DNA of 64,000 nucleotides from Nigrospora sphaerica (Eukaryota; Ascomycota; Sordariomycetes; Amphisphaeriales; Apiosporaceae). Below are positions 1-64,000 of this stretch, piece after piece. The notes under the pieces were generated by a model. That model was not told the DNA's origin. It ran no database searches and saw only the letters and a program-made list of their open reading frames with translations. Location of the stretch: positions 124,001 through 188,000 of the forward strand of contig JAGVVL010000013.1 in assembly GCA_018287875.1 (NCBI GenBank), in the 5' to 3' direction. The position numbers were made by a program, and so were the translations under genes. Every line of letters begins with the position of its first letter. Within the stretch, counting starts at the first letter, position 1.

Positions 1-3000
1 CCTTCGGTCGTAGCCCTTTTGTTGGGCTTTCACTGCGACGTCCCAGTGTTCTCTCATACGCGCGCGGACCTCTCGGCTCTTCTGTAGCCGTTCTAACACG
101 CCCGCGCTCCGAAAGCGTTCTGCTTGGGGGCGAACTCCGTCATCCTCGGGTGAAATCCATACAGCGCCTCAAACGGTGACACCCCGATGGAGTCGTGGCG
201 GCGGTTATTATAGGCGAACTCGGCTTCGTGTAGCCCGGATGCCCATGTCGCCTCGTCGCAACACGTGCGTAACCACTTCTCTAGTGTTTGGTGCGTTCTC
301 TCTGTCTGCCCGTCCGTTTGGGGATGGTACGCCGTGCTCAGCCGGCGTTTCGTTGCCCTTGCCTCGCACCACTCTTGCCAGAACCGGCTCGTGAGTAGGG
401 AGTCCCTATCGCTCACAATCCCGAGGGGCGTCCCGTACCGGCATTCCACTTCCTTATACAGGATATGGGCTAACTCTGCCGCAGTTAGGGTTTTCCTCGT
501 GGGTAGGAACAGTGCCATCTTCGTGAATCGGTCCACGATGACTAACACGGCGTCGCAGGCGTCGCCCTCGGGTCGGCAGCTGATCGGCAGCCCAGTGATG
601 AAGTCCATGCTAATCTCTTGCCAGGGTCCCTCGGGTAGCGGTAGGGATTGGAGTAGGCCGTACGGTTTGTGCCTTGGTCTCCTTGCTCCCTGGCACTCCT
701 GGCATGACTCTGCGTACTGTCGCACCTCCTCGGCGATCGCGGGCCAGTGGAACTTCCTCGTGAGCAGCTCTAAGGTCTTATTCGCGCCTAGGTGTCCCGC
801 CCTGGGGTCATCGTGGTGTTGGTGGAGTAGTTGGGCCCTTAACGCTCCCTCATTAGGGATGACTAGCCTTCCTTTAAATCGGAGGGCTCCTTCCTCGTCT
901 AGGTGGTACCCCGCAGCTTGGCCTTGCCGCGCCTTCTCCATTCGTTCCGCGATGTCCCGGTCCTGGGGTTGTAGCCCCCGAATGAGCTGGTAGAACGCCT
1001 CAGTGGGCTTATCCGCCCAAGTGGTCTCGTTTCTTGCCACGCTTCGAGCCACTGCTCTCGGGAGCACCTGTCCCCCCACCGGCCTCGTCGATCACTGCTC
1101 GGCGCCTCGTCGTGGGTGGCCCTCCTGGCCTTGTGCCCGGGTTACCGGGGCAAGGACCGCGTCCCCCTGGCCACCCGCCGACCTTTTGTCTGTGTGCGTC
1201 ACCATCGCCCGCACCGCCCCCACGTACGTCGCGGTCCCGACGTTTCTCGTGGTGCTGATCCTTGCCACCTGGTGTCGGACCTCGGCCGGCAGCTGGTCGA
1301 CGAGTGCCAGTTTCATTGCTAGTGACGGAATCACGTCGTGGTAGCTGATCTCCCCAGCCATGTAGTCTGGTCGCCGCGATAGCGGATCCGCCGGGTTCGT
1401 GGCCCCCTTCCGATATTCCATATCGAAGTCAAAATGCGAGAGCCTGTACACCCATCTTGCGAGGCGGCCTCGTAAGTCTCTCGCCGGTGCTTCCACGACC
1501 CCTTTCAGTGCCTGGTGGTCGGTCCAGACCGTGAACTTGGCGCTCAGCCCCTCAAGGTAGTGTCTCCAATGCTCGAGTGATTCGACAATCGCTAGCAGTT
1601 CCTTTTGGCCCGTGGCCCAGTTCAGCTCGGGCGCCGTGAGTTTCCGCGACCAGTAGGCGACTGGCCTCCACTCGCCACCTCCTTGTTTCTGTGATAGGAT
1701 GCCTGAGACTGCCCTATCACTCGCGTCTGTCTCGACCCTGCTAGTTTTCTCCGGGTCCCAGTGTCGGAGCACCGTCGCCGAAGTGAACGCGTGCTTTAGC
1801 TCTTCGAACGCCTTCTGTGCGTCCAGGGGCCACTGGAACGGGCCCTTCTTCCGGCCGGCCTCCATGCCTTTCAGTAGCGCCGTAATCGGTGCCGTGATAT
1901 GCGAGTACTTCGCAATGAACTTCCTATAGAAGTTGGTGAACCCTAGGAACACTTGGATGTCCCGGTACGACTCAGGAGGCTGCCATTCCTGCACGGCTAT
2001 CACTCGTTTCGGGTCCATCTTTAAGCCTACTCGGCCGACCACGAATCCTAGGAACTCGATTTCCTCTTTAAAGAATTCGCACTTCGAGATCTTCGCAAAT
2101 AGCTCGTGCTCCTTCAGCCGTTCGCACACCATTCGGAGATGCGTCGCGTGTTCCTTCGCGTCCTGCGAGTAGATGACGATGTCGTCGAGGTAAACCACGC
2201 AAATGGTGTCAATGAGCCCTGCTAATGCCTTCTGCATATAGGCCTGAAACGTGGCGGGCGCGTTCGTGAGCCCCATGGCCATCACGTTATACTCGAAGTG
2301 GCCGTACTTCGTTCGGAACGCGGTCTTCCAGCGGTCGCCCTCTGCGATTGCGAGGCGAAAATAGGCGTCTCGTAAATCCATCTTCGAGAACACCTTCGCC
2401 GACCCCAGCTGATCCATCAGCTCGCTAATTAGCGGAAGCGGATATCGGTTCTTTACCGTGACCTTATTTAGGCCCCGGTAATCGACGCATAGTCGTAGAC
2501 TGCCGTCCTTTTTGGCACGAATAGCACGGGTGCCCCCGCCGGGCTCGTGGAGTGCCTAATGCGACCGGTTTCCAACGCCTTCGCGAGGTACTCCTCGAGC
2601 TCCTTTCGTTGCGGTTCTGAGAGGGGATAGATAGGTCCGTGTGGAGGCTGTGCGCCGGGGATGAGGTCGATCGTGTGCGGTGTCTCTCCTAAAATAGGCG
2701 GCTCCGCGGCTGCGGACTCACTAAACACGACCTCGTACTCCTTTAAACAGGCTGGTAGCGCGACGGTCCCTATGGGCGGTTCGTCGTCAAGCCCCGGTAT
2801 CGCCGACGCGTCACCTAACTCTAGCCTCGCTAGCTGGGCGATTAGCACCGGTTCGCCTTCGGTCGCTTCGCGGGCGAACTCCTCTGGCCCCACGAACTGC
2901 ATCACTCTAAACGTGAACGTGTCTGGCTTTCGTGTGTCTAAGGTAATTCCCTCCCGCCCCATGCCCGGGCGGGACAGTAGCACCTGGGCCGCGTGCTTAT

Positions 3001-3364
3001 CTCGGCGCACGACGAAGAACACCTGCGTGAACCTCCGTACCTGCCCTTGCACGTCTTGCATCTCTATCGCCGCTTCCACGGCGCCATAGCACCGTAGCGG
3101 CTGCCCGTCGACCCCTAAAAGTCGCGGCAGAGTTATGGGGACTTTCGTAACCCAACCCCTCGTGACGGCTCGATCCGCCGTCCGCTTTGCGATCACGTTG
3201 ACCTCGGCCCCCGAATCCAGGTCGATCCGAATCGGCTTCTTCGCTCGGCCGAGTTCGTCGCATAACTGGCCCGTGGTGCGCATGGCCGCGCCTAGCACCC
3301 CTGTCGCGCGGTGTGTGTCCGCTGAGTCGTCTTGCGCTCCGTCCGGCTCAGCTACACATTTCCC
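1..3364 (-). pseudogene. pol of copy A (protease, RT, RNase H, integrase)
   Basis: Read right to left. Protease with DSGAEVNVI near 3205; RT with the catalytic YLDD near 2190; RNase H with TDASDRAVSGILS near 1720; integrase with an HHCC zinc module (HQHHDD...CQEC, about 830-690) and the DD35E core with DFITGLP and HPQTDGQTE, ending at the window edge. Pol is entered from gag by a -1 shift at 3358-3364. The frame breaks near 2468-2417, 1092-1079 and 93. The break between 2468 and 2417 lies at a T5 run that is T6 in copy B, so it may be a read error. The break near 93 is present in both copies. Confidence 0.85.
3352..3364 (-). promoter_or_regulatory. -1 ribosomal frameshift site, gag/pol, copy A
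   Basis: Minus strand reads G GGA AAT in the gag frame (3364-3358), two codons before the gag TAG. Slipping back one base gives GGG AAA TGT, which is the pol frame. Five bases downstream begins GCTGAG, which can pair with CTCAGC about 20 bases further on. This is the classical X XXY YYZ plus stem layout. Confidence 0.72.
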
Positions 3365-4696
3365 GCCTCGCTCGCGCTCCAGTCGGAGTCGGATCGGTAC
3401 TGGGGCGTCTCTTGCTTCACCTCTGCCGCCTGGATCCGCGCGCCGGCCGCTCGTGTAGCGCCGGTGTGCGCCGCCGGGATTGCCTGCCCGGCGGCTTGGC
3501 CGTACAATCCCGCTGGATATGGCCCCCTCGCCGCATTTATAGCAACGGACGTACTTCGGGCGGGGTCTCCTCTCGGTGGCGCCTGGGCCGAACCCCCTCG
3601 ACGAACCTTCGACGCTGGTTGCACCACCGCCTGGTTCACATACCCCTGTCGGGTCCCGCTAAACTCGTGCTCGGCCCGGGGTCGCTTCCTTCCTCCCGGA
3701 GTCCCGTCGCGTGTCCCTTCGCGATCCCTTCGCTGATAAGGAGAGGATCTGCCATCGACGCTCCGCCTCGTGGGCGACCGCTTGGGCGTCGGTGATAGCA
3801 ACGTTATCCCGAATGATGTCCATCCGTAGCCACGGTCGCAGCTTGAGTAGGAACTCGTGTGCGATGAGGGGCTGGCCTGCGATGCTCTCTCGAACCCGTC
3901 GCTGCCACGCGGACCACTCGTTATAGAACTGTGTCGGCGATTGGTCGGCCGTTTGCCGGATCCGTTGTAGCGCCGCCATTGACCTCTGCATATTCTGAGC
4001 CGGGTCGATGTGTTCCCGTCGAATGAACTTTAAGAAGTCTGCCCACTTGGCCTGCTCGCTGTATTTCCCTTGCGGGTATAGATCTTCGGCGTGGGTGCGC
4101 CACTCGCTTTGCAAGGCGTAGTCCACGTTGGTGAGGGCCCATTCGATATAGCGAGCATCCGTCTGGTCGGGTCGGCTCTCGTTTTGTTGTTCCACCGCCA
4201 CGATCCAGCTTCGGATCTCCACGTGGGTCGAGGCCTCCTCTAGCTTCTTGCATGCGTAAGTCGGTGGCTTCTCGTACGTGCGCGGTTCTCCGCTCGTGCT
4301 CCGACTGGGCGGCGTTAGTCCTTGACCCCGTTGGCGGTCGGCTCGGTCCGCCGTCATCATCTCGATCATCTTCTGCTGTGTCTTCAGCAGCGCGCGGAGA
4401 AGGTCGTTCTCCCGCGTGGCGACCCGGAACAGATCGGACTCCGAGGGGTTGACATGTCGGGTCCCGGCGTTGGGCTTGGATCCGTTTCGCCGGATGGTCG
4501 CGGTTCGTCCGCGCCCGTGGGCCCTTCGTCCATTGGGAACGGGCGCCCCTCCACCGTGCCCGCTCCGGTAGTCAGGGCGCCGGGGATCGCCGCGTTGCTC
4601 GGCGCGGCTGGCTCGTTGGCTCCTAACCCTAAGTTGGGGTGAGCTTGCTTGACCGGGCGTCGAGCTGTCGGGGCGCGATCGGGTAGCGGGTGCCAT
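3352..4696 (-). CDS. gag of copy A
   Basis: Starts at ATG 4696, 37 bases after the LTR. The first about 310 residues are open: a proline/serine-rich N-terminus, then a charged helical capsid-like region (DPAQNMQRSM, WQRRVRESIAG) typical of Ty3/gypsy Gag. A frame slip near 3740 (GGAG against GGGGAG in copy B) follows WQIL. The nucleic-acid-binding zinc knuckle, CYKCGEGGHIQRDC near 3540-3500, is encoded in another frame from the stretches on both sides in this copy. Gag ends at TAG 3352-3354, right after the slippery heptamer used to reach pol. Confidence 0.8.
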
Positions 4697-4732
4697 AGCC
4701 GGCTCGTTCTCGTGGTGTAGAGATTGAAGAAT

Positions 4733-4965
4733 TGTAACGGAATGATACGAATCGAACGAGGTGACTATGTGCACGCAATTCCAATGACTGGCTGGCTGTA
4801 TTGACTTCAATCTGGCCGTCCCTCCGTTTGCGGGCGCGGCCAGATTCTGCATAAGGGCGCCCCGGATTAACGTGGCGCCGCTCCGCCGTTTCGGCGACCG
4901 CCCTGGCGCTTGCTTCCCGCCGGCGCGCCGACGCACCGCCGATCCGCCCGCCCGGCCCCTTTACA
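4733..4965 (-). repeat. LTR of copy A, probably also 3' LTR of copy B (233 bp)
   Basis: Same as 13903-14134 apart from one extra C near 4917. On its outer side the minus strand has a G7 run just before TGTAA, as expected of the polypurine primer that precedes a 3' LTR. In copy B the same LTR edge is followed by unrelated sequence. This pattern fits a head-to-tail pair sharing one LTR. Confidence 0.7.
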
Positions 4966-4980
4966 ATGCCCCCCCAATTC
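4966..4980 (-). promoter_or_regulatory. Polypurine tract next to the 3' LTR
   Basis: Minus-strand GAATTGGGGGGGCAT lies directly before the TGTAA of the LTR. Retroviral-type elements prime plus-strand DNA from a purine run at this place. It is short (seven G) and three bases away from the LTR edge, so the call is moderate, but it is the main sign that 4966-8650 is internal to the element. Confidence 0.5.
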
Positions 4981-5437
4981 CTGGGCCCGGTCTCCGGCGC
5001 CCGTGGAATTCCTATCGGTGGAGCGGTCTCGGGTGCGCCGCGCCGCGTGGGTCCTTGGCCCGCCACCTTGTGGTCGCCGCCCTTCGTGGGGTTGTCCTAT
5101 GCGCTCGTTATGTCTGCTGGCCCGCCCGTCGGCGGCCGGTCGTTGCCTGGGCGGCGCTGCCCCGCGCTGCGTGTTTGTCTCCAGTCGCGCTCTCTGTCGC
5201 GGCGGCCTCGCCGCCTCGCCGCCTCGCTGCCTCGCTGCCCGTGTTGCTGCCTGGGGCGCCGAGGGCTCGGCTTTGTTTGTAGCTCCGTACTCCATACCAA
5301 CTCCTGGGTCGGCGCCTGGTTGCAGCTTTCCTTTGTTCCCGTTCCTTGTGGCAGGCGACCTCTCCATTCCCCGTACGTCTCGTGTTTCGTGACGCTCTCT
5401 GTTCCTCATCCATTCGTTCTTCGACTGTTCGCCGACA
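4976..5437 (+). promoter_or_regulatory. Upstream region of the antisense gene
   Basis: GC-rich stretch between the LTR edge and the ATG at 5438. The last about 90 bases are pyrimidine-rich (ctctctgttcctcatccattc), as in many fungal 5' leaders, and the start context is GCCGACAATG. No TATA box is seen. It would have to hold the promoter if the antisense gene is transcribed from inside the element. Confidence 0.35.
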
Positions 5438-8400
5438 ATGCTGTACCCGATCTACTCGCGCGAGGACGCGCTTAACCGCATTCGCGAGTGGGAGGTCCTC
5501 CCCGCCTGTCACTCTGTCTTTCGTTTTGGACACTCCGGCGGCCCTTTGTCCCGGAACGCCGACGACGATCTTGTCGTTTCCTTGTGCGTCCCGCATCCTG
5601 GTCGGCGCTCTATCGGGCCTCGCTCGGCTGCCTCGGGCGTTGCTAACCCTCCCCTCTAGCCCCAATGCCTTTTGTTGCAACAGTGTCACGACCGGCGCTG
5701 TTGATCCCTCTCTGAACTGTGAGGGTGCCGGCAAGTGCGGGATCTGCGCCATTGATCATCGCAAATGTGTCGCCGTTTGTGTTGCCCTTTGCCCGCGACT
5801 GTGTTGCGATGGCTGACGCGTTTAGATTCCCGAGGAATTGGTCGGTGCCGGCCGCGTCCTCACCGCTGGCATCGCCCATCTTCGCGTCCTTCAATACCGC
5901 GGTACCCACATGGGCCAGGTGGGCAGTTCCAATTGGAACTGGCGATACGTCCAAGCCTATGGGTCGCTCAAGACGGTCTACCACGAGGCGGCGATGGCTT
6001 TCCGCCTATGCTGCAATGAGGAGGACATTGCCGTCTTCCAGGAGCGCAAGGAACAGAAAAAGCGCGAAGCCGCCAACTCCCTCGCCGTTGTTGAGGCGCA
6101 GAGCCAGCGCCGGTTCGTCCAATTACAAACGGACATCCTCGCCGTGAGTTTCCCCTCCTTTCGCCGCCGCGTCGGCGTACTGGTTCTAATCGTGTTCCGG
6201 TAGGGCGCCCATGGCCAACGGGAGCCTGTCAGTGCTGAGGAGTACCAGCGGCGATACACCCTCGCCCTTCCTGTCGGCGATCGCAGTGCCGATAGCCTGT
6301 CCCGCCTTATCGCGCACTGCGAGGAACTTTATCGCCTAACCGTCGACAACTACGACGACAAGCTGTACCGCTGGGCGCCTGGATACCATTTTCTCGCGGG
6401 CGAGGCCACATCGGATATCGATTGGCAGCGTCGGTTCAAACGATCGCAGAAAAAAGGTGCTGCGAGGGTTGATTCGTGGTTTGGTGTCAACCACGCCCGG
6501 CGGGAGAAACATGGTAAGAGCCGCGTTGCTCGAGCAGGTCCCGCCGCCCCTGGTCGCCGTACCCCGGTGAGTCCTCCCCGTCTTCGTTTTGACGCGACCG
6601 GTCCTTAGTTAACACTTCCGGTAGGGTAGCAAGGCGTCTGTCCGCCGATCCCATTCCGACGCACGAGTCGACTCCGCCGGGCCTTCGTCGCCCTTCACGC
6701 CAGTCCCCGCCGCGATGCCTGGCGATGAATCGCCTTCCGACGACGAGGACTCTGACGACGACGCCTCGAGCCTGGGTGCGGACACTGACGACGATGGCGA
6801 GTACGTCCAGTCGCCGTCCGGTCGCAGCTCTCCTTCCGGCTCCAGTGCCCGTCCTGGCCCCTCCGGCCGGGGTGGCTCGGGCGCGCCTGCGCTAGAGGAT
6901 CGCGACCTGCTGTCCTCTGCTGCGTCCCTGTCGGACGCGCCGATGTCCTCTGCGCCGGCCTCTCGGGTCCAGCGCTCCACTCGTGCTGCGACACCCTGGC
7001 CCTCCAGCCCTGCCTCCGGCGTCCGCTCTGCTAGCGGTGCTCCCTCCGCTAGCGGCGCCTCCTCGATGGTGGAGTGGCGGGCCGAGCGGCGGATCCATCT
7101 CACGATGATCTCCAATACCTGTCCTCTGCCTGAGAAGCCTTGGTCCGCGGAGGAGTATCGCGACTGCGTCGCCGCGCGCTTGGAACTGTGGCATAAGTTC
7201 GACCAGGTCCCCACGACCGTCGCCGAGCCACCTCATTCGTCCGCTCGTGACCAGAAACTCATTGAGTTTCGCGATTTGGCCCCCCCGCCCTTCCGAGGTT
7301 GGAGGCCACCATAATCCTGTCGCAATGTACGACGTTTACCATACTGCCCGACGCGGTTTCGAGACCTGGCTTCGACGTCTACACCCCTTGCCTTCGTCCG
7401 GCGGCTCGCTGCCGTCCCTCTCGTCGCCGGCGAACGGCCAGCGTACTTACAGCGCCTCTCCGGGCTATGGCAAGGCGAGTACGACCCGTTCGCTTCGCCT
7501 AAGCGGGTAAACTTCAGCATGCCCGGCGACGGCGGTCGCGACGTTTCCTCGCTGGACAGTAGCCGCTCTGGTTCCGATGTCGTGGACGGTCTGGACTCGT
7601 GCGGCCCTTCCTCTCCCTTGAGCGCGGTCGCCGACCCAGATGCGTCCGACGGCGGCAACGCCCTGTCCGTTGGCTCCGACACCGGCGGTGACCGCTCCCC
7701 TAGCCCTGATGGCGATGTTGACATGGTCTCGGGGGCACTGACGCGTCGGCGCAAATGCCGCCACCCGCGCAAGCTCTTGCCCCGACCGGCCCGTCCGTGG
7801 ACCCACACTGGACTGCCGAGCAATGGGCGCTCGCCCGCCGACGGGCCATGAACCGCATCCTCGAGCTGTATCCTGACCCCGCTCCCCCTGTCAGCGTTAC
7901 CGCCTTCCGGGACGTCCTTTGGGCCCGGCACTTCAGTCTCCACTCGGCGAACCGCGAGATAGACACGGCTATGCGCTGGGATTCCCATCCCGCGCCGCCT
8001 AGTGTTCAGCACACGCGAGACACTGAGAACCTCGACGTGGCCACCATCACGCTCTCGGCGACGGCTGACGTCCTTGGTTGTGCTCCCGAGCTGGCCATCT
8101 CTCTCTGGCTCGGCTTGCCCAGGCCGGCGGACGATCGCATGTCCTGCGCCGCTTCCCGATCGACGCTACCCGCCCCGATCCCATTGGAGCTGGGTACACA
8201 CCCCGGTACGTCTCCGAGATCGTGACTAGCCTTCCGGCGGCGGCTCCTCCCCCTGCCGTTTAAGGACTGGTCCCCGGCCGCAATGGAGGAGTACTACAAC
8301 AGCGCCTTCTCGTCACTCGGCTTGCGACGGATCAACGTCCTCGGTGGCATCGCTCCGCCCGCCGTCTCGCCGTCCTCGTCGACCCGAGGTGCCAAACGTC

Positions 8401-8483
8401 GCCGCTCTGCCGCCGACGACGCGGCTCACGGTCCCTCGGCTGGACCCCCTCCTTCGCGACGCCTTCGCCCGTCTCGCCGCTAG
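5438..8483 (+). CDS. Antisense spliced gene inside the gypsy element; Cys-rich, acidic protein of unknown function
   Basis: Five exons: 5438-5583, 5660-5774, 5826-6143, 6204-6566, 6625-8483. The introns (76, 51, 60, 58 bp) start GTGCGT, GTTTGT, GTGAGT, GTGAGT and end TAG, each with a branch site (GCTAACC, GCTGACG, TCTAATC, GTTAACA); they keep frame. The predicted protein is about 933 residues. Residues about 50-85 hold a Cys-rich, possibly zinc-binding motif (FCC...NC...KCGIC...KC) followed by IPEEL; next come a charged helix (FQERKEQKKREA), two acidic Ser/Asp-rich disordered stretches (about 320 and 560), and a basic GAKRRRS near the end. I recall similar Cys motifs in orphan Pezizomycotina proteins but cannot name a family. 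The last exon changes frame at five short runs (near 7280, 7385, 7731, 8118, 8250), net one missing base. It ends 180 bp from the end of pol, tail to tail. Confidence 0.68.
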
Positions 8484-8662
8484 GTCGCCCTGACGCGTCA
8501 CCTAGTTTGCCGTCCCCTCATCCGCTGCGTCCTGCGCTTTGGCGGATCCTCGTCGCCCGTACGCCGCCTAGCGGACCTCCTGCGTCCTACTCTGCATGCC
8601 GCGTGCGACCTTCCACAGCAATTGCATGGCTTAGCTCCGTGTACTTCTAGGCCCTGGCCTCG

Positions 8663-11600
8663 TTAATTGATCTGCTGCGCTTCGCGCCCCGCCACTCCGT
8701 GATTTCCTGTGCTCGGAGGGCGATCGTCGTCCCATTTACGGTGGGACCGCCGCTTACGATAGCGTGCCACGATCTTCGGCGCGTTCTCCAGGTTCGCCTC
8801 TGGCTCCCAGGTGTTATATTCCACCGGCCAGCCCATCCATTTCACGAGGTACTCCGCCCCTCGGGCGGTCGTCCTGTGTCGGAGGATATCCTCGACCTCC
8901 CACTCCTCTTGGTCCTCCACCAGTCCTGGGAGTGCCTCATGGTCCCCGGAGGCCTTGCCAGTCCATGGCTCCAACGATGACACTGGGAACACGTCGTGTA
9001 TCCGTTCGTACTGCGAGGGCAGGGCGACCCTGTAGGCCACCTTACCAATCCTCTCCGTGACCTTTACCCGAATGTACGTCGGGGCGAGCTTCGCACCGCA
9101 CTTAAATCGGAACCGCTTCGTCGAGAGGCCTACCCACTGACCTGGTTGGAACTCTTGGTCCTGGTGCCTTCGGTCGTAGCCCTTTTGTTGGGCTTTCACT
9201 GCGACGTCCCAGTGTTCTCTCATACGCGCGCGGACCTCTCGGCTCTTCTGTAGCCGTTCTAACACGCCCGCGCTCCGAAAGCGTTCTGCTTGGGGGCGAA
9301 CTCCGTCATCCTCGGGTGAAATCCATACAGCGCCTCAAACGGTGACACCCCGATGGAGTCGTGGCGGCGGTTATTATAGGCGAACTCGGCTTCGTGTAGC
9401 CCGGATGCCCATGTCGCCTCGTCGCAACACGTGCGTAACCACTTCTCTAGTGTTTGGTGCGTTCTCTCTGTCTGCCCGTCCGTTTGGGGATGGTACGCCG
9501 TGCTCAGCCGGCGTTTCGTTGCCCTTGCCTCGCACCACTCTTGCCAGAACCGGCTCGTGAGTAGGAGTCCCTATCGCTCACAATCCCGAGGGGCGTCCCG
9601 TACCGGCATTCCACTTCCTTATACAGGATATGGGCTAACTCTGCCGCAGTTAGGGTTTTCCTCGTGGGTAGGAACAGTGCCATCTTCGTGAATCGGTCCA
9701 CGATGACTAACACGGCGTCGCAGGCGTCGCCCTCGGGTCGGCAGCTGATCGGCAGCCCAGTGATGAAGTCCATGCTAATCTCTTGCCAGGGTCCCTCGGG
9801 TAGCGGTAGGGATTGGAGTAGGCCGTACGGTTTGTGCCTTGGTCTCCTTGCTCCCTGGCACTCCTGGCATGACTCTGCGTACTGTCGCACCTCCTCGGCG
9901 ATCGCGGGCCAGTGGAACTTCCTCATGAGCAGCTCTAAGGTCTTATTCGCGCCTAGGTGTCCCGCCCTGGGGTCATCGTGGTGTTGGTGGAGTAGTTGGG
10001 CCCTTAACGCTCCCTCATTAGGGATGACTAGCCTTCCTTTAAATCGGAGGGCTCCTTCCTCGTCTAGGTGGTACCCCGCAGCTTGGCCTTGCCGCGCCTT
10101 CTCCATTCGTTCCGCGATGTCCCGGTCCTGGGGTTGTAGCCCCCGAATGAGCTGGTAGAACGCCTCAGTGGGCTTATCCGCCCAAGTGGTCTCGTTTCTT
10201 GCCACGCTTCGAGCCACTGCTCTCGGGAGCACCTGTCCCCCCACCGGCCTCGTCGATCACTGCTCGGCGCCTCGTCGTGGGTGGCCCTCCTGGCCTTGTG
10301 CCCGGGTTACCGGGGCAAGGACCGCGTCCCCCCTGGCCACCCGCCGACCTTTTGTCTGTGTGCGTCACCATCGCCCGCACCGCCCCCACGTACGTCGCGG
10401 TCCCGACGTTTCTCGTGGTGCTGATCCTTGCCACCTGGTGTCGGACCTCGGCCGGCAGCTGGTCGACGAGTGCCAGTTTCATTGCTAGTGACGGAATCAC
10501 GTCGTGGTAGCTGATCTCCCCAGCCATGTAGTCTGGTCGCCGCGATAGCGGATCCGCCGGGTTCGTGGCCCCTTCCGATATTCCATATCGAAGTCAAAAT
10601 GCGAGAGCCTGTACACCCATCTTGCGAGGCGGCCTCGTAAGTCTCTCGCCGGTGCTTCCACGACCCCTTTCAGTGCCTGGTGGTCGGTCCAGACCGTGAA
10701 CTTGGCGCTCAGCCCCTCAAGGTAGTGTCTCCAATGCTCGAGTGATTCGACAATCGCTAGCAGTTCCTTTTGGCCCGTGGCCCAGTTCAGCTCGGGCGCC
10801 GTGAGTTTCCGCGACCAGTAGGCGACTGGCCTCCACTCGCCACCTCCTTGTTTCTGTGATAGGATGCCTGAGACTGCCCTATCACTCGCGTCTGTCTCGA
10901 CCCTGCTAGTTTTCTCCGGGTCCCAGTGTCGGAGCACCGTCGCCGAAGTGAACGCGTGCTTTAGCTCTTCGAACGCCTTCTGTGCGTCCAGGGCCACTGG
11001 AACGGGCCCTTCTTCCGGCCGGCCTCCATGCCTTTCAGTAGCGCCGTAATCGGTGCCGTGATATGCGAGTACTTCGCAATGAACTTCCTATAGAAGTTGG
11101 TGAACCCTAGGAACACTTGGATGTCCCGGTACGACTCAGGAGGCTGCCATTCCTGCACGGCTATCACTCGTTTCGGGTCCATCTTTAAGCCTACTCGGCC
11201 GACCACGAATCCTAGGAACTCGATTTCCTCTTTAAAGAATTCGCACTTCGAGATCTTCGCAAATAGCTCGTGCTCCTTCAGCCGTTCGCACACCATTCGG
11301 AGATGCGTCGCGTGTTCCTTCGCGTCCTGCGAGTAGATGACGATGTCGTCGAGGTAAACCACGCAAATGGTGTCAATGAGCCCTGCTAATGCCTTCTGCA
11401 TATAGGCCTGAAACGTGGCGGGCGCGTTCGTGAGCCCCATGGCCATCACGTTATACTCGAAGTGGCCGTACTTCGTTCGGAACGCGGTCTTCCAGCGGTC
11501 GCCCTCTGCGATTGCGAGGCGAAAATAGGCGTCTCGTAAATCCATCTTCGAGAACACCTTCGCCGACCCCAGCTGATCCATCAGCTCGCTAATTAGCGGA

Positions 11601-12529
11601 AGCGGATATCGGTTCTTTACCGTGACCTTATTTAGGCCCCGGTAATCGACGCATAGTCGTAGACTGCCGTCCTTTTTTGGCACGAATAGCACGGGTGCCC
11701 CCGCCGGGCTCGTGGAGTGCCTAATGCGACCGGTTTCCAACGCCTTCGCGAGGTACTCCTCGAGCTCCTTTCGTTGCGGTTCTGAGAGGGGATAGATAGG
11801 TCCGTGTGGAGGCTGTGCGCCGGGGATGAGGTCGATCGTGTGCGGTGTCTCTCCTAAAATAGGCGGCTCCGCGGCTGCGGACTCACTAAACACGACCTCG
11901 TACTCCTTTAAACAGGCTGGTAGCGCGACGGTCCCTATGGGCGGTTCGTCGTCAAGCCCCGGTATCGCCGACGCGTCACCTAACTCTAGCCTCGCTAGCT
12001 GGGCGATTAGCACCGGTTCGCCTTCGGTCGCTTCGCGGGCGAACTCCTCTGGCCCCACGAACTGCATCACTCTAAACGTGAACGTGTCTGGCTTTCGTGT
12101 GTCTAAGGTAATTCCCTCCCGCCCCATGCCCGGGCGGGACAGTAGCACCTGGGCCGCGTGCTTATCTCGGCGCACGACGAAGAACACCTGCGTGAACCTC
12201 CGTACCTGCCCTTGCACGTCTTGCATCTCTATCGCCGCTTCCACGGCGCCATAGCACCGTAGCGGCTGCCCGTCGACCCCTAAAAGTCGCGGCAGAGTTA
12301 TGGGGACTTTCGTAACCCAACCCCTCGTGACGGCTCGATCCGCCGTCCGCTTTGCGATCACGTTGACCTCGGCCCCCGAATCCAGGTCGATCCGAATCGG
12401 CTTCTTCGCTCGGCCGAGTTCGTCGCATAACTGGCCCGTGGTGCGCATGGCCGCGCCTAGCACCCCTGTCGCGCGGTGTGTGTCCGCTGAGTCGTCTTGC
12501 GCTCCGTCCGGCTCAGCTACACATTTCCC
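8663..12529 (-). pseudogene. pol of copy B, with C-terminal chromodomain
   Basis: Same order as copy A: protease (DSGAEVNVI), RT (YLDD), RNase H, integrase (HHCC, then DD35E), and here the complete integrase C-terminus and chromodomain (EEWEVEDIL...LVKWMGWP...NTWEP, about 8850-8720), ending at TAA 8663. Chromodomains of this type bind histone marks and steer integration. In this assembly protease and RT are in one open frame (10961 upward), better than in copy A, while the break near 10990 (GGG against GGGG in A) and others near 10575, 10330 and 9570 are one-base run differences. The break between integrase core and C-terminus near 9266 is shared by both copies. Confidence 0.85.
12480..12529 (-). 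promoter_or_regulatory. -1 ribosomal frameshift site and stem, copy B
   Basis: Identical to copy A. Heptamer GGGAAAT at 12529-12523; gag stop at 12519-12517; stem GCTGAG/CTCAGC with 5-base spacer and about 20-base loop, possibly extended by GTGT/ACAC across an internal loop. It joins the gag end frame to the protease frame exactly. Confidence 0.72.
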
Positions 12530-13866
12530 GCCTCGCTCGCGCTCCAGTCGGAGTCGGATCGGTACTGGGGCGTCTCTTGCTTCACCTCTGCCGCCTGGAT
12601 CCGCGCGCCGGCCGCTCGTGTAGCGCCGGTGTGCGCCGCCGGGGATTGCCTGCCCGGCGGCTTGGCCGTACAATCCCGCTGGATATGGCCCCCTCGCCGC
12701 ATTTATAGCAACGGACGTACTTCGGGCGGGGTCTCCTCTCGGTGGCGCCTGGGCCGAACCCCCTCGACGAACCTTCGACGCTGGTTGCACCACCGCCTGG
12801 TTCACATACCCCTGTCGGGTCCCGCTAAACTCGTGCTCGGCCCGGGGTCGCTTCCTTCCTCCCGGAGTCCCGTCGCGTGTCCCTTCGCGATCCCTTCGCT
12901 GATAAGGGGAGAGGATCTGCCATCGACGCTCCGCCTCGTGGGCGACCGCTTGGGCGTCGGTGATAGCAACGTTATCCCGAATGATGTCCATCCGTAGCCA
13001 CGGTCGCAGCTTGAGTAGGAACTCGTGTGCGATGAGGGGCTGGCCTGCGATGCTCTCTCGAACCCGTCGCTGCCACGCGGACCACTCGTTATAGAACTGT
13101 GTCGGCGATTGGTCGGCCGTTTGCCGGATCCGTTGTAGCGCCGCCATTGACCTCTGCATATTCTGAGCCGGGTCGATGTGTTCCCGTCGAATGAACTTTA
13201 AGAAGTCTGCCCACTTGGCCTGCTCGCTGTATTTCCCTTGCGGGTATAGATCTTCGGCGTGGGTGCGCCACTCGCTTTGCAAGGCGTAGTCCACGTTGGT
13301 GAGGGCCCATTCGATATAGCGAGCATCCGTCTGGTCGGGTCGGCTCTCGTTTTGTTGTTCCACCGCCACGATCCAGCTTCGGATCTCCACGTGGGTCGAG
13401 GCCTCCTCTAGCTTCTTGCATGCGTAAGTCGGTGGCTTCTCGTACGTGCGCGGTTCTCCGCTCGTGCTCCGACTGGGCGGCGTTAGTCCTTGACCCCGTT
13501 GGCGGTCGGCTCGGTCCGCCGTCATCATCTCGATCATCTTCTGCTGTGTCTTCAGCAGCGCGCGGAGAAGGTCGTTCTCCCGCGTGGCGACCCGGAACAG
13601 ATCGGACTCCGAGGGGTTGACATGTCGGGTCCCGGCGTTGGGCTTGGATCCGTTTCGCCGGATGGTCGCGGTTCGTCCGCGCCCGTGGGCCCTTCGTCCA
13701 TTGGGAACGGGCGCCCCTCCACCGTGCCCGCTCCGGTAGTCAGGGCGCCGGGGATCGCCGCGTTGCTCGGCGCGGCTGGCTCGTTGGCTCCTAACCCTAA
13801 GTTGGGGTGAGAGCTTGCTTGACCGGGCGTCGAGCTGTCGGGGCGCGATCGGGTAGCGGGTGCCAT
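12517..13866 (-). CDS. gag of copy B
   Basis: ATG at 13866; same protein as in copy A. One slip near 13810 (GAGAG against GAG) breaks the N-terminal 20 residues from the rest. The zinc knuckle CYKCGEGGHIQRDC is in the same frame as the end of gag here (EAGNV then TAG at 12517-12519), while the capsid part is in the pol frame, so at least one base is wrong or mutated between them, near the CCGCCC run around 12728. The GGGAAAT heptamer is at 12523-12529. Confidence 0.78.
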
Positions 13867-13902
13867 AGCCGGCTCGTTCTCGTGGTGTAGAGATTGAAGA
13901 AT

Positions 13903-14134
13903 TGTAACGGAATGATACGAATCGAACGAGGTGACTATGTGCACGCAATTCCAATGACTGGCTGGCTGTATTGACTTCAATCTGGCCGTCCCTCCGTTTG
14001 CGGGCGCGGCCAGATTCTGCATAAGGGCGCCCCGGATTAACGTGGCGCCGCTCCGCCGTTTCGGCGACCGCCCTGGCGCTTGCTTCCGCCGGCGCGCCGA
14101 CGCACCGCCGATCCGCCCGCCCGGCCCCTTTACA
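13903..14134 (-). repeat. 5' LTR of copy B (232 bp)
   Basis: On the minus strand it starts TGTAAAGG and ends CCGTTACA, giving the 5-bp inverted ends TGTAA/TTACA. The outer end is fixed by divergence from copy A at 14134/14135. The inner end is chosen by the TTACA; a TGTAG at 13886 would give a 249-bp LTR instead. The gag ATG is at 13866, only 37 bases inside. No TGG-type tRNA primer site follows. Confidence 0.7.
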
Positions 14135-14631
14135 GCTCGGCTATTGCTAAACACATACTTTATAATAGTCACTCAATCTCTATTAAGAGGGTTGTTAATG
14201 AGGACCTCATTAAGCTTAGAAGGTTTATTAATTAAGGGAGCGTCTTTAATACCAACTATTGTTCTTATCTCGTTAGCGTTATAAGTGTAAGTAAGAGAAA
14301 TAGCTAATATAAGGGGGTTATCTAGCTAATTAAAAAACTTAACGATATTAATGGAACATATAGCGTTAGCACGTCTTTAATTAAACTGTACGCTTTATAA
14401 AGTCTTTAACTTTCAATGTCTCTGTAGAAATCTCCAGACTTAGTGTGTTTTAAGGGTTTAAGGGTCCCTTAAAGCTTAAAATAGCCTTATAGCAAATAAA
14501 AGAAATCTTAAGTGTGGAGGAGTGTAGCCTACCTTAGTTTATAACTTAACTTAGCATATTTAAAAAGCGCTTAATAGTTAAGGATATGTTTTAACGCTTT
14601 TAAGAGGCCCCACGGCGTAAAACACCGCGGT

Positions 14632-14649
14632 CTATATGGCGCTGTAGGG
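14632..14649 (+). repeat. 18-bp direct repeat, first copy
   Basis: ctatatggcgctgtaggg here and ctatatggcgcggtaggg at 15441-15458 differ by one base, 810 bp apart and in the same orientation. They could be ends of an old element or scattered copies of a small repeat. Confidence 0.5.
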
Positions 14650-15440
14650 TGGTTCTAGATACTCCATGTCTGATAGCCGCGCCTGGCATAGATAGGCCAT
14701 TTCGGTGGGCTCTAGCGGCTGCACGCAGCTTCTTTTCGTGGTCGGACAACATGTTATAAGATGCGCAATTAAAGAGAGTAGAATAGTATATTGTCGCAAT
14801 ATGAGGCTATTCACGTGGCTTAGCCTCTCCTGTCAGGTCACGTGGCTCCTCTTCACATGCCAGGATTCACATGGTGACAGGGGTCCTGAGCTACTATATG
14901 TACTACTGCACCTACAGACAGATTTCCTTTGTTTCCTTCTAAGGGATAACTTGAACCTCGCTTTCCACGATCTCTGCAGTGCGACATATATTCTATTTAC
15001 TTTTACGAGCGCTGGTTACCGTGCTATTTATTAGTGACTATGTTAGAGTTGTTGAGGTTGGTGATACTTTTTAGGTGGCCCATTAAGGGGGTGGCCCGAG
15101 TAGAGGCGGTCTAACTTATATAGCCGCACTAAAATAAGAATTAAAATTCTCCACGATATAATAAGAATTAAAGAAATAAAGAGAGTATTGCTATAATCTA
15201 TAGGTAGTTAAATCTTAGTATATCGTATTAATTTAATAATTTTTTAAAGTGGGAGAATTTTCATTTGTTTACATTAGAAACTTAGTTTAGGTGGCTATTT
15301 TACTGTGGTGGCTGTTTTGCTAGGAGGACCGGCTGGTACATGCCTATCCTTATGGATAACGGTATGTGAGGCGTCTGGTTTGTAGTGGCCATGGCAGGTG
15401 ACTGTTGCCCGTGGGAATTTTCCGTGCTATGTATGCCGCG

Positions 15441-15458
15441 CTATATGGCGCGGTAGGG
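15441..15458 (+). repeat. 18-bp direct repeat, second copy
   Basis: Partner of 14632-14649. Here it sits in a small hairpin, with ccgcgc and gcgcgg flanking a tatatg core, and runs into the G10 tract. Confidence 0.5.
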
Positions 15459-16956
15459 GGGGGGGCGGGCTAGCATACTTAACACGGTCAGATTCATCGT
15501 CGCGGGGGCTAGGGGCAGCATGATGACCGCGTCGGTGCTCGCTTCTGGGGCGGTTCGTTGGCAATTTCATCAGGGTCCGTACCTGTGATTGTGGCGGGCT
15601 TAATGAGTTCGCTTAGATAGCATTGAGGCGGCAACACAAGGTCGGGAACCCCGGTAGCGCCACATTTCTGTGCGTCTAGCACGACAGAAGGCCATGGGCG
15701 GGCGAGGCGGCAAAGCCGGCGTCGCGTGCTTAATATCCATGGCGCCTTGTCCTAGGCTAAACGTCGTTCCTTGCGCGACGGGCACGTCGCGGGCCAGATT
15801 CGAGACACTGTAAGGCATGGGCCTGTTCCCCCTTTTGACTGTCTTATGAACTATGGTGTCCGGCCCAGGCTGTCAGGCCATCTGTTTGGACAAAGCCGTG
15901 GGGTGACATCAGCGGCCAACGTTTTTGTCACCTGGAGAAAAGGCACTAGGATGAGATGGTATCTTCAATACTCATCGTCGAAAACTCTACGAAACCTGCC
16001 ATGGAAATCGGAGAATCGCTTCTCGACAGCCTACTCAGATCGGTCCTTGATGCCTTCCTCGATACTTTGTAGTATGTGTAACCGCATTGTCATTTTGGAA
16101 CGAAATGGATAGGAAGTGGTCTCGTGAGTAACGGCATCGGCAGGCCGTCGGCGTCGACATCGGCTTCGGGTTGGACGAAATTCCAGACGGCGCGGACCGA
16201 GAAAAAGGTAAGCGCATCGGTTTGTCGCCGCGGCTCGGGAGATGGGCCATGGGCCTTGGTGCTTTGTGGAGGCCATTGAAGCGGAAGCGCACAACTTGGG
16301 GTGCTCTGGAGTAACCTGTATACCGTCAGTTTTTATGAGTGATTGTACCGTATCGTCTGATAGCGCGTCCTGTGGTAGGAAAGGGTGGGAATGGATAGCC
16401 GAGAGATTGATGAACAAAACAACGAGGCATAGAACAGAGGTAACCAAAACACGCAGCATTCTTGTCACTAGAGCCCGGCGGAAACCAAGGCGCCTATTTA
16501 TTCGCGAATAGCCACGCTGGCTGGGTCGCGACGAGCCATACGCCATGGAATTGACTGCGTGGCTGGCAACAAGCACTCTGCTAGGCGCCTGAAAGGGGCT
16601 GTGCATAGAGCTGCATACATCTCAGTTGGCTGCAAAATGTGTTCGTATCAGCGCTCACCGGAAGGCAGATTTTGGTCAGCCTCGGAGGCGCCAGGGAGGC
16701 TGTGCAGCCGCGACCCCGCACTTGACCAACAATACCGACCAAAGGGCTGACAGCAGTTCCTCGTCCCAATCGTCCCCCTCTCTCTCGGTTTGAGCTTGCA
16801 TAACATGACTGCGATCCCTCCTACATTCCACGTTCTGTCTCCCTGAATACCATGGATTGGAACAGACTTCAACCGGAGACGAGTAATTGTTACGCTCGAA
16901 TTACCTGCACAACATACCGACACCGTCCTATCATCAGATAATCGCTGCCGTCGCCA

Positions 16957-17440
16957 TGCCCAACAGCCGTGATGGCCGTAAGAGTGTCCGCTTTAGCATA
17001 GGGTCCGAGCAGTTGAGCGGCTCGAGACGCAGCCGTTGGGATGATGAATGTGATTCTGGAATTGGCTCGTCGTCAAGTGAACAAACCTCCCAGAGACGAG
17101 GGAGATCTGATTGGGGTTAACAGCTGCAGACCGCCTCCACCAGAGCAACGACCCCGACGCTTTACGAGAGGCCTACGTCACCTTGCTTGCAGAAAACCAG
17201 AACCTCAAGGGCGCTATTTGCCAACATGAAGCATCTCTGAGCACATCCCATCGGGCGATCAAGCAACTGGAGGAACACGCGACCGGCCTTTTTACGCAGA
17301 TAGAAGAACTCCAGGCCAAGAACAACGACTACAAAGTCGAAAGGGCGCGCCTAGCCACTAAGAGATGAACTCGAGGCCGAGAACAACTTATACAATGAAG
17401 AAAGGGCGCGCCTAGCTACCAAGAGAGCTGACCTCGAGGC
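16957..17440 (+). pseudogene. 5' part of an uncharacterised fungal coiled-coil gene, cut by an inversion
   Basis: ATG 16957. The N-terminus is basic and serine-rich with the motif DSGIGSSSSEQ, then TAADRLHQSNDPDALREAY, followed by a coiled coil (AENQNLKG, LEEHATGLFTQIEELQAKNN). A roughly 63-bp coil-encoding unit is repeated at about 17310-17370 and 17375-17435 (ggcgcgcctagc...aagag). I recall this head (DSG-SSSS, then a DPxALxEA line, then coil) from many ascomycete hypothetical proteins. The frame shifts near 17112 and 17366. The coil stops abruptly near 17440, where the DNA becomes the reverse strand of the next piece. Its natural continuation (KWRADYEHKRARLD) is found inverted at about 19700. 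Confidence 0.55.
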
Positions 17441-19794
17441 CATGATCGACTCGAGGTCCTTCAACCTTGATAAGCTGACGTCCTCGGAGGATATGGTGGA
17501 AGTCCGGGGGTCCGTGTATGTGATCCTGGAGTCGCCTAGACTCTCTATGACGTGCCACACTAGCGAATTGCCCGTTTGCTTAACAAGTAGCAGCATAGCT
17601 CTGGGTCCTTTGATAAACATCTTTCCGTTAAAGACCGTCGCATACGGTGCCTGTACCAGTTTAGAAATGTGATTGAGGGCCAGCTCAACACCTGTCCCGC
17701 GCTTCGGTCTGCGACGGATGGGAAAGCCATGCGTGAGAACTCGGTTCCTAACGAGTCCAGTCCAGCACCGACCATTAGATAAATCGGCTGGAGGATCCTC
17801 GTATGTCGTTTGGACCCAAATACCCCAGATAGTGTGCAAAATAAGGCGGGCTTTACTTTCCTTCCTGTCAATTCATATGAGGTGAGGAGTGCAGGCTGCA
17901 CTAATCGGTTGACCCGGGTTTTGTCCTCGAATAGGGAGGTCACAACTGATCCAGGCCAGTTGCTGTGTGATCTCGGCTAGCGAAGCTTTCGTCCCGAAAG
18001 CTCTCGCCACTAGCTGCGATGCTTCCATACGAGCGTACAGCTTCGTATAATCGTAAAACTCGGCTAAAACTTAATTAGACGAGATATAAGAGGTAATGGT
18101 CTCTATACTTACTTGAATGTTCCGCGCTACGTTTATCTTCAACGAGGTCTTTTATTAGTTGACAGACCACCTCCCCTGTGAGCGGCCATGTCTCGCTCAA
18201 GTACTTGGCACAAGGAACTGCTTGCGCTTCTAGTGACGACCCAGTGAAGCAGAGGGCATTTGCGATGGCATTGCCCCGATCACCCTCGTATCCCTGCTGC
18301 GTAAGAAAGAAATGCGGATTCCATTCAACTCGGAATGTCACACCGTAAGTCATCGACGCGGCTCGGCGACTGACTTTCTGTGGGCTTGGTAGCTGACACA
18401 TGACTTGTTGGCCTATGTCAGTCATGATGTCTGGGTCCGCTGGCGTGGTGAGGAAATGTTGACATAATTGGCTGCGAAGCCTCTGGTAGGCTTTTTCTTT
18501 AGAAATGAAATCGCCGTACATCCGTAAGCGTGCTCTAGCTTCAACCGTATCCTCATAATCTTCATTAGACGACCAGTCTACGCTGTTGTCATCACTGGGA
18601 AGATCACTCGGATGCACTGGGTGGGTTGCAGACTCGCTCATTTCCAGCCATTGTGACACCAGGTTCGCCTTGTCAGGATCAATGCCAATTCTCCTCGAAA
18701 AGGAGCGACTTTCAGATGAATGAGCTTCCTGAAATGCCGCGGCTATGTCTCTGGGAGACTTCAGGGTTAGATTGGATGACCAATTGATTGAGGATATCGA
18801 CTTACCTTCTGTGCCTGTGGACAAAGACCATGACATTACGCTGGATTTGCTTGCTAGCCTGATGCCCAACGCTGAGGGAGAAATTCTGTAGCAGATTTGG
18901 CAAGGAGGCGAAAACTCGCTTCCATACCTGTTCATCTTCTGCAGTGTCCGTGGAGGTGTGGGCTGCGTGAGCTTGCTCGAGAGTTTGTGCAAAAAGGTCT
19001 TTGGCCAGTGCCGAGATGTAGTCCATGTCCCCTGGATTTGTTGCGTCCGAGTACTCCGTCCTGGTTTCCTCCTGGTCGTCATCATCATCATTATTTGCGT
19101 CATCCGAGGCGTGGTCGTGTGAATTTTGGCCGTGGTGCTGCGTTTGGATTTTCTCGCTATCAGTTGAAAGGGTTTGGTTGCTGCTAGATTCTCCGACCGA
19201 GAACGATTGTGGTTCGGAAACTTAACTTGCAGAATTTTCGCTGTTCAAATCAGTCTCACCACTAATCGAAGCCCGCTGGTCAGCTTCAGACGGAAATCGC
19301 TCTTCCTTGTTCTTCTGCGAAACGCTGTATGACTCGACCCAGTAGAAGTCGGAGAGTACAGCGGACGCGGTATTGGCAACGCCATCGCTGGAAGGCTCTG
19401 GCTCCGGAGCTTGTGACCACCGCCCCTCGCTTGCTGTGAAGGATACCTCCCTCTCAAGGGTGGGTTCGGTAAGGAACTTGGGCTTTTTGTGTCTACCAGT
19501 AGCACTCGAGTCGGTGGTCTGGGGCTTGCCGCGCTTCTCGTCAGAGCGGATCGGGATCCGCTCTACCACGTCGTTAAAGACGCGAGGCGAATGAGACACG
19601 ATGCCGCCCGGTGGCTCCGCCTTGGCCCCGAGTCTTTCTCTATTGATATCCAGGCGCGCGCGTTTGTGCTCGTAGTCGGCGCGCCATTTTGTGGGCTGGT
19701 GTTCGAAGACTGTCAGCTTAGTGGGTAAGAGACTCACTAGCACTAGAGGAAGAATAAACATGAAGTACTAGTAACCACGAGTAGGAGCGCCTAG
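17441..19794 (-). pseudogene. Inverted middle of an uncharacterised fungal gene
   Basis: Reads right to left: a coiled, basic segment (KWRADYEHKRARLDINRERL), a low-complexity Ser/Glu region, a helical region starting MDYISALAKDLF, and a conserved block ending GTKASLAEITQQLAW, then GFPIRRRPKRGTGVELAL...NGKMFIKGPRAMLL...WHVIES near 17500-17750. Two introns are clear: 18805-18751 (GTAAGT to CCCAG) and 18112-18064 (GTAAGT to TTTTAG). One TAA at 19222-19224 interrupts an otherwise continuous frame. These blocks match, from memory, a large ascomycete-wide family of unknown function. The reading ends at about 17440 in the middle of a conserved region (LSRLKDLESI). Confidence 0.6.
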
Positions 19795-20690
19795 GGCCAT
19801 GTACGACATTGGGTCTCGGATTTCGAGCTGAGTCAAGACTGCCCATTGAAGCAGGGACCCATTTCACCTGGAGTCAATATCGGCCGCGGAAGAGGCTTTT
19901 CTGTGGCACAGAACTCCAACGCCGTTAATTCGCGCGCTAGTCACCTTCAGGGTCTCTATGATCTGACCAAAGAATCCGTTGCATTGTTTGATTCAGACGA
20001 CAAAAGAAGCTGGCTGGTTGATGGAGTCAGCGTGCTGCTTCACCTAGCTCGAGCATCTCTGAAGCGCGACGAAGACGATCCCATCACCCGCTCTTGGTAT
20101 CAGTTCAAGATGAAGGAGTACAGTCACACCTCCCAACCCAGCGACAATCCCGCCTTTAGCATTCTAATGGACCCCACTAATCTTAAGGCACCATTGCACG
20201 ACACTCCTACGGGATCTCCTGAAACATTTGGCCAGCGAGTTGAAAAGATTTGGTCCTTTCTCGAGATGGTAATGGACGACGAGAAACAAGCGAATGACGA
20301 ACAACACGCTTGCACAGACCTCGAAGCCTTTGAATTCCGACATATTGCGACCGTCACCGGCCCTGTCTCTCGCTGCGCAATCCCGTTGCCGCCGGAAGGC
20401 CGTGCATCCATCGACCTCTGTCGAGAAGTCAATGCGGTGACCCTCGTTGGAAGTGGATTTGGGAGCTCATTAAACCCAAACCCCTCGTACGACTCTGTCC
20501 TCCTTGGCAATGCGTGCCCAAGGGCATGGGCTACATTTGTGTCCAAACATGCCATCTTAGGCACATCATAGAGAACCGAACAGACAAAAATATCGGGTCT
20601 GGGGTCGCATCGGAAACATCTACTGGAGGAAGCTCGAAATGGGCTTCGACGGAGGATGTGACTGCCGCATAGGGCCTAGTTGCAACTATG
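19795..20690 (+). pseudogene. 3' part of the same uncharacterised fungal gene
   Basis: Open from 19795 with GHVRHWVSDFELSQ, which continues the block lost at 17440. Then comes LYDLTKESVALFDSDDKRSW followed by LVDGVSVLLHLARASL, then SIDLCREVNAVTLVGSGFG near 20400-20470. This order is what I remember for the C-terminal half of the same family. A one-base slip at the GCCCAAGGG around 20520 separates the last conserved block (GMGYICVQTCHLRHII) and the end at about 20670. Role unknown. Confidence 0.6.
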
Positions 20691-20875
20691 CCAGGAATCT
20701 TTAGGCGGTGGGCCAGTTTGCCGGTTTCAAACCCGGCCCGGTTGACAGAGGAAAGGAAAGCCTTCCTCCCGAGGGCGCAGTAATCTTTGGCGGTTATTCT
20801 TCTTTCTCCGAAAGCCGGCAACCCGACAGCCCCAACAGCCATGGCTTACTTGGATCAAGTTGTGGCTCAGCCACG

Positions 20876-22204
20876 ATGGCAAACCGCGCCTCCCCAGCGA
20901 CTGATTCTACATATTCCCCAAGTCTTGGCCTCTCCTCTTCCAGTGGAACATCTTTGCACGCAGAGTCTTCTCAACCTACCGAGACTGATTACCCGCAACT
21001 CACATACATTCCAGGGACAGCGCCAAACAAACGAATGCGAGTGGCGGGATGGCCAGAAGGTAGACTTCATCAACCACGTTCCTCTCTTCGCTTATACGGC
21101 CGACTAATATTCGCGTTTCAGCCAGAGATAGTGAGCCGCTCTTCAGCCGGAATCTCTCCCTACAGCCTGTGGAGGCAGATCCCAACGTTAGAATTGGCCA
21201 CGTTGGAGGTGGTCATTCAGCACCCGGTAGGAAACCACAACATCCCCGAAACCGCGAAGAATTCAGCGTGGTAGTTATCTATGCGCTGAGGCTCGAGGCC
21301 GAGGCGTTCGGTGACATGTTCGACCAGCGCTGGGATACTTCGTTCGGCAAGGCCCCAAGGGACCCCAATGCCTACTCGACCGGCACCATTGGCGAGCATA
21401 ACGTTGTGCTTGCCCACATGGCGGGTATGGGGAAGTCGAACGCCACGTCGGTCGCCGCTTACGTCCACTCCAGCTTCCCCAACATCAAGTTAGCCTTGGT
21501 TGTGGGCGTCTGCGGCGTCGTGCCTCTGCCTCCGCGGAGGGAGGCCATCGTACTCGGAGACGTGATTATCAGCGACAGTGTCTTCCAGTATGACCTCGGC
21601 AGGAAGCACGGCCGGGATCGAGTCGTGCCGAAAAAGAACTCCGGGAGTCGCTGAGGTTTCCCACGTGCCCGCAGCTCCGTCACCTCATGGCCAGGATGGA
21701 CACGAGAAGCGAGCGGCAAAGGCTGGCCATGAGATTGGCACACTACACTAATGGAACCCCGCGGAACCCCGATATGGGCGCGCAATATCGAGAAGACGCA
21801 GGAGACGGGCCGGACCGCGGCCTTTTCCACACCGCGTACCGGCACGCGGATAGCGCCCAAACGTGCGCCGGATGCGGCTGCCACGGCACGGCGTCCCAAC
21901 GCCAGCGACTGGGCCAAGGCAACCCGAAGCCGGCGGTGCACATTGGGCGGCTGGCCTCGGGGACTCGGTCATCCGGTCAGCCGAGGACCGCGACGAGCTG
22001 GCCCAGGACGACGACATCATCGGCTTCGAGATGGAGGGCGCCGGCGTCTGGGATCACTTTCCCTGCCTCGTCATCAAGGAGGCCTGCGACTACGCCGATG
22101 CCCACAAGACGAAGGAGTGGCAAGGATACGCCGCCACTACGGCGGCGACGTGTGCCAAGGCCTTCTTGTTGCTGTACTGGGAGCCCACGCCTTATTTCGG
22201 ATAG
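20876..22204 (+). CDS. Nucleoside-phosphorylase-like (PNP_UDP_1) protein
   Basis: Two exons joined across 21060-21121 (GTAGAC, branch GACTAAT, TTTCAG). About 420 residues: a disordered Ser/Thr-rich N-terminus of about 125, then a phosphorylase-like domain beginning FSVVVIYALRLEAEAF, with GTIGEHNVVLAHM, MAGMGKSNATSVA, LALVVGVCGVVP, a Cys/His patch (CAGCGCH) and DDIIGFEMEGAGVWD...IKEACDYAD...WQGYAATTAA. In fungi such domains often stand at the N-terminus of NACHT/ankyrin (NLR-like) proteins; here the protein ends straight after the domain with YFG and a stop. Frame slips at an A5 run (21629-21633) and a G4 run (21959-21962) are each explained by one missing base. It follows the inverted gene at short distance. 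Confidence 0.72.
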
Positions 22205-22731
22205 CTGTCTTTGGTCATGTATGCCTCGGTCAAAGGACAGGACTTCAACCGGAGTGCGAGATGAGGGCCATACGTCGTGCGGAACATTAGTCGTTGCGGT
22301 ACCCCGGACAATCCTACGACTGGAGTTTCTCCCGACTGAACAATAGCAGCCTCGTGACCATGTCTCCGGCACGGGGCATTTTAACGTGCCGGCCGCTGTA
22401 TGCAAACAGAGATCTCGTCGTGTTAAAGTGGGATACACAGGATAAAGCCGGCAGCCAAAACGTAGGATCGATGGCAGACGAGCCGTCATATCCACCTGCA
22501 CACACTTTCCTAGTGCAAGTTATCGCCCTCCGAGAATCACGGAGGTTACGGGCTACGAGAAGAAATAAGGCTTGACTTTTTCTGGTACGATCTTAAGTAC
22601 GCTCATTTAAGATGGATATCTTTGAATTATGAATGGTTCTATCACCCGTCTATTAATACGACGCACTCGGCCGTCTGATCGGCTACCTGGACGCCGTACA
22701 TGCCCGGCGTGAGCCGCCACGCTCGGCACGT

Positions 22732-22986
22732 CTAATCCCAAAAGCTACAGGCCACCTTAAGATCTCCTTGGAGCTCCACCTGCCGCTCTTCGCCTGGCTC
22801 CGTCAAGCGTAGCTTTGTGAAGGCCTTGAGCTCCTTCTCGGGGTACCATATGCAGCCATTGCGGGCCGTGGTTGGTGGCAGAACATACAGCTCTACTACT
22901 CCACACCCGGCCGCGGCGCCCATGTTCCACAGCCGCACGCCGTAGGCCAGAGACCCTGGCGGCATGACCTTGGAGGCGGCGGCCAC
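22732..22986 (-). pseudogene. Fragment of a GH3 beta-glucosidase (fibronectin-III-like C-terminal domain)
   Basis: Eighty residues with VVELYVLPP, then KELKAFTKLRLTEPGEERQV and a final CSFWD, the pattern of the fibronectin-III-like domain that closes family 3 glycoside hydrolases. No catalytic part lies nearby on either strand, so this is a relic. Confidence 0.5.
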
Positions 22987-23291
22987 GGCTTGGATGAGCT
23001 GTGCCTGGGTATCAAGACCGGAGCCTTCAGACCCTCTTAAGTAGGACCATTCCGTCCCGGGCGATGTCGCGGGCGCCGGGCTTACCGACGCTGTGCCTAC
23101 TATTCCACGGCACAGACAGCAGCCAATGCCGGCGGGCTCGTCGACTTGGGGAGTTCAGCGGGACGTCGCGGAATGGCAAACTGGGCTCTCATTACACTGC
23201 CGAACCATGACCGCGTGACTACGTGAGCGATGGCGCACCGCGCGTCTTCCCTCGGCGCGCACGCACGACGCGCCTCAGAGTCTAGCGCTCC

Positions 23292-24566
23292 TCAACCGCT
23301 CCACACAAAGTTCTGCTCTTGTCCCTCGGCGAGCGGCCGCAGGGCCATGCCGTAGTCGCCGCCGTTGGGCGTCCGCAGCAGCGTGTGGATGTGGAAGCGG
23401 GCGGGCTCGGCGTTGGTGAGGAAGACGCCCGAGTGGTGGTCGAACTCGACGATGACAACGGGGCTCTGCACGCGGTAGTAGAAGGCGTCGGCGTCGCCGA
23501 AACCGCCGATCCAGCAAAAGTACGTCTCGCCGAAGTGGGCGCGCGCCTGGGCGAGCCGGAGTGCGCGCGCCCGCGCCGGCAGGTAGAGCAGAAACTGGGC
23601 GAGGAGGTCGCCGACGAGGGTCTGCTGCCGCGCGTCCATGTCGCCGACGCGCACGCCCTCGTACGGGACGACACGGTTGTCGCGGTAGGCGCCGCAGAGA
23701 TGCCGCTGGTCGTCGTGGTTCCAGCGGCCCGGCGGCATGGCCGGGTCGCGCAGCTGCTCGTAGACGCGGGCATGCGCCTGCAGCGGCGCCGGCAGGGACT
23801 GCATCAGCTCGAGCCCCAGCCGCTCTTCGTCGTGTAGGATGCGCGTGCCGTAATACGGGTCGGCCGGGTCGTCGATGTGGCTGGGCTCGGCGCCTGTGAA
23901 CCAAGGCGACAGCACCATCTGGTTGCGGACCAACAGCACGTTGAGGCACAGGTGGTGGCCGTACCAGGAAAAGCCCCACGGGCGCTCGGTCGACGGCGTG
24001 CCAAACAGGGCCACGTTGTAGGACAGGTCGTTGCAGATGCGTGGCGCGCCGACAAGCCGGCCGAGGAAGCCGTTGATGCGCATGGCGGCGAGGGCCTTGG
24101 CGTAGCCCTCGGGCGAGAGCGTGCGCCGCAGCAGCTCGAGGGCGGCGTCGCGCACCTCTTCGGCCACCTCGTCGAGCCGGATGCCCTTGTCGCTCAGCAG
24201 GAACTCGGGGTTGGACCAGGACCGCCACTCGGGCGAGTCGATGTGGTGGCTGATGCGCTCCCGCTGCCGCGCGTCCAGCCGCGCCAGCAGCGCGTCGGCG
24301 GCCGCCGCGATGTCGCGCACCGGCACGCCCTCGTCCTCGAGCCGGAACAGGCTGGGCCGCACGACGCCGTCGCTCGTGATGCCGCGGAAGGGCTCGGCGA
24401 ACAGCCGCCGCCAGTGCTCCCACAGCGCGTGCAGCCACGGCGGTTGTTTGCTGTCTCGGAAGGCCGCCGCGTACTCGTGCGCGTCTTGCTGCTGCATCGC
24501 TGCGAAGCGCGCCTGGCCCAGGTCGGGCAGGAACCGGCGGAATCCGGCCTGCTCGTTTTCAGTCAT
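23292..24566 (-). CDS. DUF3500 family protein
   Basis: Single exon, 424 residues, from ATG 24566 (MTENEQAGF) to TAG 23292; an upstream in-frame ATG at 24749 would add a 61-residue stretch unlike the family. The segment near the C-terminus, FGETYFCWIGGFGDADAFYY followed by EFDHHSGVFLTN and RFHIHTLLRTPNGGDYG, is the hallmark I associate with Pfam DUF3500. No biochemical role is known to me. It has strong third-position GC bias and is undamaged, unlike its neighbours. No signal peptide or membrane segment is seen. Confidence 0.8.
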   Translation of the reverse strand: MTENEQAGFRRFLPDLGQARFAAMQQQDAHEYAAAFRDSKQPPWLHALWEHWRRLFAEPFRGITSDGVVRPSLFRLEDEGVPVRDIAAAADALLARLDARQRERISHHIDSPEWRSWSNPEFLLSDKGIRLDEVAEEVRDAALELLRRTLSPEGYAKALAAMRINGFLGRLVGAPRICNDLSYNVALFGTPSTERPWGFSWYGHHLCLNVLLVRNQMVLSPWFTGAEPSHIDDPADPYYGTRILHDEERLGLELMQSLPAPLQAHARVYEQLRDPAMPPGRWNHDDQRHLCGAYRDNRVVPYEGVRVGDMDARQQTLVGDLLAQFLLYLPARARALRLAQARAHFGETYFCWIGGFGDADAFYYRVQSPVVIVEFDHHSGVFLTNAEPARFHIHTLLRTPNGGDYGMALRPLAEGQEQNFVWSG

Positions 24567-25082
24567 GGTTGTGTGCGCTGTTTGCCTTTTGGGCAAGCTT
24601 GCAATGCGTGCATGCGTGCAAATGAGCAGTGCGTGTACAAGAGCGGGGCAGGGCAAGTGGAGGTTTGCGTGCGGTAGGGGTGCTACGATTTGATCTGCTC
24701 GTACCCACTGGTAAGACGGGCTGGCGCTTGGCCGACGTGCGGAATCCATCTACTTCGACTACCCATTTGCCGGGTCTTCCCGTCCTATGGTGGGCCCCGA
24801 GGCCATACATTGTCATCCCGAGTCTTCCCTCATCCCGGGTGTTTCGCCACCGGCCCGGCCACGCCAAGACGAGCCCGGCTTTCCCTCCCGCCCTTCTTGA
24901 TGCGCACGCAAACCCGCATGTGTCATTGATGTCGCGCGATGGGGGGCTCATGTTGAAAGATGGGGTGGGCCGCTTGGGAACCATATACTCGCTAACATAA
25001 TACTCATCTTGGGGACAGCCCGGCCACCCGGAGACGACCGCCCCTGCTAAACCCTTTCCGCCTCCGCCCGAGCACTCGCCAG

Positions 25083-25961
25083 AATGTCACTCCCTGCTTT
25101 CTCCCGTACGTGCCCCCCGCCCTTTCTCCATCGACACGACCGCGCCGCGCCGCTCACGGCCTGACTCGTGTCGAACCCTGCAGGCTTCATCCGCTTCGTG
25201 CCCAAGTCGGACGCGTACGCTGCATTGGCTTGAACGTGAGCTGCCTACCCGAGGGCGCGGCGCGGCCGCAGCGACCGGGAGTGCGCTGACGGCGGGCAGT
25301 ACTTGCAGCACGCCAGAGAGCTTGGCCTCGACCTGCCTACGGTGCCGACGGTGTTTCCGTCCGTTTTGAGCCCCCGACCTCGCCTTCGTTGTGCTGCCTT
25401 TGCTGACAGCCGGATACATGTTCCCAGGAAGCCCAGCACGGCCCTGGGCGACCCGTGGCCTGCCCCCACGGTGCTGCCGGCCCTCACCCAGGCCTCCGAC
25501 ACGGGCGACTACGAGTCGGAGCTCGCCGTCGTTCTCGGCCGGAACTGCAAAAACGTCGCCGAGGCCGACGCTCCGGACTACTTTCGGGCTACACGGCGCG
25601 CAATGATGTTTCGAGCCGCGCGAGCCAGTTCGCCCAAAGGCAGTGGTGCTTCTCCAAGGGATTCGACGGCTCGTGCCCCTCGCTACGTCTCGAGCGAATA
25701 CAGGCCCCCAGGTACCGATCAGCAAGTAGCGGCGGGATGGGGGTGCGGAACTTACCACCATGTCCTCGATTCCGCCTTGAGCTGGGCCGGTGGCTTCTTG
25801 GTGTTGGGCCCCAGGTCTCGATTAACGCCCATGGCCAACGCAGTTCGGACGGCGAGGCCCACGTGCATGTACGCCACTGGGGCTGCGTGAGCCATCGTAC
25901 CGCCTTGAATTCAGCACGCGGGTACCCAAGGTGTGGTTTCAGTTCGTTTGGCAAACCTTGA
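25083..25961 (+). pseudogene. Fumarylacetoacetate-hydrolase (FAH) family gene, damaged
   Basis: Start MSLPAFS at 25083, intron 1 from GTACGT (25107) to TGCAG, then FIRFVPKSD, a loss of sequence, VRCIGLN, an intron to YLQHARELGLDLPTVPTVF, another intron (GTCCGT...TTCCCAG), then KPSTALGDPWPAP and TGDYESELAVVLG. The last of these carries acidic residues of the type that bind the metal in FAH enzymes, which hydrolyse C-C bonds of diketo acids in aromatic catabolism. After DYFR a one-base shift leads to GYTARNDVS and FSKGFDGSCP near 25660. Beyond that the family pattern is lost, so the 3' third is missing. Confidence 0.6.
25770..25900 (-). pseudogene. Possible fragment of a fungal transcription-factor middle domain
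   Basis: The minus strand can be read VAYMHVGLAVRTALAMGVNR, which resembles the helix before the arginine-rich turn in the Fungal_trans domain. It is short, without a DNA-binding module nearby, and lies inside the broken 3' region of the FAH gene. Confidence 0.25.
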
Positions 25962-26239
25962 TCAGTAACGCGCGTCAGCCGGCGAACCGATGCCCAAGGA
26001 GCCGCGAGGTAGGCTGCGGCACGTGTACCATGATGAAATAGCACTGAACCATGGCCAGGTCCGTCATCAAACCGAGCTCGTCCTATTGGGTATGTATTTG
26101 TGCGGGGTCGGTATTCCTAGGGCACGGATTTGGGGCTGCGGGTACCGCCGCTCCCCAAGCACGGCGAATGCGGGGGCACTTGAACACCTCTGGTGGGATC
26201 GACAGTGCCTCCCCACTATTTGCCCCTCCCCCAACCGGC

Positions 26240-26668
26240 AGCTAGTTCGGCACCTACTACGCCAGCACTCGTGGTATGACCTCCAGGAGGTCTCGACGAC
26301 GACGTCGGAGCCCTTTTCGGCCTTCAGTCCAAAGGGGATCGCGTGCAGCTTGATGTCGGGCTTGATGGATCGGCATGGCTGTTGGATTTCGGCTACGTCG
26401 TCGGCCGTCCACATGGAAGCCGTGAAGAGAAGGTCGGGCTGGAATTCGCCGACCTTGCTTGCCACCTCCTCCTTGCGTACCGCCTTCTGGTCAGCCATGA
26501 CGCCCGGCCGTGCCACCGCCCGGCCTTCTCCACTCACTAATGCAGTTCGCTACATAGTCGATCGTGTAGTCCTCCTTGAGCGCCTCGGCCACGCGCCCGA
26601 TCAGAAGTTTGGCCCTTTCGGGCGCCGTATTGACCCTGACGAGCCGGTAAACCCATTGGGGCGCCATT
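26240..26668 (-). pseudogene. Fragment of an unidentified alpha/beta protein
   Basis: On the minus strand, MAPQWVYRLVRVNTAPERAK and EALKEDYTIDYVAN, then after a frame change QPDLLFTASMWTADDVAEIQ and KPDIKLHAIPFGL. The alternation looks like a Rossmann-type or dimeric alpha-beta fold. I do not recognise the family. The end near 26240 and the frame change near 26540 suggest a relic or read errors. Confidence 0.35.
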
Positions 26669-27241
26669 GTCGAGGCTTACGTCGGCCGGGCTCGTGTGGG
26701 TGCTCGGATCGCGTTCGCTTCACTTCAGCCCGCGATTTTCTTGGAGCCTGCCCTGCTCCTGGTGGCCGTCAACCGGTGTACGCGGGGGCTGTAGGGAAAG
26801 CGTTTGTTGCGGGGTATATAGGTCACCGAAGATGCCCATCTGTCTGGCCGTTGCGCTGAAAAGCGGGAGGGCTGACCGGGAAACGTTGCTGCCGTTGTGG
26901 CTCCCTATTGGCCCGAAAATGCCGACCCCGCTGAGACCGGGGTGGCCGGCTTTTCCGGAACAACCCCATGCGAAGACCAAGGAAGGGCCGCGCGACATTC
27001 CGACGCTGGAGCAGAGAAATCCGAGGTACATCTCCGGGACAACGTCGGTTATGTCCAGGGACCTGCAGGTCACGTGATATGTGTTTGGCGGGGGCATTGT
27101 CAGGCATCGATGGCAGTGCCCGAAGGCTCACAGGCAGTAAAACACGCAATTGGTTCCCACCGTCTCGTGCTAATGCCCCCGTGCTCCGTCGTTAAGGAAA
27201 GAGGCCTGGGAACGAACTCTTTTGAGCTGCCGTTAAAGAAA

Positions 27242-28888
27242 ATGGCGTCCACCTTGGCCCAGTCGCCCTCTACGCTGTCAGGTCCCGCGCAGCTTGATGT
27301 GATCGTCATCGGCGCCGGGCTCAGTGGCCTGGCGACGGCCGTGTCCATTGCCCAGTCCGGCTCCCGGGTCACCGTCTTTGAAGGGGCTAAAGAACTGACA
27401 GAGGTCAGTAGCCAGCTTAACGCCTACGTAGGGGCGTAAGCCCAACGTCGCGGAATAGCTGATGGGGACCAACACGAAGAACACGCGACGCAGGTTGGCG
27501 CCGGCTTGCAGCTGACACCCAACTGTACCCGAATATTACAACGGTTCGGCCTTGACGACTCCTTCTGGGCGGCGGGAGCCGAACCCACCTTCCTCACGGT
27601 ACGCCGGTACACCGGGACAGTGCTGGCGCAAGACCCCGTCTTCTCCCAAAACATGCGGGCGCGGTACGGCGCCCCTTCGTCGACATGCACCGCTGTGACC
27701 TGCAACGGGCGCTGTATGACCGGGCCCGGGCCCTCGGCGTTCGTATCCGGCTGGGCGAGAAGGTCGTCGACCTGGCGCTGGACCGAGCGCGGCCCGTCGT
27801 CACCACGGCTGGCGGCGACACGGCCGAGGCGAACCTTATTGTGGCGGCGGACGGGTTGTGGTCACACTGCCGTAGCCAGTTCCTCGGCTGCGCCGACCCG
27901 CCCCGGCCCACGGGCGATCTAGCTTACCGCGTCGTGCTGAACCTCGACCAGATCCCCGACGAAGACCTACGCCGCCGGGTCACCGAGCCCACCTGCGAGT
28001 TCTGGATCGGCCCCGGCGCGCACGCCGTCGCCTACTCGCTGCGCGGCGGCAACATGTACAACATCGTGCTCCTTGTACCCGACGACCTGCCGGCGGGGGT
28101 GAGCCGTCAGCGGGGCTCCGTCGAGGAAATGAAAGCCCTGTTCCAGAACTGGGACCCCATCTTGTCCCGGTTCTTGTACCTCGTTGACAACGTCGACAAG
28201 TGGAAGCTAATGCACCGTATGTTTCCCGCGTCGTAGTCATCAGCACTCGGCTGACAGAATTTCTTAGGGGACGAAATGTCGGCATGGGTCAACCCGAGGT
28301 CCAATCTCGTTTTTGTGTGGGTAGACCCCAGCTTCTCGGGTCCAACAGCTGGACTGACCATGACAGTGGCGATTCATGCCACCCCATGTTGCCTTACCTG
28401 GCCCAAGGGGCGAACTCGGCCATTGAGGATGGGGCAGTGCTGGGTTCCTTACTGGGCCATGTCCAGTCCGCAAACCAAGTGCCCCATGCCCTAAGGATGT
28501 ACGAGAAATTGCGCAAGTCTCGAGGCGAGTCCATCGTGAGAGAGACGTTCAAGCAGGTACGTGTACAAGCAAGTCTTTCACCCCCGCCTATGTCAGGTTT
28601 ATCAACTAAGCCCCCTTGCCCCCCGTCCCGCCTCCGTCTTAGAGAGAGGCTTTCCACATGCCAGATGGCCCCGAACAGGAGGCCCGCGACAAGCTCTTCT
28701 TATCCCAGCTGGGAAAGGAGCTGCAGGGCCCGTTTCCGAGCCGCTGGACCTGCCCCGAGGTCCAGCCCTGGCTGTACGGCTACGACGCTTACGAAGAGGT
28801 GGAGACGGCCATGCAGGCAGAGCCTTTCCCCCATGGTCCCGAGATCACGCAATCCATTCCGAGTTGCAAGACGGGAGTTACGGCATAG
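27242..28888 (+). CDS. FAD-dependent monooxygenase, salicylate-hydroxylase-like
   Basis: Five exons: 27242-27403, 27494-28216, 28268-28316, 28367-28556, 28643-28888; about 456 residues. Dinucleotide-binding IVIGAGLSGLATA near residue 20, LIVAADGLWS (the DG motif) near 190, and GDSCHPMLPYLAQGAN near 310, the GD motif that closes the FAD site. These enzymes use NAD(P)H and O2 to hydroxylate aromatic rings. The C-terminus ends YGYDAYEEVETA, as in the salicylate hydroxylase group. One slip at a C4 run (27670-27673) breaks exon 2; with one more C the sum of exons is a multiple of three and all junctions fit. With the FAH-family relic 1.5 kb away it suggests a former aromatic catabolic cluster. Confidence 0.8.
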
Positions 28889-28899
28889 TTCCAGATAAT

Positions 28900-30340
28900 G
28901 AATTCTTTTAGGTTTCAACCAAGAGTCAATGGTAGCAGGATTACCTGGCCGCAACCCCCGATGGCTCTTGTGAGGCAATTCAAGTAGCACATAAGGTTGG
29001 GCACTCTTCATAACAATCATGTGATGGGGGATTAGTTACGATATTGTATTCACTAATCGCCGCATGACGGTTAGGTCACGCAACGAATTACTTCGGATGG
29101 CTTAGGACTCACAGATGGGCTACGAAAACCACGAAGCGTCACCAACAGTTTATGGTGTTAGTAGGGGAATAAGAAATTCGTAGGAACTAACGGCAGGCCT
29201 GTACACAGAGACAGTCACTCTTTGCTGTCGGTTCTTGCGTCTCCAGTCCGCGTTGCTTTCGGAAGGCAGAGTTCACACCCCATCCCATGGCCGTGTGCTA
29301 GGGCGGACTGAAAGGCGTGCTGGAGGGAATGGACACGATGAGAAAGGGCGACGTCACTACTGTGAAGTTGGTTTATTCTCTGACATCTTCTCCAGTCGGA
29401 TAAGTATGCCTGCTGTTACGGACAACCCGAACCAACAAGCATCTTATGGAAGCAGGTAAGCGCCCATGCAGCCAAGACCTCGCCTACTACACCACCAAGC
29501 AAGGAGACCAGCCTCAGGCAAGGGATACCAGCCCCAAGGGCAAGCCACGCCAAGGCTAGGTCACGTGATGGATCACTAGGCTTGGCACTGATCCAACGGG
29601 ATGGATCAGCGGGGCCAGTGGTGAGCCTCCAGTACAGGATCAGTAGTGGTGTTAGTAAGCCAACACTAGGAGATCACTTAGATCAGTGGTAATCCAAGGT
29701 AATCCAAGGTATTAATAAGGGAATAACTTAGTATATAAGTTAAAAGGATTTTCTATATAGACAGTTATTACCTTAGTAATTAATCTAAGTATTTATTTAA
29801 CCTATAAATAGGCGTAACCTCTTAATAACCTATTATAAAGTTTAGACTAGTTACTTAGTTAAGCACTTTTAGTTATTAATTACCCTACGATTAGTATTTA
29901 AGCTAAATAGACGCTCTCTATCACTAATTATACAACCCTTATATTATATAGTACTTAGGTATAGCGTTTTGTTATATTTTAATTACTTATACTTAAGTTA
30001 GTCACTGTGTACTACCTTAAATACTAACTCTCGATATAATGGCACCTTAAACCCTAATTACACTTGCACTTACTATAGGCTAGCGAGCCCTAGCAACTCC
30101 TTAGCCGACTGTATAACCTGTAGCTGCCGATATCTCTTAAAAGCTTTACAATATAGTCAACGCTCTTCAATAGAGTGTCGCGACCCTCCGATATAATAAT
30201 ATGCAGCTCCAATATGTAAGGGAGGAGGCGCTGGAGAGGTGCATCCGCACGCTGGTCATCTGACCTGCGGCGCAGACCCACCGGCAGCCTACTAGCGAGG
30301 AGCGGGCGCACTGCTGGCGCCCGACCCGAACTTAGATTCT
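28900..30340. other. Non-coding, turning AT-rich
   Basis: From 28900 to about 29460 nothing is recognised. Around 29500-29720 is a mixed stretch with many GATC-type words and a doubled ggtaatccaa. From 29720 to 30340 it is strongly AT-rich with no open frame, and probably holds the RIPed 5' end of the matrix gypsy element, though no LTR could be delimited. Confidence 0.45.
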
Positions 30341-30815
30341 GCAAGAATCAGTCTTGCAGTGGAATTGAGCCTGCCCTTCGCTACCCTATACCTGACGGTG
30401 CCATTGTGATTCCTTCGGAACCTTACACAATAGCAGATCGCCGCTAAGAATAGGGATCAGAGAAAGCACAAGTACCTTAGACTTACGCCTTATAACAGCA
30501 GAGATAAGAACGTTTAGATGTTCCTCACGTAAGCTAAAGCTTACTTAAAATACTACTTAAACAGCTTCTTTAATAACTCCAATAAGGTTATATATATTAC
30601 CGGATACCTTCAAGCGACGCCTTTATGTGGTTTAAACCTATAATAAGAGACTACTTAACTAATAAAAAGAAGCTGCAGGAGGATAAAACTAAGGCAATTT
30701 TCGAAAGCTATAAGACGTTCAAAGCTAAGCTTAAGGGCACTTTTAGAAACCCAGATAAGGTCTGTACAGCCAAACGATAACTTATAAAATATTAACAAAG
30801 AGGATCCGCTGCCGT

Positions 30816-31171
30816 TGTGAGAGGCTGAGCCTTGAAGCACTATCGAAGGGGCCAAATGCTGTTTATTTTCTAGATGAGAAGAGAGAAGAGAATCGTCCTC
30901 AGGAGGCCGGGCGCAGCGTCTCGTTAAATCTTGCGAGACCGGACCGGAACGTTCGGGTCGGAACGTTCGGACCGGAACGTTCGGACCGGAGCGTTCGGAC
31001 CGGAACGTTCGGATCGGAACGTTCGGATCGCTGCTCAGCTCCCCCTCCTAGGTCTTGACCACTAGCCTGGCGTTCGAATGGAGAGACCTACTCGAAGCCT
31101 CATGTGAGGGGTTCGTGAGACGCTCAGGCCAGGTGCGCCTGAGCCTATCTCCCAGGTCCCAACCTGTAACA
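30816..31171 (-). repeat. 3' LTR (356 bp) with six 14-bp repeats
   Basis: Inside it a 14-bp unit, ggaccggaacgttc with small variants, stands six times in tandem (about 30930-31028). Every unit has GGAACGTTC, nearly palindromic. The partner LTR at 36364 has five units, the solo LTR at 38492 four. Confidence 0.92.
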
Positions 31172-31200
31172 TCACCCCCTTCTCCCCCTTTTTCTTTCTA
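31172..31200 (-). promoter_or_regulatory. Polypurine tract of the 5.9-kb element
   Basis: The sense strand has about 27 purines, rich in AGAAAG and GGGGGAGAAGGGGG, ending GTGA right against the 3' LTR at 31171. Confidence 0.8.
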
Positions 31201-31300
31201 TAACCCTCTGTACGTCTCCTCCTGCACGTCTCTTCCCGTATGTATCCTCCCGTACGTCTCTTCCCGTATGTCTCCTCCTATACGTCTCCTCCTCCTGACC
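31201..31300 (-). repeat. Pyrimidine/purine minisatellite upstream of the polypurine tract
   Basis: Plus strand: about six imperfect copies of a 15-17 bp unit, gtacgtctcttcccgt and gtacgtctcctcct types. On the sense strand it is purine-rich, so it extends the purine region that precedes the 3' LTR. Confidence 0.6.
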
Positions 31301-31319
31301 CTTCAATTCCCTACTTGTG

Positions 31320-34300
31320 CTTCTTCTAGGCTTCGGCTAGCCTAGTTCTTCTTTGGCTAGCGGGCTTTTCGCCATCGAAATCCGTCGCTGGTCTGTATTT
31401 CGCTTCGAATTCGTTTAGCGCTTGAGTATCTTTCAAGTTCTCTAGAGGCTCCCAAGTTGGTTCTGCGTAGCCTCTCTATTTGACTAGGACCTGCCGGTAT
31501 GAGCCCCTTCCGCGTCTCTTCGTACGGGCTCTTGTAATACTCTCGACTTCCCACTCGTTGTTATCTGGGTTACTGTTATCCGTAAAAGCTGGCGGCGGTT
31601 GATAGTCTGTTGTCTTCTGGGAAGGTAAAGGGTCCTCGTACGCAGGTTTTATAAGGTCCACATGGAACCTTGGCCATACTCCTTGTGGGACGTCTAGTTC
31701 GTAAACGTGAGAGCTGATAACCTTTGTAACAGTGTATTTCGCGTGTAGCCAGGCTAGCTTTTTCGATGGGACGTCTAGGTTAAAGTTCTTAAGGGAAAGC
31801 CAAACCTTATCCCCTACTCGGTATTCGCGTGCGGCGGTCCTTTTTCGGTTCGCGAGGTCCTCCTGGGCTTATTGGGCGGCTATCATAGCGGCTTGGGCGA
31901 AATCTCCAGCGTCCTTTAGTCTCTGGACGAAGTGTTCGGCTCTTATGCGTGGATCCCTCGAGCTTTATGGCGATCTCTCGATGACTTGGATTGGTTCGAC
32001 GTGGTATCTGTGTAGGAGAAAGAACGGACTGACCCTAATAGCTCTCGAGTCTCTATTGTTAATCGCTAGCTGAGCTCCTGGGAGTAGCTTAGCCCAGTCG
32101 TGCTGGGTTAGAGCTGTATAGGAGCGTAAGTACGCGAGAACCTCTTGATTAGCTCGTTCAGTTGCTCCGTCAGTCTCAAGGTGGAAGGCGGTGCTTAGCC
32201 TCTGATCCATTGATGTTAGCTAGCAAAGTCGCGTCCAGAATCGGCCAGTCCAGTTAAAGCCCCTATCACTCGTGATGGCCCTTAGGAATCCGTGGAACCG
32301 CCAGAAGGCTCTCACAAAGGTCTCGGCGCAGGCTTCCGCTTCCATCGTTGTCATGGCCTCTAAGGTTACCTCTTTAGATAGCCTGTCGGTGATCACCATT
32401 AGGAAGCTCGGGTCGGTCTCGCACGTAGTTGGTAAATCCGTCATGAAGTCGATCGAGATCTCTGTGTGGAACCTATCCGGGACAGGTAGCGGCTTTAGAA
32501 GCCCTTACTTTGCGTCTCTCTAGACTCTCTTTTTGCCGCAGGTGTCGCAGTTCCTTAGGAACTGACGAACTGCTAGTGTAAGGCCAGGCCAAAAGAAGCT
32601 TCGGTTTAGGATGCTAATCGTTCCGTCCCTTCCTGGGTGTCCTGAAGCGTGCGAGTCGTGGGCGTTCTGGATTAAGGCCGTCCTGAGGGGCTCGTACGCC
32701 GGTATCCAGATTCTGTTGCGAAACCTGACTCTTCCTTCCGGGTCTAGCTTGCACTCCGATATCGATACGACGCCTTTTAGGCTAGGAGCAAAGGACTGCT
32801 GCTTCGTACGGAGGTCTGCCACCATAGTTCGGTAATCGGGATCCTTCTCGATGGCTTGGTTCCAGAGCGTCTGAAGGTCTTCATGGGCGAAGCACTCGTC
32901 TCCTGATGGGAATTGCTGGCCATCGATGTTTAGGACTCCAACACCGAGGTCCTCACTCTCCTCCTCCTCCGCTGGTTGCTTCTCGCGAGGATCTCCCTCG
33001 TCCTTAAGGAGCTGTTGGTAACGGCCTTTCGTTCTCTCGTCGTCGTACCCATCCGGTTTGTCTTGCTCTCTTCTAGACAGCGTATCGGGCCTGTCTGCTA
33101 GCCTCCCCGGTCGGTAATGGAGCTTATAAGAGTACCTCTCGAGCTTAACTACCCAGCGAGCTTGTCTCTCTGTGAGGTGTCTTGCCTTTCGGAAGTATTC
33201 GAGGTTCTTGTGGTCCGTTAGGATCTCGAAGGGCTCTCGTATGCTCCTTAGTATCCCGTCCCACGCGCTAAGGCAGTCTATCACCGCTAGGAGTTCTTTA
33301 TCGTGGATCTCGTAGTTGAACTCTGCTGGGGAGAGCTTCCGGGAGTGGTATGCTATTGGGTGTAGCAGACTGTCTTCGCTGTACTGTGATAAACAGCCTC
33401 CAAGGCTGTGTCCTGAGCAGTCTGTCTCGACTACTGTTCGTCGGTCTGCGTCCTACTGGGCTAGGACTGGAGCTTCGATAAACACTCTCTTAAGATGCTC
33501 GAAAGCGCCTTGTTGCTCCTGGTCCCACTGGAACGGGGTTCCCTTCTTCGTTAAGGCGGTTAGTGGCCGTGTGATCGCTGAATACTCGGGTATGAACGTT
33601 CGGTAGAAGTTTGCGAATCCTAAGAAGCTGCGTACTCCTTTAAACGTCTTAGGAGCCTCCCACTCCTGGATCGCGAGTACCTTTTGAGGGTCCATTCGAA
33701 CTCCTTTGCCTGCCTCGATAATGAACCCTAAGTACTTAGTCTCCTTCACCGCGAACTCGCATTTCCCTAAGTCGAGACCTAGGCTAGCGTCTCGTAAGCG
33801 GCTTAGGACCTTCTCGACTTCTTTCATATGGTCCTCCCTACTCCCTAAAGAGTAGATAAGGATGTCGTCTATATAAGCTGAACAGGAATGGTTTAGTAGG
33901 TCCTTTAAGGTGTAGTTAATATACCGTTGGAACGTGGCTGGTGCCCCAGCTAATCCGAATGGCGTCACGAGCCACTTGTATAGGCCGAACCTGGTCCTAA
34001 AGGCTGTCTTCTATTCCTCGCCCGCAGCAATTCGGATCTTATGAAACGCCGCTCGGATATCGAGCTTCGTGAGCCAGCGCGCTCCTGAGAGCGTCGTGAG
34101 TGTCTCTCGGATTAGCGGCAAAGGGTATCTGTCTCTCTTCGTAATCGCGTTGAGCGCTCTGAAATCGCAGCAAAAGCGTAGTCCGCCTCCCGGCTTTTTC
34201 ACGAACAGCACGGGAGCTCCTCCGGCGGAGCTGCTCGCTCGGATATAGTTCTTATCCAGTAGGTCCGTTAAAGTCTTCCGTAGCACTAGGAGCTCTTCGC

Positions 34301-35060
34301 GTGACATTCCATATAAGGGCCCCCAAGGCACCTCTAGTTCCTTGCTATCGGTTCCTTTTGTTAAGGGGATCGTGTGGTCTACCCCTAGCTGGTGTGGTGG
34401 TAAGCAGTTGTCGGCTGCTGGGTCGAATAGGTCCTTCCATTTCCGTAACTCCTTCGGGAGTTTCTCGTACGGCACTCGTTTATCCTTAGGTTCGAGCGCC
34501 TTTTCGATGTCCGCTAATGAGGCTGCGAACACCTGTATCTCGTGTGGGCCTTGCGAGCGTCTTGCTCGTCTTATAAGCGTTCCGATGGAGGCCGCTCCTA
34601 TCTCTTTAGGCGGCTTGATAGAAGAGCTCTTCGCAGCTTCTATATCTCGTATGCGAAACTCTCCTTGAGACCTCATAAGGAGTTCGCGCGCTGTAGCGTC
34701 GTACATTACCCGATGTTTCTCGAACCAGGGCTTCCCAAGTATAAGGGAATGGTTTAAGCCTGGTACCACGTATCCATAGATTCTCTGCGAGAACCCTTCG
34801 AGGTCGATCTCTAAGTAAGCGATCTCCGAGATACGAGGGTCTTGTTTCTGCGAGCTTTTCGTAAAGGTAGTTTCGCGTAATACTCGGGGTCGTGTTGGGA
34901 TCCTTGGTAGGTCTAGCTGTCGAGCTAGTTTTTCGCTGATCGCTGCGTAGCAGTCGCATCCGGTGTCGGCTAAGATAGGAATAATCTTTTTATTGTTCAC
35001 GAGGCCTTCAATAGTGAGTGCCGAACTATTCATAAGCTTCTCTATCTTCGGTAGCGACAG
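31320..35060 (-). pseudogene. pol of the 5.9-kb element
   Basis: Right to left: protease (ILADTGCDCYAAI, with DTG in the active-site place) at about 34970; RT start near 34200 (PVLFVKKPGGGLRF) and core near 33870 (AYIDDILIYS); RNase H near 33430-33200; integrase zinc module near 32600 and 32550 (RNCDTCGKKRV); integrase core 32450-32000 (ITDRLSKEVTLEA, ITSDRGFNW, HLETDGATERANQ); chromodomain near 31545-31420 (NEWEVESI, then WEPLENLKD). Stops at about 34010, 33450, 32520, 32220, 31965 and 31476 interrupt it; the one before RGYAEPTWEP replaces a conserved Trp, as RIP would do. Confidence 0.85.
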
Positions 35061-35101
35061 GGTGGCTGCTGTTGACCTTTGAGGACGACTTCCCCTAGAG
35101 G

Positions 35102-36295
35102 TTACTCTTTTTCCGAATCCGATGTCTCGACTCCGCTGCTCTCGCTAGCGTCTTGCTCGGCCTTTATGCTGTGCACTTGTGTGTTAGGGCGTTTCGCAGG
35201 CCTTAGCTTGCACGTTATTATTCTATGCCCTTGCTTCCCGCATCTTAAGCATGAGCCGTCGTCTCTTCGCTTTTGCATCTCTTCGGGGAGGCCCACGCGG
35301 CCTTCGTGTGAGACGACCTGCTCTGGCCTTGTCCCTTAGGCTTCTTCTTATCGAAGGGGTTCATCCCAGTCATGACCGTGTCTCCGGAGGCGTCTTTCGT
35401 GTGCGAGCTCTGCGCGGGGCTTATGCGTCCTGTAGGCGCTGGCGTAGGGTTCCCATAAGTAAGGGAGTAGGTGGTTTCCAGCCTCGAGGCTGTTAGCATG
35501 AGCTGGTTCACCATGTCTGTGTATCCTTCCGGCAGTGAGACGGGTATTAGAATCCTCTTAAGCTGTTCGTTTAGGCCTCCCTCGAGGAACGTCCTCTTAA
35601 CAGCGTCGGGCTAATCGATTCCACCAGCCTCCGCGAGGGCCTTCTCGAAGCTCACGTAGTACTCATGGAACGGCTGTTTCTTTCCTTGCTTCATCTCCCT
35701 AAGCCAGACAGTAGCGGCTTGCTGCTTGTTCCGGTCGAGGTATTTGTTCTCGAGGTACTCGAGGAACTCGTCTGGGTTCTTCGCGTAGCTAGGACCGCCC
35801 GAGAGGAAGAAGGCGCTCACGACTCTTTAAGGAGCTTCTCCTAAGTTCTGGTAGATAGAGTACTAGCGGTCCTCTTGGGATCCAATGATCTCGGCGTCCG
35901 CTTGCAGCTTATGTTCCATTGAAACCTTCCATGCTGGGAAGTATGTCTTGTCGCCTTCGAACTTTGCGGGCCAAGCGAGAGGTTTTCGTTTAGGCCTTAT
36001 GTCGGGCTCGCGAGCGACTACGATCGAGGGCCCGCTACTTGGGGTGTTCTCGGTCTGGATCGAGCTGCCCGAGGCGGGCGCTATTGTAGGGCCAGTCGTC
36101 TCTTGTGTCGTGCCTTGGCTTTCGGTAATCTGTTGTTGGAGGCTCGCGATAGTCTGCTGAGACGCCTGTCGGTCGTGCTGAAGGTTTATAATGTCTTGCT
36201 GCATCTGGAAGACAAGAGCGGCCCATTCTTCTGAGGATTGGGGGTCTTGGCGCTTGGCCGGCCATCGTTTCGTCGGTTTGAGATTCCATTGAAAT
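35102..36295 (-). pseudogene. gag of the 5.9-kb element
   Basis: Likely start MESQTDETMAG at about 36290. A helical region with a Gln-rich coil (QQQITESQ) and a Pro/Ser spacer follows, then the capsid-like part with KFEGDKTYFPAW, YFEKAL-type repeats and FLEYLENKYLDRN, and a zinc knuckle CLRCGKQGHRIITC near 35240. Stops near 35863 and 35611 replace expected Trp residues. It ends SEKE at 35102; pol begins in a different frame just after. Confidence 0.75.
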
Positions 36296-36351
36296 AGCCT
36301 TCTGAGACGTCCGCACGTCTCTCGGAAGGTATAGAAAAGAAAAGAAAAGTG

Positions 36352-36363
36352 ATCTAGAAAATA
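36352..36363 (-). promoter_or_regulatory. Self-priming primer-binding site
   Basis: Directly inside the 5' LTR the sense strand reads TATTTTCTAGAT. Its exact reverse complement, ATCTAGAAAATA, lies in the LTR at 36412-36423. In Tf1/sushi-type elements the 5' end of the transcript folds back on such a site and primes reverse transcription. This would place the transcript start near 36423. No tRNA-like TGG site is present. Confidence 0.7.
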
Positions 36364-36706
36364 TGTGAGAGGCTGAGCCTTGAAGCACTATCGAAGGGGC
36401 CAAATGCTGTTTATTTTCTAGATGAGAAAGAGAGAAGAGAAACGTCCTCAGGAGGCCGGGCGCAGCGTCTCGTTAAATCTTGCGAGACCGGACCGGAACG
36501 TTCGGGTCGGAACGTTCGGACCGGAACGTTCGGACCGGAACGTTCGGATCGGAACGTTCGGATCGCTGCTCAGCTCCCCCTCCTAGGTCTTGACCACTAG
36601 CCTGGCGTTCGAATGGAGAGACCTACTCGAAGCCTCATGTGAGGGGTTCGTGAGACGCTCAGGCCAGGTGCGCCTGAGCCTATCTCCCAGGTCCCAACCT
36701 GTAACA
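36364..36706 (-). repeat. 5' LTR (343 bp) with five 14-bp repeats
   Basis: Same as 30816-31171 except for one repeat unit fewer and one extra A near 36430. The length difference (13) is exactly one unit minus one base, so the LTRs are otherwise close to identical and the insertion is fairly recent. Confidence 0.92.
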
Positions 36707-38491
36707 GCCGTATACGTAGCCGGATTCCGACAGATTATCTCTAAGTTAGACTAAGACGACGATGTCTATATCACCTAATTCTACCACGGTCTTAAAGAAG
36801 AAATCAAAGACGAGGTCGCTAAAATAGATCGCCTTAGCGAGCTCTCCGAGTATATCGAGCTCGTTATACGTATTAATAATAGACTTTATAAGAGAAAGAT
36901 AGAGCGTAAAGGATAATAACCTATCTACAAGCCTATAATCGCTAACTTTAAAAGAAGCGATAAACGAATCTATCTTTCCAATGCAATAATAAAGGATAAA
37001 GGAATAAGACCTCCTATAGTAATTATTTAAGGCTAATAGACCTTAACATAACCCACTATAATAAGCCCAGATTTTAAGGCAATTGTTACAACTATGGGAA
37101 GAAAGGACACCTGCACGCCTATATAAGAAACCAAAGAAGCCCTGACAGTGGCAGTAAGTCTTTAAGCGACATGCTAACGTCCTCTAATGTAGCGACACCA
37201 CGGCACTAGATAAAGTGGGAAAGGAAGTTACGAGTACCCCTAGTATACCCCACGACGAACTCAACTGGACAGTATATTATAACGACGACTGTGGTACTCA
37301 CTGGTTAGCTAAGGATAGCACTGGATAGTACCTTTAACTGCCACGACGGACATGTACCCTCGCGATAGTATTACAATAAGATATCCACGAGGAATGGTTC
37401 CTAGTTAAAGAAAGTAGCAACAATAAAGAGGAACTCCGATAATAGGTCGAGTTCCTTGAACCTCACGAAATAAACAAGTACTCCGACGAGACACTTAATA
37501 ATCAAGCCATGTTCCACTAAAGTATAGAAGGCGACAGCTAGATCTTGTTTAAAGGGGTATTCCTTATTTAGAATTACTTAATAAAAAGATTTATTAACGC
37601 CGCTTAAAGTAACGGCTAAATATAACAAAGACCGAGATTCGGTGACAATAAAAGAGTTCACTCTTATATTAAACGTTATAGAGAGCTAGTATAGATCTCT
37701 TATATTTACGACGCCTGTTTTCACCACCTAAAAGAGAAGCTCCGAACTATGTATTTCCTTGACGGGTCCCTAGATAAGCGGTCCACTACCTATACACCTT
37801 AGAAGAAGTCGATAAAACTATTGTTAAACTTATCAAATAAAGCCTGTTTATATTATTTAAAGCACCCTTTAAGTATCCACGTGTATATATAGATAGCGAA
37901 CTCGATTAGCACCAGTATATAACATACTAATACTGTATCTATAAACTTAAGAAGGCCGAAGTATAAATAAAGTTGAAAGTCTTTTATAAATAAAAGGTCC
38001 GCGAATAATAAAAGGTATAGCTAGTTATGCCTTTAAGAGGACATAAGGTAAGGAACTTATCAAAGTTCCAACACTATATAACTCCGCTCCCATAAAGAGA
38101 AAGGAGCCTCGTTAACTAGAGTATCGACGTTAGAAATTATCGATCCGATAGAGTATATATTGTTATCCGACGACGACTTAACCTTAAGAGAGTATATAGG
38201 ACATTTAAGACGTTAAGGCGCTTGGATAGATAGGGAAGCTGCGAGGCAAGCTAGAGCTACTCGCCAGCAATAAGCTAAGAAGTTGGGAAAAGACCAACGC
38301 CAGCTATAAAGGGACTACACCTAGCTTAGCAGAACTATAAATCCCTATATACGATAGGTAATAAAGGAAGACACCACTGTAATAAATATAAACTGCTAGT
38401 ATTACTAATATAGGTTATAGGATATAAAGTGCCTATATTAATCGATAGCAGAGCTTAAGGAAACTATTTTTCTTTACGAATTGTTAATAAA

Positions 38492-38821
38492 TGTTACAGG
38501 TTGGGACCTGGGAGATAGGCTCAGGCGCACCTGGCCTAAGCGTCTCACGAACCCCTCATATGAGGCTCCGAGTAGGTCTCTCCATTCGAACGCCAGGCTA
38601 GTGGTCAAGACCTAGGAGGGGGGAGCTGAGCAGCGATCCGAACGTTCCGATCCGAACGTTCCGGTCCGAACGTTCCTATCCGAACGTTCCGGTCCAGTCT
38701 CGCAAGATTTAACGAGACGCTGCGCCCGGCCTCCTGAAGACGGTTCTCTTCTCTCTTTCCCATCTAGAAAATAAACAGTATTTGGCCCCTTCGATAGTGC
38801 TTCAAGGCTCAGCCTCTCACA
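38492..38821 (+). repeat. Solo LTR of the 5.9-kb family, inverted
   Basis: 330 bp, starting TGTTACAG and ending CTCTCACA, with target duplication ATAAA at 38487-38491 and 38822-38826. It carries four of the 14-bp repeat units. It splits the protease region of the matrix element. Solo LTRs arise by recombination between the two LTRs of a full insertion. Confidence 0.92.
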
Positions 38822-39229
38822 ATAAACTCCGGATATTATAGAGAATAAAAGACGCCCCTTATTAACTTAACGTGGCAAATAGAGAGCCCTTTGTGTATAA
38901 CTATAAAGAAGTGTTAAAGGAGACTGCGCCCCTCCTAATACACTTACCTAGGAAGACAGAAACTCTTATATACGATATCGCTGATATATTAGGTTACGAT
39001 ATGATTTTGGGAATACCTTGGTTATAAGAGAGTAATCCTAGAGTTAATCAGATAACTGGCTAAGTCTAGTAAGATATATTAAGAAGAGACTGAGCCTTTA
39101 AGAAGCGTTGCCAAAGACCTTTAAGCAAGCCTATAACTCTTTAAGCCTATTTAAGGATATAGAAGGATAAGGAAGTGTTAAAAGTATAGGGCTTACCTCT
39201 ATACCGTTATCCTTTGTTAAGGACTTAGC

Positions 39230-39745
39230 TATGCACTTATCGAAAAGCTAGTCCTTTAACCCAGACTGCCCTAAAGCTCAGGCCACCTTACCCGACAGCA
39301 CGGGCCACCCTACCCTAAAGCTAGGCTACTTTTCCTGTATACGTGGCCTACGCCACTTGGAACCTTCTATAAGTTTCTACGAGTTTCCACGTACTTCCAT
39401 AAGGTTCCACAAGCCTCCACGTAGTCCCACGAGGTTCCATAAGCGTCCACGTGCTTCTAAGCTACGTCACTGCTTACGCGTCCACTTACGCGTCCCCTCT
39501 TTGTATTACTAAGAGGATAAAGGGTTAAAAGGGTATAAAAAAGGGATAAATCTTCCTTCTTTATGTACATAGTCTCGGAAATAAGCAAGCAAGCAACTTA
39601 GAGATCTCACTCTCTACCCCCCTTAAGAGAAGTTCCTACTCTTCCGTGTTCCTTTATCCTTAAGGAACGGCCTCCGAGATCGAAAGAGCCCTTATAAAGG
39701 GTTGCTTCCTCTTTTCGATCAAACCACCACTTCCAACAGGAAGTC
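39230..39745 (+). repeat. Probable solo LTR of another retroelement
   Basis: The stretch interrupts the pol of the matrix element and is less AT-rich. It has imperfect repeats of ggttccacaagcctccacgt type (39355-39460), a TATA-like ggtataaaaaagg near 39530 and a CT-rich leader. Likely ends are TGTTAAGG at about 39223 and TTCCAACA at about 39740, but no target duplication is visible. Confidence 0.4.
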
Positions 39746-40130
39746 AAGTCGAAACTAAGGCCCGAAGTATTAGAGCAGTACTAAGAGTTCGATAACCTGT
39801 TCAGTGGAAAACTGCCTATAGGATTACCAGAGCATAATAGATAGAACTATAAAATACCTTTAAAAGAAGGCCACGAGCCTTAATTTATACCAACATACTA
39901 ACTTATACCCAAATATAAGGAAGTACTTAAAGAATACCTTAAAGAGAACTTTATAAAAGACAATATTAAACCTTTGATATCGCTTACCGGATACCTTATA
40001 ATCTTCGTTTTAAAGAAGGCTAGTAAGGATCGTAAGAAAAAGTGGCGACTATATATTAACTATAGGAAGTTTAATAAGATAACAGTTAAGAACTATTACC
40101 TACTACTGTTAATTAGCAACCTACCAAATG

Positions 40131-42204
40131 TCCTTACTAAGGCAGGCCAGTGGAAGGCACCTGGACTAGACCAGCTTCCGAATGGATTCCTTAAACGCCT
40201 AGGAAAGCCCTCTTCTAGGCCTTGGCCTCCCTAGCAGAAGCGTGCTGGTATATAGGATACTATCCAAGAGCGTTCCGGAAAGCAGTCACCGTTATCCTCC
40301 AGAAGCCAGGAAAGCAGCTAAACGAGTATCACCAAGCCGGCGGATGGAGACCTATTGCGCTGCTTAACACCATGGGGAAAGCGATCGAGAGCCTACTAGC
40401 GCAACGGCTAGCTAGCTTTGCCGAAGAGAACGGACTGCTCCCGGACGAACAGATGGGCAACTGGAAAGGCCGCTCCACGGAAACAGCCCTACGGTTGCTA
40501 ACGGACCTAGTCCGCACAGCCTGGAAACATGGAGGCGTAGCAACCCTTCTATCGCTGGATATTTCGGGCGCTTTCGACTCTGTCGACTATGGAAGGCTCC
40601 TCGCTAACTTGCGAGCGCTAAGGATCCCTATATAAACTATCAGCTGGATCCGAAGCTTCCTATCTAACCGGTCCACTACGCTATTCTTCGATAGCTAAGA
40701 ATCGGACGAGATCCTAGTCCCGGCAGGCGTCCCGCAGGGCTCACCTTTATCACCTATCCTCTTCTGCCTCTATACAGCCGGTCTCTATAAAGCTCTCCGC
40801 GCCGTACTAGGGATAGCTACTATAGCCTTCGTAGACAACATAAACCTCGTGGGCTTTGGTTTGGACCCCGAGCAGACCTGCAAGCGGCTGGAAGCCGCTC
40901 ACAGGATCTGTAAAGAATGGGCAGTCAGCGACAGTATGACCTTCGCAGTCCAGAAATATCACCTAGTCCACTTCTCTCGAAGACGGAAAGGTCCGGACAC
41001 GAAGATAGCCTTAGAAGGTCACGAAATCGAACCAGAAGACTCCTGCCGCGTCCTTAGCATCCAGGTGGATAGACGTCTCCGCTGGGACGTCCATATCCAG
41101 TCGATATCGAAGAAGATGGCGACGCAGGTCTATGCCCTAGACCAGATAGCCGGCTCAACATAGGGCGCGTCCCTCCAGCGAGCCCGCCAAGTCTACACAG
41201 CCGTCGTACGGTCTGCTATAGGCTACGGAGCCTCAGAATGGCACTATCATATCCCGAAAAGCAGGGCTAAAACACTAAGCGACATTCAAACTGAGTGCCT
41301 CCGTAAGGTCACGGGGGCCTTTAAGGCGACAGCAGCCACGACACTAGAAACAGAAGCCTACGTATCGCCCTTAAATATATGGCTTGATAAAAGAGTGTCG
41401 GCTTCGGAAGAAAGGCTCCAACAGCCACGTATCGCCTCGCTTATCCAAGTAAGATGCGATAACGCAGCTAGATGGATTCTAACAAGACCGACTCGCCAGC
41501 GCAGACCGAAAGGCCCCGACGCTCCCGATCGCAAGAGGTGGCTAAACGAATGGCTAACTGGAGACTTAGCACACAAGGCTGAGGAGAAAGACTGGCTCCA
41601 AAGATGGCAACAAACGCAGAAAAACCGAATAGCGCGAGCCCCGGCAGTAACTAAGATGCCGCCAGACAAGCACGTCCTTAAGCTCCATAAAGGACTTCAC
41701 AAGGCAGAGAGCTCGATCCTCGTCTAAGCGAGGACTGGCAAGATTAGGCTGCGAGACTTCCTTTTAAGCGCAGGGTACCAGGCTTCGACAGCCCATGGTG
41801 TGACTACGGTCAGGGCAGGGAGACCGTCCAGCATATCCTCGTTTTCTGCCCACGGGAAAGAGAAAGACGAGAGCATCTCGTCCAAGCTCTAGGAGGACCG
41901 GTAGACACGGATAGGATGCTCGACACCCCGGAAAAGCAGGAATTATCGCGAGATGGCTACTCCGCTCGGGCAGGCTGGACATGTTCCAGCTGGCGAATCA
42001 ACTCATCAGCTAGGAAGCGGGCGCGCTGAGCCCGATCTCGGTATGGCAGGTTAAAGAGCAGATAGAAGCGGTGCGACGCAGCAGAACCTAGGTTTTTCAC
42101 CCGGCCGGACGTCAGCCCGGAACGGTTTTCCTAGGCTAAGATGCGCAGGGGGTCCTCATGGCCTAGATAGGTCGCTAGGTGTAAGAACAATAATAATAAA
42201 AAAT
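40131..42204 (+). mobile_element. 5'-truncated LINE (non-LTR retrotransposon), Tad/CgT1-like
   Basis: Inserted in the RT of the matrix element with a 13-bp duplication, aacctaccaaatg, at 40118-40130 and 42205-42217. It starts inside RT (KAPGLDQLPNGFLK), with GGWRPIALLNTMGKAIE, LSLDISGAFDSVDY, PAGVPQGSPLSPILF and FVDN where FADD is expected, then a C-terminal region with a CDYG...QHILVFC zinc-type motif. The endonuclease is missing. Stops near 40632, 40695, 41161 and 41725 are of RIP type. The 3' end is an A-rich tail (aataataataaaaaataa). Confidence 0.88.
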
Positions 42205-43169
42205 AACCTACCAAATGGATACAACCTTATATATATTAAGGAAGGCGAAGAATAGAAAATAGTATTCTATACTAAGTACAGACATTTCAAATACCTGGTA
42301 ATGTCCTTCGGCCTCACTAATATGCTAGCAAGCTTCTAGAATATAATAAATTATGTCTTACGCGACTTTATTAAGAAGTTCGTTATCGTCTACCTTGACA
42401 ATATCCTTATCTACTTAGAAAACCTTAAGCAACACTAAGAGCACATCCGGCTAGTGCTATAAGCACTCCGCGACGCGAAGTTACTTGTTAACCCTAAGAA
42501 AAGCGAGTTTAAGTAAAAATAAGTTAACTATTTAGGATACGTGATATCCGCGGGAGAAATCCGTATAAAAGAGTCTAAGGTGTTAGCAGTTAAAGACTGG
42601 CCAACTCCTTAAAACGCAAGTAATATACGATCCTTCCTAAGATTGGCAAACTATTATAGGATATTTATTCACCAGTTCGGAAAAATCGCCACTCCCTCAA
42701 CAAACCTAACCTATAAGGACACCGACTTCCAGTGGATAGATAAGGAAGAAACAGCCTTCAACGAGCTAAAGAAAAAGATCACCGATAAGCCAGTACTATA
42801 TATAGCCGATCCCACGCGACCCTTTAAGGTCGAGACCGATATATTAGATTATGCGATCGGAGGCTAACTAAGCTAAGCAGACGAGAATAGGAAGCTACAC
42901 TTAGTAGCCTTCTTCTCGAAGAAACTTAACAGACCACAACTTAACTACCAGATTCACGATAAAGAGTTGATAGTTATTATCGAAGCATTCCGAGAATAGA
43001 AACATTACTTAAGTGGTACCACCTATTAAGTTAAGGTGTATACAGACTATAAGAATCTCGTAATATTCGCTACAAATAAGGAACTTAACAAACGATAGAT
43101 CTATTAAATAAAATTTCTTTTAGAATTTAATTTCGTTATTATCTATTATAAGGGTAATAAGAATAATGA

Positions 43170-43480
43170 GACCGGGCCAGGGCGCTTATGTCAGCCTTGA
43201 TCAAGGGTGTACGCATATATAGGTCAGCCTCCGAAGCGTAGTTCTTGTGGGAGACACCATGGCGTTTTTCCCATCTTTCACTTCAACCACTACGCCTAGG
43301 CGCAGCTTCTCACACTTATTTCTGTATCTATTTTGAACCTCTTTTGCTGTCCTACATTAAGGACTGCCTTGATCAACAGTATCCTCACCTCTGCTTTACT
43401 TTTGGGATCGACCTCACGACCGTGTCTTTCCACCAGACTCCTACAGTTCGGGGTTTCTTTGTTCCAATAACAGGGCCGAT
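43170..43480. other. Insertion of about 300 bp in the matrix element
   Basis: The RNase H tail (GNKNNE) and its continuation (ADSLSRRPDY) are separated by about 300 bp of ordinary composition with no RIP-type changes. A cagggc word stands at both edges. The interior has a TATA-like atatataggtc near 43217 and a CT-rich stretch. No coding family is recognised. It could be a solo LTR or a small non-autonomous element. Confidence 0.45.
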
Positions 43481-44436
43481 TCCTTAAGCCGCCGACCGGA
43501 TTATAAACAAGAGGTACCAATCGAGAGATATATAATTCTTATTAAGGATCCAAACGGAAACCTCGTACCTATTAAGCAACTCGACGTAGTATATCGTGTA
43601 TAATATAAGGATTAGGATAAGCGAATTCGAAAGATTAGCGGTAACGAATTAACCAGGTATAACAGCAAGATTGAGATCCTTAAATGTCTTCAAGTTAAGC
43701 TTGTTAAGGACTTCTATAAGTATCCCGCTTATAGACACTAAGGAAGGTTCAAAACCTTAATATAGATCAAGTAATAGTACGACTATCCTAACCTAAAGGA
43801 CATTGTTGCAACTATTATTAAAAAATGCAATCTATATAACAAGGCTAAGGCCTCACGCTATAAGCTATACAGAGAACTCTAGCCTATATCACCACCAGAT
43901 AGAGCCTGGAAGATAATTGCATTAGACTTCATCGTGAAGCTACTACTATCGAAGGAACCTATAACGTAAGCAGTCTATAATAGCATCCTTATTATCATAG
44001 ATAAACTTATAAAGTACACGTATTTCATACTATATAAGGAGTTAAGCAACGTAAAGGAACTCGCATATACCTTCCTTAAGACTGTCGTCAGCTAACATAG
44101 GTTGCTAAAGTAAATTATCTCCGATTAAGATAAGCTATTCACTAGCAAATTCTAGAAATCACTTATAGTACAGCTAGGTGTTAAGTATAAGCTATCTACA
44201 GCCTATCATCTATAGACAGACGGATAAATAGAAAGAATAAATTAAATACTCGAATAGTATCTACAATATTATATTAACTATCGATAAAACAACTAGATCA
44301 GACTACTACCGACAACATAGATCTCTTATAACAGTGCTAATAACGAGTCACTTAGTATATCACTATTTAAGGCCAACTATGGATTCAACTTAGAAGTTAT
44401 ACGACTAGTAATCGAAGGGGAAGACGCCCTATTTGT

Positions 44437-44633
44437 TGTGACGGCGCTGGCAACTGTACACTGATGGAACAGGTGGTGGACACTGGCAGAAGGGAGGGCC
44501 TGTGCGTCTCAGGGTACTTAGATACCTTGAGACTGCCAGAGCCATCGTGTGTTTTCCTTCTTTTCTTCCTCACGTTGCTATCCTCAGTCAATCTACGATC
44601 AGTTGTCGACTTGTCCAACTGCGTGCCGTGACA
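44437..44633 (+). repeat. Solo LTR, 197 bp, with TTTGT target duplication
   Basis: Starts TGTGACGGCGCTGG and ends GTGCCGTGACA, flanked by tttgt at 44432-44436 and 44634-44638. Composition is ordinary, so it came after the RIP of the neighbouring element. No internal domain is left. Confidence 0.75.
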
Positions 44634-44639
44634 TTTGTT

Positions 44640-45900
44640 TCCACTTTGTGCATCTTCATCCGTACCTGCTACCGTCTCGCGGAGCTGAGTATGGGTCTGG
44701 ATAGTAACCTTGCCAACGACGAGGTTGCCTTTCTGGTTCCGGAGGGCGTCATGGTGGCTATTGCAGTCATTTCTTCAGCATTTCGCATCCCGACGTTGCT
44801 TTTCAAGGACTGTGGGATACGACGGATTTCCGCTTGGTGGACAAAAGACCGCTGAGGGTAGACAGTCAAACCGTTCTTGGCAACGATATAGAATTTGAAC
44901 CCCACAACAGACGCTACAGCTCTTAAATCCTGTTCTCATGTCTGTAATTTATCGATGACTGAGTTTTGGATATAACAGTGGTGTATTCGAGCAACGGCCA
45001 AGTTACGCACGTCTTTCTTCGTGATCTGCTCCGGCAAGAGACCCCGGTGTTGCTTCACTCAAGTGGTGGAGGTACAGACCCTGCTATTCGACAACTCCTC
45101 AAACAGGACGAAATACCGCTTCTTTTTGACGTTTCGCGAAGTCAAGATTCTGGAGATCATCATCAACGAGATTAATTCCGCTGCCAGCGACAGAAGTAGT
45201 ATCATGGATGGCTCCACTGAACTTGGAGGGCATGCAACACGCGGTTCTAGTCAAGGTCAGGTAAAAAGCTTGGTCTATCAGCGACGGGGACATAGGCACG
45301 ACTGATATCACAGGTCAGGTACTCTAAGTACGTAAAAGATAAAGATAGTTTGATTGGAGTGCATGTCTGGACGACGAGGCAGCAAGCAGGATGTCATTTT
45401 CTCTACACTCACATAAGCTCAAGCATCCCTTCGCGAGGCAGCCCCTTTCCGAGCAACTCGTTTTCAGGGCGTCTTACGATGCCTTCGGTTACCGATACGC
45501 CCTTATGTTTAACTAACTACAGGCATATTGCTATGTAAGTGATATCACTTAATTCATAGCGCCATGTGCTACTCCCATCGGCCATTCGAGGCGTGGCTGG
45601 CCTCTACATCTGTTACGCCATGATCAGCCGATTACACTGCGCAGCTCGCCAGGTTGCGAAGTCGTAGAACCCAAATAGACACCATCTTTTTCTTTGCGCA
45701 AAGAATTTTATTGGATCCGGAATACCAGCCGATAATCTAACCTGAACAACCCTCCCAATGACAAATGAAATATCCTTCTATATTGTTATCGAAAGGAGAA
45801 TCCCTTCCATATTACGCCCCTCCCCGCTGTATCCAACTCGGCAGCCGACGCCCTAGGAACAAAGCGATTCGGTGCTTGGATTCTAGTAAGTGCGAGCCCA
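44640..45900. other. No gene recognised
   Basis: Ordinary composition. Short open frames near 44690 and 44970 have no pattern I know. The region 45560-45900 should contain the 3' end of the transcript from the secreted-protein gene at 45902-47368. Confidence 0.4.
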
Positions 45901-45901
45901 T

Positions 45902-47368
45902 TTAGCAGGCAATGTCGTAGACGACGGCGTTCTTGCCGGTGCCGACGGCCGGGAGGATGGCGGCCGAGACGGTGAAGAGACGGCACTCCTTGGCGCTGCT
46001 GTCAGCGGTCTGGCCGAACTGCACCGACAGGCAGCCGCTGGTGGCCTTTCCGAGGGCTAGGCAGGCGTCGACGGTGAGAATCGAGGCGTCCGACTTCAGA
46101 GGCGAGGGGGCGCTGGTGGCGGCGCCGACGGGCGCCACGCCGCACTTCTTCTCGGCGGTGGACTTTGAGGCGGTAAGTGATTGGGTCGGGTAGCTGTTGC
46201 TGTTGCTGTTGTTGTCGCCGTTCTTGATGCTGTTGCTGTCACTGTTCTTGTTGCTGTTGTTGACGGAGGAGGAAGCACCCGACTGAGAAGTCGATTTCCT
46301 TCCGAGCTAGTGGGGAGGGCCTGAGTTTGGTAGCTGTTGCCGCTGCCGTTGTTGTCGGTCTTCTGCTTGTTGTTGGCCGAGGAGGAAACAGCGGCACCCG
46401 CGTCGGGAGCCGATTTCCCATCCGAGTTAGTGGGGTACGAGGTGCCGGCCTGTTGGCTATCGCTAGCCTTCTGGCTGTTGTTGGTAGCATTCTGGGAAGC
46501 AGAACCGGACTGGGCGCTGGCCACGTTCTTGGTTGGGTAGCCGCTGGTCTTCGAGGCTACGGCACCCGAGGTGGCCGTCGATCCTTTGTCCGAGTTGCTG
46601 GTCTTGTAGCTGTCTCCCTGCTGCTTCTGGGCCTGAGCCTGACCCTGCTTCTGACCGGCGGCCGGCTGGGTAGTTGATCCCTGGAGTAGATCGAGCGAGA
46701 CGGACAAGTCCAAAAGGCCGACGGGCTGGGTGCGGGTCGGCTGGGTGGTGGGCACGCTGTCGCAGCCGAGGTCGAAGGCGACGAGGTTGGTCTCCTGGGC
46801 GGGGGCCTGGGCAGCCGGAACGGCAAAGAGGCGGCAGAGGGGCACGTCGGCGTTGGCAGGCAGGCCGAAGGTGAAGCTCTGGCAGCCGCTCTCCTTTCGG
46901 GCCGCTGCCTGGCACAGCTCGGCCGTGCCAACGGAGAGGGCCAGCAGCGGCTGGGCCCCGGCAACGCCAGTCGGCGCGGCGCCGCAGACGTGGCCGCGGC
47001 GCCGCAGGGGCCCGACGGGGTGGGCGGCCGTAGGCGGCTGCGCCGACACCTCGGTGCAGCCCAGGTCGAAGACCTTGACGTTCGCCGCCTGCGGCGTCAC
47101 CTTGGAGCCGGTCACGGGGAAGAGCTTGCACACGGGCGTCTGCACGTTGGGGGCAGGCCGAAGGCGAAGCTCTTGCAGGCCTCGTTGGCGCTGCAGGCCT
47201 TCTTGCAGGCGGCGGTGGTGCTGGCCGCGGGGCTCTGCAGAGGCTTTTGGTGCCCGCGGCGCTGGGGGTCGCGTTGCACATGTTGCCGGCACCCGGGATC
47301 GGGCTGCCTTCGGCCTGGGCGGCCATCATGGAGGCAACAAGGGCGATGGTGGAGATGGTGAACTGCAT
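45902..47368 (-). CDS. Secreted protein with three PAN/apple-like cysteine modules and a Ser/Asn/Gln-rich linker
   Basis: Single exon of about 489 residues. MQFTISTIALVASMMAAQAEG is a signal peptide. Modules of about 75 residues lie at about 45-120, 140-215 and 410-489; each has ACKKAC/ELCQAA/ACLALG, a CKSFAFG/CQSFTFG/CLSVQFG line, CKLF/CRLF/CRLF and a closing FDLGC or YDIAC. Between modules two and three is a low-complexity linker of about 180 residues rich in S, T, N, Q, K and G, often glycosylated in such proteins. PAN-type modules bind sugars or proteins. Three frame breaks (A4 near 47250, C5 near 47154, A3 near 46293) are each explained by one missing base and the total then divides by three. 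Expression is likely from the TATA-poor, CT-rich leader at 47370-47540. Confidence 0.7.
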
Positions 47369-47399
47369 CTTGGCGATTGTAGTAACAAAATCTTTCCCG

Positions 47400-50130
47400 A
47401 AGTATGGAACAGGAAGTGGAATGAATAAAGAACGAGTGTGAGTGAGTGACCGAGTGTGTTGTAAGTAGTAGAAGTAAGCGAATGAGTGATTGGTGGTGAT
47501 GAAAATTTATCTGCCTGGGAGACGGCGTTAACTTTATACCCAGTTTCTCCATCTCAGGAACTATCCTCTCCTTGTTGCCTTGAAAACACCCAGCCCCTTT
47601 CTGTCTCCCGCAATCTCCTTCTCATGCCTCGCGATGCTTCATGGCCGGTCCCAGCCACATTGCTGACACGATCTAAAATTGAGGCCGCGAATCTACTGGA
47701 GTATACCAACTCTGGCCTGATCTGGGCTGTGATCTGTTTCCCGGGTAAATCCATGAATATTTCCGCACCGCTGGATATTCAACGCCTCCGCTGCTGCCAC
47801 GCCTCTGGTGTTTTCCTCGTTCCGGTTAGAGCCACGATATAATGATGCATAGTCTGCCTTAGTCCGTGCCCAGAGCGTGCCGGGTTAATTCGCCTCGCGA
47901 CTCATACTATAGTGTTGTAGATCCTTACCAACTAAAGCAAGGCGTGTGAATCTTTCCGCGGTGGACTTATCAAATCCCAGGAGGTGTGAATATGGTTCTC
48001 ACTACTAGTGCAACGACGACGACGGCGACGACGCGTCTTGTGCCTTGTCCACTTCAATTAAGACTCCACACCATCTAGTTTTCCTGGAGGTGGTCCGGTC
48101 GCAGAAGGTTGGCTCAAGATTGATATGGCGCTTGACACAACGGACAGAGGCTTAGAGGACAGGGGTAGGGTATGTATTGACGTGCAGAAATACCGGTGGA
48201 TCTTCTATCGCAACCGTAGACGGCCTTATTGTGCGGGAGTTTTCGGTGCCGCTCGTGGCCGACCCGGAAGGCCAGAATGGGTCGGCTGGTCTCCTGAGTC
48301 GGGTCCGTACGGCAGTTCCGCTCCGCCTCCTCCACTCCATTCGCCTAAATCCGGTGTGTGGGAAAGTACTGCGCCCATGGCTAAGCCACACGGACTTACA
48401 GGCGCTTCAATTCATGCCGGATCTTTCTTTGACGTCCGCAACTGCATAGGATCGCGAGCGCCGCCACTGGGCAAAGGGAAGCGGAACTATGACCCCAGAT
48501 TCCGCCGCAAGACGGGCCGTATGGCATAGAAGTCCACACCGCCTATTGATTCAGAAGCCGTGTAAAATGTGAGAATGGGTGCCTATCCTAAATGTTGAGT
48601 TGTCGCCCTGCGTTGTGAAGTACACCGGATGTTTTTTAGGACTGCGTCAGCTGGCTTCCAAGCCCCTCACCCTCTTCTACCGGATAAGAATATATCCACC
48701 TGCTAGGTTTTACCTATTGCACCGTCATTTCAATCTATGCACGACCCCCAGCTTGGGCCTCAGAAGGAGGCTGCGGCTTCTACCGAACCACTACAATCTC
48801 TTCCTAGAAGGCACACGGAGAAAGCTGTATCGTCGGGCATGTCTACTTGCCTAGAACTATTAATAGTGTGAAGCTGTGACCCATTCCTCGTTGGTGGTAG
48901 TTGGGACGGCGATTCCTTACGCTGCCATATACCGGTAATTCCTCCGTTGGCCCAATACATTGATATTGGCACTGCTGGATGCCTCCTAATTGCGCATAGG
49001 ACAAGAAGGTAGGATAGTTGCATACGTACTCAGGGTTACGCAGACCCCTGTCTTCAGCTGGCCAGGGATGATGAGAATCATTTTGTGGAGTTGGGATGGT
49101 TCTTTAGGGCGCCGGTGGGGGCCGGTGGGGGACCGTCTAGGCTGCATCAAGCTTAGAGCCCCGGCGCAGCTTGATTAAGCGTTGGCGGGCCCGTCACCCG
49201 AGTTAGTAATATGGGGCCCTCACGATGATAAGTTGAGGGCTGTGTAGGGTGTTCGTCCCATTTACCCCTGTGTACGCACACATACGCTGGTTTGAGACCT
49301 CAAAGTGGGGACGTAGGGGTTACCCGGCACCAGGGTTCTACCGACATCGCTCTTTTAAACAGAAGTGCCTTGCATGCTGCTAGAAGAACTTGTCCTTGCC
49401 ACTGCCATCAGGTATATTAAGGTAGTCTCCTCCTTTCGTCGGTTTCTCCTCTCTCCTCTTTAATTCTGTAATCTATTCTTCTCCGCCTGGCCCCTGTTTT
49501 CGCCAGTCAAAATTTGGCTTTCCAGGAGAGGAAAGACAAATCGTCGCAGAGCTCTAGAGCGTACCGCATGCCGGAGCACATGTAGCCAAGAGCTGCGCGA
49601 AGCACCGGTTTGAGACACTTCATCATCTCCTCAAATGACCGTCTTGGCGCACGGAACCAAGCAATCGCAGCGAAAGCAGGCGTTGATAATACCGCCTGCG
49701 AGGCAGAGCATACGCAGTCTAACTGGTACGCAGTCTAACTGGTCGTTATTGCAGGGCCCGTAACTCTGCGTAAGATCCTAGGATACAGCTAATAGCGGTT
49801 CAAGAAGCTGCAAAAGGGAGTATCCATATCATAAGGATTCATTTGCCGGGAAGGCCTTCACCTAGGCCTTCGCCTAGGCCGTACCCGGACTCTGATTTGA
49901 ATCACGGCGTGTGCAGCGGACCTAACCGAATGTTGCCAAATTGTAAGAGTCGATCCCTCCGCAGTCTCACGCCTGACTCAAGAGCACCACCAGCATACAA
50001 TCAAACCCACCAGACGGGTGAAACATTACACAACAAACATGCCAAGAAAGGGTAACCTGAATTATAAAGCGACAAGATATTCCTCACCCGTGTCGAGTTT
50101 CGTCTGCCTGCGACCTTTACCATTCCTAGA
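47400..50130. other. Intergenic, no gene recognised
   Basis: Leader of the upstream gene to about 47550, then sequence of ordinary composition. Open frames at 48125-48529 and 48579-48854 show no family pattern and no introns that join them. A doubled gccggtggg lies near 49113 and a doubled acgcagtctaactggt near 49710-49740. The part 49850-50130 should hold the promoter of the next gene. Confidence 0.45.
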
Positions 50131-50134
50131 CAAG

Positions 50135-51201
50135 ATGCAATTCATCTCGAGCTCAGTCCTCGCCATTACGGCGCTGCTCATGATATCTTGTGGATCATCG
50201 TCGGCAACACCAAAAGAGCCAACCAATGACAACACCACGGGTGCCCTGCTGGAGCTGCCCCCACCCATTCGCACGGTATTCCAGCTTAAGGAGAAGCCAA
50301 CGTGGGTTGAGAACATCGCCGTCGGACCCAGCGGCGACCTCTTCGTCACCCTGTTGTGGCCAACGGCATCGCTCTACCGGATCCGAGACCCCAGTTCCCA
50401 CGCGCCCAAGGTAGATATAATCTACACCATCGAGAGTGCCCAGGGCCTAACGGGAATTACGGCCATCTCCCGCGATACCTATGTCGTTGCCGCCGCCAAC
50501 TACAGTACTATTGCTCAACCAGTACCCGGCACCGGTGCGCTGTGGGCCATTACAGTGCCCAAAGAAGGCAACGCGGCGGCCAGGAAGATTGCCGACATAT
50601 CAGAAAGCGCCCTCCTGAACGGCTTGACGACCGTCCCAGCGACCCAATGTCATGGTAACGCCACGACCGTTCTTGTCGCCGAAAGCATCAATGGCGTGGT
50701 CTGGCGCGTCAACACCGACACGAGTGCCTACGATGTGGCGGTCAAGGTGCCTGAGATGGCCCCAACAAGCGACGCGATCCTTCCCATTGGCGTGAACGGG
50801 ATCAAAATCCGGGACCATTACCTGTACTGGACCAACTCGGCTACCACGAACATCTATCGGGTTCCCATCGACGCCGATGGGGCTGCCGTGACCGGGGCCG
50901 CCGTGGAAACAGTAGCGCATATCGACGCCGTTTTGATCGACGATTTCACCTTTGACCGAGCGGGTAATCTCTGGGTCACGACCAATCCCGGTAACAAGGT
51001 CATACTGGTCAGACCAGATGGCAGCTCACAGGTGGTGGTGGGGGCACCGGCGAACTGACGGTAGCCGGGGCTACGGCGGCCATGTTTGGCAGGGGCCCGG
51101 CAGATAAGTCCACGTTGTACATCACGACTGCTGGGGCTAATGGTTCGCCTGTGAATGGGACCATCACAGAGCCCGCAAAAGTAGTAGCTGTTAGTACTTG
51201 A
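50135..51201 (+). CDS. Secreted six-bladed beta-propeller (SMP-30/gluconolactonase-like)
   Basis: About 355 residues, single exon. Start at MQFISSSVLAITALLMISC, a signal peptide; an upstream in-frame ATG at 50039 would bury it. Blade-like repeats follow: WVENIAVGPSGDLFVTLL, GLTGITAISRDTYVVAAANY, NGVVWRVNTDT, GVNGIKIRDHYLYWTNSAT, IDDFTFDRAGNLWVTTNPGN, as in SMP-30-type and strictosidine-synthase-like propellers. Several NxS/T sites suit secretion. A G5 run near 51042 breaks the last 50 residues from the rest; one more G restores a continuous frame ending in KVVAVST. Substrate unknown. Confidence 0.75.
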
Positions 51202-51209
51202 ATGATGCA

Positions 51210-53180
51210 CTGTCAGGCTGTATATTACACATTAGGGTATTGTTATTTTCTTAATCCTGGATGGGCGCAACAGGCCGAGACACGCTTGTAGAGACACAAG
51301 ATTCTCCATATGGGCCACCAATCAGCTGAGATGGGTCGCCACGATGCGGACGAGAGGTACGTAACTAGGGCAGATAGAGAAATGTACTGTCCATCACAGG
51401 TCGCATACCTCTTCCGGTCAGTAAACCACTGAAAAGCTCGATAGGCTGACGACGGTGAAAACCAGGGTTCAAAATGGCCAAGCTCAAGGGTTATTTCAGT
51501 TGTAGCCCACAAGGGGTGCCTGTTCCCTTCTTTGACGTCCGCAGCTCCGTGAAACTGCTAGAATGGCGCCTCCTCGCCTTGTCCCCGCGCCCCCAATGCA
51601 TCCATCTTGTACTTGTAAATTTCGTTAGTTAAGTGCTTGGCGCGGCGGTTGTTCGTCATCGCCTATATTGGGCAAGTATAATTCTCGGAAGCTTGGTATA
51701 GAGGCCGCAATATGATTCTGCTGTATGTTTTCTGCTACCAAAGCCCTTTTAAAAACCATCGACCATCTTTAGGTGTATAGAAGACGGTGGGTTTACGATT
51801 CAAGCTTGCCTAGAAACTGCAATAATCGTGCTTACCTTGAATCGCCAGCTAGCTAATACAGACTGTAGAGAGCACCGGGAAGAATTTGAAAGCTCCGGCC
51901 AACTATAATCGCAAAACGTTTCCAGTGCCGAGAAGCACCTAAGTAGACCCTCCCTGGCGTGTCTCTTTAGTTTTGTCTCCTCGTCCGTTATAATCAAAGT
52001 GCACATAATCAGCCCGCAATGTGTGGTAAGTAAGAAAAGGCGGTACCAACGCGATCTCCCTGAGCAAAGCTAACTTCTTCAAAAACTGCATGATTTCGTT
52101 GGCGGCTGCGGCCATTTCATCTAAAAATGACTGCGAGCTGACGCCACCTGCATTAATGGCCTTCGAAGAGCGGAGCCTGGATGGAACGAATTGTTCGTCG
52201 GTATGCGGTGTACCCACCACGAATACATTATCAGCATTCGTCAGGATGCTCTGCTGATATTTTCAGAGGAAAGTACGCCAGCAAGTCTGAAACCCCTACC
52301 AAATTTGGCTTTAAGTTGCTGGGCTTTCAAGTGGAGAAGCCTGAAGAAGACGACAACAAGGTTACTCTTGCCGTCGTGAGTCAGAGCATGGAGCAGGAAT
52401 CCAGTGTCCGCGGGTGAGCATCTACATTATCTCCTACCGGCCTGCTCATGTAGTTGCTCACCTTCATAGCAAATCTCGTGGGATCGGATAGCGGGAGCTC
52501 CGCCGAAGCCAGCTCGCGGGCATTGCAATGGAGGGAATCGAAACTGCGATGAAGCGGGTTCGAATCAACGGCAAGTTCGATAATGATATGTCCGATAGAA
52601 CCATGGGCTTCGTTTCCATCGAAACACAAATCAACGGCATCATGCTCTGGTTGAAGCTTGACAGGCCGCGCTCACCAGCGGCCCAGAAGATGGACCGTTG
52701 TCATCTTTGGGGGGTGGTTATGGGCTAAGAAGGACCATCTGGCTGCGCTTCTGCATAAAATTCAAGACAGAGGGCTCGGCCAACGGCCTCGGAGGATGCT
52801 GAACCTGGCCACCTTGCTTATCGGAACGACTGGAAACGTATGGGACGCCCTTGACGGGCCGGCAATTGGCTAGCTGTATTTTAACTCCGAGGGAGAGGCC
52901 CACGCTTGGTGCTGCGTCTGGCTCGACAACAGGGCCATTGGTGTTATCCGGTTCGACGGTACCCTTGGCTTCGCGGTACAGCCGCACGAGCTCGCAAAGG
53001 TCCGGGAATACTTTGGTGGGTTTCGTGCTTGAGGCTTTAGTTTTTGGTGGGTAGTGCTTCTATGGTCGGGTTAGAGACCGAATTGTCGAGGATTGATTCC
53101 AAAAGAACATTTACTTAAGCAGCAAATGCATAGTATTGCGTTTCATTACCGAGCATTATTAACTGGCCCATTATCATCCA
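51210..53180. other. Intergenic, no gene recognised
   Basis: Ordinary composition with small open frames on both strands (for example 51939-52220 minus, 52181-52417 plus, 52528-52728 plus). The last two could be exons of one gene (FGFKLLGFQVEKPEEDD and MEGIETAMKRVRING), but I see no family and no convincing splice sites. Confidence 0.4.
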
Positions 53181-53186
53181 TCAGAC

Positions 53187-54383
53187 TCACCACAGGGCAT
53201 TGCTATAATTAACAATGTCCGCTTTCACGCCCAGCCCCGAGCCCGAATATTTGTCCCAGTTCTCACTGACGTTCAACCCTTGTACAGCGGCCCCGCCGAC
53301 GCGAATAAGCGTCGATGTGGTCAGCTCCGAGATGTATAGGCTTTTTCGGTGCGAGATCATGCGGTGAGTCCAGCTGTTGGGGGTGGGCAGCACGATGGTG
53401 TTCTGAATGGCGATGCGCGGCTTCGCCGTGCCCTTGCTGTCCTCAATCTTGACTGTGAAGACGGCGTTGACGCATGTCGGGCACACGGTCGATGACCCCA
53501 GTAGCCAGAAACGCGAAGGATCCTCGTCGAAGGCCATGTGGATGAGGGGCGCCGTGCTTCCGACGGCAGAAGAGAGCGTCATCCAGTCAATGGAGGCGTC
53601 GGGGTTGATGCGCCCAAACGTCCCCGTGCCCGCCGTCTTGTTGCCCAGCAGAGCAACCCATACATTCTTATCGGGTCCCGCGACCAAGCCCACAGGCGTG
53701 CTCCCCTTCTCGAGCGGAACCGAGATCTCCTCGCCGACGCCACCGTCATTCTTGTAGTGCCAAATTTTGCTGCTCGAGTCAAGACTAGCATAGACGTGGC
53801 CGCTCGAGGGGTGGACGGCGACGAAAATGGGCCGCCCGCTGACGGCCCAGACTTGGTGGTCGTCGGGGTTGTCGATGCTGAAGCGCACCACGTGCGAGCT
53901 ATCCTTGCAAGCCACCCACAGGTTACCATTGTGTTCGATGATGCCGTGAGGCCCCGAGGCCGGCGCGGGCAGGGGGAAGGTCTGGAGGACCTGCGGCGCC
54001 GCATGGATGTCGTCGCCGTTCGGGTTCAGCTTTAGCACGGCACTGTCAAACTGCACTGTGGCCCAGACGACCGACGAGTTGCTCCGGCGCGAGCTCCCTG
54101 CAGCGCCAAGCCGTGCAGGCCGGACCAGGGGTTCGTTGGGGTCCATTTTCGCGCGCCCTTGGGCTGGCCGTTGGAGTCAAGCGCCACTTTGAGCATGCTC
54201 CCGTCCGATTGCTGCGTCACCAGCAGGAGGTTGTCGCCCACTGCAAGGATCTCGTGAGTCTGCGCCGCGGCAGGAAGGGGATATTGTTCGACTTTCTTGA
54301 CGGGCGGGGAGCTGATCGTGGTGGCGCCGGCAAACAGGAAACCTGGTAGCGATGACTGCAAACATAGCAGAGGAAAACGCCAT
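53187..54383 (-). CDS. Secreted beta-propeller, streptogramin-lyase-like
   Basis: About 398 residues. Start MAFSSAMFAVIA at 54383, or MRFL at 54396; both give a hydrophobic signal sequence. Repeats of the Vgb/NHL kind: THEILAVGDNLLLVTQQSDG, GPHGIIEHNGNLWVACKD, PIFVAVHPSSGHVYASLD, GLVAGPDKNVWVALLGNK, IHMAFDEDPSRFWLLGSS with a CPTC pair. Known bacterial relatives open cyclic streptogramins; fungal members are uncharacterised as far as I know. Two one-base slips, near 54332 (one base too many) and at the GGG near 54096 (one too few), cancel in total length. It stands opposite the propeller gene at 50135 (tail to tail). Confidence 0.7.
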
Positions 54384-54399
54384 CAAGAAACCTCATTGT

Positions 54400-56470
54400 G
54401 GTGTTGGTTTTCTTGTTGCGTCCGTCAGGAAAGAGAACGTATTATGTGTAGGAACTGTCAAATCAGAGGAAACAAAGGGACCTCGATGCGGATATTAAAC
54501 GAAGCGGTCTGAAGGGCTCAATCTTTGGAAGAAAAGGAGTAATGAGGACAATGGGAGTTAGGGAACAAGAATATTGCGAGAAAGAAAACAGGGTGTCGCT
54601 CTATCGCACTATTGTTACGTTTGTAGATACAGAAAGAGCACAACAAAACGGGATAACAGCGTCAATACTTATAGTATACCGAGCTGGTTGACAGTGATGC
54701 GAGGATTAACTGCAGCGGCTTAACTTGGGAAATTTCTAGCCTGCTGCCCCGATACTAGACGTGGCGCAGGGCGGGGATGCCGAGGACTACCGTTCAGGTG
54801 TAAGCGGCTGGAATCCCCACCTGCAATAGCTATTGGGTAGAATGCGTACACAGCCTGTTCAGGCTATGTGTTGAATGGACGTCGGTCCCTGATTTCTTAA
54901 AAAGTGAGGATAACAGCCACACAACCGGCTTGGCCAGGGTTCAACGGCAAGACTGACGAACCCAGCTTGATCGTGCCCAGCCTCGAAGAACACTGAGTGG
55001 AGACAGCGAAGAAATGTAACAGAACAGTTCTTTATTGCATGACACGGAGCTTTCTATTTTTTATGTTGGCCTAGAGAGCTCTACGGTGGGCCTTTGTGTG
55101 GGTCTTGTTGTAAGGCCATTCAGAGTTATCGCCCTATGAGGGCTCCGTTCTGAAGGCAGAGTCCTCACTGCAGAGGCCGTGGAACGGTCTTCAAGGTGAC
55201 GCCTTCATCTTTGCCAGTGTGGCAGGCCTCCGTTGGGGCTGGGGCGGTGGCTAGAGCGCCATATAAGAAGCTTAAGTATGCAGGTAAGCTTACGTGATAA
55301 ACTTGAAGCAAATTCATACGAGGAAGCTTTAAGTACATAAGATTGTACGAGCAAGCCTAAGTAAGCTTACAACTGTGAGATTAGCGGGCAAACACGGTAA
55401 GCAGGTAGATAGCGAGGCACTTGGGGTCTCCCGCTGCGTAACGTTGTGGGCCACAAAAAGGTGGAAGCCCAAAATTACTCTGTTGGTAAAATCAGCCGGG
55501 GTACGTACTAGAGATTAACCCCGCTTTCTGTAAGAGGCAACGAGCTCTCCAAGCTCTGCACCCTCTCCTGTTAATCGTTATGGCCCACGTGCCCGCATCC
55601 ACTGGTGGCGACGAGGAACAGTTTCTCCTGGCGGCATTGCATCGGCAAGGCTGCTGCGCCGTGCCACTAACCCTGCGCTGATGTCCCCAAAATCGCCGCG
55701 ATATGCCCTTCCCCAAGCAGCGCTACTGCCTATGCTTAGTAGCACACGAGAAGGACCGCGAAGACGAGAAAATAACATGTCGCATGCTGGTGAGTGGACG
55801 GTCCAATGGGATGGAGACAAATGAAAAAACTTCATGCGGCTCTATTATGGAGGTGCGATGGATGGGAATGAGGCGCAGATGATGAGCGTTGGGCAGGTCG
55901 AATGGGCTCCCCAACATGCATGAGCTGGTAACCTTTCCCTTGGTTGCCTGTTGCCCTCTCTTTTCATCCCCTTGCGGCTTTTGTCAAGGCGGCAAAACAG
56001 CTATCCCGTTCGGTTGCAGCCAAAACTTCTGCTTTGACCTCATCGTGGGGGAAGCTGAAGGCTGTGACGGGATGCTTGTACTCTGGGCTCGTGTTATGGT
56101 GTTTGGGGGGGAAGGGGTTATTTTGCCTGGTCCCGTTTATGATGCCGTGGGTTGGGAATGATTTACTATTAACCTGGTGTGCTTCCACCCGACATCTATA
56201 GCTTCTTCAGCACACTCGTCGAGTATCCAGGCGCGTATCTACAGGCGAGGTATCCCCTCCACTCCCTTTATTATGGGCCCGGGACTGGGTTCTTCATAAA
56301 GAAGAATGCCTCGAGAAACTAAGTAGGTTTTTCATAATCAGATGGGGTTGAACACGTCGAGAAGTAGGTAAGGCGTAGAGATAAGAAGGGTTCCGGGTTT
56401 GTGTTAAGAAGGGTGATATTTTTACACGTTGCGTTGCTAGCCGATATAGACTATTAGGTTGGCCGGGCAG
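54400..56470. other. Intergenic, no gene recognised
   Basis: 54950-55260 looks like part of an LTR or other repeat (gcccagcctcgaagaacactg, tgtaacagaacagttctttattgca), without a visible partner. 55260-55400 has repeated taagcttacgt-type words. 55490-56470 shows no coding pattern. Confidence 0.4.
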
Positions 56471-56475
56471 GGAAC

Positions 56476-57260
56476 ATGATGCGACATGGGTCAGTAGTTA
56501 CAGAGGCCAATAACTATCAATTCAATGGTGACGGGGTCTTTCAGTTTGAGGATATGCGTGGCGCAGATGAGACGACCATCTCTGGCTGGCTATTCCTTAT
56601 CTTTCACTTCTCCCGGAGAACACACACAAAACGCACGGATCGACTCCCGTTCCTCGCAGGCCTGGCCCAGCTTGCTACCGAGATTCGCCCAATGGTTTAT
56701 CTTGCCGGCATCTGAAAGGATTTCTTGCATTGTGACTTGGCCTGGTTCCAAACCTTATTTGAATTGGACTACGCATGTACGATTTCGTCGGTCATTGATG
56801 ATCTACAGACCCCAGAGATGTATATATCGCCGTCGTGGAGCTGGGCCAGCCGACCCTTCGGCATTTTCAATCCGGGAGACACATCTCACTCTTTGTTTCT
56901 CGCATCTGATGCCGAGGAATTTCAGAAGGATTACAGGAGCGTGGAAGGTGGAGCTATTCTTACTGGTCTTAATCCTTACGGAGAGGTTTGTGGAGGCATC
57001 CTGATAGTTACCGGAACGGTCGTGTCAATTGACCCGTGTCTATTACGACGCGCGGAGGATAGACTCATGTGGCTGGATACCTGATTTGTTCCAATCGGCC
57101 CACAAGGTGGCGCAAGGATCATCCTGGATTGGCGCTTGGACGGTAGTGATGAGTCGACTTCTGATTTCTCTCTTGTTTTCCTAGGAAGCTGCGTTCCACA
57201 GCTTGATAGGTTGGCCCGGAAAAAGCGGAGGGAGTTTGAGAACATGGAGTACAAGCTATG
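56476..57260 (+). pseudogene. C-terminal half of a HET (heterokaryon incompatibility) domain gene
   Basis: Readable as DRLPFLAGLAQ, MVYLAGI-stop-KDFLHCDLAWF, YISPSWSWASRPF and, after another stop, LDWRLDG. This is the usual order after the HET domain proper: a checkpoint-like LPxLSGLA line, YLAGIW, then PSWSWAS. The stop after YLAGI replaces the conserved Trp (TGG to TGA). The N-terminal HET domain is absent upstream. HET proteins trigger cell death on fusion of unlike hyphae. Confidence 0.6.
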
Positions 57261-57269
57261 GCGAAGGCG

Positions 57270-57770
57270 AACCGTTGTTTCGCACGCCCTCCAAAACCGA
57301 GACGCAAGATATCGGCGACATGAACAGCGCAGGACGGACAGAGATGGGCAGAGGTGACAGGTACGAAGGAGGCCTGGAAGGTGCTGTCAGATGCGCGAAA
57401 GAGACTGATGCAGATTTGGACGAGGCAGCCCAGCCACCGGATGGCTGGACCGTTGAATCTTCGGAAACATCCAGCGCTCACAGCAACCATGAAGAAGCGA
57501 AGAGTGACAGCAGCAGTGAAGGATACATACCGGAGTTGTCGCGTCATAGCTTCGTCTGCATCTAAACATTAGCCCTGCGAATCCATCTAAACCCGCGATC
57601 AAGCCAGAATCAGTCAAAGGCGCTGTTCCCACATCAGCGCGAGCTACTCGTTCAATCCACCAAGCTAGTCCAAGGTTGCGCATCTCTTTTCCGTCACATT
57701 AACCGCATCTATCGCATCGTCCGCCGTTTATTGTCCACGTCCACCATCGAATTGCAGCCCCAGGCGGACC
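57270..57770. other. Short gap, no gene recognised
   Basis: The open frame at 57203-57565 is Ser/Glu-rich and overlaps the HET tail; it shows no family pattern. From 57566 to 57770 nothing is seen. Confidence 0.35.
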
Positions 57771-59454
57771 ATGATGGAGCCATCTTCCGCGGGCTTCAAT
57801 CCCACGTCTGCCGCCACAACCCACTAGGATCCCGGATTGGATCGCATCCTCAGCCTCCGTGTCTACGGCTTCGGGAACTCGGGCCTCGCAGCAAGTATGT
57901 ATCGCGCCTTCGGCGAAGCGCGTCCGTCACGACAGATCGACCTGCGCGACCGATGCGGCTTTCGCGAACGCATTCAACCTGCCCAACACACCCCTTCTCA
58001 CCGGTGGCATGCCCCGCACACCGAGCTGATGTGATGGCTCCTCGGCGCGGACGAGGAAGAGGCGAGCCGACGACACGATCGACGACCACGATCCCGACGC
58101 TGACCCCACACCGAAGCCTAAACCGAGATCCTCGAATCCCTTCCGATCACCTACGAAGTCAGCACGTCGACTGAACAGTCGAATAAACCATAAGAAGTAT
58201 ATCGAGATGCTGCAGATGCCGATTTATACCGTCCGTTTCCAGGACATGAAGAGGCGCGACTACATATGACCAGCCGACGTTCAAGACTCGTACAAGTAAC
58301 TTCTGCGCGCCATGCATGGCGAGGGCGTGATTCTGAACGAGGTTCGGGACCAGGTCACGGTGATGGTCGACAACGACGCTCGCCCGCACCATTTCCGCGC
58401 CGCTATAGCGCAGGAAGCACCAGATCTCGCCACTGCCATCGCCGCCGCCGTGCTCCACGACGGCATCTGGGAAGTCTGGAATAAGGTGACGACCACCATG
58501 GACGGGCGCTCCTACGAGTCTTTCCGGAACAACCTTGTGCACACACCGACACTTGAACTCGTCTTTACGGCAACGAAAACTTTCGAGCGCCACGGTCAGC
58601 CGGGCCTTAGGCACCCCAGCCTGCCCGCGCACGCTTCGAACCCGCCATGAATGCCACCATCCTTCGTCGCTACGTCCCGTACACTGGCCAACGCGTCACG
58701 GGTCCCCGAGGTCGTCGTCGTCCTCGGCCGCCTCGGACACGAGTGACCTGGCGTGATCCGTGTCCAACACCAGCGGCACGGACGCTTCCGACGCACCGAA
58801 GGGGCTGTCCCACACCAGTAGCGACAGTAAAAGGCCGACTACGTGCTAGCTATCGACACGCCAAAGGGCTCGAGGCTACCAGCCGTCTTCGACAGTCTCA
58901 TCCCGGCCGAGAACCTCGAGGCCGGCGGCGGGTTCGACCAGGGCATCCTCCCGCACGTGAATCAAACGCTGTCAGGCATGCTGCAGTGGAGCCCTATCTT
59001 CTCTTCCATTGGGACCAAGTTGCCGGCTTCGGCCGCTGCCGACCCGCTGGTCAAACTTGGTATTTGGGTGGCGGCGTGGTATAAGCGGATGCGCTCCGCC
59101 CGCAACTACATTCGAAGGCTGCGGCCTGGTCTACCACCACCCGCACCCGACAAAGCACCGCCCTCCACCTTCCTACTGGAGTTCATTGGCCATGAGTGGC
59201 GCTTGTATCTGGCATCTCCAACGCAAGATACTGGCATCACGGGTGACACGATCGAGAGCCTCACACCCTTTGGGCCTTGCACCATCGGCTCGAAGGAAGA
59301 CATTGTCACCCATATAAGCTCGTGGCCTGCTTATGGGCCATTAGAAGTGAGGCAGACGATGTTCCAAAGTAGCCCAGAGGGCTGGTTCCTATGTGATGAG
59401 TTACTACCGGCGTTAGAGACACCACAACCTAATGATGGGAAAAGCGAATCATGA
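57771..59454 (+). pseudogene. Possible fungal PD-(D/E)XK-like family gene, broken
   Basis: The last part, open from 58843 to 59454, has DPLVKLGIWVAAWYKRM near 59045 and LLEFIGHEWRLYLA near 59180, resembling the LGxWxAAxxxxM and GHxW lines I recall from a large ascomycete family assigned to the PD-(D/E)XK nuclease fold. Upstream in shifted frames lie MHGEGVILNEVRDQVTVMV (58312) and a basic, disordered N-terminal region (57830-58170). The expected E-x-K catalytic line is not clear, so activity cannot be claimed. Frame shifts and stops suggest decay. Confidence 0.4.
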
Positions 59455-60104
59455 CAACGTCCAGGCGTGGCCAAATTTTGCATTGAGCATGCCGAGGACC
59501 CAGAAGAGGTGGGCGTGGACGATTTTCGGGAGGCGCAACGCCGCAGTGTGTACTCAATACCGAGGTTCGACAGTTTCTCAAGATGGTGATAATTACCTCA
59601 CGCGGCACGTCGTGGAAGCCTTCATACCTCGTCAAACGCGACGGCGCAGGTGGGGCCGTAGATGGCGGGCGGGTCAACGGGGGGACGTGTACAAAAGTAC
59701 AGGATTAGACGGACCAAAGGACAGATGGGCAGAGCACTCGACAGTGTTCAAGGACGGTGATGCCGAGGGGACAAGAGTGGACTGGGTTTACACAGCGTCC
59801 GGATAGAAGGGGGGATGCGATGCACAAGGGACGAAAGTAACCACACGGGCCAAGGCGGGCAAGTGCTGAGGCCCGGCCCGCCGAATTGCCATCCATGGGA
59901 AGCTCAAGGTACGCGAGAGCCGAGCATCCTCGTCTGGAGGGCAGGGCGCAGCATTGCTCCCACAGCACGAAGCGTCAGGCCTCTCAGTAGCTCCGTTGAC
60001 CTCGGCGGCAGGAAACGGGATCCAGGTGAAAACAGGCTGTTAGGAGTGGTCCCCTCCGTAAATCGCATCAGCCGCGTTTTTCTTTCTCGACATGTGGTAA
60101 GTTA
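59455..60104. other. Short intergenic stretch
   Basis: Ordinary composition, no recognised gene. It ends where the transposon at 60105 begins. Confidence 0.4.
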
Positions 60105-61430
60105 GGTGACCCCCATTTGGCCACCCCCCACTTTTGGCCACCCTAAAATATTCACCGCCATCCCAGCCACCCGAATTGATATCTTTTATTTCTTCGCCAA
60201 TTTTGCTCCAAATGAAATATTACTTAAGTTAAAATTGTAGTAATTAAAGATGAAGCCATACGACGAACAAGATCTCCGAAGTGCTCTCGATTCCGTCGCC
60301 AATAGGGCTTCAGTCCAGCAATCCGCTTAAGAATACGGAATTCCGAGGTCGACACTTAGAAACCGAATTAAAGGACATCAACGCAGGTCAGAAGCTTTCG
60401 CATACCAGCAGAGGCTTAGACCAGTCTAAGAAGAGCTACTTACAACTTGGATCCTAACCTAAGCTGCCTTAGGGCTTCCACCTTCACACACCTAAGTCAA
60501 GGAGTTCGCCGAACGCATCCTCCGGGCTTAAGGCGACAGCGAGCCACTGGGAAAGAGGTGGCTACAGGCCTTCCTACGTAAGAACCCAGCTGTAAGGGTT
60601 CAGAAGAGCCGGTCTATCGACTTGCAGCGTGTCAATGGCGCCTCAGTTGAGGTAATTTGCTTATAGTTCCGATATCTTCAATTACCGGAGATCCAGAGGG
60701 TGAAGCCAGCTAACTGCTATAATATGGATAAAGCAGGACTCCTAAAAAGTGCTGGATTAAACAGTTTAGTACTTGGAGGTTCGGAAAAACGCTTAATCTA
60801 AAAGAAACAGCCTAGTTCTTATACTTAAACATCCTTTATTGAATATATCTTTGCTTAAGGCCGCGCCCTGCCCCTATTAGTTATTTTTAAGGGCAAAACA
60901 GTTTAATAGCAATAGTTCCCGGTCGATTTAAGCCAATTTAGAGGCTGGCAGTTCACTGTAACCGAAAACAGATGGATCATAGACGAAACAGCGCTCGAGT
61001 GGCTTAAGAAAGTCTTTATCTTAAATACCACCCCAGAGGACCCTTCCGAGTACTGCCTACTCGTTATGGACGGCTATGGTAGCCATACAACAACTGATTT
61101 TATATTTCAGTGCTTCTCTTATCGGATTTACCTTCTCTTTTTGCCCCTTCATACCTCTCATGTCCTCCAACATCTCGATTTAGCCGTTTTCAGTTCTTTA
61201 AAATCGGCGTACCGGAAAGAGCTCGGATTTCTGACTCAATTAACGGACTCAACGGTAGTTGGCAAGCGAAATTTTCTTGCCTGCTACCAGAAGGCTCGCT
61301 TAGCTGGTCTTACCGGTTGTTACGGCATAGGTACATAGGTACAAGGGCATGGCAACGCATGGACGACTTACCGCTGCCTGGCGGTACGTACCGCCGCTGG
61401 CTGGATATATTCCTGCCAAACAGTGACTGA
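60105..61430 (+). mobile_element. RIPed pogo/Fot1-like DNA transposon, right end missing
   Basis: Left end near 60105 (ggtgacccccatttggccacc, with ggccacc repeated), then transposase. No inverted copy of the left end is found on the right; after the transposase the sequence passes into the leader of the next gypsy element near 61434, so the right end was probably cut by that insertion. Confidence 0.6.
60250..61338 (+). pseudogene. Pogo/Fot1-type transposase
   Basis: From ATG 60250: MKPYDEQDLRSALDSVAN and a helix-turn-helix of the psq kind (YGIPRSTLRNRIKG), a CENP-B-like second DNA-binding part (LGKRWLQAFLRKNP), then the DDE catalytic region: YNMDKAG (normally an acidic DETG-type site), LLVMDGYGSHTT with Tyr for the usual His, and LPLHTSHVLQHLDLAVFSSL. 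Stops near 60328, 60428 and 60786 fit C-to-T changes. Not functional. Confidence 0.8.
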
Positions 61431-61433
61431 GAG

Positions 61434-64000
61434 GAGCCTGTTCCTCTTCTTTTCCTCTTCACCTGTAGTTTTCGCATCTCAATAGAACCCTTGGGTCATC
61501 AACAGATCCCTCGTTCCTTGAACCGTGACACAACTACAGGTCTCCTCATCCGCCTGGGAAGGCTTCTATCAATATCCCAAACCTTCAAGATATCTGGACG
61601 GGTACGCAGCTACAAGCGCGACCTACACGATCGATCAGCTAAGACGGGTACGCAGCTGTAGGCGCGACCCACACACACCACCAAGATGCCGCCAAAGCGC
61701 GCCACCCCCCAGACCACGGAACCTAAGAACGATAACCGCGGGGGTTCTGCCGATACCACCGACTCCAATAATACCGAGATCGACACCGAGTCCAGATTCG
61801 TCTAAGAGCACCACCGACGCCTTAAGCTAGAGAGACAGATGAAGGATCTCTAACAGCAGATGGCTGCCTTAATCCAGCAGACAGCAGGAAGTACCTAAGG
61901 CACACCACCGCCTGTTCCCCCCGCTGAAGGTTCCTGACTGGAGGCTAAGCGCCTCCCTAACCCCCCGGTTTTCTACAATCAGAAGTCTAAGGATATCGTC
62001 AAGTTCGAGACTTGGTTCCGTCAGGTTAAGAATAAAATCTTAGTTAACGTTTCCTGTTTCCCCACAGACCTCTCTAAGCAGGCCTATATCGAAGGCCGCC
62101 TCGGCAGAGAGGCCAGCGATAATCTCTAGCCCTACTTTTAACAAACGCACTCTACTCCGATCTAGTTATACGAGGCCTTAATAGCGCATCTTTAATAACA
62201 GTACTATAACCCTAACTAAATAGAGGCTGCCTTTTTAGAATTTGAGAACCTTTATATAGCCGCGGGAATAGATTTCTAGGTCTTTAAGAACAAGTTCCTT
62301 CGACTTACTAGCGAAACTAGCTAAGTTAAGACAGATTAGAAACGCCTCTTTAACCGAAAGTTTATAATAGAGTTGTAAACAGCACTAGCCTCCTCCTATA
62401 TTAAGAGCAGTATTAGATTTGATATGTTTATAACTGAGGCTACTTAAATTACACTGGTCCTTTAGTTTACTAAGAGTGACGACCCTAGATATCGCGCGAA
62501 CTATAGAAACCGTGGTGGTAATTACCAAACCCCTATCCCCGCTATCGACTAATCGGATCCTGCTAAACCTTTAAAGAAGCATTATATTACCTTAGCCTTA
62601 GCCTGTTAACACAGTCTTAATAAGCTTTATCGCCTTTTAAAGAACCGACTTTATCTTAACTATAAAAAGCCTGGCTACTACGTTAATAACTGCTTAAAGA
62701 AGCGAGTTAATATTGACTATTCGAACCGTATTAATGTTTTAGTCAGCTAATAAATAGGAACTCCCCGTCCTTATTCAAACGCCGATAATCTTACAATTGA
62801 GATTCTTAACTTTAACTAAGTTAAAGATATCACAGATTCGGAAAACTAGATACCCTTAAATGAGTGGACTCCAATTTAAAGGAAATTATCGATATTAAGA
62901 ACATATAAGATAAGCGATCCTCTAATTTTTAAGCAAGTATTTAAAGGGAAAACCGTTTACTTTCCCTTATATTATAGCTTATAATAGATTATCTTTCTCT
63001 GCCTATGCCCTCGTTAACACGGAGTAAGCGAATACCTGTTTATAAATGTGGCCTTCGCTTAAAGGCTCCTCTAATACCTACACCTCTCTACTGTTCGTGA
63101 CTTTCACCCTTAACCTATTGGCGGATTTAACAGTACCTTATCGCAATTAGTGGACATTGCCTTACTAGGACACTTCTAAATCCAGAGCTATCTCACTGCC
63201 CGAACCTATTTTCTAGTCCTTAATATACGCTACGACGTGATAGTTGGTCGTAAATAGTTGGAAACACACGATATAATATTAAATATTCGTTATTATTATT
63301 TTCTCTTCCTTAAGGAATAGACCCCTTAACGTATAGAACATTATATTACTATAGACTAAGCTAGATAGCTTTTATAGAACCCTACTTTCGATACAGACGC
63401 TTAATATCGTAAGCGAAAGATAGCTATCAAAGACTAGCGACGCTTAGTAAGCCAAAGATTACAGTATCTAAATTCTCCCGTTATCCGCGGTTTATATATA
63501 ACCAACACCGATTATAAGAAGTCGCCACCGATAATTCGATATAAGAAAATCCTAACGCGACCTATAACCACTTATATATAAGGATAACGAAACGACAAAG
63601 GCATCGCAAAGATAAAACGCGCGTTAGCTGAACTAACCAACGCGCCGCCCCCGTTGCCAACACCGCTACCGAGGCCACCGTTGTCCCCGATGGAACGCGA
63701 CTTTTAAGGACCCTTCATCTAACGCTGGAGCTCGGCAGGAAGTTTTAAAGAACGTATCGACGTTGCTTTTATCTCCGCACTAGCAATGGAAATATCCTAC
63801 CGCTGAAACCCTTAAGATTAGCACGTTACTAGCCTCCATGTAATAGACAAGATTATCCTCTAGAAGTAAACGTTATAAGGGGACGTCTTACCCTTAAACT
63901 CGGACACTCTTTACGAAAAAGTATTACAAGTGGTATTAAAGCAATACCACGAGTATTTAAATATGTTCAGTAAGTTCGAGTTTAATAAGTTACCACTGTA
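61434..64000 (+). mobile_element. Heavily RIPed Ty3/gypsy element, continuing past the window
   Basis: Leader from about 61434 (CT-rich), with a doubled gggtacgcagct / gcgcgaccyacac unit near 61600-61680, gag start MPPKRATPQTTEP at 61686, capsid-like part (NPPVFYNQKSKDIVKFETWF), a zinc knuckle relic LNYKKPGYYVNNC near 62660 whose first Cys is now Tyr, an aspartic-protease-like region near 63100-63250 (ALLGHF, NIRYDVIVGRKWLE with stops), and the start of RT near 63930 (YHEYLNMFSKFE). Almost every CAG/CAA is TAG/TAA. Confidence 0.8.
61686..62760 (+). pseudogene. gag relic of the right-edge gypsy element
   Basis: Starts MPPKRATPQTTEP; charged helix DLxQQMAALIQQTAG; then PPVFYNQKSKDIVKFETWFR, the capsid opening shared by fungal gypsy Gag proteins; ends after the damaged zinc knuckle. 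More than fifteen in-frame stops. Confidence 0.75.

Follow-up and report, generated by a model that had tools for sequence, protein, structure and literature searches.

A chromovirus of Nigrospora sphaerica with a predicted four-intron antisense gene between pol and the 3' LTR and signs of past selection on its protein

Antisense genes in LTR elements

In 2011, Zhao et al. reportedly described brtn in Boty-like elements of Botrytis cinerea, to judge from the title of their work. According to the accessible part of PMC7264820, antisense ORFs between pol and the 3' LTR are known both from plant elements and from Boty of Botrytis cinerea and Sclerotinia, and Boty-like elements combine a chromodomain in gag-pol with brtn (PMC4227169, likewise in its accessible part). 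Among the plant elements, Retand carries antisense ORFs in all clusters studied (accessible text of PMC11963269), and the antisense product of Grande is given in the available portions of PMC11963269 and PMC7264820 as nuclear and as having its own promoter. Further, the antisense gene HBZ of HTLV-1 is spliced, has its expression driven by the 3' LTR and regulates the provirus (accessible part of PMC10186651).

The locus analysed here lies in a window of 64,000 nucleotides, by which we mean the whole stretch of DNA that was examined. As far as the accessible descriptions go, Boty of Botrytis cinerea and Sclerotinia sclerotiorum agrees with it in being a fungal Ty3/gypsy element with a chromodomain and with an extra antisense gene between pol and the 3' LTR, brtn being compared by description only. 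The initial annotation mentioned antisense ORFs of plant elements and knew of no spliced one in a fungal chromovirus. The novelty implied for the fungal case does not hold in the wide sense, as antisense genes such as brtn are already known in fungal chromodomain elements (PMC7264820, PMC4227169, in their accessible parts), but nothing in these descriptions contradicts its narrower claim, which concerns a spliced gene. The antisense ORFs of the plant elements Retand, Grande and RIRE2 (aORF-3R) occupy the same place as the gene described below. Retand differs in its plant host, in its non-chromovirus lineage and in the TRP28 domain found in most of its clusters, whereas the present gene lacks a Pfam match; additionally, the word "intron" is absent from the main text, so far as accessible, of PMC11963269 and PMC7264820. 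HBZ and the APH genes of HTLV-type retroviruses are antisense, driven from the 3' LTR and spliced, whereas here intron sites are what is seen, in 20 of 20 copies. HBZ is moreover retroviral, is described with spliced and unspliced forms rather than as a four-intron gene, and no sequence relation to it is claimed (PMC10186651, accessible part). An antisense gene with four introns was not found for any fungal chromovirus in the open-licence literature, a scope within which absence is weak evidence. As far as that literature shows, the kind is already known from Boty, Retand, Grande and HBZ, and what is new is the presence of four introns together with a measurement of selection.

The element and its additional segment

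The element is, as the initial annotation had proposed, a Ty3/gypsy chromovirus on the minus strand. It unites RT, RNase H, integrase and a terminal chromodomain, as detected with Pfam, with two LTRs and target-site duplications. The 5' LTR (13903-14134, 232 bp) and the 3' LTR (4733-4965, 233 bp), both on the minus strand, have the termini TGTAAC...TTTACA. Between them, gag-pol (8663-13866, minus strand; the 5' limit is approximate and was set by eye, 8663 being the end of pol) gives Pfam matches above cutoff to RVT_1, RT_RNaseH, Integrase_H2C2, SH3_Tf2-1 and Chromo, with rve below cutoff. In the window it is split over several frames; across young copies, its length ranges from 5034 to 5040 bases. 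The LTR at 4733-4965 is common to a second, tandem element on the left, of which part of gag-pol occupies 1-4732 (minus strand) and which extends past the edge of the window.

In the set and order of its domains, RT-RNase H-integrase-chromodomain, the element matches other chromoviruses, and it differs from them by 3.7 kb of additional sequence, namely the segment 4966-8662 (plus strand) between pol and the 3' LTR. The window also contains, at 30816-36706, a Ty3/gypsy element that belongs to another family (about 5.9 kb; LTRs 30816-31171 and 36364-36706); its last pol-like frame stops about 300 bp short of the LTR, leaving no space for such a segment.

Predicted structure of the antisense gene

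The segment carries a gene on the plus strand, hence antisense to gag-pol on the minus strand, as had been annotated. Reading away from the LTR, it begins with a leader (4966-5437), which is a candidate site for an antisense promoter and whose first bases are complementary to the G-rich tract beside the LTR. This is followed by exon 1 (5438-5583), intron 1 (5584-5659; 76 bp, phase 2), exon 2 with a Cys-rich motif (5660-5774), intron 2 (5775-5825; 51 bp, phase 0, with an in-frame stop), exon 3 with a charged region (5826-6143), intron 3 (6144-6203; 60 bp, phase 0, also with an in-frame stop), exon 4 (6204-6566), intron 4 (6567-6624; 58 bp, phase 0) and a long last exon (6625-8483), which encodes an acidic low-complexity part and a basic C-terminus and is interrupted in the window. 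The end of exon 3, together with exon 4, belongs to the stretch used below for the analysis of selection.

The exons are joined in frame across the four introns, and branch-like motifs (CTAAC, CTGAC, CTAAT and TTAAC) were recognized in these by eye. In 20 of 20 copies, each of the four introns has its GT-AG ends, so that the four frame-preserving introns originally described, which came without coordinates and are assumed to be identical to those mapped here, have their predicted sites in every copy. The gene and gag-pol are convergent, their ends lying about 180 bp apart, and the gene would be overlapped over its full length by a genomic RNA in sense orientation.

Copies in the genome and mobility

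A search of the genome (51.6 Mb in 33 contigs) with the segment 4966-8662 as query returned 20 near-full-length and three partial matches, and one with gag-pol returned at least 20 near-full-length matches in addition to partial ones (40 of 57 candidates scored). In all 20 near-full-length copies scored, the segment adjoins pol with zero bases between them and abuts the LTR at its other end, in agreement with the original placement of the gene. Near-full-length elements lacking the segment, which the initial annotation had named as the observation that would speak against a gene belonging to the element, were sought and number none out of 20, with 40 of the 57 candidates scored.

When the tandem is counted as one, the copies form 19 insertion units, of which 13 are flanked by matching 5-bp target duplications and six by none that match. 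The matched duplications indicate that the segment travels with the element. Two of the six non-matching units, L010/L043 and L011/L044 of C5, are in opposite orientation and bear each other's 5-bp flanks, which is consistent with inversion through recombination between copies. A third, L012/L040 on C6 (a 101-kb contig), is a single element with both flanks identical to those of the C5 tandem pair L011/L044, which suggests an alternative version of the C5 tandem locus that has a single element rather than a pair.

Mutation of the RIP type marks the more diverged sequences; together with the short introns, it would fit a filamentous ascomycete. L027 retains 93% identity, and C>T/G>A changes make up 207 of its 231 differences; per available site, C>T is highest at CpA (52 of 147; at CpG, 57 of 454). 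Heavier mutation of the same type is seen in the relics L050, L055 and L058, the alignments of which start at the LTR and reach 5882, 7679 and 5369, respectively, the last comprising the LTR and leader only; in none of the three does the alignment continue into pol. Retention of the LTR junction in these older relics indicates that the junction is older than the recent burst. The changes in L055 that are not of the RIP type number 55, 40 and 73 at codon positions 1, 2 and 3, with position 3 the highest. At L058:3279-3895 (the same as L051:5279-5895), a piece of exon 3 and, just beyond it, a piece of RT share one strand, while in the intact element the two are on opposite strands; this order is perhaps due to a nested insertion.

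Selection on the coding sequence

The young copies, with only eight substitution columns, and L027, with changes almost wholly of the RIP type, were not used for the study of selection, which was based on L049, a diverged relative spanning part of exon 3, intron 3, exon 4 and intron 4. Over 152 codons, with window positions 6023-6044 (poor L049 alignment) and the last codon of every exon left out, the 68 exon changes are distributed as 12, 9 and 47 over codon positions 1, 2 and 3, giving a dN of 0.063, a dS of 0.628 and a dN/dS of 0.10. The other two plus-strand frames yield ratios of 2.27 and 2.06. One minus-strand frame, with the same third positions, also looks constrained (0.076 against 0.355), and no minus-strand ORF of at least 100 aa lies over this stretch in the window. 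The excess at third positions and the low dN/dS argue for selection having once acted on the product as a protein. The comparison shows past purifying selection on the predicted protein for exon 4 and the covered portion of exon 3, and it is the strongest evidence for the antisense gene having encoded a protein.

Two further observations bear on how this result is to be read. First, introns 3 and 4 (6144-6203 and 6567-6624) differ from L049 at 18 of 117 sites, as against 47 of about 110 synonymous sites; this lower intron divergence, from a small sample, goes against the simple picture. Second, L049 has in-frame stops today and no pol match across its 9 kb. As it is now broken and lies outside a retroelement, the selection belongs to the past, and some of it may have taken place outside the element. 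The stretch L049:4092-5225 (1.13 kb) is enclosed by 60-nt inverted repeats that are 98% complementary and holds a sister-gene fragment with introns 3 and 4 retained. It is probably a DNA transposon with a captured piece of the sister gene, and presumably resembles those of the Pack type.

A probable accessory antisense gene and alternative explanations

The location in every copy, the LTR junction, the target duplications, the introns and the dN/dS together favor an explanation that we regard as probable: a recently amplified chromovirus carrying, between pol and the 3' LTR, an accessory antisense protein gene, once under purifying selection and possibly tuning the element. The diverged C18 relative, with approximately 30-35% identity to the gene, agrees with this in that its intron 3, by eye, apparently lies at the same point. 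The transcript would start at a promoter within the 3' LTR or immediately next to it on the inner side and extend toward pol, and the four short introns, going by their sites and the reading frame, would be spliced out of the antisense transcript. The product, estimated at about 900 aa provided that the last exon is open, would have a Cys-rich N-terminal part and a charged central region, followed by acidic low-complexity sequence and a basic tail. Introns in antisense orientation are unaffected by the splicing of sense genomic RNA; those of the present gene would persist, as the reverse-transcribed sense RNA contains only their complement and would there remain unspliced. From a sense-oriented gene in a retrotransposon, introns tend to be lost with each cycle, and a multi-intron gene that survives owing to its backward orientation would illustrate a way for such elements to transport a eukaryotic gene intact. 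Additionally, measurable selection means that the role of antisense accessory ORFs in Ty3/gypsy elements can be put to the test in a fungus.

It is also conceivable, if unlikely, that an intron-bearing host gene was captured in antisense orientation and is a mere passenger, without function for the element. In favor of this are diverged relatives outside recognisable elements, namely the L049 fragment between inverted repeats and the C18 and C7 fragments, both of the latter without a pol match within the 9.9 kb examined. However, the second part of the C18 match contains stops and the C7 match extends over only about 60 aa, so that no intact stand-alone donor gene was found in this genome; further, the gene is present in all near-full-length copies scored, and its LTR junction is kept in the three older relics. 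Among the matches listed, the element's own copies and relics apart, no gene match stands beside the weaker pol matches. On C18, at L053:4648-5434, a diverged relative of the gene is GC-rich by eye and apparently lacks the Cys-rich exon.

The preferred reading, an accessory gene of the element, has also to account for the state of the last exon. The 3-kb gene of the initial annotation stands as regards its four introns and in-frame exons, but not as regards the last exon, 6625-8483, which lies in several frames in the window and is broken from about 7280 to 8483. A continuous frame from 6625 to the end occurs in none of the 20 assembled copies; a single frame of 408-409 aa, from 6625 to about 7850, is present in four of them. 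The existence of further introns between 6625 and about 7850 was considered and rejected on account of this continuous frame. Upstream, no stop interrupts the reading through exon 4 in 16 of the 20 copies, and in eight all exon lengths are kept and the frame is open to 7275. The breaks in every assembled copy, the 12 copies that are not open to 7275, and an A run in exon 4 with a length unlike that of the window in 11 of the 20 might be read as marks of a decaying pseudogene, selected once and broken in present copies. We give this little credence, as the variation has the form that assembly error predicts. Most breaks in the last exon coincide with C, G or A runs that vary in length between otherwise nearly identical copies, and of the 32 variable alignment columns among 19 young copies, 24 are length differences, nearly all at such homopolymers and distributed differently from copy to copy, with the remaining eight being substitutions. 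Moreover, gag-pol, with its several frames and slightly varying length, is affected in like manner. We therefore take most of the last-exon breaks to be probable assembly errors, though this is not provable.

That the functional product is the antisense transcript rather than a protein, pairing with the sense RNA and feeding or blocking RNA silencing, has been raised for the antisense ORFs of plants (accessible part of PMC7264820) and would suit the convergent arrangement with gag-pol, but it is improbable here in view of the dN/dS and the frame-preserving introns, which point to selection on a protein.

Possible functions of the product

Searches with the accessory gene's predicted product offered few functional clues. 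Pfam gave no significant match to the pieces of the antisense protein, and hence no TRP28. The spliced protein found no relative at E<=1 in a protein database that is seemingly poor in fungal elements; the gag-pol ORF, run as a control against the same database, retrieved one fish protein only at E<=1e-5, so little follows from this negative. A 73-aa ORF used as query against plasmids yielded nothing, an uninformative outcome, a PDB sequence search gave one match (E 0.066) that does not indicate a function, and the C-terminal piece as query recovered the element's own copies only. An AlphaFold model of exon 4 alone, with a mean pLDDT of 46.9, was too poor for use.

As to the role of the gene, we favor, in line with the initial annotation, an element-encoded regulator, and tentatively suggest that the protein could act in the nucleus and tune the transcription, silencing or integration of the element. 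More speculative still, by analogy with HBZ, is that a similar arrangement has evolved independently, in which a multi-intron antisense coding gene would be driven from the 3' LTR and its spliced product would control the element and permit its amplification in a repeat-mutating genome.

Other features of the window

AT-richer stretches at 37001-40000, 42001-45000 and 62001-64000 (GC 0.37-0.43) are interspersed with GC-rich ones, a pattern that might be expected where repeat-induced point mutation operates. Elsewhere in the window, an ORF of 485 aa at 23292-24749 has a strong match to DUF3500 (E 1.2e-117).
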